A stretch of 64,000 nucleotides of DNA, taken from positions 62,001 to 126,000 of the forward strand of contig CAJAIA010000030.1 of NCBI GenBank assembly GCA_903939735.1, read 5' to 3'. The position numbers were made by a program, and so were the translations under genes. This DNA is from an uncultured Ignavibacteria bacterium. Its GTDB lineage: Bacteria; Bacteroidota; Ignavibacteria; Kapaibacteriales; Kapaibacteriaceae. The first letter of the stretch is position 1. Each line of letters starts with the position of its first letter. Positions 1 through 64,000 of this stretch are shown here, piece after piece. Below the pieces are notes generated by a model. That model ran no database searches. It was not told where the DNA came from and worked only from the letters and a program-made list of their open reading frames with translations.

Positions 1-1
1 T

Positions 2-325
2 CTGTATGACCACCTCATGCTGCTGATGCGCTACAACAAGATCGATGCGTCACGTTTCCAGCAGTCAGCGAAAGAACTTGAGGAAATGCTTGACTCGATC
101 CTGAACAAACCTGCAGGAACAAGTGAAGACCTCTCGATCAACGAGCTTGAACGCATGCAGCTTCGCAACATGCTCGACATCGCAAGCTTCAAGCAGAAGC
201 TCTCGCTCGCTACCTTACTGAGGATTCTCTTCTTAAAGGCTAAGCGTTGGTGGCTAGCCCGCAGACAATTCCGCGCCTTCCGGGCGCTTACAGGACGCAG
301 TGCGCGTCAACGCTCATCGCGTTAG
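2..325 (+). CDS. C-terminal fragment of an unidentified protein (5' end outside window)
   Basis: An open frame enters from the left edge at base 2 and stops at TAG 323-325. The first in-window ATG (17) is probably internal, because the frame is open upstream of it. The visible tail of about 107 residues is helical and charged, with a leucine-rich segment near residues 65-75 followed by a very basic end (KAKRWW, RRQFRAFRAL, ending RQRSSR). I do not recognise the family. Its stop overlaps the stop of the convergent UDP-glucose dehydrogenase gene (TAA 322-324 on the minus strand), so no terminator separates the two. Confidence 0.6.
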   Translation: MYDHLMLLMRYNKIDASRFQQSAKELEEMLDSILNKPAGTSEDLSINELERMQLRNMLDIASFKQKLSLATLLRILFLKAKRWWLARRQFRAFRALTGRSARQRSSR

Positions 326-1668
326 AGTTCTTGCGGTGGGACGGACGCCCGTCCAACAGAGTGGTACTCAAATCCGTCAGCTGCCATGTCTTCAGGTTCG
401 TACATGTTCCGTCCATCGAAGATCAACGGTCGAATCAGAAGAGACTTCATGCGCAGCATATCAGGCTTACGGAACTCGTTCCACTCAGTGGCAATAACCA
501 ATGCGTCTGCACCTGCGAGAGCATCGTAGCTCGTCTCACAGTATGTGACGCGATTGCCGAGGATTCGACGTGCCGTTTCAATTGCCTCAGGGTCGTACAC
601 CTGCACCGTTGCTCCAGCCTCAAGCAACGCATTAACAATCACGAGTGCCGGAGCTTCGCGGACGTCATCAGTGTTCGGCTTGAATGACAAGCCCCACAAT
701 GCAACAACACGCCCACGCATCATACCGTCGAAACGACGGAGTATCCGGTCGATAAACCGGCGCACTTGACGGTCGTTGACGTGCTTGGTTGCTTCAACAA
801 TTTCAAGGGGTGAGCCCACTTCGTTTGCCGCATGGATGATGGCCTTGACGTCCTTCGGGAAGCAAGAACCACCATAACCGATACCAGAGAACAAGAACCG
901 CTTTCCAATGCGTCCGTCAGTACCGATACCGAGACGAATCTTTTCAATGTCTGCACCCACATGCTCGCAGTATTCCGACAGATCGTTCATGAACGAGATC
1001 TTCACGGCGAGAAAGGCATTGGCTGCATACTTCGTGACTTCAGCACTCTTTTCGTCGAACACAAGAATTGGAGCGCCCGTCTGCACAAACGGCTCGTATA
1101 CATCGCGTAGCACTTCTGCAGCATACTGGCTCGAGGTACCAACAACGACGCGATCAGGCTTCATGAAGTCATCAACAGCAAATCCTTCGCGCAAGAACTC
1201 AGGATTGCTCACGACATCGACGCGACGCGTGGGAGCATACTCAGCAAAAATTGACGCAACACGCGCAGCCGTTCCCACAGGAACGGTACTCTTATTGATC
1301 ACAATACGGGGCTCTGTGATGTCGAGCTCATTCAGAAGCTGAGCGACACGCACGGCAGTTGTCATCACCATTTCAAGGTCGGCCTGCCCATCCTTACCAG
1401 GGGGCGTCGGCAGACAGAACATCAGGAGTTCACACGTTGCAACGGCTTCGGCAAGATCCAGAGAAAAGCGAATGCGCTTCTCACGAACGTTCCGCTCAAG
1501 TACGTGATCGAGCCCTGGTTCATAGATCGGAACCTCACCGCGTTGGAGGAGGGCAACCTTTTCCGGATCAACGTCGATACACAGAACGTCATTGCCCACA
1601 TCGGCAAGGCACGTTCCCGTAACGAGACCAACATATCCAGTTCCGATGACAGCGATTCTGTACGACAT
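322..1668 (-). CDS. ugd: UDP-glucose 6-dehydrogenase
   Basis: This is a cytosolic NAD-dependent enzyme that oxidises UDP-glucose twice to UDP-glucuronate, a precursor for surface polysaccharides. The 448-residue length is normal. Visible features are the N-terminal Rossmann motif VIGTGYVG (residues 7-14), NPEFLREG near 155-162, the catalytic cysteine in GGSCFPKD (Cys269), and the C-terminal UDP-binding domain with KPNTDDVREAP. Members of the UDP-glucose/GDP-mannose dehydrogenase family differ in substrate, so UDP-ManNAc or GDP-mannose dehydrogenase is a less likely alternative. It lies 37 bases downstream of the 59-aa membrane protein gene on the same strand and has no promoter box of its own that I can see. 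It is probably the last gene of the envelope operon starting at 8250. Confidence 0.93.
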   Translation of the reverse strand: MSYRIAVIGTGYVGLVTGTCLADVGNDVLCIDVDPEKVALLQRGEVPIYEPGLDHVLERNVREKRIRFSLDLAEAVATCELLMFCLPTPPGKDGQADLEMVMTTAVRVAQLLNELDITEPRIVINKSTVPVGTAARVASIFAEYAPTRRVDVVSNPEFLREGFAVDDFMKPDRVVVGTSSQYAAEVLRDVYEPFVQTGAPILVFDEKSAEVTKYAANAFLAVKISFMNDLSEYCEHVGADIEKIRLGIGTDGRIGKRFLFSGIGYGGSCFPKDVKAIIHAANEVGSPLEIVEATKHVNDRQVRRFIDRILRRFDGMMRGRVVALWGLSFKPNTDDVREAPALVIVNALLEAGATVQVYDPEAIETARRILGNRVTYCETSYDALAGADALVIATEWNEFRKPDMLRMKSLLIRPLIFDGRNMYEPEDMAADGFEYHSVGRASVPPQEL

Positions 1669-1705
1669 TGGGTGATTCTGAGATGAGAAAAGACCGGACG
1701 GTACC

Positions 1706-1885
1706 CTAGAGGGTCTGGGCCATCAGCGCCCGGACCACAAAGATGAGCACGAGAAGGATCGCGACCAAAATACCCAGCTTAACAAGACGCTTTATCAAGG
1801 AGAGCGCAAGAAGCACCACGAGAGCTACAACGCCCCACTGAACCAATGGCGGGAGCCCTGCTATGAACGGCAACGCATCGAACAT
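1706..1885 (-). CDS. 59-aa hydrophobic hairpin membrane protein
   Basis: This short gene was found by reading the gap between ugd and the TonB-C gene. Its ATG (1885-1883) shares one base with the upstream TAA stop (TAATG), and it stops at TAG 1708-1706. It begins MFDALPFIAGLPP. It then shows a hydrophobic stretch at about residues 17-31, a short basic turn (IKRLVK) and a second hydrophobic stretch at about 37-53, ending RALMAQTL. This predicts two membrane helices joined by a positive loop. The TAATG junction and same-strand operon context argue that it is real and translated by re-initiation. No family is recognised. A role alongside the TonB-C/SPOR proteins is inferred only from position. 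Confidence 0.7.
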   Translation of the reverse strand: MFDALPFIAGLPPLVQWGVVALVVLLALSLIKRLVKLGILVAILLVLIFVVRALMAQTL

Positions 1886-2655
1886 TAGACGTTCCGGAAC
1901 GTGATTGTAATGACCCCTTCCATGATACGTGCGTCACCCGGGGGCAGCTCCTTGAACCGCCAGAGCTTGAGCGCACGTTCTACCGCTGAATTTACCGCAG
2001 GGATGCCACTGTCGCGATCAAATGAGATCATTCCCACTGATCCGTTTGGCTTCACCTGAAACCGAACCACAACCGTCGTGTTCATGGTTCCCTGAGGGAA
2101 ACTTGGGGCAACCTTCGATATCAGCTGGCGATTTCCACCGCCACCCCAATCGACATCCCCATAGCCAAGTCCCTTCCCGGTACCAGACCCTACCCATGAA
2201 AGCCCCGTATTCGACGAAGACCCATCGGACACACCGACGCTCTTATCGGAAGCATCCTCGTCGCGCACCGCATCTGCACCCTGTTCAGCTGGAGTTTCAA
2301 CAACTGGAATGTACGCAGAGGGGCTGACGACGCGGAACTTTACTTGTCGATTTGAAGATCGCGCCAACTTCTGCGCATCCTCGAGTTCCATACTCGCCTG
2401 CTTTCCCCTTGAGGCTGCTCCCCGCTCGGCCATGTTTCCGCTGCGCTGACCAGTTCCATCTCCATCGCCAATGCGCAGCATGACAAGCGAATCCTTCTTC
2501 TGCTCGACATACGTCAATGGAGGTTCATACCCACTGCACATCGAGAGCGCAAGAATGATGACAAGCACGACGATAGCAACGATGTACCCACGAATCGCAT
2601 TGGGATTCCACACAAAGTGTATGGTGCTGTTGGTACTATCGTTGACTCGACTCAT
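1885..2655 (-). CDS. TonB C-terminal domain protein (energy-transducer-like)
   Basis: A 256-residue inner-membrane-anchored protein. There is a short cytoplasmic head, one membrane helix at about residues 24-40, a polar glycine/serine-rich linker (about 60-175), and a TonB-type C-terminal domain at about 180-256 (PSFPQGTMNTTVVVRFQVK, then NSAVERALKLWRF). I chose the start at 2655 because this ATG overlaps the upstream TGA (ATGA); an ATG six codons earlier lies inside the upstream gene. TonB C-domains contact outer-membrane partners, and the operon supplies one (3530-5119). No ExbB/ExbD or TolQ/TolR genes are in the window, so energy coupling is unproven. The linker is glycine-rich rather than the Pro-Lys spacer of classical TonB. 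It could also be a TolA-like or structural protein. Confidence 0.8.
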   Translation of the reverse strand: MSRVNDSTNSTIHFVWNPNAIRGYIVAIVVLVIILALSMCSGYEPPLTYVEQKKDSLVMLRIGDGDGTGQRSGNMAERGAASRGKQASMELEDAQKLARSSNRQVKFRVVSPSAYIPVVETPAEQGADAVRDEDASDKSVGVSDGSSSNTGLSWVGSGTGKGLGYGDVDWGGGGNRQLISKVAPSFPQGTMNTTVVVRFQVKPNGSVGMISFDRDSGIPAVNSAVERALKLWRFKELPPGDARIMEGVITITFRNV

Positions 2656-3527
2656 CGAACACGCGCAATCCAAGGCTGACGAAAACCACGATTCATGGCG
2701 GCTTGTTCAGCCTCATCACGCGTAGCGTACTGACCGAATCGTACACGATACCACGGCTGCCCCTTCACTTTTTGCTCAACGATGTATCCATCAGGTACAC
2801 GTTGTTCGCGCAACTGTTGCAACCACTCTTCAGCATCATCACGTGACGGGCTCGCAAACACCTGCACAACCCATGCAGGCCCCTTAGCCGATGCTGTTGA
2901 CGTGCGTGTTGTGGGTTCCTTCGCAACGGGTGATGTTGATTCGAACGCTGCAGGCTTGGCTGGCGCGACTGTCGACGTCGACTTCTCTGATCTATCCTTG
3001 GTTGCCGGACGCGTATCAACGGTTGCGCCAATGGTACTGGTACTACTCGTGGTAGCTTCGACAGCGGCTGCAGTCGCTGTATCAACCGCAGCAACGTCCT
3101 CTTGCGTAGGCTGCATTGCAGCATCGACGCGTTGAGCTTCCGGCAGCGGCTCTTCTGGCGCGCGGAATGCCTGCTCTTCAACCGATGGATGCGAGGAGAT
3201 GTACCACTCAACGCCAATGACTGCAACAAGAAGTGCGAGCAGCGCTGCAATCCCTATCCACAGGAGAGGACGTCGTGTGCGTGGTGTTGGAGGTAACGGT
3301 GCAATTGGTGGCAGTGCCGAGACGGGTTCGATGCGAACGCGATCAGCAGACCCCTCGAGATCACGATGTATACTCGAATCAGTCTCAAGCACGGGAGCAT
3401 CTGTTGCTGGTGTATCGATCTGAGCTTCATGCGAGCTCTCTGGATCGGGCTTTGGTGGGTTCGGCATGAAACCATCATCCCCTACTCCAAATCCGGTATC
3501 TCCCCACGTCGAGTCTGTTGTGCTCAT
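2652..3527 (-). CDS. Membrane-anchored SPOR-domain protein
   Basis: A 291-residue bitopic protein. It has an acidic/proline-rich cytoplasmic N-terminus (1-85), one membrane helix at about 88-110, a long Thr/Ala/Ser-rich periplasmic linker (115-215) and a SPOR domain at about 217-290 (WVVQVFASPSRDDAEEWL ... YRVRFGQYATRDEAEQA). SPOR domains bind denuded glycan strands of peptidoglycan, often at division sites. The start at 3527 is preceded by a good ribosome-binding site (GGAGG about 8 bases upstream); an in-frame ATG at 3590 lies inside the upstream gene. Two bases separate it from the barrel gene, and its stop overlaps the TonB-C start. The architecture resembles FtsN/DamX-like proteins, but no division genes are adjacent. 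Confidence 0.87.
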   Translation of the reverse strand: MSTTDSTWGDTGFGVGDDGFMPNPPKPDPESSHEAQIDTPATDAPVLETDSSIHRDLEGSADRVRIEPVSALPPIAPLPPTPRTRRPLLWIGIAALLALLVAVIGVEWYISSHPSVEEQAFRAPEEPLPEAQRVDAAMQPTQEDVAAVDTATAAAVEATTSSTSTIGATVDTRPATKDRSEKSTSTVAPAKPAAFESTSPVAKEPTTRTSTASAKGPAWVVQVFASPSRDDAEEWLQQLREQRVPDGYIVEQKVKGQPWYRVRFGQYATRDEAEQAAMNRGFRQPWIARVR

Positions 3528-3529
3528 AG

Positions 3530-5119
3530 TTAGAACCTCCAGGTGAGTCCAGCTGATGCGAAGAAGCCGCGTTCGCGGTATCCATCCCACAGAACAATTG
3601 TGCTCGACAGAATATTCTCTGCACGAAGAGCGACATCAAGCTTCGGTGTAATCGCATACGATACGCGTGCACGGAGATCGACATACCCACTCAGTGCCGT
3701 GCGCTCGTTCATATCCGCAAAGCGCTGTCCGATGTACACGATGCCAAGGTCTGAGGTAATAGCCGATGACCATTGGCGTTGATGATTCAGAGAAGCCGTG
3801 AGTGCTGGCACATATGGCTGTGCAGCACTATCAACAACCGATGCCTGCGTGAACTGAGCATCTATCCGAAGTTCATCTGTTGACGACAGAACAAATCGCG
3901 CATCAGCATGTGCGTCAATCCGACGCACAGCCAGATACCTCACTGCGAATAGTCCTGGTCCGGAAGAATACCACACTGGCTCACGTTCAGTCAGCCGTAA
4001 TCGAAGACCACCACTCACAACCGTGCGAATCGATGGATGAACAACAACAGTCCCACCGAGTGCAACAACATCGTAGGGGGCATCAATTACAAGGTCATGG
4101 TCGACATACGGGTTCTGCGTGAGCAGCTCGCTATAACTCAGTACACGAAGTCCGCTCGTTACGGACGCAGAAACAGACATATCGTTCGATATCCGCACAT
4201 CGGTGAGAACCTCAACGCCAAGTCCGAAACGTTCGTCAGCCTTGGTCGACGATGCGAGCTGTGGTCCGACCATTGCACGGATGCGGAAATTGCCTTCAGT
4301 AAGTGCTGCACGAGCTCTGAACTGTGCAAAGGGATACGCGTTACCTGTATACTGACGAAGCTGAAGGTTTGCATCTAAACCCAGAAGCAGACCAGTTCCC
4401 CGTTGATCGATCTCCATTAAGCCCAGCAACGCATTCCCAGTTGCAGTCTCGAACCCCGTCGTGGCGAGCGACACCGCATCGTACCCAACAGCAGCGGTGT
4501 ACGATAGATCTTCGAACGCACCATCGACGTCCAAGCGAGCACCTGCGCGGAACCGTTGACGCTCAGCGGCATCATTCCGTGCGAAGAGTTTGTAGGTTCC
4601 ATACGACGCATCGGCATTCACATGCGTTGTACTTCCACCAAAGACGATGAACTGATCAGGAGCCAGGTAGGTGCTCCTGACCTTGAGCCCCGACGTGAGA
4701 TAGCCCGCGTGTTCAACCCAGCCTTGGCTTGCTTCGACATCCGCATCGAGGTCAATACGATACCCAGCAGATTCGAACGTATATCCTGCTGCAACCGACG
4801 GCGTTAGAAGCGTGCCCATCGAAGCATCAACATATCCAGGGAACATCGCGAACGGACGGCGGAGTGCTGGAAGCGTACGTGCAGGTATGCGTGGAACTGG
4901 AAGCTTCTCCGATGGATTCAATGTGTCAAGTCGCGTTGAAGACAGCATTGCTGGCCGAGCAGGTGCTTGCTTTGATCCAGCACCGACGTCGATCAGTTCT
5001 TTCCCTGTCACCAACACTTCAGGCAGCTCAACGGGAGCATTTGGAGGCGCTGGCTGCGGCTGTTGTGCGACGAGCGCCACAGGCACAAGGAAAGCAAGAA
5101 GGTACAAGGCTATCTTCAT
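3530..5119 (-). CDS. Outer-membrane beta-barrel protein, TonB-receptor-like but without a plug
   Basis: A 529-residue protein with a signal peptide (MKIALYLLAFLVPVALVAQ) and a proline-rich mature start. A segment resembling the TonB-box/plug entry of TonB-dependent receptors follows (LPEVLVTGKEL, residues 33-43). From about residue 95 to the end it shows alternating amphipathic strands and ends in WRF, as expected of a BAM-assembled barrel. The final strands (VALRAENILSS, then GLTWRF) resemble TonB-dependent receptor C-termini. A complete plug domain of about 120 residues is absent. The start overlaps the stop of the TPR gene (ATGA), so the two should be made together. Substrate unknown. Confidence 0.8.
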   Translation of the reverse strand: MKIALYLLAFLVPVALVAQQPQPAPPNAPVELPEVLVTGKELIDVGAGSKQAPARPAMLSSTRLDTLNPSEKLPVPRIPARTLPALRRPFAMFPGYVDASMGTLLTPSVAAGYTFESAGYRIDLDADVEASQGWVEHAGYLTSGLKVRSTYLAPDQFIVFGGSTTHVNADASYGTYKLFARNDAAERQRFRAGARLDVDGAFEDLSYTAAVGYDAVSLATTGFETATGNALLGLMEIDQRGTGLLLGLDANLQLRQYTGNAYPFAQFRARAALTEGNFRIRAMVGPQLASSTKADERFGLGVEVLTDVRISNDMSVSASVTSGLRVLSYSELLTQNPYVDHDLVIDAPYDVVALGGTVVVHPSIRTVVSGGLRLRLTEREPVWYSSGPGLFAVRYLAVRRIDAHADARFVLSSTDELRIDAQFTQASVVDSAAQPYVPALTASLNHQRQWSSAITSDLGIVYIGQRFADMNERTALSGYVDLRARVSYAITPKLDVALRAENILSSTIVLWDGYRERGFFASAGLTWRF

Positions 5120-8100
5120 CGACGCACCTTCCGTAACCGTTGAATGCGGCTCACGGCTGTCTTGCCGAAATCATCGGGACGAAGATCCCTCACAACACCA
5201 TAGACCTGGATCGCATCGTCGATACGCTTGACTTTCTCATAGCATTCACCGAGCTCGAGCAGTCCCTTCGAGTAGGCATCCTCGTATCCAGCGAAATCAT
5301 TGCGAAGTCGCTCAAGGACATTTACTGCTGCATCATACCGACGGAGACTCTTATAGATCAGGCCAAGATCGTACAGCGCATTAGCGACAAGGTGCGGACG
5401 ATCTTCACGCGTGGCAAGGATACCAAGGTGGTACGTTGCGCTATCAATGTCGATACCGCGGCGATACAAGGTGGCGACTTGATATCGCGCTTGTTCGGCA
5501 TACTCTCTGCCAGCATAGCGGTCGGCAGTCTCACGAAACAGTTCCAGCGAGCGCACCGTATCACCACGCTCATACGCGATGATGGCTCGTGAATAACCAG
5601 CCTGGGAAACTGCGTCGGAATCGCTTGGCATATCTCTCCACACGATCGCATACATCGAATCTGCAGCTACGCTGTTTGCATGATTTCGATAATGATCTGC
5701 AAGCTCGAGGTAGGCCTGCACACGGAAGGGGCTCCGCGGATAGGACGTTTCAATTCGACGAAACGCTGCAAGCGCCTGGACTTCGTCGTTGATCGACAGG
5801 TATGTCTGACCCAAGAGATACAGGGCTTCGTCGTTTCGTTCCGACGAAGGATACTTCTTCATGAAGGACTCAAGCTCTGTCGCAGCATTCGAGAAGTTCT
5901 GTCCGGAATAGAATATCTCCGCCTTCTTAAAGGCAAAGTCTTCGGCTGCGATGGACTGTGGATTCGCAAGCATGAGTGAGTCAGCAACATCAAGCGCTTC
6001 CTGCGTTCTGCCCTGTCCGAGAAGAATCGTCTGCATCTTCTTTGCCGCCTCCGTTGCAAGAGCATGCGACGGATACCGTGACACAACGCCTCGGAATGTC
6101 GCAAGTGCCACGTCGAGCTGTCGAAGATTAAACTGCGCTACCCCACTGGTATACAACGCCCGAACAGACATATCACCGTCTGGATAGGCTGTGAGGAGTC
6201 GCTGAAACTCCTCAAGCGCAAGAAGATCGTTGCGATCTTCAAAAGCAATCCAACCGATAAGGAAGAGCGCATCATCGGCAAGTCGACTCTTGGGATAGCG
6301 CTGGATAAATGCACGCAAGTCCTTGACAGCTCCAACGTGATCGCCTGCCCGATAGGATGCCTGACCTGCTTGATACGCAGCGTACTGACCATCATCCGTC
6401 CCAGGGGCACTCTCTGCAGCGAGGCTGTATTGTTGAGCCGCTGCGGCGAATTGTCGCGAGATAAAGAGACCATCGCCTCGGCGGGCTAGCGCCTCTGTGG
6501 CATACTTCGAAGATGGATACGTGCGGAGGAGCTCACCAAATGTCGCCGTTGAACGTTCAAAGTCACGACGCCGGAAATAGGTCCATGCAAGACCATACAA
6601 TGCCTCTTCGCGACGCGGGCTTCCTGTAAATCTGCGGGCAACTTCTTCGTATAGTTCCTGAGCATTCTTGAGCAGATCTGCGCGATACATTGCCTCTGCG
6701 AGCCAGAATGTACCTTCGTCGCGTCGACCATCATTAGGATGATTACCCAGATACTCTGTCAATGCCGTTATTGCCGGACGAATCTGTGTCGATTGCACGA
6801 GGCTAATTCCTCGCTTGAGTCGAATCTCAGCAAGAAGAGCCAATCGCTCCGGGATCATTTGCTCGGTTGCTTCTTCAGCTATCTTCTGGGCACGTTCATA
6901 GACCGATGCTGCCTTTGACCATTGCTGCTGTTCAATGAATGTTGCACCTAGAAGCACTTGCGCTCGAAGTGTCACTACCGCATCAGGAGATACTCGTTCA
7001 GCCTTCTCCAGGACAGTTCGTGCGTCGTCGAACGCCCCTTGCTGATATGCTATCTGACCAAGCTCGACGAGCGCGTGTGCTTGGAACGGATATCCCGACT
7101 GCACACTGAGCGATTGAAATGCTGCGCGAGCTTCTGAGGATGTTCCCTCGCGCGCGAGAACAAGCGCTCTGTAGAACAATGCCTGCTGTCGAATTGGTGA
7201 TGCATCGTCAACAACCGAATCGAGGATACGAGCATAGTACGTTCCCGCACGACGGTACTCACCGAGATTCATCGATGTATATCCAGCATGGAGTTCAACA
7301 TGCCAGCGGTAGGACGACCGCGGGAAGCGCGTGAGGAATGACTCACATTGCGCAAACGCAGACTGATATGAACCCATGAGTGTGAGGGCTTCAGCTCGCA
7401 CCAGCGCTACTTCTTCAACGGTCTGAGAACCCGCAACTCCAGTTGTGTCGGTCGCCGATACCTGCAAGAACAAGCTATCAATGTCAGTCAGAACATCCAG
7501 CGCTCGCTGCGGCTGGCGCAATGACACATGACCGACAGCTTGGCGGGTTCGTGCGCCCAAGGCAACGGGGTCTAGGGGGCGAACACGGCTTGCACGTTGA
7601 AATGCCGAGATTGCAGCAGGAACATCACCATTGCGCTCCAGCACCTGTCCGAGCGCATAGTACGCCCACCCCGCGTAGGGGCCCGAACTATCGATAGCAA
7701 CACACTGCGTGAATGCTGTGATACTCTCTTGGTGCTGTCCGAGGGCTGCACGTGCTGCGCCTTCCCAGAAGGTAGCTACGTGGGCCAGCGAGCGATATGA
7801 TGAATCACTCCGTGATTGTGCAGCCAGCAGCGCACGGCTACTGCCGTCGATGAGCAGGGCAACGGCCTCAGCGTATGCCGATGCCTCAAGAGCCAACAAT
7901 CCCTGTTCAACGCGTGCAAATGGGGCGAATGGAGATGTGCTGCGCTCGGTTACGAGCGGATCGAACGAGCGAATCGCTGACGAACGGTATCCCGATCGCG
8001 CGAGTACAGCGGCATGGTCGAACTGCGTGTTGTCGGCTACGGACGACTGTCTCGCTGTCTCCATAAGGAGAGCAACATCCGCCACCGCACGACGCACCGA

Positions 8101-8250
8101 GCCCGACGAGATGATCGCGTGTGTACGTGATTCTCGGCCGACTATCGAAACGTACGGATTAGCCCCCTGCTGCCCAACTGCGAATTGTGGCAAAAGCCAC
8201 AACGCAAGCGCCAGGAGCTGAACCGTCGCGAATGGTGCGTTTGGTCTCAT
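5116..8250 (-). CDS. Large periplasmic TPR-repeat protein
   Basis: A 1044-residue protein with a signal peptide (cleavage likely after FAVG-Q, about residue 26). Nearly all of the rest is tetratricopeptide repeats of about 34-37 residues: many copies of A-(x)3-[FY]-x-x-[AL]-(x)n-YP separated by segments such as LLGQTYLSINDEVQALAAF and ALYDLGLIYKSLRRYDAA. Repeats of this BamD/CpoB flavour are protein-protein scaffolds in the envelope. There is no lipobox cysteine, so it is probably soluble periplasmic. It is the first gene of the envelope operon; a perfect minus-strand promoter box lies at 8270-8277, and its stop overlaps the barrel gene start. The specific function is unknown; scaffolding of the downstream barrel/SPOR/TonB-C proteins is my inference. 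Confidence 0.88.
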   Translation of the reverse strand: MRPNAPFATVQLLALALWLLPQFAVGQQGANPYVSIVGRESRTHAIISSGSVRRAVADVALLMETARQSSVADNTQFDHAAVLARSGYRSSAIRSFDPLVTERSTSPFAPFARVEQGLLALEASAYAEAVALLIDGSSRALLAAQSRSDSSYRSLAHVATFWEGAARAALGQHQESITAFTQCVAIDSSGPYAGWAYYALGQVLERNGDVPAAISAFQRASRVRPLDPVALGARTRQAVGHVSLRQPQRALDVLTDIDSLFLQVSATDTTGVAGSQTVEEVALVRAEALTLMGSYQSAFAQCESFLTRFPRSSYRWHVELHAGYTSMNLGEYRRAGTYYARILDSVVDDASPIRQQALFYRALVLAREGTSSEARAAFQSLSVQSGYPFQAHALVELGQIAYQQGAFDDARTVLEKAERVSPDAVVTLRAQVLLGATFIEQQQWSKAASVYERAQKIAEEATEQMIPERLALLAEIRLKRGISLVQSTQIRPAITALTEYLGNHPNDGRRDEGTFWLAEAMYRADLLKNAQELYEEVARRFTGSPRREEALYGLAWTYFRRRDFERSTATFGELLRTYPSSKYATEALARRGDGLFISRQFAAAAQQYSLAAESAPGTDDGQYAAYQAGQASYRAGDHVGAVKDLRAFIQRYPKSRLADDALFLIGWIAFEDRNDLLALEEFQRLLTAYPDGDMSVRALYTSGVAQFNLRQLDVALATFRGVVSRYPSHALATEAAKKMQTILLGQGRTQEALDVADSLMLANPQSIAAEDFAFKKAEIFYSGQNFSNAATELESFMKKYPSSERNDEALYLLGQTYLSINDEVQALAAFRRIETSYPRSPFRVQAYLELADHYRNHANSVAADSMYAIVWRDMPSDSDAVSQAGYSRAIIAYERGDTVRSLELFRETADRYAGREYAEQARYQVATLYRRGIDIDSATYHLGILATREDRPHLVANALYDLGLIYKSLRRYDAAVNVLERLRNDFAGYEDAYSKGLLELGECYEKVKRIDDAIQVYGVVRDLRPDDFGKTAVSRIQRLRKVRR

Positions 8251-8267
8251 CTCTTCATTTGCTGCAT
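8247..8267 (-). other. Possible six-codon leader ORF before the TPR gene
   Basis: Between the promoter box and the TPR start, the minus strand reads ATG CAG CAA ATG AAG AGA TGA (peptide MQQMKR). Its stop overlaps the ATG of the TPR gene as ATGA. The ATG lies two bases after the TAACTTTG box. It could serve as a leader for coupled initiation, or it may be chance in such a short stretch. Confidence 0.3.
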
Positions 8268-8269
8268 CA

Positions 8270-8277
8270 CAAAGTTA
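8270..8277 (-). promoter_or_regulatory. -7 promoter box (TAACTTTG) of the envelope operon
   Basis: The minus strand reads TAACTTTG, an exact match to the Bacteroidota sigma-A -7 consensus TAnnTTTG. It lies 19 bases upstream of the TPR gene ATG, in the 76-base divergent gap shared with trhO. No convincing -33 element is seen. Confidence 0.6.
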
Positions 8278-8326
8278 CAACGGCAACTGCCACTGTTCGA
8301 AACTTGACTCGTAGATTCGTAACGTT

Positions 8327-9238
8327 TTGTTGGACGCTACAGGGACTGCACCATTGTATAACGTTTTGCTCTACTACCAATTCGTCCCAATTGCGGACCC
8401 TGAGGTGTTTGCTGCCGAACATCGCTTGCTATGTGAATCGCTTGGACTCCGTGGCCGGATTCTCGTAGCCACGGAAGGACTTAATGGCACGGTGTCGGGG
8501 TCAGTAGCTGCATGCGACGCATACCGTGCGGCAATGCACGCAGATTCCCGCTTCGCATCGATGGTCTTCAAGATCGACGAGGTTGTTGAGCACACCTTCA
8601 AGAAGATGTTCGTTCGTGTCAAACAGGAACTTGTCACCTTCCGCGCCGATCTTCCGTCTAATCCGATCGACGCAACCGGTGCGCGCTTGACACCCACAGA
8701 GTGGAAAGAGCGGATGGAACGCGGAGACGCGATCATCATTGATGGTCGGACTGATTACGAGTTCGACATCGGACATTTTCGTGGTGCAATACGACCAGAC
8801 GTAGAGAGCTTTCGAGAGTTCCCCGACTGGATTCGTCAGAACCTCGGCGATAAAAAGGACGCGCCGATTCTCACCTACTGTACCGGAGGCATCCGGTGTG
8901 AGAAACTAACATCCTTCATGATCCATGAGGGCTTCACGAACGTCTTTCAACTCGATGGTGGAATCGTCAGCTACGGGAAGGACCCTGACACACAGGGGGC
9001 GCTCTGGGATGGCAAATGCTATGTCTTTGATGAGCGCATAGCCGTGGACATCAATCATACACCTGACAAGCGCATCGTGGGCACCTGCTTGCATTGCGCA
9101 TCCCCCACCGAAACGTACCTCAATTGCGCGAATCTTCTGTGTAACCGCCAGCACTTGGTCTGCACCGAGTGTGAGACACAGTTCCAACAATGCTGCTCTG
9201 TTGCATGCATGGATGTTGCGAGCACGCAAAACGGGTAA
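8327..9238 (+). CDS. trhO: tRNA uridine(34) hydroxylase TrhO (rhodanese family)
   Basis: A 303-residue YceA/YbfQ-type protein. TrhO makes 5-hydroxyuridine at position 34 of tRNAs independently of prephenate. The N-terminal acylphosphatase-like domain (YNVLLYYQFVPI ... GRILVATEGLNGT) is followed by a rhodanese domain whose active-site loop is YCTGGIRCEK (Cys185). A cysteine-rich C-terminus (CLHC, NCANLLC, CTEC, QQCC) probably binds zinc. No ATG is available: an in-frame TAG at 8312 limits the start to TTG at 8327 or 8330. Bacillus-type homologues begin at about the same place, so TTG initiation is likely. A promoter-like TAACGTTTTG (8320-8329) sits right at the start, so the transcript leader is unclear. 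Confidence 0.9.
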   Translation: MLDATGTAPLYNVLLYYQFVPIADPEVFAAEHRLLCESLGLRGRILVATEGLNGTVSGSVAACDAYRAAMHADSRFASMVFKIDEVVEHTFKKMFVRVKQELVTFRADLPSNPIDATGARLTPTEWKERMERGDAIIIDGRTDYEFDIGHFRGAIRPDVESFREFPDWIRQNLGDKKDAPILTYCTGGIRCEKLTSFMIHEGFTNVFQLDGGIVSYGKDPDTQGALWDGKCYVFDERIAVDINHTPDKRIVGTCLHCASPTETYLNCANLLCNRQHLVCTECETQFQQCCSVACMDVASTQNG

Positions 9239-9281
9239 TCGTACTAGCGCCAAGACCGCTCGTTATTGCCACAAATAAGAA

Positions 9282-9311
9282 GTGCCCGATGCTCTTGCGA
9301 GCATCGGGCAC
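9282..9311. terminator. Bidirectional intrinsic terminator between trhO and the T9SS cargo gene
   Basis: A perfect 13-bp stem (GTGCCCGATGCTC / GAGCATCGGGCAC) with a TTGC loop lies in the convergent gap. On the minus strand it is followed by TTCTTATTTG, a usable U-rich tail; the plus-strand tail is weaker (ATTGCGTTTC). Confidence 0.85.
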
Positions 9312-9334
9312 ATTGCGTTTCGTCGATAGTTCGA

Positions 9335-12300
9335 TTAACGTGCTACAACGAACTGTGTCGATTGCGTTGACCCTGCAACGGTGACAAGCACAGTGTACGT
9401 TCCTGAGGCCAGCGTTTCGATCGGAAGATCGAGCGACTGAGTTCCCTTCGTAACGACCACATCGTTCATCACGCGAACACGAGCACCGGCAGCGTCAATG
9501 ATCTCAACAACCGCTGATCCGCCTTCTGGCGCAGTGATTGTCAATTGTGCTGACGAGCGCGCTGGCTGTGGAGCTACGGCGAGTGTCGTTACACGACCGT
9601 CCGTTGCTACCTCCACATCAACCTCATGGCTGAGCGTTGAAGAACCATCCTTGTCGACCGATACGAGTCGATACGTGTAGCGACCAGGTGCGAGACCAAG
9701 ATCGCGGAACGAGTAGTCGCGAACTGCAACAGACTGGCCTGCGGCTTGGACACTACCCACCGCAACGAATGTCGCGTTGGCTGCGTTGCCTGCCATCACA
9801 TCTGCACGTTCGACAGAGAAGTGATCACTATTCTTTTCAGAGATTGTGTTCCACATCACGTCGACGTTGTTGCCACGAGCCTTTGCATCAAATGATGCAA
9901 GCTCAACCGACACAACACCGCCACCATTAGACTCGAAGAAGTCGAAGATGCCACGCAGGACGCGCTCAGTACCCGTGCGCACACCTGCATGTTGCCAGTG
10001 ACGCCAATCGACGCCAAGGTAGATCACGTTCGTCAGAAGAGATGCTGTTGCAGAGCCCATGATCGAGTCCGTTGTCTGACGATCGCCCAGCACGTAGTTA
10101 TACGCGCGTTGAGCAACACCAGCTACTGTTGGATCACTGTAGAGCTCAACAAGTGCCGGGAGTGGATCGGCGTCGCCAGTAAAGCCGGTACGTGATACTG
10201 TTTCGACCAATCCGCGAGCAAGAGCGTCACCACGGACGCGACGTCCATGATATGTACCCGATGTCGGAATTGGATTACCTGGTGCATCGTTGCGGACACG
10301 GAGAACTGACTGGACAAACGACTGATCGTTAATCACGTCAAGACCAACATGCTGGCGTGGGTAGTTCTGACCAGCCATTGCAAGATTGCGCTTTGCCGAA
10401 GGTGTTCCCGAAGCAACATATGCGCGGAGGTCACGACGTTCGAAACGCGACAGCGGGTTGTTGTCTGACGACCAGAACAACGTGCGATACAGTGTATAAT
10501 CGATAGCACGTTCTTCGAAGTTGTCACGATCGATGACATCATACGAGATGTTATCGTTGATCGCATCGTTTGAGTAGCCAACCTTGTCAAGATTTGATGA
10601 CAAGCTGTCAGCATTCAGACGTGCTGCGATCTGATTTGCCGTCGGTGTACCGTTGAGGAGATTTACCGACGCGCCACGGACAGACGTAAGCATACGCTTC
10701 GGTGAACGAGCCATATAGAACCGAACAACCTTCGATGTGATGTTGTTAGGCGTAAACTCATCAGAAGACACCGAGATCTCAATCTTGTAACGTGGTGTCA
10801 CGTGGTCACGCATTGCATCGAGGTTTGCAGGCACGGCAAATCCGAGACCTGAAAGCTGTCGATACGACTGTGGCTCCCATGTGAGATCGTACACAACATT
10901 GACTTCGGCACCACTGTTGATTGTCGTGTTAATCACACGATCAGCAACTGGCGACGTAGAGAACTGCGGATTTACGAGTGCGGCATTGTTCGATGCAGCT
11001 GTCTCCATGTAGATACGCATGCGAATCGGTGTGTTCGTCTGTGGCAAGCCACCAGAGTTGCGAACCAAGCCAGTTACGCTGATTGGTGAACGTGTCATGA
11101 TGTACTCAGCATCAGATGTCACACCAGTAGCCGAACGATAAACGCTTGGCTTGACCACGCTTACTGCCTCGAGATCCTTTACATACTGACGACCATCAAA
11201 TTCATCAGCTCCGATGTCAAATGGCTGTCCAGCCTCGCCGCGACGATTGCCATCGATATCGGATGTAACTGCTGCAAGACGTTCGCCACGGTTATTCAAC
11301 AGCGAACCGATTGGAGCAGGTGTTGTCTTGACACGAAGACGTTGATTCGGAGCGATGCCATCGAGGAACATATCGGCGAAGAACGATCCTTCAACCGAAT
11401 TGATATCACGGCGCGTCCATGCCTTCCACTGCGAAAGGAATCGGAATTCGTCTGCACTGCCTACGCTGATGATGTCACTGTTGTTGTTGATTTCAACAAA
11501 GCGAATTGCAGAGCTGTTGCCAAGCTCAAACGCATTACGATCCGACACCAAGGCCATTGGATCGTTTCCATCTGTCATCTGCAGACCTTGATAGAAGATC
11601 GCAGAATGAGATGTCGACGCTGCGTCAGCCGGACCTTGCATGATGAACACGTTGTTCTTGACAGTAGCACCACTTGCGTGCTGAATACCAACACCAGCAA
11701 TTAGACCGCTACCGACGATGTTGTCATTCGGCATGACAATCGTGTTGTTATACACAACATCGTTGCGCGTGAAGTACTGGTTGTTGTTGAGCGACGCTGT
11801 GAGGAGCTGATTCAGACCTGTAAGTGTCGTGCTGCGCTGCGTGAAGAGATGGATACCAGCAACATTTGTCGTCGTTGTCTGGCGACGAAGTCCCCAGATC
11901 ATGTTGTTCGTGATCGATGATGCTTCCGGTGCATTCGGGAAATACGTGTTTCCACCTGCAGTAACCGATGGGAACGAGTTGCGCACCTGCTCGATCGAAA
12001 CACCGCGAGCAAAGACATCAGCAACTACGCCTGAAATCTCGTTGCGATCAATTGTGAGACCGATGTTGTTGTAGCGGTTGAAACCACCAGCAACGATACC
12101 AGCCGCATCGACACCTGTACCGCCCGTAGCAATTGTTCCGATGCTGTGGATGCGGTTTGCACGAATAACTGCTCCGGTTTCATAACCAACGAACACACCG
12201 GCCGTGCGGCAGTTCGTGATCAGGTTACCTGTGATTTTCGTGCCTGTCGAATAGTAACCACGAAACTCGTTGCCCTTAACAGCAACACCAACACCCATCG

Positions 12301-14833
12301 ATACGATACCGTAACCGAAACCAGAGATTTCGTTGTTAGCGTACTCGTTGTTCTGACCAGGAATTGTGTCAAGGCGCTCAGAGTTGTTCCCGTTGCGACC
12401 GAGTGGGAGCTTTTGACGGCTCACGATACCAGCCGAATATGTAAGCGTTGTCGAGCGTACGTCGTTTTGATATGTGAATGTATTATTCACAAAGTTGATG
12501 CTCGGCAGGCTGCTCAGGTATGATGGTGCCGCAGCTGTTGAATTACGGATGATGAGGTTGCGGAGCTTGATGTCGCGCGATCCATCACCAAGGTAAAACG
12601 GCGCACGGAACGGCGTCGGTGCATTCAACTCGAAGACGATGGACTTCTGCGAACCACCATCAAAGATGAAGTTACCAGCAGAGTTTGCCCATTGTGGGTC
12701 ACGCTGGAACTGGAACTGAATGGCATTCGGATTCGATGACAGGATAGTCTGACCGAAGAGGATACCAACACCGCTACCCGTATTGAGCGTCACAGTGATT
12801 GAACCCTTGGCTACCGACTGTTCCAGCGACGGCTTGAATGTCACCGTATTTGTTTGATCCATACCGATGATGCGTGACGTGAGGTCAAGCGCAGGTGAAG
12901 CAAGCGCCGTGGAGCCTACAGCGTACGAAGCATCTGTGAGTTGGAATTCTACAGGACCCGATACGCCCTTCAGGAAGAGATCATTGACAGCGAGCTGGAA
13001 TGACGTGTAATTGCGCGGATCACCCTGCTTCAGCGTACCGATCGTGTACACACCCTCAAGGGCAGGCTGGACGCTGAACTGCTGACACACCTGGTTATTA
13101 CCCGGAACCGGATCACCAGGATACTCCGTCGTCAGACATGCTTCGAACTGTCCGGCAGCTTGTGGTGTGAATGCTGGGAAGTCAAATGACGAGATGTTAA
13201 GTGGCACTTCAGCGCCGACGTCAGGGACAACAACCACCTGGTTGTATACCATGGTACGCTGCGGCAACTGATAGATCTGAAGTCGAACGGGAATGTTCGA
13301 GAGATCCTGCATACCGCCGTTAACGATGCGACCACGTGGTGTAAACGGACGCTTGGAGTAGTACGTGGCATTTGAAGAAGGTACTTCGATCGCTTGCGCA
13401 CCGACTTCTTCATTGTACAGCGTTTGGAAAATGTGTTGTCCCGATGTAGGCTGACAGTCATTTGCAGCCTGCTGATCAGCTGCATTGAGCAACTCAGCGC
13501 AAATGGTGACCGAGAATTGGGACACATCTTGCGAGACAAAGTTGTCAAAGTCGATGTTGGCCTGAGCACCCGTAGCGAGGTCGCCAGTATACTCGACCGT
13601 ATCACGATACACCTCAACTCCCGACGGAAGCTGATTTACGGTGGCGACACAGCGGGCGCTTGTCACGTTGTTAAGTCCGACGTTCTGAATGATGCCAGAG
13701 ATCGGAACAGTAACACCCCGCGGGTACTTGCGTGGAATGGCAAGTGGCGAGCGAATAGTGCGAACTGCCAGGTCGTTCGGGAAGGCAATGTTGAACTCGC
13801 GCTGCCACGATTGCGTATACCCTGGAATCGAATATGTTGCTTCGAGGCGATATGCACCGCCAGCAGCAAACCGACAGTCGAGTGCACCATTCACACCAGC
13901 CAATGGACCAACCGCTTCCGTCATTTCATATCTGAAAAGTGACGTGTTAGCTGCGGTGTGTGCAATGCTCGGGTTTCCAAAGCGGCGAGCCTCGTAGACG
14001 ACGTTGGTGCTTGGAAGTGGACCAACGAGGCGATACGTGAGTGTTATGTTCTGACCGTTCGTTTGACGGAACGACAGTGAAGGCTTTGGAAATGCTGGAT
14101 CTGATCCATCATAGATCGATCCTTGACGAAGAATGCGGCGTGGATCGATGTCTTCAGGGAACGAAGTTTCGATTCCTGAGAGAATACCAAATCGCATTGT
14201 TGGACGGATGGCATATCCCGTACCGGTCTGGTCAGAAGCGCAATAGTTTGCGCCGTCGCCGTAACGGAACGAACTTGTCGCATAGATAGGTTGAGGCGTT
14301 GTGTATTCATACTCAGGGAAGACGTATGCATACGCAGTGCGATATGTACAGAAGTCAATCAGAAGATTGCTTGTACCATCCCACATGAACGGCGTTTGGA
14401 AATTGAATGTCACCCACGTCGGCGTGCCCACGATGAGTGGGATCTGCCACCCCGTTTGCGAGTGCACGAGTGTCATACCCGTGGTTGTTTGAGGGTTCGT
14501 CAGCGCAGCTGCTGTAGTCTGCTGCATGTGGATATTCACCGCGCGAGCCGTAAACGGCGTCGCGTTGCGAACTTTGAATGCGAGCGACGTGATCTGTCCA
14601 GGTGTAACACCATGGAACTGCATTTCCGAAGCCTTGATGAAATAGCGGCTTCGGATGCTCCACCAATAATCCATCAGAGGATTTGGGTAGATATACTGTC
14701 CCCACGTATACGTGGCTCCAGCACCGCCGCCGAGCTCAACGAGAATTTGAGCTTGGGACGTCTGAGTTGTCGAGACCAAGCCGAGGCAGGTCAGGAGTAC
14801 CAGAACAAAACGTGTAATCAATGAACGTTTCAT
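9335..14833 (-). CDS. Giant T9SS-secreted protein with right-handed beta-helix and C-terminal sorting domain
   Basis: An 1832-residue secreted protein. The signal peptide is MKRSLITRFVLVLLTCLGLV...QA. Residues about 30-220 form a jelly-roll-like domain. Repeated Ig/CARDB-like segments follow (VPISGIIQNVGLNNVTSARC; FTPRGRIVNGGMQDLSNIPV). A parallel beta-helix spans about 600-1150, rich in N-N-x-I and GNxI rungs (NLIIRNS, NEISGFGYGIVS, GNLITNCRTAGVF). Then come another Ig-like domain, a fibronectin-III-like domain near 1640-1740, and a C-terminal T9SS type A sorting-type domain (VAPQPARSSAQLTI ... DAAGARVRV ... LASGTYTVLV). The beta-helix resembles pectate-lyase/NosD folds, but no catalytic set is evident. 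AAGGAA lies about 10 bases before the ATG. It is probably surface-attached or released; function unknown. Confidence 0.87.
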   Translation of the reverse strand: MKRSLITRFVLVLLTCLGLVSTTQTSQAQILVELGGGAGATYTWGQYIYPNPLMDYWWSIRSRYFIKASEMQFHGVTPGQITSLAFKVRNATPFTARAVNIHMQQTTAAALTNPQTTTGMTLVHSQTGWQIPLIVGTPTWVTFNFQTPFMWDGTSNLLIDFCTYRTAYAYVFPEYEYTTPQPIYATSSFRYGDGANYCASDQTGTGYAIRPTMRFGILSGIETSFPEDIDPRRILRQGSIYDGSDPAFPKPSLSFRQTNGQNITLTYRLVGPLPSTNVVYEARRFGNPSIAHTAANTSLFRYEMTEAVGPLAGVNGALDCRFAAGGAYRLEATYSIPGYTQSWQREFNIAFPNDLAVRTIRSPLAIPRKYPRGVTVPISGIIQNVGLNNVTSARCVATVNQLPSGVEVYRDTVEYTGDLATGAQANIDFDNFVSQDVSQFSVTICAELLNAADQQAANDCQPTSGQHIFQTLYNEEVGAQAIEVPSSNATYYSKRPFTPRGRIVNGGMQDLSNIPVRLQIYQLPQRTMVYNQVVVVPDVGAEVPLNISSFDFPAFTPQAAGQFEACLTTEYPGDPVPGNNQVCQQFSVQPALEGVYTIGTLKQGDPRNYTSFQLAVNDLFLKGVSGPVEFQLTDASYAVGSTALASPALDLTSRIIGMDQTNTVTFKPSLEQSVAKGSITVTLNTGSGVGILFGQTILSSNPNAIQFQFQRDPQWANSAGNFIFDGGSQKSIVFELNAPTPFRAPFYLGDGSRDIKLRNLIIRNSTAAAPSYLSSLPSINFVNNTFTYQNDVRSTTLTYSAGIVSRQKLPLGRNGNNSERLDTIPGQNNEYANNEISGFGYGIVSMGVGVAVKGNEFRGYYSTGTKITGNLITNCRTAGVFVGYETGAVIRANRIHSIGTIATGGTGVDAAGIVAGGFNRYNNIGLTIDRNEISGVVADVFARGVSIEQVRNSFPSVTAGGNTYFPNAPEASSITNNMIWGLRRQTTTTNVAGIHLFTQRSTTLTGLNQLLTASLNNNQYFTRNDVVYNNTIVMPNDNIVGSGLIAGVGIQHASGATVKNNVFIMQGPADAASTSHSAIFYQGLQMTDGNDPMALVSDRNAFELGNSSAIRFVEINNNSDIISVGSADEFRFLSQWKAWTRRDINSVEGSFFADMFLDGIAPNQRLRVKTTPAPIGSLLNNRGERLAAVTSDIDGNRRGEAGQPFDIGADEFDGRQYVKDLEAVSVVKPSVYRSATGVTSDAEYIMTRSPISVTGLVRNSGGLPQTNTPIRMRIYMETAASNNAALVNPQFSTSPVADRVINTTINSGAEVNVVYDLTWEPQSYRQLSGLGFAVPANLDAMRDHVTPRYKIEISVSSDEFTPNNITSKVVRFYMARSPKRMLTSVRGASVNLLNGTPTANQIAARLNADSLSSNLDKVGYSNDAINDNISYDVIDRDNFEERAIDYTLYRTLFWSSDNNPLSRFERRDLRAYVASGTPSAKRNLAMAGQNYPRQHVGLDVINDQSFVQSVLRVRNDAPGNPIPTSGTYHGRRVRGDALARGLVETVSRTGFTGDADPLPALVELYSDPTVAGVAQRAYNYVLGDRQTTDSIMGSATASLLTNVIYLGVDWRHWQHAGVRTGTERVLRGIFDFFESNGGGVVSVELASFDAKARGNNVDVMWNTISEKNSDHFSVERADVMAGNAANATFVAVGSVQAAGQSVAVRDYSFRDLGLAPGRYTYRLVSVDKDGSSTLSHEVDVEVATDGRVTTLAVAPQPARSSAQLTITAPEGGSAVVEIIDAAGARVRVMNDVVVTKGTQSLDLPIETLASGTYTVLVTVAGSTQSTQFVVAR

Positions 14834-15071
14834 CGTGTCACGTTCCTTACGAGTGTTGTGAAAGTTTAGACTGTTTATGCCGTTCTCAACCTACGCGTGA
14901 CAGGTACCCAGTAACCTTCGCTTCGAAACAACCCCAATACGACCCGAAAGGTTTCATGATACGGAATGGATTATTCGAGCCATTCCACAACATTCTATCC
15001 AGATCGTAACGGGAATGTTACGAACTTTTCTCATTCGCAGATACAATGAAAAACCATGTATTTTTCCACCT
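14834..15071. promoter_or_regulatory. Divergent intergenic region with two dyads and a promoter-like box
   Basis: This is the longest gap in the window, between the giant T9SS cargo gene and the purine nucleoside phosphorylase. It contains an inverted repeat GGAATGG-N10-CCATTCC (14963-14986). It also contains a tighter dyad CGTAAC-N6-GTTACG (15005-15022) and a near-consensus plus-strand -7 box TATTTTTC (15059-15066) ending five bases before the PNP ATG. No ORF or RNA gene is apparent. Confidence 0.5.
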
Positions 15072-15899
15072 ATGGACACGTTTCAACAAGCCGAACAAGC
15101 CCTTGCCGCAATTAGGCAACACACCGGTTCCACGCCAAAGGTGGGGATTGTTCTCGGAACAGGCCTAGGTGGTCTGGTCGAGCAAATCTCCTCGCCTGTA
15201 TCGATCGAGTACGACCGCATACCGCATTTCTGCGTGAGCACTGTTGAGTCTCACGTTGGACGTCTTGTATTCGGAAGTATACATAACGTAGAAGTCGTGG
15301 CAATGCAGGGCCGTTTTCACGCCTACGAAGGGTATTCGCTTCAGGATATCACCTTCCCTATTCGTGTTATGCGTCATCTTGGCGTGTCAACGCTCATTAT
15401 CTCGAATGCCTGCGGGGGCATGAATCCGCTGTATCGACGCAGCGACATTATGCTTATCGATGATCACATCAATCTTCTTGGGGATAACCCTCTCATCGGT
15501 CGCAATGACGAACGGTACGGTCCGCGATTTCCAGATATGAGTGAGCCTTACTCGCAAGATTTGATTGCGCTGGCTGAACGCGTTGCTCTTGAACAAGGGG
15601 TGCGCCTACACCGCGGGGTGTACGTGGCTGTTCAAGGACCAAATCTTGAGACACGCGCTGAGTATCGGTTCCTACGCACGATTGGTGCAGACGTAGTTGG
15701 TATGAGCACTGTGCCGGAAGCGATCGTTGCCCGCCATATGGGGATGGATGTTCTCGGGTTCAGCATCATTACTGATGAATGCTTCCCGGATGCACTCAAG
15801 CCGGTTCAGTTATCTGACGTCCTCGAAGCTGCTGCAATTGCAGAACCAGTTATGACGTCGATCATCACAGATGTTATCCAGCGTCTCGGCCGCAGTTGA
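15072..15899 (+). CDS. Purine nucleoside phosphorylase, trimeric PNP family (copy 1)
   Basis: A 275-residue enzyme that phosphorolytically cleaves purine (deoxy)nucleosides to base plus (deoxy)ribose-1-phosphate in salvage. Family motifs are complete: the phosphate loop GTGLGGL (29-35), the SHVGRL histidine (His61), RFHAYEG, NACGGM, ETRAEYRFLRTIGADVVGMS and the base-recognition loop SIITDECFP. The residue equivalent to human Asn243 is Asp235, a substitution known in human PNP to favour adenosine. I chose ATG 15072 over 15015 because family members start here and a promoter-like box ends just upstream. It is followed 30 bases later by the lipoprotein and pta. Confidence 0.9.
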   Translation: MDTFQQAEQALAAIRQHTGSTPKVGIVLGTGLGGLVEQISSPVSIEYDRIPHFCVSTVESHVGRLVFGSIHNVEVVAMQGRFHAYEGYSLQDITFPIRVMRHLGVSTLIISNACGGMNPLYRRSDIMLIDDHINLLGDNPLIGRNDERYGPRFPDMSEPYSQDLIALAERVALEQGVRLHRGVYVAVQGPNLETRAEYRFLRTIGADVVGMSTVPEAIVARHMGMDVLGFSIITDECFPDALKPVQLSDVLEAAAIAEPVMTSIITDVIQRLGRS

Positions 15900-15929
15900 T
15901 TCGTCACTTCCCTTTTCGGAGACAGACAG

Positions 15930-16949
15930 ATGCACGCCGTCATCACCATTGTTGCACTTGTGATTCTCATGCTCGGCCACGGGTGTTCTCCAACCGATAC
16001 GGTCATCAACTCCTTTGACGACCGTTGGACGATTGCTTCGACTACTCCACGAGGCCTCGCATTTGTGTCGATGCCTTCTGGCAGCACTTCATCCGAGTTT
16101 ATCTGGGGTGACTTCCCAAACTCATTCTCGAAACTGACGGTCTTCCGCGACAGGTTGTATGCGCTCAATGATTGGCAGACATACATCCTCGTTTTTGACG
16201 CAACAGGACGCAATGTTGTCGATACGTTAAACACAACGTTGTACGAGTATCCGAATGACATTGCATTCGCCAATGCTACATCGGCATACGTCGTGATGAA
16301 GCGTTACAACGTCATGCTTGTGATGGATCTTCTCACTGGTTTTGCTCCACGCACGATCGAGCTACCGGGTATTGCCACATCTGTTGCCTGCATGGGCAAT
16401 CAGGTATGCGCGGTGATTCCCAGCAAGGATGTAGCAGTCCTCATCGACACACGCACGAATGAAATCACGAAGACGATACCAACAGCTGCAAGCCCCTTGT
16501 ACGTTAGCGCCGATCCTGCAAATGAGAGTTTCGTGATCGTGTGTATGGGTAATGGAAAGCTGAACAGCCTGGCTGCAACAAATCCGACGATGCAATTTCT
16601 CAAGCCGGAATCTGGTTCTGTCATCGCAACGATTGATATCTCAGGCCGCGCAACCAACGCTGCCACGCAACGTCCGCGCGGACTCGTCGTGACGGCAAAC
16701 GAAGAGGCCTTTGTCCCGGTGCAAAACGGTCTGGTACGCGTGAGTACACGTACTCGATCAAAGTCATCGGTTGTTCAGTTTGAATCATACGATGGGATTT
16801 TTGCCAACCCAGCTCGTGCTGAGCTCATGATGGTACGCTATGTACCTGAGGGGTCTGTTATCGACATCTTTGACGAGTTTGCCGAGACTCTCAAGCTCTC
16901 CATCACGCGTCCAGATTCTGTTCGCGCGCTGTCTGGTGTGGCACAATGA
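15930..16949 (+). CDS. Lipoprotein with YncE-like beta-propeller
   Basis: A 339-residue predicted lipoprotein: a hydrophobic signal ending in the lipobox LGHGC (lipidated Cys19). The remainder shows short propeller-like blades ([53 protein letters not shown]) similar to the 40-residue YncE/NHL type. A GGAGA-type ribosome-binding site sits before the ATG. It lies between PNP and pta and overlaps the pta start by ATGA, so the three are probably one transcript. No ligand or enzymatic motif is recognisable. Confidence 0.75.
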
Positions 16950-17920
16950 TTCTCGCATCACTCCTAAACCGAGCACGATCACGCCAGCGACGTATTGCGC
17001 TTGCCGACGCAACCGATCCGCGGGTCCTGCAAGCAGCGGTGCGAATGCAGACCGAAGGTGTTTGCGTTCCAGTACTGGTAGGAAATCGCAATGAACTCAC
17101 CGCACTCCTCACACAACATCATGCATCTGTTGGAACGATTGAAATCATTGATCCTCGAGACGTCGAATACGGAACGTCGGAACTCCTTCAGCAGCGCCGC
17201 GGGCATAAGGGGCTGACAGCTGAACAGGCCTTGGCGCATGCACAGGATCCCCTCTACGCATGCGGATATCTTGTCAGCGCTGGTGTCGTCGATGGCGCAG
17301 TCGCTGGATCTCGATCAACAACATCGGATGTGATCCGTGCTGCATTGTGGACTGTTGGTCTTGACGAACAATGCACAACGCTTTCAAGCTATTTCCTTAT
17401 GGCATGGCCTGATCATGCGATGATATACACTGATTGCGGTGTTGTACCTGAACCTACCGCTGAGCAACTCGTCGACATTGCCTCTGCTGCTTCCCGCAGC
17501 TATCGAATGGTAGTTGATGATGAGCCTCGCATTGCCTTCTTGAGCTTTTCGACAAAGGGTAGTGCCTCGCATGAGAGCGTCGCGAAGGTCCAACTCGCAA
17601 CGAGTCTGTTCATCAGCAAGCATCCTGACATCTGTGCAGATGGCGAGTTGCAGGTAGATGCCGCAATTGTACCCGATGTCGCAGCACGAAAGGCACCTGG
17701 ATCGCCACTCGTAGGGCGTGCAAACATCTTCGTGTTTCCAAGCCTCGATGCGGGAAACATTGCCTACAAGATTACGGAACGCCTTGCCGGAGCGACTGCG
17801 CTAGGACCTATTCTACAGGGCCTTGCTAAGCCATACTGTGATTTGTCGCGCGGCTGCTCTGCAGACGATATCGTCCACGTCGCTGCCATCACGGCGTTGA
17901 TGTCGTCCAATCACGTCTAG
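16946..17920 (+). CDS. pta: Phosphate acetyltransferase (phosphotransacetylase)
   Basis: A 324-residue single-domain Pta that interconverts acetyl-CoA and acetyl phosphate. Family signatures are [16 protein letters not shown] near the N-terminus, [20 protein letters not shown] (about 112-131), [15 protein letters not shown] (about 190-204), the C-terminal [13 protein letters not shown] and [17 protein letters not shown]. Phosphate butyryltransferase is the alternative in this superfamily, but the C-terminal motif set fits Pta better. No acetate kinase gene is in the window. Its start overlaps the lipoprotein stop (ATGA), and its TAG overlaps the TAG of convergent hslO. Confidence 0.9.
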
Positions 17921-18822
17921 TTTCTCGTAGCCTTCAAGCGTTCTTCGAGGTCGGCAAAGTCATCGTCGCTGAGGTTGTACTTCGACGAACAGTACTGACA
18001 TACCAATTCATTGTGTCCGTCCTTGCGCATTGAACGAACTTCATCAAGTCCAAGCGTGAGAAGGAGCGACTTAAACTTCTCCTGCGAACAACGACAGAAG
18101 TAATCAACAGGAGTGCTCGACACAACGGTGATCTCACCAGGCAGGACGTGACGGAGAATATCTTCCGTAGAGAACCCACGATCAATGAATGACGTAAGTG
18201 GATCGAGATAGTCGATGGTATCATACACAGCAAAGAGATGCTCTGGGCGCGCACCAGGCATAGCCTGAATGAGCAAACCCGCACTCTCGCGAATCGTCTC
18301 TTGCTCGTCATACGCGACATCAATGACAAACACCGAGGGGATCTGCTCCGATTGCGTGAGATAGTGGCTTAGATCCGACGTCACGTCTCCTCGACGGAGC
18401 TGGACAACGCCCATTACAGGTTCGTACTTTCCATACAGCACTCGCTGCACCTTGAGAAGTCCTTCGCCAAGTGGTCCCAATCGATCAACATTTGGCGCGG
18501 GGTTGTTGACGACATAGCCACGCACTTCGCCAATCGACATAGCCTCTGCGTACAGCGAGCTCACCACGCCATCACCATTTGCCGTGATAACAACGCGCTC
18601 TTCTCCCTTGAGGAACGATGCCATGAGCGAAGCGCCCGTGAGAGCACGTGCCATGACTAACGAGCTGATTGGCGATAACTGGTGCTGCACGTGTGCCGCA
18701 CGCACACTTCGCGTGTTGTGGATTACTGAGGCTCGAAAAAAGCCGTCATTGGTCATGGCACGGGTAACACGATCTCGTTCTGCCCAGAGCTTCTTGATCT
18801 TCTGATGCTGCTGTTCATCCAT
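17917..18822 (-). CDS. hslO: Redox-regulated chaperone Hsp33
   Basis: A 301-residue cytosolic holdase activated by oxidation. The C-terminal zinc switch is complete: a CRC motif and, 29 residues after its second cysteine, CQYC (CxC-x29-CxxC). The N-terminal domain has the family segments [20 protein letters not shown] and [14 protein letters not shown] chose ATG 18822; a GTG one codon upstream is possible. The start lies inside the last codons of mutS, an 8-base overlap, so the pair is translationally coupled. Its stop overlaps the stop of convergent pta. Confidence 0.93.
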
Positions 18823-21421
18823 CACATTGTCCTTTAAGCTCTGCGAGCATATGTAACGCCTGAAGAGGCGTCATAGAATCGATGTCAAGACGTTTGATCC
18901 GGCTCCGCAGTGCGTCATCTTGTACTTCAAACAGCGAAAACTGGGGCTGAGATTCACGGCGTTCTTCGGCTGCATGCGGCGCTGCATGAACAGATCCGCC
19001 TTCAAGCGTGGTAAGAAGATCTGCAGCTCGTTGCAAGACACTCGCAGGAAGCCCCGCCATCTTGGCAACGTGTATTCCGAACGAGTGATCCGAGTGCCCT
19101 GGAAGAACACGGTGTGTGAACACTATGGTGTCGTCAATCTCTCGGACTTCAACTTGAAGATTCGCTACTCGCTCGCATTGCTTTGCAAGCTCCGTGAGTT
19201 CATGATAATGTGTCGCGAAGATGGTCTTCGCCCCAATCGTATCATGGAGATACTCCGCAATCGCCCAGGCGATGGAGATGCCGTCAAAGGTCGCTGTGCC
19301 GCGACCAACCTCATCAAGTAGGATAAGGCTGCGTGTTGTGGCGTTATTCAAGATGTTTGCCGACTCTTGCATTTCAACGAGGAACGTACTCTCGCCGGCC
19401 ATGATATTGTCTTGCGCTCCAACGCGTGTGAAGATGCGATCTGTACGCGGGATGCGAGCCTGCGTGGCAGGAACAAAGCTGCCGATATGCGCCAGAAACA
19501 CAATCAGGCCCACCTGACGCAGATAACTCGATTTTCCCGACATATTGGGTCCGGTTAGGATATGTATCTGTGACGATACCGTATCCATGCGTACATCATT
19601 GGACGTGTATGGCACTCCCGCAGGCAGCAGCCGCTCGATCACTGGATGGCGTGCACCGTGGATCTCAAGCTCTGTTCCTTCGTGCATCTCTGGCTCTATG
19701 TAACTGTGGGCATCTGCCAGATGCGCGAATCCTACAAGCGCATCGATCGATGCCAGACGCTGTGCCGACTGTTGGATGTGATGACCTTGGTCTGCAATTG
19801 TATGACGTACCTGATCGAGAAGTTGAGATTCAAGAGCATGAACAACGGACTCAGCGTGAATCAGGCGCTCTTCGAATGTCTTCAACTCCTCAGTAATGTA
19901 CCGTTCTGCATTGGCAAGCGTTTGCTTCCGATGATAGTGTTCGGGAACCTTCGCCTTCTGCGTGTTTGGTACTTCGATAAAGTAGCCGAATACATTTGTT
20001 GTAGACACCTTCAACGTGGCGATGCCCGTGGCGCGTCGTTCACGTTCCTGGTAGTCTGCGATCCACTCCTTGCCATGGTTCAATGCATATGTTGCCTCGT
20101 CAAGGTCTGTACGATACCCTGTCCGGAAGATCTTGCCGGTACCAATCTGCAACGGTGGTTCATCTTCCAACGCACGTTCAAGCACGGCCACCAATTCTGC
20201 ATGTTCATCGAGTCCGCCGACAAGTGCCGTGAGCTCGGAATGACGTGCCTGTTCGAGGGCCTGTCGAATTGATGGTATCTGCTGTAGGCTTGATCGCAGT
20301 GCAACAAGATCACGCGACGTCGCACGATGCGTCATCACCTTCGTTAACATCCGTTCGATGTCGCCGACTTTGCTTAAATGGGAACGCACATCGTTACGAA
20401 CCAGGGTCTCGCGCACGAAGCCACGCACGATGCTGTGGCGCTCCTGGATTGGCTGCAGCTGTGTGATTGGCGACTGCAGCCACCAACGCAAAAGGCGCGC
20501 ACCCATTGGGGTTACGGTGTAATCAATCATCGAAACCAATGCACCGGCTGGATCACCGCCTGACATCGATGCGTGAATCTCAAGATTACGACGCGTCGAT
20601 GCATCAAGCACCATTGTTGTGTCGGTCGATAGCATGCCAACCGTCGTGAACTGCTGCAACGCGCCGCGTTGCGCTTCCGAGACGTAATGTATAATGGCAC
20701 CTGCTGCACGCGTTCCGCAACGCAGGTGATCGATCCCAAATCCCTTCAACGATGTCGTCTTGAACTGACGTAGCAGTGTTGTCTGCGCAAAGTCACCTTC
20801 GAAGATCCATGGCTCGATGCGCGTTCGAGATGGAGCAAACGGTAGCCTTGCGAGAAGCGGTTCCCATACGTCCCGTTCTGCCTTGTTGACCAGAACTTCA
20901 GCGGGCTGAAGTGACTCGAGAAGTGAAGCAACGTGTTGACGCTGGATGTCCCCTGCCCGCAAAAGCCCTGTCGAAACATCGGCAACAGCAATACCAACGA
21001 CATCCGGCGAGGATGGTGGCGCACTGATGGCAACGATATAGGTGTTCCGTGTATGCTCCAGCAGCTTATCGTAGAGCACAACACCTGGTGTGACCACCTC
21101 AACGACATCACGCTTTACGATGCCCTTTGCTTGTTTCGGATCCTCAAGCTGTTCACAGACAGCAACGCGATGCCCGGCGCGCACCAAGCGTGGCAAGTAT
21201 GCATCAAGCTGATGATGCGGAAATCCTGCAAGGGGGATCTCGCCAGCTGAACCATTGTTGCGTTTGGTGAGGGTAATTCCACAGGCTTTCGCCGTGACCA
21301 CGGCATCGTCACCGAAGGTCTCGTAGAAGTCGCCAAGGCGAAATAGCAACACCGTGTCGGCGTGCTTCTCTTTGATTTGGCGGTATTGCCGCATGAGCGG
21401 CGTCTCGGAGGCAGATTTCAC
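18815..21421 (-). CDS. mutS: DNA mismatch repair protein MutS
   Basis: An 868-residue MutS1. It has the mismatch-recognition motif in FRLGDFYETFGDDA, the connector, core and clamp domains, and the ATPase with Walker A GPNMSGKSSYLRQ and Walker B ILLDEVGRGTATFDG. It ends with the helix-turn-helix dimerisation tail. The frame stays open to 21586 but would run antisense through tRNA-Ser, so a later start is required. I prefer GTG 21421: it gives MKSASETPLMRQY, a normal MutS N-terminus, and a promoter-like TAAATTTC (21425-21432) ends three bases before it, implying a leaderless message. ATG 21394 is the alternative. hslO follows with an 8-base overlap. Confidence 0.92.
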   Translation of the reverse strand: MKSASETPLMRQYRQIKEKHADTVLLFRLGDFYETFGDDAVVTAKACGITLTKRNNGSAGEIPLAGFPHHQLDAYLPRLVRAGHRVAVCEQLEDPKQAKGIVKRDVVEVVTPGVVLYDKLLEHTRNTYIVAISAPPSSPDVVGIAVADVSTGLLRAGDIQRQHVASLLESLQPAEVLVNKAERDVWEPLLARLPFAPSRTRIEPWIFEGDFAQTTLLRQFKTTSLKGFGIDHLRCGTRAAGAIIHYVSEAQRGALQQFTTVGMLSTDTTMVLDASTRRNLEIHASMSGGDPAGALVSMIDYTVTPMGARLLRWWLQSPITQLQPIQERHSIVRGFVRETLVRNDVRSHLSKVGDIERMLTKVMTHRATSRDLVALRSSLQQIPSIRQALEQARHSELTALVGGLDEHAELVAVLERALEDEPPLQIGTGKIFRTGYRTDLDEATYALNHGKEWIADYQERERRATGIATLKVSTTNVFGYFIEVPNTQKAKVPEHYHRKQTLANAERYITEELKTFEERLIHAESVVHALESQLLDQVRHTIADQGHHIQQSAQRLASIDALVGFAHLADAHSYIEPEMHEGTELEIHGARHPVIERLLPAGVPYTSNDVRMDTVSSQIHILTGPNMSGKSSYLRQVGLIVFLAHIGSFVPATQARIPRTDRIFTRVGAQDNIMAGESTFLVEMQESANILNNATTRSLILLDEVGRGTATFDGISIAWAIAEYLHDTIGAKTIFATHYHELTELAKQCERVANLQVEVREIDDTIVFTHRVLPGHSDHSFGIHVAKMAGLPASVLQRAADLLTTLEGGSVHAAPHAAEERRESQPQFSLFEVQDDALRSRIKRLDIDSMTPLQALHMLAELKGQCDG

Positions 21422-21424
21422 GCC

Positions 21425-21432
21425 GAAATTTA
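21425..21432 (-). promoter_or_regulatory. Near-consensus -7 box (TAAATTTC) of mutS
   Basis: The minus strand reads TAAATTTC, one mismatch from TAnnTTTG, ending three bases before the proposed GTG start of mutS. Its spacing matches the other predicted leaderless starts in this window. Confidence 0.4.
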
Positions 21433-21472
21433 CGAAACCTCGGCAGCGTAGTCGAGATTTCGCCGAGCGTCG

Positions 21473-21480
21473 TATCTTTG
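21473..21480 (+). promoter_or_regulatory. -7 promoter box (TATCTTTG) of tRNA-Ser
   Basis: An exact TAnnTTTG match ends ten bases upstream of the mature 5' end of tRNA-Ser, placing the transcription start a few bases before the tRNA. Because the tRNA position is certain, this is the best anchor for the promoter consensus in the window. Confidence 0.7.
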
Positions 21481-21490
21481 TACTCCCGTT

Positions 21491-21581
21491 GGAGAGGTGG
21501 CCGAGTGGCTGAAGGCAACGGTTTGCTAAACCGTCATAGTGGTTATTGCCGCTATCGAGGGTTCGAATCCCTCCCTCTCCG
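21491..21581 (+). tRNA. tRNA-Ser (anticodon GCU)
   Basis: A class II cloverleaf. The acceptor stem GGAGAGG pairs with CCTCTCC, followed by discriminator G. The D-arm region is GGCCGAGTGGCTGAAGGC, the anticodon arm CGGTTTGCTAAACCG carries GCT in the loop, a long variable arm (CATAGTGG ... CCGCTATCG) is present, and the T-arm is GAGGGTTCGAATCCCTC. It reads AGC/AGU serine codons. CCA is not encoded. A strong terminator follows. Confidence 0.97.
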
Positions 21582-21591
21582 CACACACAGA

Positions 21592-21623
21592 AGCCCTGCG
21601 CCGCATGCGCGGGGCTTTTTTTT
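21592..21623 (+). terminator. Intrinsic terminator after tRNA-Ser
   Basis: A GC-rich hairpin (AGCCCTGCGC / GCGCGGGGCT with a short CGCAT loop and a small bulge) is followed by a run of eight Ts. It ends 10 bases before the smpB start, so smpB either relies on read-through or uses a promoter within this region. Confidence 0.88.
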
Positions 21624-21633
21624 CCGCCCCCTG

Positions 21634-22101
21634 ATGAGTGAAGAGCGAACGATACGGACCATCATCACCAACCGCAAGGCCTTGCACGAGTTCGAGGTGT
21701 TACAGCGGTTTGAGGCAGGTATCGCTCTGACGGGCACCGAGGTGAAGTCTCTTCGCGCAGGCAAGGTGAATATGGCCGACGCCTACGCGAGCTTCCCGGA
21801 TCGCAGCGCAGACGAATGCTGGCTGGTCGGACTGCATATCAGTCCGTATGATTTCGGCAATCGAGAGAATCACGACCCCCTTCGGAAGAGAAAACTCCTG
21901 CTTAAGCATCACGAGCTTCTCAGGATGCGAGAGGCTATCGAGGAAAAGGGGCTTACAGTTATTCCTCTTTCCTTGTACTTTTCGGGACCGTACGTGAAGG
22001 TTGAACTCGCCCTCGTGCGCGGAAAGAAGCTCTACGACAAACGCGCTGCAACGAAGGAACGAGAACAACGTCGCGAGATGCAGCGTCGAACGGACGATTA
22101 A
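21634..22101 (+). CDS. smpB: SsrA-binding protein SmpB
   Basis: A 155-residue partner of tmRNA in trans-translation rescue of stalled ribosomes. Family features: ITNRKALHEFEV, GIALTGTEVKSLRAGKVNMADAYA, NRENHDPLRKRKLLL and the basic C-terminal tail KKLYDKRAATKEREQRREMQRR. The ATG at 21634 lies directly after the tRNA terminator; the frame is open further upstream but only through the tRNA gene. tyrS follows after 15 bases on the same strand. The ssrA gene itself is not in the window. Confidence 0.95.
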   Translation: MSEERTIRTIITNRKALHEFEVLQRFEAGIALTGTEVKSLRAGKVNMADAYASFPDRSADECWLVGLHISPYDFGNRENHDPLRKRKLLLKHHELLRMREAIEEKGLTVIPLSLYFSGPYVKVELALVRGKKLYDKRAATKEREQRREMQRRTDD

Positions 22102-22116
22102 GGAGAAGCGTACTTC

Positions 22117-23325
22117 ATGATGACTGTTACCGAACAACTTCGCGTGATTGAAGAGCATGTGGTAGACCTGCTCCCGCATGACGAACTCGTTAAGAAGCTC
22201 GAGCGCTCGCTCGCAACGAAGACGCCGTTGCGTGTAAAGCTAGGATTAGATCCGAGCCGACCAGACATCCACATAGGCCACGCAGTAGTCCTCAACAAGC
22301 TACGCCAGTTTCAGGATCTCGGACATAATGTCGTGCTCATCATTGGCGACTTCACTGCCATGATTGGTGATCCCACTGGGAAGTCCAAGACACGTCCCGC
22401 GTTAACTCTCGAGGAAACACGTGAGAACGGTCGCACCTATGTGGACCAGGCAGCGAAGATTCTAGACATGATGCGTACGGAGGTTGTGTACAACTCGACG
22501 TGGCTCGATTCCATGAGCTTCAAAGATGTGATTGCGCTTTCGGCAAAGTATACCGTAGCGCAATTGCTCGAGCGTGACGACTTCACGAAGCGCTACCGTG
22601 GTGGAGAACCAATTAGCGTTCACGAGTTTCTCTATCCCCTCTCGCAAGCCTATGACTCCGTGGCGATCCGCAGCGACATTGAGCTTGGTGGTACAGACCA
22701 GAAGTTCAACCTCTTGGTAGGACGCGAGATAATGCGCTCCTATGGCCTCGAACCACAGTGTATCCTCACCATGCCAATTCTTGAGGGTACCGATGGTGTC
22801 GAGAAGATGTCAAAGTCACTCGGCAATTATATCGGCCTCACAGATTCACCACGTGATATGTTCGGCAAGTCAATGTCGATCCCCGACATCTTGATGCCGC
22901 GCTACTACCAGTATGCGTGTTTCGCATCACAGGACGACGTCAAGGCATTCAGCGACGGACTACGCAATGGGTCGATCCATCCGCGGAATGCAAAGGTTGA
23001 TATTGCCAAGCGTGTCGTGGCCCGATACCATGGACAGCAGGCTGCCGACGATGCATTTGCAGAGTTCGAACGCGTGTTTGTCAACAAGGATGTTCCCGAT
23101 GAGATGCCTGAATACGTTGCGCAATCGGCCTCGGAATCTCTCGTTGACCTTCTCGTTCACAAGCAGCTTGCTAAGTCGAAGACCGAAGCTCGTACCTTGA
23201 TTAAACAAGGCTCTGTGCAGCTCGATGGTGTGAAGGTTCTTGATCTTGAGCATTCCGTCGATTGTACAACCGAGCGCGTTCTCCGAGTCGGCAAACTGCG
23301 ATTCCTCCGTATTCGACCGCAATGA
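22117..23325 (+). CDS. tyrS: Tyrosyl-tRNA synthetase
   Basis: A 402-residue class I synthetase charging tRNA-Tyr. The HIGH motif is PDIHIGHAVVL (HIGH at 52-55) and the KMSKS loop is VEKMSKSLGNYIGL (about 230). A C-terminal S4 RNA-binding domain is present (KSKTEARTLIKQGSVQLDGVKV). The sequence is of the second bacterial TyrRS subtype (LGLDPSRPDIHIGH, IGDFTAMIGDPTGKS). Two adjacent ATGs (22117 and 22120) follow AAGGAG. The stop overlaps the lipoate ligase start (ATGA). Confidence 0.95.
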   Translation: MMTVTEQLRVIEEHVVDLLPHDELVKKLERSLATKTPLRVKLGLDPSRPDIHIGHAVVLNKLRQFQDLGHNVVLIIGDFTAMIGDPTGKSKTRPALTLEETRENGRTYVDQAAKILDMMRTEVVYNSTWLDSMSFKDVIALSAKYTVAQLLERDDFTKRYRGGEPISVHEFLYPLSQAYDSVAIRSDIELGGTDQKFNLLVGREIMRSYGLEPQCILTMPILEGTDGVEKMSKSLGNYIGLTDSPRDMFGKSMSIPDILMPRYYQYACFASQDDVKAFSDGLRNGSIHPRNAKVDIAKRVVARYHGQQAADDAFAEFERVFVNKDVPDEMPEYVAQSASESLVDLLVHKQLAKSKTEARTLIKQGSVQLDGVKVLDLEHSVDCTTERVLRVGKLRFLRIRPQ

Positions 23326-24059
23326 ACGTTGACGTGTCGCATGATGGTGCTCTAACGGGCTCGGCGAATATGCGGCGCGACCTGCTCCTTGTCGAGCAGG
23401 TCCGAGAAGGATCGGTGGATATTGCCTTTCGCACCTATCAATGGACTCCATGGTGTGTGTCGCTCGGGACACATCAGAGCGCGTCGGCGATCGATCTCGA
23501 CATGTGTGTTGAACGGGGCTACGATGTCGTACATCGACCTACTGGAGGACGTGCGGTACTTCACGCAAACGAACTCACCTACGCACTTGCTCTCCGTATT
23601 CCATCGGGATGTAAGCCCCTGGATGTGTACAAAGAGTTTCATGCCATGCTTCACAGCTCATTGGTGTCGCTTGCACCTGAGCTTGCGCTAAGTACGGCTG
23701 CTCCGTCGCTCCGCGACCACTACGCATCGTCGGGTCCACTCGGACAAGTTTGCTTCTCTGCACACGCGCCAAGTGAATTGCTCTGGCATGGACGAAAAGT
23801 CGTTGGTTCGGCGCAACGGGTTGTCGACGGAATAGTGCTCCAGCATGGATCTATCGTGTGCGGACCCGAGCATCTGATGTTGGGTGAATTGCTCGCAGCA
23901 GACAACGAGGTGCGTGAACGAACAGTTGCCACAATGCGTAGAACGAGTGCAACCCTAACTGATGTCGCGGGTCATACCATCACGCCGTCAGAAGTGGCTT
24001 CTGCGCTACAGGCTAACCTAACGCAAGAACGGCTTAGCGGCCTGATACCGCAGGCGTGA
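23322..24059 (+). CDS. Lipoate-protein ligase A / lipoyl-octanoyl transferase family protein
   Basis: A 245-residue member of the biotin/lipoate ligase fold. Motifs: MRRDLLLVEQ, RPTGGRAVLHANELTYAL (the lipoate-binding RxTGGGAVxH-like loop) and the acceptor lysine region WHGRKVVGSAQR. It lacks the C-terminal accessory domain of full LplA. It could therefore be a LipM-type octanoyltransferase, a scavenging ligase that uses a separate partner, or an LplA-like enzyme. Lipoylated E2 proteins are expected because two E1 systems lie nearby (29395-31405 and 40882-43341), although no E2 gene is in the window. The last 26 bases overlap the convergent DUF1460 gene. Confidence 0.83.
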   Translation: MNVDVSHDGALTGSANMRRDLLLVEQVREGSVDIAFRTYQWTPWCVSLGTHQSASAIDLDMCVERGYDVVHRPTGGRAVLHANELTYALALRIPSGCKPLDVYKEFHAMLHSSLVSLAPELALSTAAPSLRDHYASSGPLGQVCFSAHAPSELLWHGRKVVGSAQRVVDGIVLQHGSIVCGPEHLMLGELLAADNEVRERTVATMRRTSATLTDVAGHTITPSEVASALQANLTQERLSGLIPQA

Positions 24060-24915
24060 TTGGCCTCAAGATCGACACTCCGAGATGTGTCTTTACCGAT
24101 GCGATATAGTCTGAGAGCGGTCCGTCGAGAATCACCTTCTTCTTCGTTAACGAGGCATGCAGAAGTCGAGCTCGTTCACCATCACGCACAATCAAACCAG
24201 TATGCGCGTAGTCAAGCCCGGCCTTTGACGTTGCTATGGCAACAATATCACCCGTTTGTAACTGCGACTCAACATCGACGATCTTGTCACGCGGAATGAT
24301 GTATCGTGTTGTTGTAGCGAGTCGCCGCTCAATCGCTGCCATCGTTCCAACAAGTGACGAGTCGGTTTTCAGCGGCGGATAGTACTGCGGATGCTCCGAC
24401 ATAAACGAGACTCGCACGGGGAAGATCTCACCGCCGAGTTCCTGCGTTACATCTCGGACGACACCTTTCGCAATGTTGTTTTCGATCCACTCGGACGTAT
24501 AGTGCAGGCGCGAGGTATAACCATCAAGCTTGCCGTCACGATATCGTGTCATCGTCACTTGCGCGACAAATGCATCCCATGTTGGTGTGCCTAACTTACT
24601 GCATCGCGCCATTGCCAGAACATTCTCGAACAGCGTCACACAGTCGAGACCTGTGAGGTCCACGCGGCAGACTTCTGGACCCGCCCCCTCGAGAGTTCCC
24701 CCGACATACGGAGTACCAATCAGCAGCATGCCGATGTTCCCCATGAGGTCGCCAAGGGGCTGCCTGTTCCACTTCTCAGACGATACGCGCCGCATTGTCT
24801 GCGAGAAGATATATGAAGTGGTCGCCAACGGATCGGTATTCTTCGCACGACTCTTGCGAAGATTCTGAGCGAGTACCGGTGTTGCCAGCAGAATAAGAAA
24901 GGACCGTCGTAGCAT
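24034..24915 (-). CDS. DUF1460 (N-acetylmuramoyl-L-alanine amidase-like) secreted protein
   Basis: A 293-residue exported protein: a short signal (MLRRSFLILLATPVLAQ), then a DUF1460/NlpC-P60-like cysteine-peptidase fold. The signature is GTPYVGGTLEG followed by LTGLDCVTLFENVLAMA, where the Cys is the presumed nucleophile. A histidine-bearing segment (YAHTGLIVR) and HASLTKKKVILDGPLSDYI lie near the C-terminus. Family members act on peptidoglycan fragments in the periplasm or cell surface. The ATG is three bases after the aspS stop, so it is the distal gene of the aspS transcript. It ends in a 26-base antisense overlap with the lipoate ligase. Confidence 0.83.
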   Translation of the reverse strand: MLRRSFLILLATPVLAQNLRKSRAKNTDPLATTSYIFSQTMRRVSSEKWNRQPLGDLMGNIGMLLIGTPYVGGTLEGAGPEVCRVDLTGLDCVTLFENVLAMARCSKLGTPTWDAFVAQVTMTRYRDGKLDGYTSRLHYTSEWIENNIAKGVVRDVTQELGGEIFPVRVSFMSEHPQYYPPLKTDSSLVGTMAAIERRLATTTRYIIPRDKIVDVESQLQTGDIVAIATSKAGLDYAHTGLIVRDGERARLLHASLTKKKVILDGPLSDYIASVKTHLGVSILRPITPAVSGR

Positions 24916-24918
24916 AGC

Positions 24919-26688
24919 TTATCGTTGGGCTAATCCAATTCCAAGATCACGCAATTGATGTTCATCGACCGACGATGGACAAGCATCCATCAATGACAGT
25001 CCAGATGTCGTCTTCGGGAACGCAATCACGTCGCGGATATTATCGGTTCCGCAAAGAAGCATCGCCAGGCGATCGAATCCGAACGCAATACCTCCGTGCG
25101 GTGGCGCGCCATACGTGAGCGCGTTGAGGAGGAATCCGAACTTCTCCATCGCATCCTCTCGCGTGAAGCCCAGGAGATCAAACATCTGCTGCTGTACATC
25201 ACTTCGGTGAATACGAATAGATCCGCCGGCCGCTTCGTATCCGTTAATCACGAGATCGTGTGCAATCGCACGAGCATGTGTTGGATCGGTTCCCAGTAGC
25301 TCCACATCGTCCAACAACGGGGATGTAAACGGATGGTGACGAGCAATCCAGCGCTGTTCTTCCTCGCTATGTTCTAGCAGAGGAAACTCTGTAATCCAAT
25401 GGAACGAGAACTTCCCCGCACAAGCTTCAAGTATTCCCGTCCGACGTGCAACCTCCGTGCGCAGCGAACCAGCGATAATGCAGGCGCGCTCCCATTCGCC
25501 AGGAACAAACAGCATCAAATCGCCATCAACTGCAGCCATTGCCGATGCTAATGCCTGTGCTTCCTCGGGAGAGATCGCCTTGGCAAACGAGCCAGTTATC
25601 TCCGCGCCTTGAACTTTGAGCCACGGTAGACCCTTAGCGCCATACTTCTTTGCATGCTCTGTGAGTTCGTCAAGCTGTTTCCGAGAGAAGGAACCACAGC
25701 TCTTCGCATTGAGTGCCATCACAACGCCACCAGCGGCTATCGTATCTGTAAACACGCCAAACGATGTAGCAATGGCTGTCGCTGTCACGTTCGTCAAGCG
25801 AAGATCATAGCGAATGTCTGGTTTATCGGAGCCATACGTTTCAAGAGCTTCATGAAACGGCATGCGGAGGAATGGCGCAGCCACGTCGACATCAAGGATA
25901 TCCTTCCACACGAACGCGATAAATCGCTCAGTAAGCGCAAGGATATCTTCCTGCGTTACGAATGACATCTCGACGTCGATCTGCGTGAACTCAGGTTGTC
26001 GGTCAGCACGCAGGTCCTCGTCACGGAAGCACTTGACGATCTGCATGTACTTATCAAACCCGGACACCATAAGAAGTTGCTTGAACAGCTGTGGCGATTG
26101 CGGCAGCGCATAGAACTTGCCCTTGTTAATCCGACTCGGCACAAGGAAGTCGCGCGCGCCTTCAGGCGTCGATTTGGTGAGAACCGGCGTCTCTACTTCA
26201 ATGAAACCCTCTTGCTCAAAGAACTTGTGTGTGAGCTGATAGAGGCGGTTACGCACGATGAAATTCTGTTGCATCACCGGACGGCGAAGATCGAGATAGC
26301 GGTGTGTCAGTCGCAGTTCTTCATTCGTTCCAAGATCATCAACAATCTCGAACGGAGGCACCTCAGCAGCGTTGATAACACCGATTTCGTCAACAAGCAC
26401 CTCAACCAATCCGGTGGGGATTCGTGGGTTGGGGTTCTCACGCATGCGTATGGTTCCCTTGACCCAGAGAACATACTCTCCACGTACGTCGTGAATCGCC
26501 GCACCTAGATCAGGGGTGAATGATGAATCAACAACGACTTGTGCAATTCCCTCACGATCACGAAGATCGATGAAGATGATGCCGCCGTAATCCCGCCGGG
26601 CGTTCACCCAACCATTAAGCGTAACAGAAGTACCAACATGCTCCGGTCGGAGCAGTCCGCAGTGAATTGTGCGTTGTTGAAAGTGCAT
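24919..26688 (-). CDS. aspS: Aspartyl-tRNA synthetase
   Basis: A 589-residue bacterial-type class II synthetase. It has an N-terminal OB anticodon-binding domain (SVTLNGWVNARRDYGGIIFI), catalytic motif 2 with FRDEDLRADRQPEFTQID, the GAD insertion (about 290-420) typical of bacterial AspRS, and motif 3 GGIAFGFDRLAMLL. Whether it is discriminating (Asp only) or also charges tRNA-Asn cannot be settled by eye. A 49-base gap separates it from the upstream glycosyltransferase; no consensus promoter box is visible there. Confidence 0.95.
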   Translation of the reverse strand: MHFQQRTIHCGLLRPEHVGTSVTLNGWVNARRDYGGIIFIDLRDREGIAQVVVDSSFTPDLGAAIHDVRGEYVLWVKGTIRMRENPNPRIPTGLVEVLVDEIGVINAAEVPPFEIVDDLGTNEELRLTHRYLDLRRPVMQQNFIVRNRLYQLTHKFFEQEGFIEVETPVLTKSTPEGARDFLVPSRINKGKFYALPQSPQLFKQLLMVSGFDKYMQIVKCFRDEDLRADRQPEFTQIDVEMSFVTQEDILALTERFIAFVWKDILDVDVAAPFLRMPFHEALETYGSDKPDIRYDLRLTNVTATAIATSFGVFTDTIAAGGVVMALNAKSCGSFSRKQLDELTEHAKKYGAKGLPWLKVQGAEITGSFAKAISPEEAQALASAMAAVDGDLMLFVPGEWERACIIAGSLRTEVARRTGILEACAGKFSFHWITEFPLLEHSEEEQRWIARHHPFTSPLLDDVELLGTDPTHARAIAHDLVINGYEAAGGSIRIHRSDVQQQMFDLLGFTREDAMEKFGFLLNALTYGAPPHGGIAFGFDRLAMLLCGTDNIRDVIAFPKTTSGLSLMDACPSSVDEHQLRDLGIGLAQR

Positions 26689-26737
26689 GGACGTTGTCTA
26701 CGTGAAATCGTGTTGATGGTGGTTGAGCAGGGAGAAT

Positions 26738-27862
26738 TTACGAAGCACCAGGCTTCAAGCCCGTGATTTCGTGGATCATCTGTGTAAGATGTCGAACAAC
26801 GTCGCTGGTGGGAATTGCGGCCAGTGGTGCGTTGTGCGCAATACACGCCCAGTTTCGCGTTGCGTAAGGAAACCACGGAAGCAGCAGGCGATCATCCTGC
26901 GCAAACAGGACAACCGACGGAATGTTATAGGCAGCTGCCACATGGACCGCTGAGGTATCCGGCGTCAGGAACATATCGCAATGGCCGATCGCCTCTGCAA
27001 AGTCGCTGAATGACGGCCTTGGCGGTAGAACCCGAACGTCAAGTTGTTGTCCGATACGTTCAGCGATTTCTCGATGATGTGGTGCAGACATCACCACAAG
27101 TTCCAGTCGGCCCGCCGTGCGAGCCCCCTCGAATGATGAACAAACCTTTCGAAGCACTTCTGCAAGAAGCGATTCCGGGTACATACGATCAAGGTCGGAG
27201 CCCGATATGTTGATGCCGAGAATGTAGGACTGGTTAGGCCCAGCATGCGGATCGACGGAGGTGTGCGGTGTAACTCCTGGAAGCTTCGGACGCAATTCCT
27301 CGCGTGGAATGTCGAATCCGAGAGGCCATGTAACGCGCGCTATTCGCTCAACGATGTGCACCGCTGTTCTGTCGGCTAGTGGAACAACGTGGGTGTACAC
27401 TCGACGATTCTCTTTGTCAACTCCGATAGCAATCGGTGCACGTGACCCTTGCATCAACAAGGCAGACGTTGATGATGGATTGTCCATCAAATCAATGACT
27501 ACATCATACGCGCTGCGTCGGAGCTCACGGCGTAGCCGAACCAGATCAACGACTGACTTACGGAGGACATGAATACGATCGACGTATGGTTCAACGGCAT
27601 ACGCCACAGCTGTGTTATTTGTTGAGAGCACCATCCCAATCGTCGCATGAGGATAGCATGCGCGAATTGCAGCAATAATGGGCGTGCTTACGAGCACATC
27701 ACCGATACGATCTTGACGGAGCAAAAGGATCCGTGCATCGGGCTTAACAATGCTCTGTGCTGCAGGAGCTTCAACCACGAGAGGGTCTCCGCCACGCGTC
27801 ACCCACGTGTTATACCTGCGGCGCACAGCAAGTTCGAGACGCTTGATGAACGACTCTGCCAT
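26738..27862 (-). CDS. Glycosyltransferase family 9 (heptosyltransferase-like)
   Basis: A 374-residue GT-B enzyme. Hallmarks: ILLLRQDRIGDVLVSTPIIAAI near residues 45-65 and the C-terminal sugar-nucleotide site FLTPDTSAVHVAAAYNIPSVVLF. GT9 enzymes add heptose or related sugars to lipopolysaccharide core in the inner-membrane cytoplasmic leaflet. The start at 27862 is one base from the upstream stop; the frame extends to 27973 but only inside the upstream gene. It is paired with a GT4-type enzyme, suggesting a small glycan-assembly unit. The acceptor is unknown. Confidence 0.87.
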   Translation of the reverse strand: MAESFIKRLELAVRRRYNTWVTRGGDPLVVEAPAAQSIVKPDARILLLRQDRIGDVLVSTPIIAAIRACYPHATIGMVLSTNNTAVAYAVEPYVDRIHVLRKSVVDLVRLRRELRRSAYDVVIDLMDNPSSTSALLMQGSRAPIAIGVDKENRRVYTHVVPLADRTAVHIVERIARVTWPLGFDIPREELRPKLPGVTPHTSVDPHAGPNQSYILGINISGSDLDRMYPESLLAEVLRKVCSSFEGARTAGRLELVVMSAPHHREIAERIGQQLDVRVLPPRPSFSDFAEAIGHCDMFLTPDTSAVHVAAAYNIPSVVLFAQDDRLLLPWFPYATRNWACIAHNAPLAAIPTSDVVRHLTQMIHEITGLKPGAS

Positions 27863-27863
27863 G

Positions 27864-28997
27864 CTACCCCACGACCGTACGATACACGTCGTACGTTGCA
27901 CGTGCCGTGCTATCCCAGCTAAACATTGCTGACTGCTCCAGGCCTCGTTGGCGCATAGACGATCGAAGGTCATCGTCCTCTAGGCATCGCTTCATCGCTA
28001 CTGCGATCTCGTCGACGGATAACGGATCAACGTAGAGTGCTGCATCTCCGCCAACTTCGGGCAATGACGTAGTACCCGATGTAATCACAGGACATCCACA
28101 CTTCATCGCTTCGATTACAGGCAGTCCGAATCCCTCACCAAGCGTAGCGAAGACAAGTGCATGCGCAGATGAGAGGATCTGTACCATGTCCGGTGTCGAA
28201 ACATCCGTGAGCACCCGCAGAGATGGATCCTGGAACACCGCTGAGCGTTGCGCACGGAAGTGCGAGACCGCCTTATCACCACCAGCCATGATGAGGACAA
28301 AATCTACGTTTGACCGGAGTGCGTTCGGGAGCGACTGCCATGCTGCCAGCATACGATCAACATTCTTACGCCCATCAATGCGACCGATAAACAGCACGTA
28401 CGGACGCTGAAGTCCGTGGCGCTCACGCACATCAGCCTCCAGAGGAGTCGGCAAAAAGACCTCGCTGGCCGCTAGAGGCGTTACTGCAATTGGGCCCGAA
28501 TACCACGGGAAGTACTGGCGAATCGTTGATGCAACATAGGCGGATGGGCACATCACGGCCGATGTCGCGCGAAGCTGTCGAGCAATTCTCCGCGGAAACT
28601 TCGACTTCAACGTTCCTTCAATTCCCATCGACCCATACATCGGGAAGAGATCATGAATCGTCACGACGAGTGGTCGCTTGGTCGGAACAACCTTCTGCGG
28701 ACCAAGTATATGGACAAGATCAACATCGGATGCTGCGGCGTCCCATTGACGGCGCTGCACCATACGCATGACCCTGCGAAGGGGAGCTCCCAAAAGCCGT
28801 TCGTGCGAAAGCACATCACGCACATTCACATTGTGCGTTCCGAAATACGACGTGAGATCACGCCGTGAACCTTTCGCCGAAATGAGCGTAGCTTCAACAT
28901 GTTCATCAAGCGCCACGAGGGAGCGAATAAGCTCGCGTGAGTACCGTTCGATACCACTGCGACCCAATACGGCACTCGCATCGAAGGCTACATTCAT
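27864..28997 (-). CDS. Glycosyltransferase family 4 / group 1
   Basis: A 377-residue GT-B retaining glycosyltransferase. The N-terminal acceptor domain starts MNVAFDASAVLGRSGIERYS. The linker segment is PYVLFIGRIDGRKNVDRMLAAW, and the donor-site EX7E motif is in FATLGEGFGLPVIEAMKCGCP, followed by TSLPEVGGDAALYVDP. It probably builds surface polysaccharide or lipopolysaccharide together with the adjacent GT9 enzyme. A 34-base gap separates it from the upstream 96-aa gene, whose promoter box at 29348-29355 may drive the whole group. Confidence 0.9.
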   Translation of the reverse strand: MNVAFDASAVLGRSGIERYSRELIRSLVALDEHVEATLISAKGSRRDLTSYFGTHNVNVRDVLSHERLLGAPLRRVMRMVQRRQWDAAASDVDLVHILGPQKVVPTKRPLVVTIHDLFPMYGSMGIEGTLKSKFPRRIARQLRATSAVMCPSAYVASTIRQYFPWYSGPIAVTPLAASEVFLPTPLEADVRERHGLQRPYVLFIGRIDGRKNVDRMLAAWQSLPNALRSNVDFVLIMAGGDKAVSHFRAQRSAVFQDPSLRVLTDVSTPDMVQILSSAHALVFATLGEGFGLPVIEAMKCGCPVITSGTTSLPEVGGDAALYVDPLSVDEIAVAMKRCLEDDDLRSSMRQRGLEQSAMFSWDSTARATYDVYRTVVG

Positions 28998-29031
28998 GGC
29001 GACCCGACGAAATGATCAATTGGACCTGAGG

Positions 29032-29322
29032 TTAGACAACCTCTGTGGCTACTGCATACGTGACATTCGCAGCCAGAGCGTAGATCTTCTCGATCGCCGA
29101 AGCGATGGCAGCAGTTGTCTCAGGGTCGTCGGAGGCTTCGTATGCCTCGACAGACGGGTACACGTAGACTTCTTCGAAGTGATTGTGCTTGCCCTTTGTT
29201 TCATAGAGCGAAAACACTGTTTCCGATGCAGCATAGAATGCGCGCACCGCAGCAATCGCAGCCAGATACTCTGGACGCTTGCCATCAGGTATAGAGTACG
29301 ATACGCGGAACAGTACGTTCAT
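29032..29322 (-). CDS. 96-aa conserved-looking hypothetical, ferredoxin-like alpha/beta
   Basis: A small soluble protein (MNVLFRVSYSIPDGKRPEYL ... TVFSLYETKGKHNHFEEVYVYPSVEAYEASDD). The pattern of an initial strand, a helix, a strand and a charged EEVYVYPS strand, then a helix, resembles the dimeric alpha/beta-barrel (ABM/YciI-like) fold. That assignment is by pattern only, and no active-site residues can be named. It has its own perfect promoter box (29348-29355) and an AAGGA ribosome-binding site about 10 bases before the ATG, so it is very probably expressed. Confidence 0.7.
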   Translation of the reverse strand: MNVLFRVSYSIPDGKRPEYLAAIAAVRAFYAASETVFSLYETKGKHNHFEEVYVYPSVEAYEASDDPETTAAIASAIEKIYALAANVTYAVATEVV

Positions 29323-29347
29323 GCGGATGATCCTTGGTGAGTATCAA

Positions 29348-29355
29348 CAAAAATA
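29348..29355 (-). promoter_or_regulatory. -7 promoter box (TATTTTTG) before the 96-aa gene
   Basis: An exact TAnnTTTG match on the minus strand, 25 bases from the ATG at 29322 and 39 bases downstream of the pdhB stop. A weak GCC/GGC hairpin precedes it, but I do not call a terminator there. Confidence 0.55.
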
Positions 29356-29394
29356 CGCCAGACAACTCGGCTGCCGTATCGAACTTTTCAACAC

Positions 29395-30366
29395 TTAGAA
29401 GTTACAGAGTTCGCGGACGGCCGCTTGAATCTTCTCGGCGTTGGGCAACACCGCCTGTTCGAGCGTTGGCGCGAACGGCGTTGGACTGTCAAAGGCGGCA
29501 ACACGACGAACTGGAGCATCCAGGTATTGGAAGGCGATATCTGCAATTCGAGCAGCAATCTCGCCACCGAACCCGGCTGTAAGCACAGCTTCGTGTGCAA
29601 CAAGAGCACGTCCTGTTTTGCGGACGGACTCAAAGACGGTCTCTTGATCAAATGGAACGAGCGTCCGGATGTCGACAACTTCAATGTCGATCCCCTCGCT
29701 GGCGAGCGCTTCAGCAGCTGCCAGGGCCATATGCACCGCTGAACCGTAGGCAATGACGCTACAATGCGTACCCTTCCGCACAACCCGCGCCTGACCAAGC
29801 GGCACGATGTGCTCGCCTTCAGGAACCTCACCCTTGATCTTACGATACAGGCCTTTATGCTCAAAGAACATCACAGGATCGTTGTCGCGAATCGAGGCAA
29901 TCATCAGCCCCTTTGCATCATCTGGGAATGCTGGACAGACGACTTTGAGTCCGGTTGCATGAGCAAACCATGCTTCGGAATTACGGCTATGGAACGGATT
30001 TCCGCCGACGCCACCACCAGACGGACCGCGTACGACCATAGGGACTGGCAGACCCCATCGATAGGCCGTCGTGCCGGCGACCGTCACAACTTGGTTGAAC
30101 CCATTGGTGATGAAGTCCATGAATTGCATCTCGACAATCGGTCGCATACCATTAAGCGATGCGCCGATGGCCGAGCCGATAATCGCAGCCTCACTAATTG
30201 GTGCATCAATGATGCGCTTTGCACCGAATTCATCGAGGAAGCCCTTGGTCACTTTGAACGCGCCACCGTAGGTTCCGATGTCTTCACCAATCATGAACAC
30301 GTTATCATCACGACGCATTTCATGTCGCATTGCATCAGCAATTGCTTCGAGGTAGGTCATTTGCAT
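29395..30366 (-). CDS. pdhB: Pyruvate/2-oxo acid dehydrogenase E1 component, beta subunit
   Basis: A 323-residue E1-beta. It contains MIGEDIGTYGGAFKVTKGFLDEFG, DAPISEAAIIGSAIGASLNG, the MQFMDFITNGFNQVV segment and C-terminal VVDIRTLVPFDQETVFESVRKTGR. With the adjacent alpha subunit it forms the alpha2beta2 thiamine-diphosphate enzyme that decarboxylates a 2-oxo acid and acylates lipoyl-E2. Pyruvate is the likely substrate because a separate branched-chain-type fused E1 is present at 40882-43341. It lies 22 bases after pdhA in one transcript. Confidence 0.9.
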   Translation of the reverse strand: MQMTYLEAIADAMRHEMRRDDNVFMIGEDIGTYGGAFKVTKGFLDEFGAKRIIDAPISEAAIIGSAIGASLNGMRPIVEMQFMDFITNGFNQVVTVAGTTAYRWGLPVPMVVRGPSGGGVGGNPFHSRNSEAWFAHATGLKVVCPAFPDDAKGLMIASIRDNDPVMFFEHKGLYRKIKGEVPEGEHIVPLGQARVVRKGTHCSVIAYGSAVHMALAAAEALASEGIDIEVVDIRTLVPFDQETVFESVRKTGRALVAHEAVLTAGFGGEIAARIADIAFQYLDAPVRRVAAFDSPTPFAPTLEQAVLPNAEKIQAAVRELCNF

Positions 30367-30388
30367 GTGTTGTGTGCTTTCCTAACGA

Positions 30389-31405
30389 TCAGATCGACAT
30401 GAAGACGTTCTTGAATCCCTCTTCCGGAGCTGGCCATGCTCGCTCGAGTGCTCGATCGATAGAGGCAATCATCGTTGCGAGGGTTGTTTCCCGAAGCGCT
30501 TTGACCTCGTCTGCTGTCATGACACCATCGCGAACGATGCGCGTTATGTAGGTCTCCACAGGATCTTTCGTTGCCCACTCTTCTAAGAGGTCCTTCGGCA
30601 CATACGAGAAGTCATCATGCTCAGCATGGCCGCGCATGCGCATGGTGCGAGTTTCAATGAGCGACGGCCCCTCGCCGCGCCGAGCGCGCTCTACGGCCTC
30701 GAGGCATGTAGCATACACGAGCTCAACGTCTGTACCATCAATCGTGGTGCCGTACATGCCGTACCCCAGAGCTCGATCACTGAGTCGCTCACAGGCGAAC
30801 TCGAGTGAATTCGGCGTTGAGTAGGCGTACTGATTATTCTCGATGATGAGGATCAGCGGAATCTTGTGCACAGATGCGAAGTTGAGCGCTTCGTGTACTT
30901 CGCCTACCTGCGCTCCCCCGTCACCGATAAAGGTCAGAGAGACGGTTGTGATACCCCGCAACTGATCAGCAAGGCTGAATCCAGCTGCAACGGGAATCAT
31001 CGCACCGAGATGTGAAACATTTCCATAGATACGACGCGCAGGATCAGCATAGTGTCCGGTGCCATCGGTACCCCGCATCTGGCTCCCCTCACGGGCAAGG
31101 TGATTGACCATCAACTGATCAAGATCCTGTCCGAACACAAAGTGCGAACCGATGTTTCGGTGCATAGGGAACAACACATCGCGATCGCGATCCAGCGCAT
31201 AGGCACTCCCGACACTTACGGCCTCGTTACCGAGCTGAGAATATACACCGCCAAAGGCTTTGCCCTGGCGATATAGCCGAAGCATCGCGGTATCGAATTC
31301 GCGCGCCATGAGCATGTACGACAACAGCTCCTTGCGCTGATCAGCTGTCAGGAGCGATGTCGATTTCGAAGCTGGCTTGCCGGAAGAACGTTGTGTTGAC
31401 TTCAT
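30389..31405 (-). CDS. pdhA: Pyruvate dehydrogenase E1 component, alpha subunit
   Basis: A 338-residue E1-alpha. The thiamine-diphosphate motif is intact (FIGDGGAQVGEVHEALNFAS ... LIIENNQYAYSTP, GDG-x26-NN). The phosphorylation-loop-like region RTMRMRGHAEHDD is visible. The N-terminus before LLTADQRKELLSYM is basic and Ser/Thr/Lys-rich. I chose ATG 31405 rather than 31447, because the longer version would run across the promoter box at 31428-31435. Transcription probably starts about 16 bases upstream of this ATG. No E2 or E3 gene follows pdhB. Confidence 0.9.
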   Translation of the reverse strand: MKSTQRSSGKPASKSTSLLTADQRKELLSYMLMAREFDTAMLRLYRQGKAFGGVYSQLGNEAVSVGSAYALDRDRDVLFPMHRNIGSHFVFGQDLDQLMVNHLAREGSQMRGTDGTGHYADPARRIYGNVSHLGAMIPVAAGFSLADQLRGITTVSLTFIGDGGAQVGEVHEALNFASVHKIPLILIIENNQYAYSTPNSLEFACERLSDRALGYGMYGTTIDGTDVELVYATCLEAVERARRGEGPSLIETRTMRMRGHAEHDDFSYVPKDLLEEWATKDPVETYITRIVRDGVMTADEVKALRETTLATMIASIDRALERAWPAPEEGFKNVFMSI

Positions 31406-31427
31406 GTCCGTAGCGTGTAGTGGAGCA

Positions 31428-31435
31428 CAAAAATA
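31428..31435 (-). promoter_or_regulatory. -7 promoter box (TATTTTTG) of pdhAB, inside the cytochrome c terminator tail
   Basis: An exact TAnnTTTG match on the minus strand, 22 bases upstream of the pdhA ATG. It is located in the U-tract of the hairpin at 31439-31469, so the same bases could serve as terminator tail and promoter. Confidence 0.6.
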
Positions 31436-31438
31436 CAA

Positions 31439-31469
31439 CCGCCCCACCGAAGCTCGTTCGATGGGGCGG
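31439..31469 (-). terminator. Intrinsic terminator of the cytochrome c gene
   Basis: The minus strand folds into an 8-bp CCGCCCCA/TGGGGCGG stem, one T-G wobble, then CGAA/TTCG, with a CGAGC loop. TTGTATTTTTG follows. It lies 20 bases past the cytochrome c stop. Confidence 0.85.
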
Positions 31470-31489
31470 CAAATGTTTTCGACGGGTAC

Positions 31490-31906
31490 TTACTTCTTCT
31501 TGTGCTTCTTCACGTCAGCAACGGTAACAACCGGTCCCTTATTGCCCCATGAATTATACACATACGTCAGCACGCCAGCGATGTCCTCGTCAGTATACTT
31601 CTTCGGAAGCGGAGCCATTACACCGTTATACTCCTTGCCGTTGACTTTGAGCTTGCCACTCTTACCGTTGACCACTTCCTTGATGATTTGTGGCATTGGT
31701 GTCTTGGCGAGATAGTCACTCTTCGCAAGTGGTGGATAGACGGTTCCAAGTCCCTGTCCTGTCGCCTGGTGGCATGTCTTGCAATACTCGTTGTAAACTT
31801 TTTGTCCGCGCGCCATCGAAGCAGCCTTGTCCTGCGCTAAAACATCAGTTGCACCAACTGTGGTAAATGCGAGTGCAAGAACTAGTCCTACAATGTTCTT
31901 CATCAT
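31490..31906 (-). CDS. Small periplasmic class I cytochrome c
   Basis: A 138-residue exported monoheme cytochrome c. It has a signal peptide (MMKNIVGLVLALAFTTVG...LAQ), heme attachment CKTCH (Cys42-His46), a likely Met ligand in VMAPLPKK, and a lysine-rich tail (VKKHKKK). Being at the end of the cbb3 locus it is a plausible electron donor to the oxidase, whose CcoP carries only one heme. It has its own promoter box (31951-31958) and terminator, so it can be expressed separately from the oxidase operon. Two ATGs (31906 and 31903) are possible starts. Confidence 0.9.
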   Translation of the reverse strand: MMKNIVGLVLALAFTTVGATDVLAQDKAASMARGQKVYNEYCKTCHQATGQGLGTVYPPLAKSDYLAKTPMPQIIKEVVNGKSGKLKVNGKEYNGVMAPLPKKYTDEDIAGVLTYVYNSWGNKGPVVTVADVKKHKKK

Positions 31907-31950
31907 GAGTGTTGTACCGAAACAATGGTGTGAGAAGTGTTCAAGTGTGC

Positions 31951-31958
31951 CAAATATA
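31951..31958 (-). promoter_or_regulatory. -7 promoter box (TATATTTG) of the cytochrome c gene
   Basis: An exact TAnnTTTG match on the minus strand, 44 bases upstream of the first ATG. It directly abuts a short hairpin (31959-31972) that follows the SafE-family gene stop. Confidence 0.55.
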
Positions 31959-31972
31959 AGACCTTGCGGTCT
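31959..31972 (-). terminator. Short GNRA-loop hairpin after the SafE-family gene
   Basis: The minus strand reads AGACC-GCAA-GGTCT, a perfect 5-bp stem with a GCAA tetraloop, followed at once by TATATTTGG. It may be a weak intrinsic terminator for the cbb3 operon or a dyad operator for the adjoining promoter. Confidence 0.45.
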
Positions 31973-31978
31973 GAATTC

Positions 31979-32692
31979 TTATTGACCGTTGCAACATGAC
32001 GTGTGTTGGTGAGCTACGATTGAAGGGGGCGAGAGGTATGGTATTCCAAGCTCCATTCCTCGCAGAACTATCAGCACACCCATGGTGAACGCTAGCAGAG
32101 GGATGATAATTCCCAGGCGCGCTCCAAATCGTTGACGTAGTGCCGATGCACCGAAGGCGATGGCGAGCAATACGGGAGAGGTCCCGACCCCAAACCCAGC
32201 CATAAAGACAACACCTTGTGCGACGCCGCCACCCAACGCACTTCCTATCAACGCAGACGTTACAAGTCCGCACGGGAGAAGTCCGTTGACAACTCCAAGG
32301 AACACCATTGCGCGTTTAGGATGGCGTTGTGCCTGACGAATTGCAGCCGCACGGAGTGGTGCTGTATGCCGCTGCAACCATCTGGTCGGCAGTAGACTTT
32401 TGTGCCACAGCAGCTGTGCCAAAGCGATAGCAATCATGCTTACACCAGCCACGACCGAGAGAACACGACCATAGCCAGAGAGATCAAACACACTGGCACC
32501 GAGTCCCACAATAGCACCCATGACAGCATACACTGTTATACGCGCGATGGTATAGGTAGCCCTATTGACAAGTCGTTTACCGACAGATTCGTCTGCTGCC
32601 GGAAGTGCCATGACGAGTGGACCACACATGCCGACACAATGCATGCTGCCCGCTATGCCGAGCATGAGTCCACCAAGAGCGAGACTCATCAT
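31979..32692 (-). CDS. SafE/DsbD-like polytopic membrane protein of cbb3 loci
   Basis: A 237-residue membrane protein with about six predicted helices, of the sulfite exporter TauE/SafE (DsbD_2-like) group that recurs at the end of ccoGH clusters. Conserved features are MLGIAGSMHCVGMCGPLVMAL in helix 1, with two Cys and a His suited to metal binding, and VNGLLPCGLVTSALIG in the middle. The tail is HQHTSCCNGQ, which could also bind copper. A role in copper supply or oxidase maturation is inferred from location. The start overlaps the ccoH stop (ATGA). Confidence 0.82.
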   Translation of the reverse strand: MMSLALGGLMLGIAGSMHCVGMCGPLVMALPAADESVGKRLVNRATYTIARITVYAVMGAIVGLGASVFDLSGYGRVLSVVAGVSMIAIALAQLLWHKSLLPTRWLQRHTAPLRAAAIRQAQRHPKRAMVFLGVVNGLLPCGLVTSALIGSALGGGVAQGVVFMAGFGVGTSPVLLAIAFGASALRQRFGARLGIIIPLLAFTMGVLIVLRGMELGIPYLSPPSIVAHQHTSCCNGQ

Positions 32693-33126
32693 CGTAGCAT
32701 CATTGTTTGTTCAACTTCAAAACTCTCGCCCCTTGCACGCCAGCGTACAATCGCTCGCCAATGTCCAGGCGCTACATCAGCCAGCGAGTATCCGAGAGCG
32801 TTGTCTTCTCGAGCATGTATCGTCTCGTGTATATCCTGCGATGGATTATCCGGACGATAGAGGTGCAACGTGGCTGTAGTCGGCCTAGCATGGGGATCAT
32901 CTGCGACAACTCGTAGCATGCGTCCCTCAACCTGAATGTCGGCTCCCGCATCCTGGGCACGCTGACGCTCAAGCTTTGCTGTCGTCGTTCGCAAGGATTC
33001 CTGATAGTAATCCTCGCGCACAAGATCAACGCGCTGCGTCATGGCAAACGCAACAAATCCGAGTGTGGAGAGCGCAAATGCTCCGTACACCAGACTAATT
33101 CTCCAACCCCAATGAAATCGTGACAT
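32689..33126 (-). CDS. ccoH: FixH/CcoH family protein
   Basis: A 145-residue protein with one N-terminal membrane helix (WGWRISLVYGAFALSTLGFVAFAMT) and a periplasmic beta domain with the VREDYYQESLR segment. This matches FixH/CcoH, which is required for stable cbb3 assembly. It lies five bases after ccoG and overlaps the SafE-family gene, so the order ccoG-ccoH-safE is preserved. Sequence similarity is modest; the call rests on architecture plus locus. Confidence 0.82.
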   Translation of the reverse strand: MSRFHWGWRISLVYGAFALSTLGFVAFAMTQRVDLVREDYYQESLRTTTAKLERQRAQDAGADIQVEGRMLRVVADDPHARPTTATLHLYRPDNPSQDIHETIHAREDNALGYSLADVAPGHWRAIVRWRARGESFEVEQTMMLR

Positions 33127-33131
33127 AGTTG

Positions 33132-34583
33132 TTACTCCTGGGGACCTATAAACGTTGTTTCAACTGTCCGCAACACAGCGCCCCGTGATCGCACTTCGAG
33201 ACGAATCGTCTCGTCCCCTGTTCGCTGCGCCTGCGATGAACGAATGATGACTAATCGACCTTCCATCTTCTGCTCAGCCTTGACCATTGTTGGAAGGTTC
33301 AAGGGAGTAATCGAATAACCGGATGGTGATACAACAGCGATCTCATACGGGAGATCCTGCGATGTCTTGTTGATGATGTTGAGTGCATAGAAGTTCGCCG
33401 TGCCCTGTGCCATCGTTGTCCAGGTAGACTTCGGTTGACGAAGAAGGACAACATCAAGATCACTGCGCATTGCGAACAACACACCAACGACTGCAACGAA
33501 GACAACCCAAACAACGAGATATGCCTTGATACGACGTGTGAAAATGCGCGACGTGCCCTGCTCGATTGCATTGAGACTGCTGTACCGAATCAACCCCCTG
33601 TCAAGACCGACCTTGTCCATGACCTCGTCGCAAGCATCAATACAGGCTGTGCAATTCACACACTCGAGCTGTATACCGTTGCGGATGTCAATACCAGTTG
33701 GGCATACGGTGACACACTGGTGACAGTCAACACAGTCGCCCGCTCCGCGAGGCCGCGAAAAACCATGCTCGTCGGCGTGCTTTCGCGCATCGCTATCTGC
33801 CTTCGACCACTTTGTACGGCTCTCACCGCGCTTATTGTCGTACGTAACTGCAACGGTATTCTCATCAACGAGGGCCGACATATACCGTCCGTACGGACAG
33901 GCTATGAGACACGCCTGTTCACGGAATCGATAAAACACCATAAAGAACACAAAGGTGAAGAACAGAAGCCCACCAAAGAGTTCGAGATGCGCTGCCGGAC
34001 CATCGACGATGTACATGACCAGTCGATCACGAGAGATAACATACGAGAGGAAGACATTGGCGATGCCAAAGCTAATCGCAGCAAAGAGAAGCACCTTGAC
34101 ACCTGCGCGCCACCATCGATCCCACGTCCACGGCCCGTTGCGTCGAAGCGCTTGCTCTTTCGGTCCACCCTCAATCATCCACTCGATATTCCGAAAGACC
34201 ATCTCCATGAAGACAGTCTGCGGACACAACCAACCACACCAAATCCTTCCGAGTGTCGCTGTGAACAGCACAATCGTAATGACACCGGTAAGGAAGAGAA
34301 GAGCAATCAAGTAAAAGTCATTCGGCCAGAACGGCATTCCAAAGAGAACAAACTCACGTGTAATGATATTCAACAGGATAAACTGATGGCCGCCTACGGT
34401 TACAAAGGGGGCGAGCACCAGAAATGCGATCAGTACGATCGAAACAATCCGTCGCAACGTCGTATACCATCCACGAGGCATGCGAGCATAAATCCACCGA
34501 CGTCGTCCATCCGGTTGGATGCTCGCAAGTTCGGCACGATGCCGTTCGTGATCCTCTACGAGATCAAGGTCAATGATTGACAT
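33132..34583 (-). CDS. ccoG: cbb3 oxidase accessory ferredoxin-type protein CcoG
   Basis: A 483-residue inner-membrane protein of the FixG/RdxA family, linked to copper reduction for CuB assembly. It has several membrane helices in the N-terminal half, the WCGWLCPQTVFMEMVF motif, a cysteine-containing CLIACPYGRYMS, then two 4Fe-4S clusters (CVDCHQCVTVCPTGIDIRNG and CVNCTACIDACDEVM). A further helix and a C-terminal immunoglobulin-like domain follow. The start at 34583 falls four bases after the ccoP stop; earlier in-frame ATGs lie within ccoP. Confidence 0.93.
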   Translation of the reverse strand: MSIIDLDLVEDHERHRAELASIQPDGRRRWIYARMPRGWYTTLRRIVSIVLIAFLVLAPFVTVGGHQFILLNIITREFVLFGMPFWPNDFYLIALLFLTGVITIVLFTATLGRIWCGWLCPQTVFMEMVFRNIEWMIEGGPKEQALRRNGPWTWDRWWRAGVKVLLFAAISFGIANVFLSYVISRDRLVMYIVDGPAAHLELFGGLLFFTFVFFMVFYRFREQACLIACPYGRYMSALVDENTVAVTYDNKRGESRTKWSKADSDARKHADEHGFSRPRGAGDCVDCHQCVTVCPTGIDIRNGIQLECVNCTACIDACDEVMDKVGLDRGLIRYSSLNAIEQGTSRIFTRRIKAYLVVWVVFVAVVGVLFAMRSDLDVVLLRQPKSTWTTMAQGTANFYALNIINKTSQDLPYEIAVVSPSGYSITPLNLPTMVKAEQKMEGRLVIIRSSQAQRTGDETIRLEVRSRGAVLRTVETTFIGPQE

Positions 34584-34587
34584 ACGA

Positions 34588-35208
34588 CTACTCTGAAGAC
34601 TCGCCATGTTCGCAATGAACGTCGCGTCCTTCTTCGATCGGCTTTGGATCCGGAGGATGCGTACCATGCATTGCGATGATGTACGAGGCTACCTGAAGCA
34701 GTTGTTCATCGGAGAGCTTACTGCCACTTCCATACGGGAGCATACCCTTGTCCTGGTAACCTGTCGTGATGCTTGCTATGATCTCATCGACCGAACATCC
34801 GTGGATCCAATAATCATCTGTGAGGTTAGGTCCAACCTGACCACCCATATCTTCACGGTGGCAGGTATAGCAGATGTTCTCGTTCCCATTAAAGATTGCC
34901 TTACCCTTCGCAAGAGATTCAGCGTCGGTGAGAACAGCAATCGGACCGCTGGCCTTCTTCGGAGCATTTGCTCGTAGTGCTTCATTCTCAGCCACCTGCG
35001 CCTGATATTCCTGTTCTGATCCCCGCGGTCCATACCATAGGACGTTCCAATCGGGTCCAGTATAGACGTGGTAATAGTAGATGTAGATCACACTCATCAC
35101 GATCGTGAAGTAGAAGCCGTACAACCACCATCGTGGCAGGTTGTTATCATACTCACGAATACCATCTGCTTCGTGTTCAAGCAGTTGATCTTTTTCATGC
35201 TGTGCCAT
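34588..35208 (-). CDS. ccoP: cbb3 oxidase diheme-subunit homologue CcoP, here monoheme
   Basis: A 206-residue membrane-anchored cytochrome c: a short cytoplasmic N-terminus (DNNLPRWWLYGFYFTI is typical of CcoP), one helix at about 28-48, and a periplasmic heme domain with a single CYTCH (Cys113-His117). Classical proteobacterial CcoP has two CxxCH sites and about 300 residues. This one is shorter and carries only one. The C-terminal tail contains a DVHCEHGESSE segment that could bind metal. It lies between ccoQ and ccoG with gaps of four to five bases. Confidence 0.9.
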   Translation of the reverse strand: MAQHEKDQLLEHEADGIREYDNNLPRWWLYGFYFTIVMSVIYIYYYHVYTGPDWNVLWYGPRGSEQEYQAQVAENEALRANAPKKASGPIAVLTDAESLAKGKAIFNGNENICYTCHREDMGGQVGPNLTDDYWIHGCSVDEIIASITTGYQDKGMLPYGSGSKLSDEQLLQVASYIIAMHGTHPPDPKPIEEGRDVHCEHGESSE

Positions 35209-35213
35209 ACTGA

Positions 35214-35423
35214 TCAGCTCCGTTGCGATGGAATTGTGGATGAAGGATGTTGTTCCGTTGCTGCCCCATCATCAAGGATGTCTGCCGACAGCCGTTCGAG
35301 TCGATGTGTGTCGGCCTTGAAGTACCAGATAATCAAGGCTGCAAAAAACCCGAAGAAGAGAACGAGCGCAATGATCGGATAGAGCTCAATTCCAGGAATG
35401 CTTGAAAGAACGTTCTTATACAT
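35214..35423 (-). CDS. ccoQ: cbb3 oxidase small subunit CcoQ
   Basis: A 69-residue single-span protein (GIELYPIIALVLFFGFFAALIIWYF, then the polar KADTHRLERL) in the canonical position between ccoNO and ccoP. I chose the start at 35423, which follows a GGAGA ribosome-binding site; the frame extends 13 codons upstream into the end of ccoNO. The sequence fits CcoQ by size, topology and locus. It may stabilise the CcoP-CcoNO contact, as in other cbb3 enzymes. Confidence 0.85.
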   Translation of the reverse strand: MYKNVLSSIPGIELYPIIALVLFFGFFAALIIWYFKADTHRLERLSADILDDGAATEQHPSSTIPSQRS

Positions 35424-35437
35424 AGGTGTCTCCTTGG

Positions 35438-37633
35438 TTATTGCGTAACCTCGGCCTTCCACGCTTCGACCTTTGCTTTCGTTGCTGGGTCGATGTCGGT
35501 GCCAAGTTTGTGGAGGTATGCGATCAAGGCGATGATCTCCTTATTGTCCTGCACGTCCTTCATCCCGGCAGAGCGCAGTTTCTCAGCAATAAAGAATGCC
35601 TGTTTGCGAAGATCATCGACAGCCGTTGCTGCGTATCCATCGGGATATGGCGTGCCGAGTTTCTGAAGCGTGAGGATCTTACCCTCAGTATGTCGTGTAT
35701 CGAGATCACGCTCATACAGCCATGTGTATGCTGGCATGATTGAGTTCGGCGACGTCGACGTTGGCTGCATCATGTGCTTCCAGTGCCATGATGGCTCTGG
35801 ATACTTAACACCCACACGATGAAGGTCCGGCCCAGTGCGCTTTGAACCCCATTGAAATGGCCGATCATACACAAACTCGCCTGCCTTGGAGTACTCACCG
35901 TAGCGCTCCGTCTCACTGCGGAACGGACGTATCATCTGCGAGTGGCATGTGTAGCAGCCCTCACGCACATAGATGTCACGACCTTCGAGTTCGAGCGGCG
36001 AATACGGCGTTACGGACGCAATCGTTGGGATGTTCGCGTCAATCAATGCAGTTGGCACGTACTCAACGACTCCACCAATCAGAACTGCCACGAGCACATA
36101 TGCACTAAACTTTACCGGTGTTCCCTCAAGCAGACGATGCCATCCCTCTTTCGGCTCGTGGCTACGTTCGCCCATGCGGTTAACGACACGCACCTCTTCG
36201 TTTGCAAGGAGCGTTCCGCTCTTGGCTGTTTTATAGAGATTCCACACACCAACACATGCACCAATCAGATAGAGCGTTCCACCAATTGACCGCATGACAT
36301 ACATCGGTATCAACTGCGTCACAGTCTCGAGGAAGTTCGGATACTGCAGTGTTCCATCTGCCGCGAACTGCTTCCACATCAGCGACTGTGTGATTCCGCC
36401 CCAGTACATGGGGATGGCATACAATAGCACACCGAGAGTCATCAACCAGAAATGCCAGTTTGCAAGCGACAGCGAATACAGTTTCGTGCGATAGATACGT
36501 GGGAAGATGTAGTACATCATCGCAAAGGACAGACCACCATTCCACAGAAGTGCGCCAAGATGTACGTGACCAATGATGTAGTCTGTATAGTGCGTGAGTG
36601 CATTGATGTTCTTGAGTGACATCATCGGTCCTTCGAACGTCGACATACCATACGCCGTAATACCTACAACCATGAACTTGAGAACGGGATCGGTGCGCAC
36701 CTTATCCCATGCTCCGCGCAACGTGAGGAGTCCGTTCACCATCCCACCCCAGCTTGGAGCGATGAGCATGAAGCTGAACACAACACCCAGCGACTGCGCC
36801 CAATCTGGCAATGCGGTGTACAGTAGATGGTGAGGGCCAGCCCAGATGTATAGGAAGATGAGCGCCCAGAAGTGAATGATCGACAATCGATATGAGAATA
36901 CAGGACGATCAGCAGCCTTCGGTATGAAGTAGTACATGATTCCGAGGAACGGTGTCGTTAAGAAGAACGCAACCGCGTTATGTCCATACCACCACTGCAC
37001 GAGTGCATCTTGTACACCGGCATACATCGAGTAACTCTTGAGGAAGTGCACCGGCAATGCGAGCGAGTTCACGACATGTAGGAGCGCAACGGTTAGAAAC
37101 GTTGCGAGATAGAACCAGATGGCAACGTACATGTGGCGTTCCTTCCGACGAAGGATCGTGCCGATCATGTTCCATCCGAAGATCACCCATACGAGTGTGA
37201 TTGCGATGTCGATCGGCCACTCGAGCTCGGCATACTCTTTACTTGACGTAATGCCTAGTGGCAATGTCACAGCCGCAGCAACTATGATAAACTGCCAACC
37301 CCAAAAGTGGATCTTCGACAGCATATCACTGAACATGCGTGTCTTACAGAGTCGCTGCAAGGAGTAATAGACTCCGAGAAATATGGCATTACCCGCGAAT
37401 GCAAAGATCACTGCATTCGTATGCAATGGTCGCAAACGTCCGAACGAGAGGTAGTCGATTCCTCCAAGAAACTCGGGCCAATAGAACTTGATGGCCACGA
37501 GAACGCCGACCAAGAAGCCAACGAGCCCCCAAGCCGCAGAGGCGATGGCAAAGAGGCGGACAATGTTATTGTCGTACGAAACGGTTTCAATCCGTTCCGT
37601 CCGTTCAATGCCTGCCAATGGTGATGTATCCAT
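35438..37633 (-). CDS. ccoNO: cbb3 cytochrome oxidase CcoN-CcoO fusion
   Basis: A 731-residue fusion of the catalytic subunit (about 1-490) and the monoheme cytochrome c subunit (about 510-731). The CcoN part is polytopic and carries the heme/CuB histidines: RPLHTNAVIFAFAGN, WWYGHNAVAFFLTTPFLG, WAGPHHLLYTALPDWAQ and HYTDYIIGHVHLGALLWNG. The CcoO part has the membrane segment VLVAVLIGGVVEYVPTALI and heme motif CYTCH (Cys560-His564) within GRDIYVREGCYTCHSQMIRPF. The fusion is known in Bacteroidota and relatives. It reduces O2 to water with high affinity while pumping protons. It is preceded by ccoS and followed by ccoQ after 14 bases. Confidence 0.96.
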   Translation of the reverse strand: MDTSPLAGIERTERIETVSYDNNIVRLFAIASAAWGLVGFLVGVLVAIKFYWPEFLGGIDYLSFGRLRPLHTNAVIFAFAGNAIFLGVYYSLQRLCKTRMFSDMLSKIHFWGWQFIIVAAAVTLPLGITSSKEYAELEWPIDIAITLVWVIFGWNMIGTILRRKERHMYVAIWFYLATFLTVALLHVVNSLALPVHFLKSYSMYAGVQDALVQWWYGHNAVAFFLTTPFLGIMYYFIPKAADRPVFSYRLSIIHFWALIFLYIWAGPHHLLYTALPDWAQSLGVVFSFMLIAPSWGGMVNGLLTLRGAWDKVRTDPVLKFMVVGITAYGMSTFEGPMMSLKNINALTHYTDYIIGHVHLGALLWNGGLSFAMMYYIFPRIYRTKLYSLSLANWHFWLMTLGVLLYAIPMYWGGITQSLMWKQFAADGTLQYPNFLETVTQLIPMYVMRSIGGTLYLIGACVGVWNLYKTAKSGTLLANEEVRVVNRMGERSHEPKEGWHRLLEGTPVKFSAYVLVAVLIGGVVEYVPTALIDANIPTIASVTPYSPLELEGRDIYVREGCYTCHSQMIRPFRSETERYGEYSKAGEFVYDRPFQWGSKRTGPDLHRVGVKYPEPSWHWKHMMQPTSTSPNSIMPAYTWLYERDLDTRHTEGKILTLQKLGTPYPDGYAATAVDDLRKQAFFIAEKLRSAGMKDVQDNKEIIALIAYLHKLGTDIDPATKAKVEAWKAEVTQ

Positions 37634-37674
37634 ACTCCCGATCCGTGCAGTGTGAAGTGAGTAGAGTTGATTGC

Positions 37675-37824
37675 TTATTTGGGCTCGACATCGTCAAAGA
37701 GCATGCGAACAGCTGGAGTGCCGAGATCATCGTACTGACCACGTCGTGTGGCGAAGAGAAATGCGAGTAAGAAGCCCCCTGCTACGAGGATGCTGCAGAT
37801 AACGAGTAGCGGCATAACACTCAT
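37675..37824 (-). CDS. ccoS: cbb3 oxidase maturation protein CcoS
   Basis: A 49-residue gene in the gap between the P-type ATPase and ccoNO. It reads MSVMPLLVICSILVAGGFLL, then AFLFATRRGQYDDL, ending DDVEPK. A single membrane helix followed by GQYDDLxTPAxRMLFDD is the CcoS signature. The ATG overlaps the ccoI stop (ATGA) and is preceded by a strong GGAGGG ribosome-binding site. CcoS is needed for cofactor insertion into CcoN. It ends 41 bases before ccoNO. Confidence 0.92.
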   Translation of the reverse strand: MSVMPLLVICSILVAGGFLLAFLFATRRGQYDDLGTPAVRMLFDDVEPK

Positions 37825-40274
37825 GCGACCCTCCGTGCAAATAGATGAGCACCGCCAACGCTTATCCCGATGACGAGCAAGGAGCTTAACGGCATCATGA
37901 TGGCGGTAATGACGGGCGTTAGACGTCCTGTGAGTGCGATCGCAATGACGACCACATTATAGAGCATGGTAAACCAGAGTGCAACGTGAATCACATTGCG
38001 CAGTGAGTGCGCATAACGCAACAGATCGGCAATGTGACGGATGTGCGTGGCAGGGATGATCATGTCGCTTGCTGGCGCGAGCGTCGAAGTGTTGTCCGTG
38101 ACAGCGATTGAGACATCTGCAACGGCCATTGCAGACATGTCATTGAGTCCATCACCGATCATGAGCACGCGTGTTCGACGTCGCAGCTGTTCGAGGTGGT
38201 CGACCTTGTCTGAGGGGCTTGCACGGAATGTCATTGCATCCTGTTCAAACAATGCAGAAACGAGGTCGCGATCGCGATCGCTGTCACCAGTAAGCAACTC
38301 GCAGCGCTGACCCTGCTGACGCAAGGCAGACAAGAGTTCACCAACACCTTCCCTGAATTCAGCACGGGGCGTTACCTCCCCAACGATCTGCCCATCAACT
38401 GCAACCATTGTGGCATGACGATGCATTTCCTTTGGGTCTGCGATTCCATACTCAGCGAGGAAGTGCATTGATCCTATATGCACACGATGTCCGTGAGCTA
38501 TACCTGTAATCCCACGACCAGCAACCTCCGTGACATCACCAACGTCCTTTGCACATGACACACCTGAAGCTAGTCCTCGACTGATTGGATGGGTACTGTG
38601 CGATGCAACGGACACAACAGCGGCATACTCGTCATGTGTAAGCTCGTCCCCATGAAAAACCACGTTGGGCTGTGATGACGTAAGCGTGCCAGTCTTGTCA
38701 AACACAACGGCGCCGATATCATCCAAAGCCGCCAGAACATCAATGTTCTTAGCGTAGATCTTTCGACGACCTAGAATGCCCATCGCAGTGCCGAGTGTAA
38801 TAGGTGCTGCAAGCGTCAGTGCGCACGGACATGCGATAATCACAACGGCGGTAAACACACTGAGAGCTACAGGGATATCAGGGAGCCATAGGACGAAGCC
38901 TACCGCTGCAATCGTAATCACTGCCCAGATAAACAGACGTCCAAACCGATCGCTCAACGCGCGATATCCATCACGTGACGTCCGCGCAGAGGAACGCTCC
39001 CACAGAGAAGCGAGATATCCCTGTGATACTGGCCTTGTCGCTGTCAGTTGGAGGGCTGTTCCTACCACCTTACCACCTGCATAGACCATTGCACCACGCG
39101 AACACTCAACAGGGACACTCTCTCCCGTGACAAACGCGTAGTCGATGTACCCAACCGGACTGAGGAGAACAGCATCTGCCGGGATCACTTCACCATTGCG
39201 AATTGCTATGGTGTCGCCCACCCGTAGCGCGTCAATAGCCACGACTTCTTCACCGAGGGGCGTGTCTCGCCGCACTGACAGCGGAAAGAACGAACGCACG
39301 GTGCGATCGAACGTAACAGCATCGAATGCTTTCTGCTGGAACACGCGGCCAATCAAGAGAAAGAACACAAGTCCGGCAAACGAGTCAAGGAAACCTTCAC
39401 TCGCGCCGGTAGCTATATCGGCGATACTTCGAACGAAGAGCGTTGTGATACCAAGTGCGACAGGAATATCAAGATTGACTGTTCCCTGCCGTAGAGCTGC
39501 CCAGGCCGAACGAAGCCACGGTGATGCACTGTAGACATACACAGGGATACTTAGTCCGATGCTCAACCATGTGAACACGGCAACGAGCGTCGGGTCGATC
39601 GTCGTGGTGCCGTTGCGATGCGCTAAATACTGAGCGATGCTAAACATCATGATGTTGCCCATCGCAAAACCAGCAACTCCGAGACGCAGATAGAGTCCGC
39701 GCGTTGCCTCTTTGCGTTGCTGCTCACGACTCAGTTCATTTCCCTCAACATGGATAAGGGGCTCGTATCCAAATGATCGAAGAAGTTCGGCGACATCACG
39801 AACACGTAAGGCACCCGGAACGACATCCACAACAATGGTCTTACGCTGAAGATCAACCTCGGCAGAGATCAATCCTGATTGAATGTGCGGCAGTCGCTCA
39901 AGCAGCCAGACACAGCTCGCGCAGTGCATTGTGGGGAGCGCGAATCGCATGCGTATACGGCGTTGATCAGCAAATTCTACGAACCGTGCGGCAACCGTAG
40001 GATCATCGAGTATTGCATAGGCCTGTCGGTCTCGATGGGACTGCTGCTGTGAAACTCCTGTTTGTACGCCATCCTGATAGTACCCGCAGAGGTTGTGTTC
40101 CTGGAGCAGTTCGTAGACGCTGGCACATCCAGTGCAACAGAATACGTGGTCGCTGAGAGTTATCGAAGCGTCAGCGCATACGTCACCGCAATGTGCGCAG
40201 TGCAGATGGTGGTCGATCGTATGCGTGTTCTGCTGGTTCACGTTACCGTGGAATAATGTCGTTGGATACGACAA
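37821..40274 (-). CDS. ccoI: Copper-transporting P1B-type ATPase CcoI/FixI
   Basis: An 817-residue copper-export ATPase supplying CuB to cbb3 oxidase. From the N-terminus: a cysteine/histidine-rich metal-binding domain (CAHCGDVC ... FCCTGCASVYELL), an HMA-like domain with MHCASCVW, membrane helices, the phosphatase motif VTGESVPVEC, the ion-binding CPC in IACPCALTLAAP, phosphorylation DKTGTLT and GDGLNDMSA. The frame opens at TTG 40274; the only other early start is GTG 40241 (giving MNQQNTHTIDHHLHC), and I cannot choose firmly. The upstream gap carries a cluster of GTCA half-sites. ccoS follows with an ATGA overlap. Confidence 0.93.
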   Translation of the reverse strand: MSYPTTLFHGNVNQQNTHTIDHHLHCAHCGDVCADASITLSDHVFCCTGCASVYELLQEHNLCGYYQDGVQTGVSQQQSHRDRQAYAILDDPTVAARFVEFADQRRIRMRFALPTMHCASCVWLLERLPHIQSGLISAEVDLQRKTIVVDVVPGALRVRDVAELLRSFGYEPLIHVEGNELSREQQRKEATRGLYLRLGVAGFAMGNIMMFSIAQYLAHRNGTTTIDPTLVAVFTWLSIGLSIPVYVYSASPWLRSAWAALRQGTVNLDIPVALGITTLFVRSIADIATGASEGFLDSFAGLVFFLLIGRVFQQKAFDAVTFDRTVRSFFPLSVRRDTPLGEEVVAIDALRVGDTIAIRNGEVIPADAVLLSPVGYIDYAFVTGESVPVECSRGAMVYAGGKVVGTALQLTATRPVSQGYLASLWERSSARTSRDGYRALSDRFGRLFIWAVITIAAVGFVLWLPDIPVALSVFTAVVIIACPCALTLAAPITLGTAMGILGRRKIYAKNIDVLAALDDIGAVVFDKTGTLTSSQPNVVFHGDELTHDEYAAVVSVASHSTHPISRGLASGVSCAKDVGDVTEVAGRGITGIAHGHRVHIGSMHFLAEYGIADPKEMHRHATMVAVDGQIVGEVTPRAEFREGVGELLSALRQQGQRCELLTGDSDRDRDLVSALFEQDAMTFRASPSDKVDHLEQLRRRTRVLMIGDGLNDMSAMAVADVSIAVTDNTSTLAPASDMIIPATHIRHIADLLRYAHSLRNVIHVALWFTMLYNVVVIAIALTGRLTPVITAIMMPLSSLLVIGISVGGAHLFARRVA

Positions 40275-40282
40275 AACTCCAC

Positions 40283-40315
40283 GTCAGCACGTCAGTATTT
40301 CATGACGTTTGTCAT
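40283..40315. promoter_or_regulatory. Cluster of four GTCA half-sites upstream of ccoI
   Basis: In the short gap between the Rrf2 gene and ccoI the plus strand has GTCA (40283-40286), GTCA (40291-40294), TGAC (40303-40306) and GTCA (40311-40314). These form the perfect dyads GTCA-N8-TGAC and ATGAC-GTTT-GTCAT. This is a candidate operator for a dimeric regulator such as the adjacent Rrf2 protein. Confidence 0.4.
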
Positions 40316-40779
40316 ACTCTGGATGCAGGCGACCTCATATCAACAACATCCTGAGCCAGTCGGACATTGAGTTCTGAGGCCTTCTCGCCCAGACTCTTTA
40401 AGGTTACCGACTTTGCAATTGCAGTGAACTTCTGTCGTACTTCAATCCAGTGTTCGTGCGCAGGACAGGGCTCGGCATGTCCACAGCCCGGAAGACCTAA
40501 CATGCATTCGGTAAAGACCTCTGTTCCATCAATTGCCGCAATAAGATCGTACAGCACAACGTTTTCTGATGTCACGTTAAGCGCTACCCCACCTCGAGGT
40601 CCGCGATACGACGACATAATACCCGCCTGCGTGAGCTGCTGCAAGACCTTGGTCAGAAAATGAAACGAGATGTTGAGTTCCTGGGCAATCGTGTTAATCG
40701 ACACATATGTATCCCTATCACGAGCCGACACGAAGATCGCGGCTTGAATTCCGTAGATGCATGACTTAGAAAGCAGCAT
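40312..40779 (-). CDS. Rrf2-family transcription regulator with three-cysteine Fe-S site
   Basis: A 155-residue winged-helix regulator of the Rrf2 family (IscR/NsrR/RsrR group). The DNA-binding half has SINTIAQELNISFHFLTKVLQQLTQAGIM and the wing SSYRGPRGGV. The sensing loop keeps three cysteines, Cys92, Cys99 and Cys105 (ECMLGLPGCGHAEPC), suited to a 2Fe-2S or 4Fe-4S cluster. It heads the cbb3 locus, so control of ccoI and the oxidase by Fe-S status, NO or oxygen is likely. A near-consensus promoter box (40818-40825) lies 38 bases upstream. Whether it is an IscR- or NsrR-type sensor cannot be told by eye. Confidence 0.88.
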   Translation of the reverse strand: MLLSKSCIYGIQAAIFVSARDRDTYVSINTIAQELNISFHFLTKVLQQLTQAGIMSSYRGPRGGVALNVTSENVVLYDLIAAIDGTEVFTECMLGLPGCGHAEPCPAHEHWIEVRQKFTAIAKSVTLKSLGEKASELNVRLAQDVVDMRSPASRV

Positions 40780-40817
40780 GGTGCGGCCTCGAATGCGGGT
40801 TTCAGACTCTTATAGAC

Positions 40818-40825
40818 GAAATATA
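40818..40825 (-). promoter_or_regulatory. Near-consensus -7 box (TATATTTC) of the Rrf2 gene
   Basis: The minus strand reads TATATTTC, one mismatch from TAnnTTTG, 38 bases upstream of the Rrf2 ATG. Direct GTCT repeats lie just downstream of it. Confidence 0.4.
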
Positions 40826-40881
40826 CTGCCGTTCGCATGACGCCGTGGGTGTGCGGCATCGTATGAACTACGTACGTCCTC

Positions 40882-43341
40882 TTACAAGAATGTAGGGTAC
40901 TGGCTCGGATTCGTCTCGTGCATCATCGCATAGATTGCCTGAACGATGTGCTCTGCTTCTGGCTTTGACCAGTAATTCCCATCTGTGCCGTACGCTGGGC
41001 GGTGTGGCTTGGCCGCCATCGTAACCGGTGCCGAGTCGAGCAGACGGTACCCCTGCTGCTTCTCAAGAATCTCCTGGAGCATATAGGCTGACGTTCCGCC
41101 AGGAATATCTTCGTCAACGACGAAGAGGCGGTTCGTACGTGCAAGGGACTGTGCAATCACTCCGTTGATGTCAAATGGAAGAAGCGTCTGAACGTCGACA
41201 ACTTCGATCGACACACCAAGGCCTGCCAGAACTTCAGCAGCCTCCATAACCACGCGAACGGTTGCTCCATAGGTTACAACCGTAACGTCGCTGCCGGAAC
41301 GCAACACATCAGGCACACCAAGAGGCACGGTATACGAGCCCATGTTGGTTGGAATGGCCTCTTTCAAACGATAACCGTTAAGCACTTCAACGATCAACCC
41401 GGGATCGTCGCCTTGATACAACGTCTGGTACATCCCGGCCGCTTGCACGAAGTTGCGCGGTACGCAAACGTGAATTCCGCGAACAAGATTGATGATACCA
41501 GCCATCGGCGAACCGGAGTGCCACACGCCTTCAAGACGGTGGCCACGGGTACGGATAATCACCGGGGCTTTCTGTCCGCCCCTTGTCCGCCATTGCACTG
41601 TCGCCAAATCGTCAGACATCAGCTGCAATGCGTAAAGCAGATAGTCGAGGTATTGAATCTCAGCGATCGGACGGAGTCCACGCATAGCCATACCTATGGC
41701 CTGCCCCAAGATCGTACACTCACGAATACCTGTGTCGCTTACACGCAGCTCTCCGTAGAGCGCCTGGAGACCAAGTGTGCCTTGATTTACATCGCCGAGC
41801 TTACCACTGTCCTCACCAAAGATCACAAGTCGAGGATCACGCGCAAGTGCCTGCTCAAACCATGCCCGCATAACCTCCGACCCATTCGTTGTGGTTGCCG
41901 CAGTATCGAACTGTGGCGCGACAACTGGGACGCGCATTGGTGAGTGCGCCGATTCGCTGTGCAGGTGCGAGGAATACAATGGCTCAATCCGCGCGTTGTA
42001 GGCTTTTCTCCACGAGGCAAGGGGCGCACGAACATGCTCTGGAACAGACGTAGCTGCAACAAGTGCACGGAACATGGCCACCATGATGTCGCGGCGAAAC
42101 GGCTCGCGAATCTTCTGAAGCTCCGAACGGAGCGACACAACCGTTGCCGACACCTCGGGGTGCGTAGAGGCTATTGCATTGGCAAATGCATCGAGCTGTG
42201 AGCAAGCCTCAGATACATCCGCAGCGATAGGACCCATGTATGCGGTCCATGCCGCGTTCTTCATCGCAAGCACACGTGCAGTCGACTCTTCCTCAATGGC
42301 CACGAGTTCGGATTCCGTGGCAAACTTTTCGTTGAGGATCCACGCACGCATGCGGGTAATGCCGTCATTATCCAATTCCCACTGCAGACGTTCCGGACTC
42401 TTATACCGCTCGTGCGAGCCAGATGTTGAGTGACCCTGTGGTTGTGTCACATCGATCACGTGAATGATCTGCGGCACATGCTCTGTTCGTGCTGTGGCAG
42501 CGGCACGTTCATACGCAGCACACAATGCCGCATAATCCCAAGCTCGCACGACCTGGATATCGTAGCCTGATGTTTCTCCCGGGCGGCGCTGAAATCCACG
42601 AAGGAGTTCGCCAACATCGCCCTTCGTGTGTTGAAACTCATTCGGCACGCTGATACCATAGCCATCATCCCAAATCGAGATGATTGCCGGTGCTCGAAGC
42701 ACGCCGATGGCATCGACGCTTTCCCAAAACATGCCTTCCGCACTGGAGGCGTTGCCAATTGTTCCGAATGCAACCTCATTCCCCTTGTGGGAGAACTCCG
42801 TATAGTCACGCAGCGCTTCGACGTCGCGATATACACGCGAGGCGTATGCCAAACCCACGAGTCGTGGCATCTGTGAACCAGTAGGAGAAACATCTGAGGA
42901 GACGTTCTTGGTTGTCGTTTGGGTCATCCAGGCGCCGTCTTCAGTGAGAAAACGCGTGCCGAAGTGGCCGTTCATTGAGCGACCAGCCGATGATGGTTCG
43001 GCCTGGACATCGGTATGGGCATAGAGCTGCGCGAAGAACTTCTGCACATCACTCTCGCCTATTGCGAACATGAACGTCTGATCACGGTAATACCCGCTGC
43101 GCCAATCACCAGGCTGGAACACACGCGCCATGGCAAGCTGTGGCAACTCCTTACCGTCGCCAAAGATTCCGAACTTGGCCTTCCCGGTGAGCACTTCCTT
43201 GCGCCCAAGTATCGATGCTTGCCGACTCTCGACGGCGCACCGATAGTCACGCAGGACATTATCCTTTGTGAAGAGCGGGGATGTTGTGTTCGTTGATTGA
43301 GATGTTGATGCCGGCCGAGCGACTGAGTTCTTCTTCTTCAT
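40882..43341 (-). CDS. Fused E1 alpha-beta of a 2-oxo acid (branched-chain type) dehydrogenase
   Basis: An 819-residue single-chain E1 with the alpha-like half at about 1-470 and the beta-like half at about 485-819. The alpha half has GRSMNGHFGTRF, the thiamine-diphosphate region GTIGNASSAEGMFWE ... SIWDDGYGISVP, and THPQ-like PQGHSTSGSHERYK. The beta half has VIFGEDSGKLGDVNQGTLGLQ, EIQYLDYLLYALQLMSDDLA and VVDVQTLLPFDINGVI. Single-chain E1s of this kind are common in Bacteroidota and usually annotated as 2-oxoisovalerate dehydrogenase. The Mg-binding aspartate of GDA is Asn here. A perfect promoter box (43348-43355) ends six bases before ATG 43341, indicating a near-leaderless message. Confidence 0.9.
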   Translation of the reverse strand: MKKKNSVARPASTSQSTNTTSPLFTKDNVLRDYRCAVESRQASILGRKEVLTGKAKFGIFGDGKELPQLAMARVFQPGDWRSGYYRDQTFMFAIGESDVQKFFAQLYAHTDVQAEPSSAGRSMNGHFGTRFLTEDGAWMTQTTTKNVSSDVSPTGSQMPRLVGLAYASRVYRDVEALRDYTEFSHKGNEVAFGTIGNASSAEGMFWESVDAIGVLRAPAIISIWDDGYGISVPNEFQHTKGDVGELLRGFQRRPGETSGYDIQVVRAWDYAALCAAYERAAATARTEHVPQIIHVIDVTQPQGHSTSGSHERYKSPERLQWELDNDGITRMRAWILNEKFATESELVAIEEESTARVLAMKNAAWTAYMGPIAADVSEACSQLDAFANAIASTHPEVSATVVSLRSELQKIREPFRRDIMVAMFRALVAATSVPEHVRAPLASWRKAYNARIEPLYSSHLHSESAHSPMRVPVVAPQFDTAATTTNGSEVMRAWFEQALARDPRLVIFGEDSGKLGDVNQGTLGLQALYGELRVSDTGIRECTILGQAIGMAMRGLRPIAEIQYLDYLLYALQLMSDDLATVQWRTRGGQKAPVIIRTRGHRLEGVWHSGSPMAGIINLVRGIHVCVPRNFVQAAGMYQTLYQGDDPGLIVEVLNGYRLKEAIPTNMGSYTVPLGVPDVLRSGSDVTVVTYGATVRVVMEAAEVLAGLGVSIEVVDVQTLLPFDINGVIAQSLARTNRLFVVDEDIPGGTSAYMLQEILEKQQGYRLLDSAPVTMAAKPHRPAYGTDGNYWSKPEAEHIVQAIYAMMHETNPSQYPTFL

Positions 43342-43347
43342 AGACCG

Positions 43348-43355
43348 CAAAGTTA
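43348..43355 (-). promoter_or_regulatory. -7 promoter box (TAACTTTG) of the fused E1 gene
   Basis: An exact TAnnTTTG match on the minus strand inside the 22-base gap after gmk, ending six bases before the E1 ATG. It gives the E1 gene its own start despite the tight spacing. Confidence 0.55.
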
Positions 43356-43363
43356 CGAGTTAG

Positions 43364-43966
43364 TTAGTCCCGCTCGAAGAGCGATGGCTGTTGAGGGGCG
43401 CCTTCAACGTGTTCACGCACCAATTCTTCGGCACGGCGGACAGTTGTTTCGAGATCATCATTTACGAGGACGACATCAAATTGGTCTTGATGCCCCATTT
43501 CCATCTCAGCTCGCGCCAAGCGCAGATGGATTTGTTCTTCCGTCTCTGTGTGGCGTGATCGAAGACGCGTAGCAAGAACGTCGAGGCTTGGTGGGGCCAC
43601 AAACATCAACAAGGTATCGTCGGGAAACGCAGCGCGGAGCGAGACTGCCCCCTTGACGTCGACGTCAAACACAACAAAGTCGCCTCGCTGCACGGCTTCG
43701 CTTACAGAGCTGCGAAGCGTTCCATAGTAATTGCCGAAGATCTCCTCGTATTCGATCAGATCACCGCGCTGGATTGCATCACGAAACTCATCCCGCTGAA
43801 GGAAGAAGTAATCACGACCGTTGACTTCACCATCACGCATTGGACGTGTGGTTGCGCTAACGCTGAAGCGCAGCTGCGGGAACGTGGCGAGCAGGTGCCG
43901 CGCAACGGTGGTTTTCCCTGCACCGCTTGGAGCACTGAGCACGACGAGGTGTTTCTTACTCGACAT
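43364..43966 (-). CDS. gmk: Guanylate kinase
   Basis: A 200-residue cytosolic enzyme, GMP plus ATP to GDP plus ADP. The P-loop is SAPSGAGKTTVARHLL (about 11-26). GMP-binding residues lie in FSVSATTRPMRDGEVNGRDYFF, and the lid region is SRHTETEEQIHLRLARAEMEM. Normal length. It starts within the last 11 bases of yicC, an arrangement often seen for yicC-gmk, and precedes the fused E1 gene, which has its own promoter. Confidence 0.96.
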   Translation of the reverse strand: MSSKKHLVVLSAPSGAGKTTVARHLLATFPQLRFSVSATTRPMRDGEVNGRDYFFLQRDEFRDAIQRGDLIEYEEIFGNYYGTLRSSVSEAVQRGDFVVFDVDVKGAVSLRAAFPDDTLLMFVAPPSLDVLATRLRSRHTETEEQIHLRLARAEMEMGHQDQFDVVLVNDDLETTVRRAEELVREHVEGAPQQPSLFERD

Positions 43967-44831
43967 TTTGAATCTGCTCCCTGATTCGCTCGAGTTCTTC
44001 CTTCATGGTTACGACGGTCATCGCAATCTCAGCATCATTACATTTTGAACCGATCGTGTTGATTTCTCGATTCATTTCCTGGACAAGGAAGTTTAGCTTA
44101 CGACCTGGTTGCTGTTCGGTGGACATGTACTGCTGGAAGTGCTTTATGTGGCTTCGCAAGCGGACACACTCTTCGGTGATGTCGAGCTTTTCCGACAGCA
44201 GCACGATTTCAAGCGACAGACGCGATTCGTCAATCGAGCTTTCATCAATAATCTGCCGCACACGCTCCCGCAGTCGTTCCCGCTCTGCCGGAATGCGCTC
44301 TTTACTGCGCTGCTCGACAATCTCCATAGCCGATGCGATAGTCTCGCAACGTGTCGTCAAGTCGCGTGCTAAGTCACGTCCTTCCATATCGCGCATAGAG
44401 TTCATTGCAACGAGTGCTTGTGCAATGGCGTCACGCAAGACAGGCCAGACATCTGGTCGTTCTCCTGAGCGGAGCGGTCGCTGAAAGATCGATGGGAAGG
44501 CTGTCAGATGCTCAATGCGAACTTCCCCACCAACGCCGAGCGTTGATTGGATCGACTTCATAGCCTCCAGATACTGTCGCGCCGTATCGAGATCAACACT
44601 CAGAGACGTCGTTTCTGCGTTTTCCTCACGTCGGATATAGAGATTCACCGATCCGCGGAGCACGTGCTCACGCACAACCTCACGAATCTTCCCCTCATGC
44701 TCTGAATACTCTTTCGGGAGCTTTACCGAGAGCTCCAAATAGCGTCCATTGACACTCCTGGCCTCGATTGTACACGGGGCATTATCGAGCGTGCACTCGC
44801 TTTTTCCGTAGCCTGTCATACTCCGAACCAT
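43956..44831 (-). CDS. yicC: YicC-family endoribonuclease
   Basis: A 291-residue YicC/YloC protein. It begins with the family hallmark MVRSMTGYGKSE and SVNGRYLELSVKLPKEY. It ends with the DUF1732 motif (FLVQEMNREINTIGSKCNDAEI ... MKEELERIREQIQNVE), which carries the conserved acidic and asparagine residues. YicC proteins are RNases implicated in sRNA turnover. A perfect promoter box (44873-44880) lies 41 bases upstream in the divergent gap. gmk overlaps its end by 11 bases. Confidence 0.93.
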   Translation of the reverse strand: MVRSMTGYGKSECTLDNAPCTIEARSVNGRYLELSVKLPKEYSEHEGKIREVVREHVLRGSVNLYIRREENAETTSLSVDLDTARQYLEAMKSIQSTLGVGGEVRIEHLTAFPSIFQRPLRSGERPDVWPVLRDAIAQALVAMNSMRDMEGRDLARDLTTRCETIASAMEIVEQRSKERIPAERERLRERVRQIIDESSIDESRLSLEIVLLSEKLDITEECVRLRSHIKHFQQYMSTEQQPGRKLNFLVQEMNREINTIGSKCNDAEIAMTVVTMKEELERIREQIQNVE

Positions 44832-44872
44832 GTCGCGTGCTCTCCGTGTAAACCGTGAATCGGAACAAACCG

Positions 44873-44880
44873 CAAAGATA
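44873..44880 (-). promoter_or_regulatory. -7 promoter box (TATCTTTG) of yicC-gmk
   Basis: An exact TAnnTTTG match on the minus strand, 41 bases upstream of the yicC ATG. It stands back to back with the promoter-like box of the divergent PNP gene at 44905-44912. Confidence 0.6.
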
Positions 44881-44904
44881 CGGTCTCATGCGAACTCGTT
44901 GGTG

Positions 44905-44912
44905 TATCTTGC
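44905..44912 (+). promoter_or_regulatory. Near-consensus -7 box (TATCTTGC) of the second PNP gene
   Basis: The plus strand reads TATCTTGC, two mismatches from TAnnTTTG, ending three bases before the ATG at 44916. Its position matches the other leaderless-type starts. Confidence 0.35.
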
Positions 44913-44915
44913 CGC

Positions 44916-45758
44916 ATGACGATTGTTGACGTACACGACCCCCGCTTGGAATTGCAGCGGTCGGCCGACTTCCTACGTGAACGCTGGGGCGCTCCCCCCG
45001 ATGTAGCGGTCGTGGCTGGGTCTGGTCTGTCAATCTTGCGCTCAATCGGACGCCAGATCGACGCAGTCGCGTATTCCGATCTTCCGGGCTTTGCTGGCAG
45101 CTCCGTTGCAGGCCATGGATCCGACCTCTGCCTTCTCGACGTCGCATCGAAGCGCGTTGCCCTCTTTACTGGCCGCGTCCATCTGTACGAGGGGCATGCA
45201 CCCCACACCGTTGCGCAGCATGCTGCATTGATGTCCTGCCTTGGCTGTTCGTCGATACTTTTGACGAATGCCTGCGGAGGATTACACCCAGCTCGGTCTG
45301 TTGGCGACATCGTGCTAGCTTCAGAGGTCATCAACTGGACCTTCCGGACTCTCGCAACGGGCTCGACGGACTCATCAGTTTCGTCTGCCCAACCGTCCAC
45401 CACGCTGAACCATCTCTGGCAGCGCACCATTCTCGACTCCTGCTCCCGGAATGGCATTGCGATCCATCGCGGCACGTTTGCCCAAATGATGGGGCCTTCC
45501 TACGAAACGCGCGCAGAGATTCGTATGCTCAGACGTCTCGGCGCAGATACCGTTGGAATGTCATCGGCCCTTGAGGCTCGTTGGGCAGCGTCACAAGGAA
45601 TGTCCGTTGCTATCGTTTCGTTGGTTACCAATACCCTGACCGACAGTGTCGTACGGAGCGTTACACACGAAGAGGTTATCGACGCAAGCGCCCGGGCCCA
45701 AGAACGCATTTGCGAAGTTGTACAATGTGCGATCAGCACCCTTCCACTCCCTGTATGA
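44916..45758 (+). CDS. Purine nucleoside phosphorylase, trimeric PNP family (copy 2)
   Basis: A 280-residue divergent paralogue of the PNP at 15072. It retains the phosphate loop GSGL (Ser36), AGHGSDL, GRVHLYEG, NACGGL, MGPSYETRAEIRMLRRLGADTVGMS and the base-recognition loop SLVTNTLTD. The key residue Asn239 matches human Asn243, which recognises 6-oxopurines; copy 1 has Asp at this place. It also has a Ser-rich insertion (STDSSVSSAQPSTT). It begins the operon running to RqcH, although the lipoprotein 16 bases downstream has its own promoter box. Role: guanosine/inosine salvage, by inference. Confidence 0.88.
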   Translation: MTIVDVHDPRLELQRSADFLRERWGAPPDVAVVAGSGLSILRSIGRQIDAVAYSDLPGFAGSSVAGHGSDLCLLDVASKRVALFTGRVHLYEGHAPHTVAQHAALMSCLGCSSILLTNACGGLHPARSVGDIVLASEVINWTFRTLATGSTDSSVSSAQPSTTLNHLWQRTILDSCSRNGIAIHRGTFAQMMGPSYETRAEIRMLRRLGADTVGMSSALEARWAASQGMSVAIVSLVTNTLTDSVVRSVTHEEVIDASARAQERICEVVQCAISTLPLPV

Positions 45759-45762
45759 AGTG

Positions 45763-45770
45763 TATTTTTG
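45763..45770 (+). promoter_or_regulatory. -7 promoter box (TATTTTTG) of the lipoprotein-ribD-RqcH operon
   Basis: An exact TAnnTTTG match ends four bases before the ATG at 45775, so the predicted transcription start coincides with the start codon. It lies in the 16-base gap after the PNP gene. Confidence 0.6.
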
Positions 45771-45774
45771 CTGC

Positions 45775-46596
45775 ATGACTACGTGCTCTACTCGAACAGC
45801 ATTGATGGCAGTTCTTCTTCTCGCAATGACGGCTATCAATGGTTGCCGCACTGCAGGAGTGAGCACGTTCACAACTACGAAGAAAGCTATTCGCGTCGAC
45901 CGACCGATGTTCGATGTGTTCGCGACACGCTTAAGTGATACGACGGTCCAGTTTCGATTCGTAACGACTTCCTCCTTACGCACTGTCGACAATTCGATCC
46001 GGTATGTCGATCTGATTCTTGGCACACCCACCGAACAGCAGGATTCGCTGCTTGTGTTTCCAACGCTTGCCCGCGATGACTCCAAGGATGGGCAGATCTA
46101 TGTGGTTGGCGAAGCTCTCTGGGAGTCTCCTCGTTTGCGGACACTGAGCAGCGTGCCGACTGATATAGCTGTCGTGACGGCATCTGATCACATAATCTTT
46201 TCCCAAACCGTTGAGATCCGAGAACCCATTGGACTCGATCTGTATCCTTCGATCATGGCGACCACCGATACATCGGTGAGCTTCCAGTGTCTGGCGCGTC
46301 GTGTCTTTGTTCCGCGTGGCGAGTACCTGCCATCAAGTGAGATGTTGCGTGTTCGCATCTTGGCGGAGAACGGAGACGTTGTATGGCGCTCAGACGAGGA
46401 TATGGCCTTTCTGGCCCTCGTGTCCCTAGTCCAACCACAAACCGCTGGCCGACTGCATGTATACGAGATGCCCTGGAATGGACGCACCTCGGCCGGTAAG
46501 CGTATGCGCGCAGGTACGTACCGAGCAGAATTCATCATTCCAGCGCGACCGAACGAATACGGTGCATTCCTCGACTTCACATGGCCTCTCCGATGA
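45775..46596 (+). CDS. Lipoprotein with a BsuPI/FlgD-Ig-like domain
   Basis: A 273-residue predicted lipoprotein with lipobox AINGC (Cys24). The first domain (about 40-150) is an unrecognised beta-rich fold. The second resembles the BsuPI/FlgD-type immunoglobulin domain, with the typical ending MPWNGRTSAGKRMRAGTYRAEF (W-x-G ... G-x-x-x-x-x-G-x-Y). The start at 45775 is supported by a perfect promoter box immediately upstream; the frame is open further 5' but inside the PNP gene. It overlaps ribD by ATGA. Function unknown; possibly a protease-inhibitor-like or structural envelope protein. Confidence 0.75.
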   Translation: MTTCSTRTALMAVLLLAMTAINGCRTAGVSTFTTTKKAIRVDRPMFDVFATRLSDTTVQFRFVTTSSLRTVDNSIRYVDLILGTPTEQQDSLLVFPTLARDDSKDGQIYVVGEALWESPRLRTLSSVPTDIAVVTASDHIIFSQTVEIREPIGLDLYPSIMATTDTSVSFQCLARRVFVPRGEYLPSSEMLRVRILAENGDVVWRSDEDMAFLALVSLVQPQTAGRLHVYEMPWNGRTSAGKRMRAGTYRAEFIIPARPNEYGAFLDFTWPLR

Positions 46597-47675
46597 ATCA
46601 CGAGCATTGGATGCGTCATGCGTGCATGCTTGCACGACGAGGTACAGGTCATGTAAGCCCGAATCCGCGCGTTGGCGCTGTCGTTGTTCGTAACAATCAA
46701 ATTGTTGCGGAAGGTTGGCATAAGGTGTTCGGCGGACCACATGCGGAAGCAAATGCTCTTGCAGCATTTGACGGAATCATCGATGGTGCAACACTCTATG
46801 TGACACTTGAGCCATGTTCTCACATTGGGAAGCAGCCTGCCTGTACGACGGCGATCCTCGCCTCAGGCATTCAAACAGTGGTTGTTGGGATGCACGATCC
46901 AAACCCCAATGTGCAGGGCGGCGGAATCGAAATTCTTCGCCAACACGGCATCACGGTCATTACCGATGTCTGCCGCGAGGAATGCATGTGGATCAATCGG
47001 TTCTTTACGACGTGGGTAGCGCAACATCGCAGCTATGTGATTGGCAAGATCGCTACCACTGCTGACGGATGCGCACGGGCAACAACGCACGATGGGCGCT
47101 GGATCACTTCTTTGGCGAGTCGGACTCGCGTGCACGATCTTCGCGCTGAGGTAGACTGTGTCCTCTCCGGTATCGGAACCGTTCTGGCAGATGATCCGCT
47201 CTTTACCGTTCGCCATGTGGATGGTCGAAATCCTGCACGGGCTATTCTCGACACTACATGTTCAATGCCGCCGTCAACTGCAATCGCTCAGACAGCACGT
47301 GAGATTCCGACCTACATCTTCTGCTCGAATGATGCCTCGCAGTCGTCTGAAGCACAAGCATTGCGTGCATCCGGATGCATCGTTGTTCCATCGCTTGTCA
47401 TCAATGATCGACTCGATCTTGGCAACGTGATGACGACACTTGCGAGTTTTGGATTCACATCGGTGATGGTCGAATCCGGACCAACCCTGATGCAGGCTAT
47501 GGTCCAACATGGCATTCTTGATGAGATCGAGATCCACACAGGCATAGGACAAGGCGATGCATCATGCATCTGGGACCCTGTGTGTGTTTCACCAGACCCA
47601 CATCAGTATGTGCAGCACAGCGTTGCGCTATGCGACGGAGATACCCACACAGTCTATACACGGAGCCTTGCATGA
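46593..47675 (+). CDS. ribD: Bifunctional riboflavin biosynthesis protein RibD
   Basis: A 360-residue enzyme carrying out the deamination and the reduction steps of early riboflavin synthesis. The N-terminal deaminase has zinc ligands in GGPHAEANAL (His50, Glu52) and PCSHIGKQPACTTAIL (Cys75, Cys84). The C-terminal reductase starts at GKIATTADGCARATTHDGRW and has VDCVLSGIGTVLADDP and VMVESGPTLMQAM. The start is the ATG overlapping the lipoprotein stop; an ATG four codons earlier is possible. No other rib genes or FMN riboswitch are present here. Confidence 0.94.
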   Translation: MNHEHWMRHACMLARRGTGHVSPNPRVGAVVVRNNQIVAEGWHKVFGGPHAEANALAAFDGIIDGATLYVTLEPCSHIGKQPACTTAILASGIQTVVVGMHDPNPNVQGGGIEILRQHGITVITDVCREECMWINRFFTTWVAQHRSYVIGKIATTADGCARATTHDGRWITSLASRTRVHDLRAEVDCVLSGIGTVLADDPLFTVRHVDGRNPARAILDTTCSMPPSTAIAQTAREIPTYIFCSNDASQSSEAQALRASGCIVVPSLVINDRLDLGNVMTTLASFGFTSVMVESGPTLMQAMVQHGILDEIEIHTGIGQGDASCIWDPVCVSPDPHQYVQHSVALCDGDTHTVYTRSLA

Positions 47676-48985
47676 AGGGTATTTGGATAGCACTACTTCT
47701 ACTCCTCTCGATGCAATCATTGTTCAGTCAGACGCAAGAACTGCGTGCGATCGAAGACGCGGCGCGAGCTAGCGATTGGAAACGTGTCGAGCAGTTATCC
47801 GGCGTGTACCTGAAGCGCCATCCAAATGACAGATCGATACTCTACATTCTTCCACTGGCACAAATGCGCCTCGGTAAGTTTGATCGGGCACTGGTGTCGG
47901 CACAACACCTTCGTGCATCCGACTCTCTTCGTATTCAACCATGGCTCATGATCTCCGAATGTGAGATGGCATTGAATCGGATGTCAGATGCTGTGTCGAC
48001 TCTGGAACGCGTCCGCGTACGTTTTCCTGATTCTGTTCAGGCTACCTGGGCTCTTGGAATGGCGTATGCACGGAGTGGGCGCTATGAAGAGGCTATTGAG
48101 CCACTCGAGGAAGCGATGTTCCGGCGTCCGGATGTTCCTGGTATAACTGAACAGCTCGCGCGATGCTACCACGCCACAGGCCGTTTCTCAGAATCTGCTG
48201 AACTCTTCCAGGCTGTAACGGACCGTTCACCAAATAATGCAGACGCATGGTTGAAGTACGGCGAATCGCTTCTTGCGACGCGAAAGCTTGATTCAGCACG
48301 TAGGTCATTCGAAATGGCACGCAGACTCCAGCCCGATAGCGCCAATGCCTATCTCGCTCTCACTGCCGTGCTCAGCGAGCTGGGACGCCACGACGAAGCT
48401 CTCGGCGTTGCTCGAACACTCACACAACGACGTCCGCGCGATCCACAAGGATGGTACAACTTCGGCTTGCTGTCTCTAGCAGCAAAACAAGCAGACACAG
48501 CTATTCGCTGCTTTCGGACAGCGATCAGTATCCAGCCATCCTACCCTGAAGCATATTTCAATCTCGCTCTCGCATACGAAGACCAAGGCTTTCTTGAAGA
48601 TGCCTCTGTTGCGTTGAAACGCTGCGCATTGACAAGTTCGACAATGGCACCTGATGCCTACAACTCACTGGCGATTATTTACCGCCGTGAGGGTCGATTC
48701 GACGAATCCATAGCAACACATACGCAAGCTATTGCCCTGCGTGATACTTCTGCCATTTTTCATGCTGCACGTATCAACACGTATTTCGAAGCATCTCGCT
48801 GCGAGCAGGGATCGGCCATCATAGAGCTTACGCGCAAACGATTCCCGGAGAATGCGGATGTTCTCTACGCTTGTGCACGCTGTTATGTTCGCACCGGCAA
48901 ACGCGACGATGTTGCAGCGATCGAGGCCATTCTTGCAACAAAGGCACCTGCTATGGCAGAACAATTGCGATTGATGATGAAATGA
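47672..48985 (+). CDS. Exported TPR-repeat protein
   Basis: A 437-residue protein with a signal peptide (MKGIWIALLLLLSMQSLFSQ), followed by about eleven tetratricopeptide repeats, e.g. ATWALGMAYARSGRYEEAIEPLEEA, AYLALTAVLSELGRHDEALGVA and AYFNLALAYEDQGFLEDASVAL. It is a likely periplasmic scaffold. ATG overlaps the ribD stop, and its own stop overlaps the next start, so it is probably co-expressed with the repeat/HEAT protein. No enzymatic domain seen. Confidence 0.86.
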   Translation: MKGIWIALLLLLSMQSLFSQTQELRAIEDAARASDWKRVEQLSGVYLKRHPNDRSILYILPLAQMRLGKFDRALVSAQHLRASDSLRIQPWLMISECEMALNRMSDAVSTLERVRVRFPDSVQATWALGMAYARSGRYEEAIEPLEEAMFRRPDVPGITEQLARCYHATGRFSESAELFQAVTDRSPNNADAWLKYGESLLATRKLDSARRSFEMARRLQPDSANAYLALTAVLSELGRHDEALGVARTLTQRRPRDPQGWYNFGLLSLAAKQADTAIRCFRTAISIQPSYPEAYFNLALAYEDQGFLEDASVALKRCALTSSTMAPDAYNSLAIIYRREGRFDESIATHTQAIALRDTSAIFHAARINTYFEASRCEQGSAIIELTRKRFPENADVLYACARCYVRTGKRDDVAAIEAILATKAPAMAEQLRLMMK

Positions 48986-51798
48986 CACGAAATCGTACAA
49001 TTCCCTCGATCTTCATTGGCATTGCAATCGTCATTGCGTTCGTCTGCTTCGCTACACATGCAGTAGCACAGCGATCGATTCCTCCGCTTGCAACAACGCA
49101 ACTCGAACGAGCGCTCGAGCGCATCGGTATGCGGGTGAGCGATCTTGCGATGCCCCCTGATCTCCTGGACCGTGATCGTCTGCGAACAGCAATGCACGAC
49201 TCGTTGTTCTCACAACCACTTTCTGCGGTTGATCGCCTCGATGACCTCCGTGAGGTGTTTGGCCAACGCGACAACGCGACGATGTACCAGGTATACCAGC
49301 AGCTCATGGCTGATGTTGGACTCGGCTCGTATATCCCGGCAGATTACACGAGTACAATGAAGGTCGACCAGGTTGTTGAGCGTCTGGGGTCCGACCCAAC
49401 AATGCGTCTAAACTTCATTACGTCTATTCTGCTCCTCCGTTATGTCTCCGCTATCATCACAGCAGGCGATGATATGACACGAGCCCGCACGACCATCCGA
49501 ACGCGATATGCGCGAGCACTCGGACTCGACTCGTTATGGATGCTTGATCGCGAAGACGAAACCTCTACTCTCTGGCAAATGACGACCGATGAACGTCGTC
49601 AGAGGCGTATTGCGAGTGAAATGTATGCAGGCGTACCAAGCAACGTTGCCCAGGATATCATTGGTACGGGCCTCTCCCTCTATCAGCAGCTGTTGCTGTT
49701 CACCTTGCAGAGCGATCTCACGCGCGATATCCTCCGGGACTCAGTGCAATCGGCTACATTCGATTCGCCGATCGGTCGCATCGCAGTTGGTGGTCCAGGC
49801 AACGATACATACACAGGTACATATGCCGTCATCATTGATGTGGGTGGTGATGACGTCTACCAACTCGACGGTCAGCGTCGAAGTGATCTGCTACGTCGGC
49901 CAGTCCAGTGCATTATTGATCTCGACGGCAACGACACGTATCGATCTGGCAGCTATAGCCTTGGATCTGGATTCGCCGGTGCTGGCATTCTGATTGATCG
50001 ACGTGGAAATGACGTTTATGTGGGTGGCGACTTCAGCCTCGGCTGTGGCGTGCTGGGGGTTGGCATCGTTCACGATCTTGAAGGCGATGATCTCTATGCA
50101 TCTGGCGTGAACACACAGGGGGCTGGCATCTATGGCATCGGCTTCATGCTTGATGATAGCGGCCACGATACCTACCGATGCCATGCTCAGGGTCAGGGTT
50201 TTGGCGGTACTGCCGGAGTTGGCCTTCTCAACGATGTCAACGGAAATGACCAGTATATCGCAGCCAGTCCATACGTCGACATTCTTCGATACGACTCACA
50301 TCAGATAACGTTTGCCCAGGGAGCAGCGCTTGGATCACGTCCGTTAGCTTCAGGTGGCATGGGGATTCTCCTTGAGCACAACGGTAACGACCACTACGTG
50401 TGCGACATTTATGGTCAGGGCACTGGCTATTGGTTCGCTCTAGGTGGACTTGTTGATGTTCGAGGCGATGATCGCTACGAAGCCTATCAATACGCGCAAG
50501 GATCCGGCGTACACTTTGCAACAGGCATTCTGCGTGACATGCAAGGGAACGATGTCTACGTTTCGCATGGCGTATCAATGGGGTGCGGACACGATATCGC
50601 TCTTGGCGTGCTGCTTGACGAACAGGGAGATGATGCGTACGTCGTCGAGAGCCTTTCACTCGGTGGCGGCAACGCCAACGCAGTGTCGATCTTCATGGAT
50701 CTCCTAGGGAACGATTCGTATATCGCGCAACACGAGCCGTCGACGATGGGTTATTCCGACCTTCGTCGTTCCTACGGGATGATTGGTGTATTCGTCGATG
50801 CCAATGGCGTTGATTCCTATACGTCCACGCTCCGCAACAATACGTGGTCGACGAAGTCAACCTATGGAGTGTTTGTCGATACGACCACTGCATCGACAGG
50901 AAATCAACAGCAGGCTATGACCCAACCAGCATCACAGGCTGAGAAGTACCAACTGGCCACTGCCATAGACAGTCTCTTTATTCAAGCATCTGCTGCGCCG
51001 TTGCGCTTCCAGGCGAATGTTGTCCCGGCTCGTGCCGCACTCGGTGCTCGTGGAGACGAGGCGCTTCCCTACCTCGTCCAGCAGATGTCTACGCAAATGC
51101 CACGTGAGCGCATAACACTCGAAACCGTTCTTCCGAAGATTTATGAATCTTCTACCGAACGCACGCGCCTCGTGTTACACGAACAGCTCCGCTCGCAGGA
51201 CGCATCGGCATCAGCTCTTGCAGCTACCATCCTTGGCAAAGTCCGCGACACAACATGCATAGCCGATTTGATTGCGATGTCCAACGATGCCTCATGGCGG
51301 CGACGTCGATTAGCGGTATTTACTTGGGGTGAGCTCAATGATTCGCTGTTTGCCGGCGCATTCACGCACCTACTCCGCGATCCCGTCCCGTACGTTCGAC
51401 AGCGCGCTGCGTTCGCTCTTGGTAAGGTAGCAGGCTCATCCTTCGATTCAGTGCGACTGGCCCTCTATGATGACGAACAGATTGTGCGCCACGCAGCAGT
51501 TGAAGGATTGCTCCGTGGTCCTCGGCGACCTATGCGCGAGATTCGTTCATGGTGTGCAAACATTAACGATCCCGTAACACTTCGGAGCAATCTTCGACTT
51601 CTCGGATGTTCTGATACAACCGAAGCCGACGTCCGGGAACTTGCGGTGTGGTTCAATTCGTCGTCAGTTCTCATGCAAGAGTCGATCACACATTTGCTGC
51701 CGTCACTCCCAATGCCATGGCGCTCGATGACAGCTGATCAGCTCACCCTGCTGGCACAGCCTGTGTCCAAGCGAAAGCAACGCCGAACACAGCGATGA
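48982..51798 (+). CDS. Secreted protein with tandem GND-x-Y repeats and HEAT repeats
   Basis: A 938-residue exported protein. It has a signal-like N-terminus (IPSIFIGIAIVIAFVCFATHAVAQ), then a helical region to about residue 265. About ten copies of an about 26-residue repeat follow (about 270-617) with pattern D-x-x-G-[ND]-D-x-Y ... G-x-G ... G-[IVL]-x-x-D, for example IDRRGNDVYVGGDFSLGCGV and HDLEGDDLYASGVNTQGAGI. Next come a linker and HEAT-type helical repeats at about 735-865 (VRQRAAFALGKVAG, VRHAAVEGLLRG). The GND turns look like calcium-binding solenoid turns but are longer than RTX nonapeptides. I do not recognise the family. It overlaps both neighbours by ATGA. Confidence 0.8.
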   Translation: MTRNRTIPSIFIGIAIVIAFVCFATHAVAQRSIPPLATTQLERALERIGMRVSDLAMPPDLLDRDRLRTAMHDSLFSQPLSAVDRLDDLREVFGQRDNATMYQVYQQLMADVGLGSYIPADYTSTMKVDQVVERLGSDPTMRLNFITSILLLRYVSAIITAGDDMTRARTTIRTRYARALGLDSLWMLDREDETSTLWQMTTDERRQRRIASEMYAGVPSNVAQDIIGTGLSLYQQLLLFTLQSDLTRDILRDSVQSATFDSPIGRIAVGGPGNDTYTGTYAVIIDVGGDDVYQLDGQRRSDLLRRPVQCIIDLDGNDTYRSGSYSLGSGFAGAGILIDRRGNDVYVGGDFSLGCGVLGVGIVHDLEGDDLYASGVNTQGAGIYGIGFMLDDSGHDTYRCHAQGQGFGGTAGVGLLNDVNGNDQYIAASPYVDILRYDSHQITFAQGAALGSRPLASGGMGILLEHNGNDHYVCDIYGQGTGYWFALGGLVDVRGDDRYEAYQYAQGSGVHFATGILRDMQGNDVYVSHGVSMGCGHDIALGVLLDEQGDDAYVVESLSLGGGNANAVSIFMDLLGNDSYIAQHEPSTMGYSDLRRSYGMIGVFVDANGVDSYTSTLRNNTWSTKSTYGVFVDTTTASTGNQQQAMTQPASQAEKYQLATAIDSLFIQASAAPLRFQANVVPARAALGARGDEALPYLVQQMSTQMPRERITLETVLPKIYESSTERTRLVLHEQLRSQDASASALAATILGKVRDTTCIADLIAMSNDASWRRRRLAVFTWGELNDSLFAGAFTHLLRDPVPYVRQRAAFALGKVAGSSFDSVRLALYDDEQIVRHAAVEGLLRGPRRPMREIRSWCANINDPVTLRSNLRLLGCSDTTEADVRELAVWFNSSSVLMQESITHLLPSLPMPWRSMTADQLTLLAQPVSKRKQRRTQR
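49790..50830 (+). repeat. Protein-level tandem repeat array (about ten copies of about 26 residues)
   Basis: Within the gene at 48982-51798, units begin with D-x-x-G-N/D-D-x-Y and contain a central Q/L-G-x-G and a terminal G-hydrophobic pair. Spacing is 26-27 residues for most units. One unit near 50240-50350 is lengthened by about 20 residues. DNA identity between units is low, so this is an old, conserved array. Confidence 0.75.
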
Positions 51799-53390
51799 TC
51801 CGACACCACTACACCCTCGAACACATAGCACGTGAAGTCGCCGCAAGGTATTGCGGGGCGACGCTCGTCGAAGCTTGGACGCAGGAGAAGTACACTGTTG
51901 CGATGGTGTTTGCTGTCAACGACGAGCTACGGACGATCATGATCGATACAACACCGGATGGTGGATCGATATCAGAACAACCGCAACTCCGACGAGCACG
52001 AAGCAACACGCGCGATGTGTTCCGCCCACTCTGGAACACTCCACTTGCTCTGGTTACAAAACATCCGGACGACAGAGTGATCTCACTCTGGTTCAGCGAT
52101 CACCAGGTGCATTGCGAGTTCTTTTCTTCTGGCAATGGGAATGTGGTGAGTGTCCGAGACGGCATGATCCTTGAAGCACTACGGGATACAAGTGAGCGTT
52201 GTGATACGACGTTCTCTGTTAACGCACCAAGTTCGATTCCCCTTTGGGAGCAACAGAGCTTAACAGCCCAACAGGCTCTCGCTCGATCACCGCTCCAGCT
52301 TGGTCCGTGGTATGCCGAAGAGGTATGCCGGAGAGCGGGTGTCGACCCATCAACACACGTCAGTGATCTTTCGCCGACGCAACGTGATCAATGCTCGACA
52401 ATTGCAGAACAGGTACGCACGACGTGCCTTTCGACACGATCATTCTATGTCCTCACGCGTGGTGACGCGCGCTTGCTATCACTCTGTGAGCTCCAATCAT
52501 GGACTGCAAGCGAGAAGCTCTCGTCGGCACTCGAAGCGACGACATACCTTTTACGCGAACGCTATCGCATCGAGCATCTTCGCTCGAAGCGCGCAACCGC
52601 CTTGCGCACACTAACAAATGACGTTCAACGCGCACAGCGAACATTGGCTGCACTCAATTCAGATGGTGTGCGTGATGCGCGCTCTGAGCGCTACAGGATG
52701 TGGGCTGATACACTGCTATCCTACCCTCAGCAGCACGAACGAGATCGCACCACCATCACATTGGTCGGTCCGAACGGCGATGATATCTCAATTCCGTTGA
52801 ATCCAGCGCATTCGATCATTGAGAACGCCACACGTCTCTATGACAAGGCACGCTCGGCTGAAACGGCTGCGCTCCATCGTGAGCAACGGATTCCTGAACT
52901 TCAACGCAAGATCAATGAACTCGAGGAACGCATCGCGAAGATTGAGCAAGCCGATACGATTCGCGACATTGAAGCATCTTCTCCACAACGCATGAACACA
53001 CAGACGCACGATCCACGCGACGAAGCAGGCGGACGTTTCCGTGTTTTTGTCATTGACGAACAGCACACATTGTACGTCGGCAAGAGCGCAGCGAACAACG
53101 ATGAACTCACAATGAGGTTCGCAAAACAGAATGACTGGTGGCTGCATGCTCGAGGTTCTGCCGGCTCGCACGCAGTACTACGTGGGGTAGACGCCGATCG
53201 TATCCCGAAGCCGGTACTCGAAAAAGCTGCCGCAATCACTGCCTACTACTCACAAGCACGAAATGCCTCGTGGGTGAGTGTTGTGTATACGCAACGGAAG
53301 AACGTCCGCAAGCCGAAGGGTGCTAATGTTGGTGCTGTCGTGCTCGAACGCGAGCAGACAGTCATGGTAAAGCCATCGATTCCTAGTTGA
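51795..53390 (+). CDS. rqcH: Ribosome quality control protein RqcH (NFACT/Rqc2 family)
   Basis: A 531-residue NFACT protein. RqcH binds obstructed 50S subunits and recruits tRNA-Ala to add C-terminal alanine tails for degradation. It has an N-terminal NFACT-N domain with the conserved Asp93-Arg94 pair (HPDDRVISLWF), helix-hairpin-helix and coiled-coil segments (about 260-400) and the C-terminal NFACT-R domain (QNDWWLHARGSAGSHAVLRG; TQRKNVRKPKGANVGAVVL). Length is slightly below the Bacillus protein. It is the last gene of the operon from 45775, overlapping the repeat/HEAT gene by ATGA, and its final eight bases overlap the convergent T9SS gene. Confidence 0.9.
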   Translation: MIRHHYTLEHIAREVAARYCGATLVEAWTQEKYTVAMVFAVNDELRTIMIDTTPDGGSISEQPQLRRARSNTRDVFRPLWNTPLALVTKHPDDRVISLWFSDHQVHCEFFSSGNGNVVSVRDGMILEALRDTSERCDTTFSVNAPSSIPLWEQQSLTAQQALARSPLQLGPWYAEEVCRRAGVDPSTHVSDLSPTQRDQCSTIAEQVRTTCLSTRSFYVLTRGDARLLSLCELQSWTASEKLSSALEATTYLLRERYRIEHLRSKRATALRTLTNDVQRAQRTLAALNSDGVRDARSERYRMWADTLLSYPQQHERDRTTITLVGPNGDDISIPLNPAHSIIENATRLYDKARSAETAALHREQRIPELQRKINELEERIAKIEQADTIRDIEASSPQRMNTQTHDPRDEAGGRFRVFVIDEQHTLYVGKSAANNDELTMRFAKQNDWWLHARGSAGSHAVLRGVDADRIPKPVLEKAAAITAYYSQARNASWVSVVYTQRKNVRKPKGANVGAVVLEREQTVMVKPSIPS

Positions 53391-56300
53391 CGACCTGCAC
53401 AATCTTCACGGTGGTTCCCACACGAAGAATGTACCATCCTGTAGGAAGGTCAGCGACATGGAGCATGATGCTCGACAAATCTGTGACGTTGTGACGCACG
53501 AGTCGCCCAAGTTGGTCAACCAACGAAACTGTACCGAGTGGCCTGTTCCCCGTCACTATGAATGCGTCGCTCGCGGGATGTGGTGCGACGACGACGTCGT
53601 GCCGTTCCTCACCCGCTGCAACACCAACAGGTCCTCCGATAACGCCAATCACGAACTGATGCGGAACAGTCACACCGCGTCCGAACGCGTTGTAGATGGA
53701 CGCAGTGGTGGCGCTGTATGGAGCTGCTCCGGTGCTTCGTGCAACGGTCCACTCCGGGCCAGCCGACCAATTCGGTCGTGTAAGCACGCGAAACATTCTT
53801 CCAACGGCATCTGCTGAGTCTATAAGCTTCGTTGCCGCGACGCGCAGCGATGAGATCTCATGAATCTTGCTGTCGAGCGTGAAGGCATCAACTATCCAGG
53901 AACGTCGCGCAATAACATTCGCATCTGCCGGGACAGCTGTTGGTTCCGTCTCGAGTCGTGTCAAGAGGATCTGTTCACCATCACGCGCATTGGTGATGTC
54001 CAACTCGTCCCCTAGTTCGGAAAAGACAATGCGTGCTTGGTTGGTTCGCATCTCCTCCAGCTCGCTTACACCAGCGCCAACAAGCGCATCTGAGTTCCTG
54101 CGTCCTGCTCCAGCTTCCAGCGATCCGTCACGTGCGCGTATACGATCGAAGAGCACAGAAGGGTTCGTCTCATTGAACTGATAGTAGGCTACCAGACCTG
54201 GGTCATCCGCGTGCTTTGTGAGGTGCATTCCACGTCGAATTTCATCCTGTGTGAGCGTGCGATCGTAGAAGCAGACCTCATCGATGTATCCGTTGAAGTT
54301 GCGGGATGACCAGTAATGATATGTTCCAAGCTTCATCACGAGCTGATTCAACTGCTGTGGGGGAAGCTTGATCTTATCACTACTCCCTATCCCGTTGACG
54401 TAGACAGTTGCCCCTGACGAATCGATGGTGAGCGCAACGTGCGACCAGGTCTGAGGAGGCACAGTCAGGCGTGAATTCCACCACCATCGACCGTCCTTCC
54501 ATAAATAGCCGAGTTCATTCTTGTCGTTTACAAACTGCAATCCGATTTCCTGACTCACTCCCTCATCTGCGTCGGTACACAGAATCGCCGAAAACTCTGG
54601 TTGCATTCCGACCGGATGAACCCATGCCGTAAAGGTAAACGATGTTGTATTGCCTGTGAGACGCCCAAGCGTTGCATGGTCATCCGGATCAGTTAGGTCA
54701 ACTGCACGACCAGCTGCTCCGTCGATTCCATCGCACTCACTTGGCAATACTGTAATCGCATCGCGAAGAACGAGCGTGTCGGACATTCCACCCTGTGAAA
54801 TGATAAGCGTGACATCATACGTACCAGGCGCGGCATAGGACACATCGACAGATTGCGCAGCAGATGTAGATGGTTGACCTCCTTCGAACTCCCATCGACG
54901 TTGGAATGAGATGTCTTCACGTGCAGCGGAGCGGCAGCCGAAACGAATGCGCTGACGCGAACATCGGACAGTGTCGCGATCACGTGATATGCATGCACGA
55001 AGATCTGAGCGCGGCGCAAGTGGCACCTGCCACAGACCACGAAGCGTCGCAGCACGAAGCATACTGTTCGGTTCGTCGAAATGGAGGAAGTTTACATCGG
55101 TAAGCGGGAGTCCTGCTCCAACACTGCGCCATGTCGAGTCGCCATCGCGCAGCGTATACACACCATAGGATGTCCCGACGTAGAGCTCCATGCTCCTCCC
55201 ACGACGAGCAACAAGCGTCTTGATCGCAAAGGATGGGAGCCCCGCAGATCTACTTGTCCACGTACCACCACCATCGGTCGATTCCAGGACCTTCACATTT
55301 GTCTGCTGTCCACCAAAGCCCACAACAATATGATCGCCCCCTTCTCCGATGAATGCCATATCCTGCATGCCCGCACCACGACGCAATGCGTCTGGAGGCG
55401 TGATGGTGCGCCACGTTGCACCGCCATCGGTGCTACGGTGTAAGCCTTGATCACCAAGCGCCATGAGAAGCTGTCCATCCTCTGGGTGCATGCGCACACG
55501 GTAGACCCAATTCTGGAACGTTTTCAACGGATACCACGAACTTCCGTTGTCGTGTGAAATCACAACGCTCTGCTTGGCATGATCACATGCGACGATCCGC
55601 GTGAAGATGCGGGGATCAACACACACATTTGTGAGAGTGATGTATCCGAGGTCAATACCGAGTTCGGTGCCGCGAGGTGCGACCTTTTTCGTTTGCGTGC
55701 GTTGTGCTCGCACGCTCGACCAAGGCTTCGCGTACAGCCACTCGGTAGCAATAGGGTTGACGTTGGCACCCATGGCATCAGCGCCAGACCACGCATACCA
55801 TCCCTGTATGAGTGGCGCGTTGCTATAGATGGCTGTATCACGAATGAAGATGGGCATGTGGTAGGCTCCGAGGGTCATGATGCGACCATCATGGGATTGG
55901 TCGAAGCCCCATACCTCGAGCGCAGAAATACCCGTGCTGCGATCGGTCACCGTGCGTCCTCGATCGGGCGACAGCGCAATACCACCATCGTGGGTCATCC
56001 AAATGCTATCGCCATGCACAGACACTGATTGTACGTCGTAGTGCATCGGAGGCATCGACGACCACGTGCGGCCACCGTTTGTGGAGCGGTACGGAAAGAT
56101 TCCTGCCACAACCATCAGTGATGTGTCGCGCGTCGATACAGCAAAGCCCATATCCCACGTCACCTGACCGAGTCCGTTCTCGTTTGGTGCGTAGGCAAAG
56201 AGGTTTTTGTTCGTGAGCGTATCAACAGGTTCGGGACCATCCACGGAACCGCAGCAGCGATGCTCAAATGTGGAACCTTGATCGCGCGAAATGTAAAGTC

Positions 56301-57372
56301 CGTATACACCACTTGGTCCATTGCGGATTTCCCCTGCGATCATCACAGCCACGTAGTTCGGATCTGCAGGTGTAAGTGCAAGAAGTGCGCGCGCCATTAC
56401 ATGATCTGGTCTGCTCACTGGATACCCAATACCGACCGTATCAAACTTTACACCCGCACTTGTTGATCGTGCAAACGCGATATGACTACCCATCTGCACA
56501 AGGCCAAACACGAGATCATTACGCGATCGATGCCATTGAACATCCCACCACGTGCCCTGATAGTTTGAGGCACTCGTCCACGTGGTTCCACCATTCGTCG
56601 TGAGAAACAACCGACCTTGCGCTGCGATCACAACACGCTGTGGATCTGTTGGCGCAACGGCACATTGATCAACACCTGTTGGTTCAAGAGTGGCGGCAGC
56701 ACCCGTTAGAGCAACACGACGAAACGTCAGCGCTGCATCCGTCGACACGTACAGACCATTATCCGTTGCCGCATACACTGTCGATCCAGACATAGCAAGA
56801 CGATGAACAGCTTGAATTGGCAGATCAACACCAACGTTCACCCACGTAGCACCAGCGTCGGTACTCCTCCACACGCCTGCAGAGATGGTGCCCGCCATAA
56901 CGAGCGAACGATTACGCGGATCAGTTACATGACAGCGCACAACACCAACGCCCTGCGAGCCGGTTGCCATCTTGGCATCAGTATCGTACCCGAACGGACC
57001 AATTGACATCCACTTCACGTCGTTCTGAACGGCGTCTACACGAGATGCTCTGCGTGCCGCCTCAACATCAGCCCATCGAGCCGACGTTGTTGTTACCAAG
57101 CCATGTTCATCAGCAAAGGCACGCTTGCGTGAAAGCCAGCGAGTTACTTGTTTCCATTCGCGGCTACGAGCCCCCTGTCGAAGCGATGAATCAGCGTTCA
57201 TTGCGCTGATCACATCAAATACATTTCCATGGTCCTGCACAAACATCTGGTACCACACAGATGATCTGTGAAGATGCGAGGAAGGATAGCGCTCCACTAG
57301 ACGTTGCTCTTGCGCAGTCAGTGACGTCGCTAGACAAAGCAGCAGGGCCATCAACATGTTTCGCAACTGCAT
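53383..57372 (-). CDS. Large T9SS-secreted protein with BNR/sortilin-like propeller, PKD and LamG domains
   Basis: A 1329-residue secreted protein. Signal peptide MQLRNMLMALLLCLATSLTAQ. Long arrays of Asp-box repeats (WRSTDAGATWVNVG; FLTTNGGTTWTSAS; RSTDGGATWRTITP) at about 130-790 form VPS10/BNR-type propellers. A PKD-like domain follows (about 830-890, YAAPGTYDVTLIIS), then a LamG/concanavalin-like domain (about 910-1080, FTFTAWVHPVGM ... WSHVALTIDSSGATVYVNG). The C-terminal T9SS type A sorting-type domain is APHPASDAFIVTG ... LPTGWYILRV. I chose ATG 57372; GTG 57378 is possible. It is likely displayed on the surface and carbohydrate-binding; no catalytic site is identified. Confidence 0.86.
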   Translation of the reverse strand: MQLRNMLMALLLCLATSLTAQEQRLVERYPSSHLHRSSVWYQMFVQDHGNVFDVISAMNADSSLRQGARSREWKQVTRWLSRKRAFADEHGLVTTTSARWADVEAARRASRVDAVQNDVKWMSIGPFGYDTDAKMATGSQGVGVVRCHVTDPRNRSLVMAGTISAGVWRSTDAGATWVNVGVDLPIQAVHRLAMSGSTVYAATDNGLYVSTDAALTFRRVALTGAAATLEPTGVDQCAVAPTDPQRVVIAAQGRLFLTTNGGTTWTSASNYQGTWWDVQWHRSRNDLVFGLVQMGSHIAFARSTSAGVKFDTVGIGYPVSRPDHVMARALLALTPADPNYVAVMIAGEIRNGPSGVYGLYISRDQGSTFEHRCCGSVDGPEPVDTLTNKNLFAYAPNENGLGQVTWDMGFAVSTRDTSLMVVAGIFPYRSTNGGRTWSSMPPMHYDVQSVSVHGDSIWMTHDGGIALSPDRGRTVTDRSTGISALEVWGFDQSHDGRIMTLGAYHMPIFIRDTAIYSNAPLIQGWYAWSGADAMGANVNPIATEWLYAKPWSSVRAQRTQTKKVAPRGTELGIDLGYITLTNVCVDPRIFTRIVACDHAKQSVVISHDNGSSWYPLKTFQNWVYRVRMHPEDGQLLMALGDQGLHRSTDGGATWRTITPPDALRRGAGMQDMAFIGEGGDHIVVGFGGQQTNVKVLESTDGGGTWTSRSAGLPSFAIKTLVARRGRSMELYVGTSYGVYTLRDGDSTWRSVGAGLPLTDVNFLHFDEPNSMLRAATLRGLWQVPLAPRSDLRACISRDRDTVRCSRQRIRFGCRSAAREDISFQRRWEFEGGQPSTSAAQSVDVSYAAPGTYDVTLIISQGGMSDTLVLRDAITVLPSECDGIDGAAGRAVDLTDPDDHATLGRLTGNTTSFTFTAWVHPVGMQPEFSAILCTDADEGVSQEIGLQFVNDKNELGYLWKDGRWWWNSRLTVPPQTWSHVALTIDSSGATVYVNGIGSSDKIKLPPQQLNQLVMKLGTYHYWSSRNFNGYIDEVCFYDRTLTQDEIRRGMHLTKHADDPGLVAYYQFNETNPSVLFDRIRARDGSLEAGAGRRNSDALVGAGVSELEEMRTNQARIVFSELGDELDITNARDGEQILLTRLETEPTAVPADANVIARRSWIVDAFTLDSKIHEISSLRVAATKLIDSADAVGRMFRVLTRPNWSAGPEWTVARSTGAAPYSATTASIYNAFGRGVTVPHQFVIGVIGGPVGVAAGEERHDVVVAPHPASDAFIVTGNRPLGTVSLVDQLGRLVRHNVTDLSSIMLHVADLPTGWYILRVGTTVKIVQVVN

Positions 57373-57390
57373 GAGCACCCCCCAGTGTCC

Positions 57391-59505
57391 TTACATGGAT
57401 ACGATCTTAAACTCAACCCGACGATTACGTTGACGTCCCTCGTCGGTCGTATTCGGCGCAATGGGTTTTGACTTCCCTACACCGATGGCTCGCATCCGCT
57501 TCTCAACGACGCCCTTGCCGATGAGGTATGTGCGCACGGCGTTGACGCGCTCCTGTGACAGACGCTTATTGTCGGCATCCTGACCAACGTTATCGGAGTG
57601 ACCCGAAAGTTCGATGACGATCGTAGTGTTCGCCACGAGGAATTCGGCGAGACGATCAAGTTCCGCGAACGATTCCGTGCGGAGTTCGGACTTGGCAAAG
57701 TCGAAGAACAGATTGTTGAGGCGAATCACTTCGTTCTTACGAATCGGAACGAGATACAAATCACGTTGGAGTTCGGTGAACTCGGTAAGTGAACGCGTGT
57801 CGAGCTGATCGCTCACCGGATAATATCCCGGAGCTTCTGCACGGAAGCCATACAAATCACCCGCCGGCAGAACGATCTTGTACGAGCCCTCAACCGGTTC
57901 CGACAGCGCAGAGCCTGCAGTACGAAGCTTCGTAAGGCTTTCATACGCAACATTTGTTGCAATCGGCTTCTTCGTCGATGCATCAAGAACACGTCCGCTC
58001 ACGAGCACCACGGGCTGCGGACGCACGCCCTTCGTGAGACGAATACGATAGAGATCGGCACTTTGATCGACCGGACTCGTACCGCACAGATACGCGAACT
58101 CGCCATTGGCCGGCACAGTGAAGTATGCATCCCATTCGGGGGTGTTAATCTTCGGACCCAGGTTCTTCGGCTTACTCCACTTCGTCCAGGAGTCATCAAG
58201 CCGCCGCGTCATCCAGATGTCAACGTTGCCATATCCACGACGACCGTCGGAGGCAAAGTATAGCGTGACACCGTCGGCCGCGATGAACGGCGACATCTCA
58301 CTGCCCCACGTGTTAATGTTTGGACCGCAGTTGAGCGGCTCACTGAAGGTGCCATCGCTAAGCTTGCGTGCGAAGTACAAATCCTTCTGTCCACGGGTAT
58401 CACGTCGCTCGATAGCCAGCAACAGCACTTGTCCCGAAGGATCGAGACATGACTCGCTGAATCGATGCAAGTTGTAGTAGTTCGCGATTCGCACTTCCCG
58501 CGGTATCGACCATCCAGAAGCAGTCCGGACGGACTGTGAAACGCCAGGCCCGCGAGGTGCGCCATTCGAATAGTAGGTATTGCCAACGAGCACCTGATTC
58601 TCGTCTGGCGTAATGCTGATCAGGAAGTTCGCTCCTTGGTTGTTCAAGGGGCGTCCGACGTTTATGGCCGGACCCCACGAACCATCTTTCTGCATGTCGG
58701 TGTACCAGATGTCTTCCTCGTCTGGGTCACCAAGATTGTCTCTATGCGGATACCGACCGAAGTAGAGTCGCTTACCATTTGTCGTGATCACCGGTGATAA
58801 GTCACCACCATAACTGTTGACACGTGGACCAAGCGACTCGCGGTCTGATTGAATCGGCAAATCATCAGCGAGATCGATTCCGGTTTCGGCCTGACGGATC
58901 GTAAGCTCATCAACCTCGATGACTGCCCGACCATTTGCCACAAGACCCAGCGTTGGACCCTGAATATCTAGTCCGTCGAACCCCACGATCGTTCCACCGT
59001 TGATCAGTAGGCTCATGCCAGATCCACGCTTTCGCAACGTAAGTGTGAACCATGTTCCCATCGGTGGTATCTCTTGCGACGGCGTCCATGGTAGCACGTC
59101 GCGTTGGCGTCCATCACGCCATGTGTACACCTTGTAGTTCCCAGCGGAATTAACCAGCACACCGTTTGCATTCTGCGCAGTGTTTGCTGCCCAGGAGATA
59201 CCGAATCCTTGATCAGGAGCACCAGAGACTTGCCGAACGCGGAGATCAATGTCAAAGTCGGCGTCGTAGTCAACGAACCATCCCGACTCGAGGAACCACT
59301 CATTCATGATCGACCGTCGGTCGATAACGTACTTCCCGTTGCTAATCGTCACGATACCGTTGTTCCACTGCCCAACTCTCCAACGACCACTGTTGTCGCT
59401 GAAGTCGTCCTTCACAGCAATGCCCAGCGGTTGTGCACCCACAAAGCTCGGAGCAAGCCAAAGGCAGATAAGTAGAATCAGCATGTGGTGACGGGTCACG
59501 ATCAT
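57391..59505 (-). CDS. OmpA-family protein with lectin-like and PD40 propeller domains
   Basis: A 704-residue envelope protein. After a signal (LILLICLWLAPSFVGA) comes a concanavalin/DUF1080-like domain (about 25-210, DDFSDNSGRWRVGQWNNG). PD40/TolB-like blades follow at about 235-520 (TNGKRLYFGRYP, LYFASDGRRGYGNVDIW), then a carboxypeptidase-regulatory-like domain and a C-terminal OmpA peptidoglycan-binding domain with LSGHSDNVGQDADNKRLSQERV. The start at 59505 overlaps the speA stop (ATGA). OmpA/PD40 proteins are common in T9SS-bearing bacteria (PorE-like proteins), so it may link the cell wall to outer-membrane machinery; that link is inference. Confidence 0.85.
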   Translation of the reverse strand: MIVTRHHMLILLICLWLAPSFVGAQPLGIAVKDDFSDNSGRWRVGQWNNGIVTISNGKYVIDRRSIMNEWFLESGWFVDYDADFDIDLRVRQVSGAPDQGFGISWAANTAQNANGVLVNSAGNYKVYTWRDGRQRDVLPWTPSQEIPPMGTWFTLTLRKRGSGMSLLINGGTIVGFDGLDIQGPTLGLVANGRAVIEVDELTIRQAETGIDLADDLPIQSDRESLGPRVNSYGGDLSPVITTNGKRLYFGRYPHRDNLGDPDEEDIWYTDMQKDGSWGPAINVGRPLNNQGANFLISITPDENQVLVGNTYYSNGAPRGPGVSQSVRTASGWSIPREVRIANYYNLHRFSESCLDPSGQVLLLAIERRDTRGQKDLYFARKLSDGTFSEPLNCGPNINTWGSEMSPFIAADGVTLYFASDGRRGYGNVDIWMTRRLDDSWTKWSKPKNLGPKINTPEWDAYFTVPANGEFAYLCGTSPVDQSADLYRIRLTKGVRPQPVVLVSGRVLDASTKKPIATNVAYESLTKLRTAGSALSEPVEGSYKIVLPAGDLYGFRAEAPGYYPVSDQLDTRSLTEFTELQRDLYLVPIRKNEVIRLNNLFFDFAKSELRTESFAELDRLAEFLVANTTIVIELSGHSDNVGQDADNKRLSQERVNAVRTYLIGKGVVEKRMRAIGVGKSKPIAPNTTDEGRQRNRRVEFKIVSM

Positions 59506-61397
59506 TCCTCGAGGTAGGTGTACCCGTAGAGACCCGATCGGTAGATAGCGAGAAACTCTTTCCCCTCGTGGACGGAGATTCGCTTCTCCTTGACCGATGA
59601 GCTCACCCATGCTTCCATTGTGCGTACAAGCTTCTTTGCATTGAACTGCACGTAGTCGAGTACGTCGGCAACGGTTTCGCCATCGATAACCTGATCGATC
59701 TCGTAGGACTTATCCTTGACCGTTACGTGCACTGCGTTTGTATCGCCGAACAGGTTGTGAAGATCGCCCAAGATTTCCTGATATGCCCCAACGAGAAACA
59801 CAGCGAGATAGTATGGATCACCCTGTTTGAAGGTATGCACCGGAAGCGACGTCGTGAAGTCACGAACGCCGATGAAGTGGTCGATCTTTCCATCCGAATC
59901 ACAGGTGATATCCTGCAGGGTTGCCATTCGCGTCGGACGCTCCGTCAGACGGTGAATTGGCATGATCGGAAAGAGCTGGTCAATTGCCCAGGAGTCTGGC
60001 AGTGATTGGAAGAGCGAGAAGTTGCAGAAGTACTTGTCAGCGAGCAGCTTGGGGAGAGATCGGATTTCCTCAGGCACCGACTTGAGCTCTGTTGAAAGCT
60101 CATTGATCTTATGCGCGATTGTCCAATACAACCGTTCCACTTGAGCACGCGTGCGCAGATCAATCAGTCCGAGTGAAAAACGGTCGAGTGTTTCTTCGCG
60201 AACCTGTTGACAATCGTGCCACGCTTCCAGCATTGTTCGGCTGTTGAGCGACGACATGATCTCACCGAGCTCCTGAACGAGCTCGTGATCCTTCTTCGTG
60301 ACCTTCTCGCGCGACGGCCACGTAGGCACGCTGGTCGTTTCCAGAACGTTAAACACCAGCACCGAGTGGTGTGCGGTGAGCGCACGCCCCGACTCCGTGA
60401 TCACGTTCGGATGCGGAAGGTTGTTCTTTGTGGCTGCATCAGCAAGTGTGGAGATGGCATCGTTTGCATACTCTTGGATCGAGTAGTTGATGCTCGAAGC
60501 CACACTGCTGCGCGAACCATCATAGTCAACACCAAGACCACCACCGATATCAACGAAGTCGATCTTGCATCCCATGTTCATGAGCTGCACATAAAACTGC
60601 GATACTTCGCCAAGCCCTTGCTTGATCTTGCGGATGTTCGTGATCTGTGATCCTAGATGGAAGTGAATCAGCTTCACGCAGTCGAGCAGTTCCTCATTCT
60701 CTGCGTAGGTGATCGCCTCAAGAAGTTCCGACGCATTCAATCCGAACTTTGATTGATCGCCCCCTGACTCTTCCCACTTTCCGCTACCGCTCGAAGCGAG
60801 CTTAATGCGGATACCAACATTTGGTCGAACCTTAAGGCGTCGAGACACCTCGTTAATCAGCTTGAGTTCGCTCAGCTTTTCAACAACGAGATAGATGCGT
60901 TTTCCCATCTTCTGGGCAAGGAGCGCGAGCTCGATGAACTCTTCGTCCTTATAACCATTGCAGATGATGAGCGCTTCTTCGTTATCCATGATCGCAAGAA
61001 CCGCATGCAGCTCCGGCTTGGATCCAGCTTCAAGACCGATGTTGAAACGTTTTCCATAGCGAACAAGCTCTTCAACAACAGGACGCTGTTGATTGACCTT
61101 GATCGGATAGACGCTGAAATACTTTCCAGTATAGTCGTACTCTTCCGAGGCCTTGGCAAAGCAGCCGGCAATCTTCTCGATGCGGTCATCAAGAATGTCT
61201 GGGAACCGGAGCAACACGGGAACGCTGACATCACGAAGGAGCAACTCATCGATCAGCTCCTTGAGGTCAATCTGTGGTCCCTTTGCCTTGCGTGGCGAGG
61301 CAACGACGTGCCCCTTGCCATTGATGCCGAAGTACCCGATACCCCAACCTGGGACGTTGTAGGTCTCCATCGAGTCTTCAACACGCCATTTGCGCAT
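59502..61397 (-). CDS. speA: Biosynthetic arginine decarboxylase
   Basis: A 631-residue PLP fold-III enzyme converting arginine to agmatine for polyamine synthesis. Features: PLP lysine in FSVYPIKVNQQ, NIGLEAGSKPEL, HFHLGSQITNIRKIKQGL, VDIGGGLGVDYDGS, and a C-terminal barrel with the insertion typical of SpeA. I chose ATG 61397 (MRKWRVEDSMETYNVPGWGIGYF); the upstream in-frame codons include the fur promoter region. A perfect promoter box (61433-61440) lies 35 bases upstream. The OmpA/PD40 gene follows by ATGA overlap, an odd functional pairing. Confidence 0.94.
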   Translation of the reverse strand: MRKWRVEDSMETYNVPGWGIGYFGINGKGHVVASPRKAKGPQIDLKELIDELLLRDVSVPVLLRFPDILDDRIEKIAGCFAKASEEYDYTGKYFSVYPIKVNQQRPVVEELVRYGKRFNIGLEAGSKPELHAVLAIMDNEEALIICNGYKDEEFIELALLAQKMGKRIYLVVEKLSELKLINEVSRRLKVRPNVGIRIKLASSGSGKWEESGGDQSKFGLNASELLEAITYAENEELLDCVKLIHFHLGSQITNIRKIKQGLGEVSQFYVQLMNMGCKIDFVDIGGGLGVDYDGSRSSVASSINYSIQEYANDAISTLADAATKNNLPHPNVITESGRALTAHHSVLVFNVLETTSVPTWPSREKVTKKDHELVQELGEIMSSLNSRTMLEAWHDCQQVREETLDRFSLGLIDLRTRAQVERLYWTIAHKINELSTELKSVPEEIRSLPKLLADKYFCNFSLFQSLPDSWAIDQLFPIMPIHRLTERPTRMATLQDITCDSDGKIDHFIGVRDFTTSLPVHTFKQGDPYYLAVFLVGAYQEILGDLHNLFGDTNAVHVTVKDKSYEIDQVIDGETVADVLDYVQFNAKKLVRTMEAWVSSSVKEKRISVHEGKEFLAIYRSGLYGYTYLEE

Positions 61398-61432
61398 GAT
61401 CAGCCTGTCTGTAGAGGTGAAAAAACGAACGA

Positions 61433-61440
61433 CAAAACTA
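61433..61440 (-). promoter_or_regulatory. -7 promoter box (TAGTTTTG) of speA
   Basis: An exact TAnnTTTG match on the minus strand, 35 bases upstream of the speA ATG. Eight bases separate it from the divergent fur box, so the two promoters must overlap. Confidence 0.6.
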
Positions 61441-61448
61441 CGCACATA

Positions 61449-61456
61449 TATATTTG
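61449..61456 (+). promoter_or_regulatory. -7 promoter box (TATATTTG) of the Fur-family gene
   Basis: An exact TAnnTTTG match on the plus strand, ending five bases before the ATG at 61462, which predicts a leaderless transcript. It sits in an A/T-rich core (ACATATATATTTGTGT) that is partly palindromic and could also be an autoregulatory operator. Confidence 0.6.
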
Positions 61457-61461
61457 TGTCC

Positions 61462-61929
61462 ATGACTCCATCTCAGGACATCGATGCGCTCAAGGCTTCG
61501 TTTGCGGATTTCCTCAAACGAAAGAAGTACCGGAGCACCCAGGAACGGTTCCTGGTGCTCGATCGAATCGCCGAACTTGACCGACATTTCAGCGCTGACG
61601 AGCTCTACATCCACATGAACAGCCGTGGAGACAGAATCTCGCGGGCGACGATTTACTCCACGCTTGACTTGCTCACGCAGTGTAGCATTTTGATGAAACA
61701 CCGGTTTCACGGCGAAAGTGCCACATTTGAGCTCAGCAGCCGGATGCCGAATCATGATCATTTAATTTGCGTGGAATGCGGACGAATCCTGGAGTTCCGG
61801 GAAGAAGGTATCGATTCCATCCGCGATGCGGTATGTTCGCAACTGGGGTTTCGCCCCGTGACACACTCATTGCAGATCTTCGCAACGTGTCACGATCCTC
61901 TCACCTGCGAGTACAACAAGCAGGACTAA
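61462..61929 (+). CDS. Fur-family metalloregulator
   Basis: A 155-residue Fur/PerR-type repressor. It has an N-terminal winged helix (YRSTQERFLVLDRIAEL ... RATIYSTLDLLTQCSIL) and a metal-binding dimerisation domain with PNHDHLICVECGRILEF. A second cysteine pair is CHDPLTC near the end, spaced CX5C rather than the usual CxxC. Whether it senses iron, zinc or peroxide cannot be told by eye. The start at 61462 is preceded at once by a perfect promoter box. topA follows after 12 bases on the same strand. Confidence 0.9.
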   Translation: MTPSQDIDALKASFADFLKRKKYRSTQERFLVLDRIAELDRHFSADELYIHMNSRGDRISRATIYSTLDLLTQCSILMKHRFHGESATFELSSRMPNHDHLICVECGRILEFREEGIDSIRDAVCSQLGFRPVTHSLQIFATCHDPLTCEYNKQD

Positions 61930-61941
61930 CCTGGAAGCTTC

Positions 61942-64000
61942 ATGAAGAATCTTGTTATTGTCGAATCACCGTCGAAGGCCAAAACCATCCAGAAGTACCT
62001 CGGTAATGACTTTACCGTGACTTCCTGCATGGGGCACATCCGTGACCTTCCGGGCAATGACAAGGCCATTGATATCGAGAACAATTTCACGCCGATCTAC
62101 GAGATCAACGAAGACAAGAAGAAGTTGGTCGCGGAACTGAAGAAGCAGGCTCGATCAGCCGAACTTGTATGGCTTGCGTCTGACGAAGACCGCGAGGGGG
62201 AAGCCATCGCATGGCACCTCTCAGAGGCATTGCAGCTTGATCCAGTCAAGACGCGTCGCATCGTATTCCACGAAATCACCAAGCCTGCAATTCTTCGCGC
62301 TATCGAGCACCCGCGCGGTATCGACACAAATCTTGTGAATGCGCAACAGGCACGGCGCGTGCTCGACCGCTTGGTTGGATTTGGGTTGTCGCCAGTCCTG
62401 TGGCGTAAGGTGCAGCGGAATCTCTCCGCTGGACGTGTGCAATCCGTGGCAGTGCGCCTTGTGGTTGAACGCGAGCGCGAGATTCAAGCCTTCACTGCTT
62501 CGAGTCAGTTCAAGATTTCGGCGGAGTTCACCGTTGACGGACGGACGCTGATGGCCGAGCTTCCTGCGCGATTTGATCGTGAGGAGGATGCTCGAGCATT
62601 CCTGGAAGCATGTATCGCAGCAACGTTCCATGTAACGAACCTCGAAACGAAGCCCGCGAAGAAGTCCCCTACGGCTCCATTCACGACGTCAACCTTGCAA
62701 CAGGAAGCCAGCCGAAAGCTCGGGTATTCGCTTATTCGGACGATGAAGCTGGCCCAGGATCTCTACGAGCAGGGCTTGATTACGTACATGCGTACGGACT
62801 CGGTCAACCTGTCGGAACTGGCCATCGCAGCAGCGAAGGACTACATCGTGTCGTCCTTTGGTGAGAACTACAGCAACCCTCGCACCTACACTACAAAGGT
62901 TGCATCGGCGCAGGAAGCACACGAAGCAATTCGCCCTACCGACTTTACCAAGCGCGCAGCTGGTGAGTCGGATGCGCACAAGAAGCTCTACGATCTGATC
63001 TACAAGCGCACGGTTGCATCGCAAATGGCAGATGCACGCCTCGAGCGCACAATTGCGACGATCTCGATTTCAACACTCCCGGATCATCTCACCGCCACAG
63101 GTGAAGTCTTGATCTTCGACGGTTTTCTCAAGCTCTATCTCGAGACAACCGATGACGAGCAGCAGCAGGACGATGAAACGTCGAAGATGCTGCCGCCACT
63201 TCGTGTTGGTCAAGAGCTGCCCCTTGTCAAGATGGCCGCCAAGGAACGTTACGAGCGTCCACCATCACGATACACAGAAGCCTCACTGGTGAAGAAGCTC
63301 GAAGAGCTCGGCATTGGTCGACCTTCGACATACGCGCCAACGATCTCCGTCATTCAAACACGCAAGTACGTCGTTAAGGAAGATCGCGATGGGCGTCAAC
63401 GCGAGGTGCGCATTCTGACACTCGAGTCGAGTGCTGTTTCGCGCGTTGTCGAACTCGAGAATACGGGTGCTGAGCGTTCAAAGCTCTTCCCTACCGACAT
63501 TGGCTCGGTTGTAACGGACTTCCTCACGGCACACTTCGAGAACATTCTCGATTACAACTTCACGGCTACGGTCGAGAAGCAGTTCGATGAGATTGCTCAC
63601 GGCAACATGCAGTGGACAACGATGATTCGCGAGTTCTATGGTCCGTTTAAAGAGACCATTCAGCGAACAAGCGACACTGCCGAACGCCAGAGTGGAGAGC
63701 GGTGTATCGGTGTCGATCCAACATCCGGCAGAAACGTCTACGTGCGCCTCGCGCGGTATGGACCGATCGCACAGATTGGTGAGGCAGACGACGAGAACAA
63801 GCGTCAGAAGGGGCTTCCAGGGAACCTCTCGATCGAAACTGTGACCTTGGAGCAGGCACTCGAACTGTTCAAGTTCCCTCGCGTCATCGGTCTGTACGAA
63901 GAAGCACCAATGGAAGTCAAACTTGGTCGCTTTGGTCCGTACATCGAACACAACAAAGCATTTTATTCGCTCGCCAAGGAAGATGATCCGTACACGATCG
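61942..64000 (+). CDS. topA: DNA topoisomerase I (3' end outside window)
   Basis: The frame is open from ATG 61942 to the window edge (686 codons visible). It begins MKNLVIVESPSKAKTIQKYL, the TOPRIM domain, with ASDEDREGEAIAWHL. The catalytic tyrosine is Tyr282 in GLITYMRTDSVNLS. The body has QARRVLDRLVGFGLSPVLWRKV, SAQEAHEAIRPTDF and LEELGIGRPSTYAPTI. The last visible residues (VKLGRFGPYIEHNKAFYSL) are the start of the C-terminal topoisomerase repeats found in Bacteroidota-type TopA. No zinc finger is seen in the visible part. It relaxes negative supercoils. It is probably co-transcribed with the Fur-family gene. Confidence 0.96.
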   Translation, partial: MKNLVIVESPSKAKTIQKYLGNDFTVTSCMGHIRDLPGNDKAIDIENNFTPIYEINEDKKKLVAELKKQARSAELVWLASDEDREGEAIAWHLSEALQLDPVKTRRIVFHEITKPAILRAIEHPRGIDTNLVNAQQARRVLDRLVGFGLSPVLWRKVQRNLSAGRVQSVAVRLVVEREREIQAFTASSQFKISAEFTVDGRTLMAELPARFDREEDARAFLEACIAATFHVTNLETKPAKKSPTAPFTTSTLQQEASRKLGYSLIRTMKLAQDLYEQGLITYMRTDSVNLSELAIAAAKDYIVSSFGENYSNPRTYTTKVASAQEAHEAIRPTDFTKRAAGESDAHKKLYDLIYKRTVASQMADARLERTIATISISTLPDHLTATGEVLIFDGFLKLYLETTDDEQQQDDETSKMLPPLRVGQELPLVKMAAKERYERPPSRYTEASLVKKLEELGIGRPSTYAPTISVIQTRKYVVKEDRDGRQREVRILTLESSAVSRVVELENTGAERSKLFPTDIGSVVTDFLTAHFENILDYNFTATVEKQFDEIAHGNMQWTTMIREFYGPFKETIQRTSDTAERQSGERCIGVDPTSGRNVYVRLARYGPIAQIGEADDENKRQKGLPGNLSIETVTLEQALELFKFPRVIGLYEEAPMEVKLGRFGPYIEHNKAFYSLAKEDDPYTI

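Follow-up and report, generated by a model that had tools for sequence, protein, structure and literature searches.

A terminator tail that probably doubles as the -7 promoter box of pdhAB in a Kapabacteria genome

A short T-rich segment between a cytochrome c gene and the pyruvate dehydrogenase genes pdhAB of a Kapabacteria genome probably does two jobs, as it would end the cytochrome c transcript and, as a -7 promoter box, start the pdhAB transcript, so that both signals form one compact terminator-promoter junction. The window, i.e. the whole stretch of 64,000 nucleotides which was analysed, belongs to a genome of 2.47 Mb. Its minus strand carries, in this order, genes for a fused ccoNO, ccoP, ccoG, fixH, a DsbD_2 protein, the cytochrome c, pdhA and pdhB. 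CcoN and CcoO are joined in one 731-aa protein (35438-37633, minus strand; PF00115 plus PF02433). The junction comprises the following features:

31490-31906, minus strand: cytochrome c gene (138 aa) upstream of the hairpin, with matches to PF00034 and PF13442
31438-31470, minus strand: terminator hairpin of 14 pairs, assigned from its fold and from pairing kept with other sequence in relatives
31428-31437, minus strand: T-rich terminator tail TGTATTTTTG, assigned from a terminator scan and direct reading
31428-31435, minus strand: TATTTTTG, putative -7 promoter box of pdhA (TAnnTTTG), assigned from enrichment, consensus and conservation
31423, minus strand: predicted transcription start of pdhA, based on flavobacterial box placement, which puts the G of the box at -5 and leaves an 18-nt leader
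30389-31405, minus strand: pdhA, pyruvate dehydrogenase E1 alpha (338 aa; PF00676, E1_dh)
29395-30366, minus strand: pdhB, E1 beta (323 aa; PF02779 and PF02780)

On the minus strand, 84 nt separate the cytochrome c stop (31490) from the pdhA ATG (31405-31403). This gap holds both parts of a terminator, namely a GC-rich hairpin downstream of the stop codon and, directly 3′ of its stem, the tail TGTATTTTTG with T at 7 of 10 positions. The hairpin, which the original prediction had placed at 31469-31439, was recovered at 31470-31438. Its fold of -26.7 kcal/mol (z -5.4) was matched by 0 of 200 shuffles, and it has the most pairs among the 21 terminator-like sites within positions 22000-41000. Direct reading of the sequence likewise bore out the predicted TAnnTTTG match in the tail, TATTTTTG, 22 nt before the pdhA ATG, and a promoter scan at the junction found no E. 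coli-type promoter near pdhA. The probability of a chance TAnnTTTG was 0.014 anywhere in the shuffled 84-nt gap and 0.024 in the shuffled 20-nt tail. That the composition of the tail alone yields the box in 2.4% of shuffles speaks for a terminator without promoter function, in which the match would result from T-richness and pdhAB would be expressed by read-through from cytochrome c or from an unseen promoter; in view of the comparative data given below we regard this explanation as unlikely.

Judged from its distribution in the genome, TAnnTTTG is the promoter box of this lineage. In same-strand gaps of at least 30 nt, forward and reverse matches occurred in ratios of 30:1 in the 791 kb sampled from the window's genome and of 14:1 in both G010 and G017 (G numbers denote genomes), compared with shuffle expectations on the coding strand of 3.0, 2.9 and 2.1, respectively; two further genomes gave 11:0 and 21:2, all with genes called by a simple codon-usage script and no standard annotator, so that starts and a few strands will be wrong. 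The extended -7 element over 163 sites upstream of genes reads roughly Y-C-G-TAnnTTTG-Y-R. When the same sites were searched for a -33 TTTG element, no spacing reached 5 of 163, and at pdhA direct reading revealed no TTG at a distance of 17-23 nt 5′ of the box. In a leave-one-out scoring, the pdhA box reaches the 66th percentile among promoter-like boxes and the 93rd among boxes inside genes; at position -2 it has T in place of the consensus C. Just one sigma factor with region 3 was found in the genome, a 311-aa frame with regions 1.2, 2, 3 and 4 and no Pfam match to region 1.1.

These properties resemble the Bacteroidota primary-sigma promoters of the sigma-ABfr type (-33 TTTG / -7 TAnnTTTG) with regard to the -7 TAnnTTTG upstream of genes and to region 1.1, as the Bacteroidota primary sigma is described without this region in PMC6847099. 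They differ in that -33 enrichment is absent here and C-G precedes the box; in F. johnsoniae RNA-seq data, a -33 element was not identifiable according to PMC7366714. Moreover, G occupies 26% of the first and 10% of the second n positions of the box, whereas F. johnsoniae reportedly has virtually none (PMC6847099). A literature search did not retrieve a promoter study of this lineage. A separate observation concerns sites close to genes: in three genome samples, TAnnTTTG lies 3-6 nt before the start codon at 43 of 163 sites, including 21 at exactly 4 nt. This sharp peak suggests that leaderless mRNAs may be common in Kapabacteria; for F. psychrophilum, a share of 5.5% is given in PMC9723704.

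Conservation of the junction was analysed in 23 family genomes. Cytochrome c is present in 22 of them, and pdhA follows it within the fetched stretch in 14 of these 22. A hairpin lies between both genes in 11 of the 14 (those of G001 and G008 were detected by RNAfold and missed by the hairpin finder), and TAnnTTTG occurs between hairpin and pdhA in all 11. According to coordinates and alignment, the box starts 0-5 nt past the hairpin in 9 of these 11 genomes; it is detached but kept 12 nt past the hairpin in G017 and 43 nt past it in G013, where it is located at +114. Of the remaining three genomes, G012 has its pdhA start 689 nt away, separated by other sequence, and G014 and G019 have a pdhA match that starts 16 and 4 nt past the cytochrome c stop, respectively. 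At this junction, terminator and promoter element have bases in common, and the latter is conserved along with the former. A lone instance could be luck; as the box is conserved in relatives, a chance match is unlikely.

Alignment of nine junctions, i.e. eight with pdhA plus that of G002, revealed GTAnnTTTG as the longest conserved block, while the hairpin arms vary; G005, a 99% copy of G000, and the detached junctions of G013 and G017 were omitted, and the aligned genomes are relatives, so that these observations are not independent. Within the block, substitutions were found only at nn, with TAGTTTTG in G003 and TATGTTTG in G016. Both break up the T run without affecting the promoter consensus, and therefore selection on a -7 box fits better than selection on a U-tract. 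No other result speaks as strongly for retention of the tail as a -7 box as these confined substitutions. They also argue against a terminator without promoter function, since they spare T, A and TTTG, and so does the persistence of the box apart from the hairpin in G013 and G017. The original prediction of a tail used both as terminator and as pdhAB promoter thus gains good support for its dual use from comparison, namely from composition, strand polarity and conservation. A function of the hairpin as operator was rejected, because its sequence varies while pairing is kept.

The same comparison bears on the converse explanation of a promoter without terminator, in which the hairpin would protect the cytochrome c mRNA at its 3′ end or slightly reduce read-through, with partial co-transcription of both units. 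In line with it, the GC stem in G001, G006, G008 and G009 is followed by TTGCGTAT or TGGCGTAT, which make a poor U-tract, and the short distances between the cytochrome c stop and the pdhA match in G014 and G019 render co-transcription plausible there. Against it stand the T-rich tail of the window, with an A-rich 5′ side that pairs with the tail in a fold reaching the end of the box, and the retention of the hairpin despite its changed sequence; we consider this explanation very unlikely. In G014 (locus L152), a hairpin and a subsequent T run are found 24-55 nt past the cytochrome c stop, within the first pdhA codons, and may represent an attenuator.

G002 has no pdhA and nevertheless keeps the hairpin and the TATTTTTG tail, as would be expected if the tail were a terminator only; a second TATTTTTG precedes the next small gene. 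The box is therefore not strictly tied to pdhA. G002 could have lost pdhAB recently and left the boundary behind; one alternative reading is a role of the box in the tail apart from pdhA. In G004 and G010, neither hairpin nor pdhA is found at this place, and the box is present before the small gene. In the window, a 96-aa protein without Pfam match is encoded downstream of pdhB (29032-29322, minus strand), and in G002, G004 and G010, all without pdhA, a frame with a similar N-terminus (compared by eye) directly follows cytochrome c. Within one genus (L139, L140 and L145 versus L135), the presence of pdhAB downstream of cytochrome c and ahead of the small gene is patchy. This distribution is like that of a cassette which may be gained or lost together with its own promoter.

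Genome-wide, terminator-like hairpins were defined by a ΔG of -14 or lower and at least 5 T in 12 nt, and boxes were counted from -8 to +12 nt of the hairpin end. In three genomes, a box lay near the terminator end in 7 of the 38 same-strand and 1 of the 51 convergent gaps; in G012 and G014, taken by themselves as replication, the counts were 1 of 15 and 0 of 8, respectively, which is not significant (p = 1). The pooled raw counts of five genome samples were 8 of 53 same-strand versus 1 of 59 convergent gaps (p = 0.013). The sole convergent match is the cytochrome c-pdhA junction of G017, where an antisense frame had been taken as a gene. Moving it to the same-strand class in the counts of the first three genomes would give 8 of 39 versus 0 of 50 (p = 0.0009), and because this reclassification is post hoc, we prefer the raw pooled value. 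Convergent terminator-like gaps are also T-rich, yet their single box is this miscalled junction, which is a further argument against T-richness as the source of the pdhA box.

Conversely, among boxes that follow a same-strand gene, 7 of 74 carry a hairpin at the upstream edge, compared with 0 of 86 boxes that follow a divergent gene (p = 0.004). In the 10 gaps with both terminator and box, these lay near each other in 7 versus 4.9 expected under uniform placement, which is not significant (p = 0.08). True overlap of box and tail, with an offset of -1, 0 or +1, was found in 3 of 53 gaps, namely at pdhA and at two sites in G017; in the remaining same-strand matches the box lies directly 3′ of the tail. 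The proposed genome-wide enrichment of terminators that end in a promoter box is consequently only weakly supported: boxes near terminators are enriched in the pooled counts, while in-tail boxes are few and replication was not significant. Recurrent junctions, with names assigned by eye from translations, are rplT-pheS (G000, G010) and HU-pyrB (G000, G012, G014), the latter lying one base beyond the preset limit in G014. A different arrangement was observed in G000 (contig C1, gap 47609-47656), where a hairpin contains a TATTTTTG box located 27 nt ahead of a start codon.

According to the dual-use reading, which we favour, the GC-rich hairpin together with UGUAUUUUUG would release the cytochrome c transcript at the RNA level. 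At the DNA level, TATTTTTG would act as the -7 box, bound by the primary sigma factor of the lineage and melted for the start of pdhAB near 31423, with a predicted leader some 18 nt long; the flavobacterial placement of the box from -12 to -5 is that described in PMC9723704 and PMC6847099. Such an overlap is possible because no -33 element is seen in the promoters of the lineage, so that a hairpin can be encoded 5′ of the -7 box, at the place of a -33. If polymerase pauses in the tail, it would cover the box and might thereby occlude it; equally, released polymerase could restart at the box, for which conditions would be favourable here. The latter leads to a stronger claim, namely that polymerase terminating in the tail is handed to the overlapping box, and that pdhAB output follows cytochrome c output. 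E. coli polymerase can slide after termination and restart at nearby promoters in vitro (PMC6978380), but this effect had yet to be observed in vivo according to the same report, and the conserved, apparently regulated promoter of cytochrome c itself separates the two units; we judge coupling by hand-over quite unlikely.

This cytochrome c promoter contains the box TATATTTG (31958-31951, minus strand), which abuts an inverted repeat AGAC-N6-GTCT, the whole element covering 31972-31951. By eye, a similar (A/G)GAC...TC(T/C) followed by ATATTTG was found upstream of cytochrome c in 12 of 22 family genomes; the exact pattern is unique in the genome. The repeat looks like a putative regulator site in the cytochrome c promoter. 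Since the small gene after pdhB also has its own box (29355-29348, minus strand), the cluster resembles a row of separate units. Separate boxes would fit insulation better than coupling of respiration and pyruvate oxidation, and insulation of two units in little space is the plainest and likely function of the junction.

At the E. coli frd-ampC locus, the ampC attenuator serves as the frd terminator. As in the Kapabacteria junction, the end signals of one unit there share DNA with the start signals of the next, but at frd-ampC the upstream gene contains the promoter, which the terminator follows, whereas here the -7 box is located in the terminator tail itself. The ampC promoter is described as containing part of frdD and as having an attenuator (PMC11796351). 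The post-termination reinitiation reported in PMC6978380 likewise involves a promoter beside an intrinsic terminator, in that case in vitro and with E. coli polymerase. Among titles and abstracts on overlapping terminators and promoters, no described case of the present arrangement was found. The junction looks like a real, compact local arrangement, a variant of terminator-promoter spacing, and not like a new kind of system.

As such, it provides a conserved and testable case of one short DNA element serving as terminator tail and promoter box, and if hand-over of polymerase between neighbouring units occurs in cells, such overlaps are a place to look for it. For annotation, the extended -7 consensus, the missing -33 element and the box peak some 4 nt ahead of start codons are useful in their own right. 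A T run would become a -7 box by few changes, with TA before and G after it. One can speculate, although we hold this wider view to be rather improbable, that in Kapabacteria, where an extended -7 box is apparently sufficient, terminator tails are ready-made promoters and polymerase can end and start on the same ten bases; if this were true, gene order could be rearranged without losing the boundaries between units.
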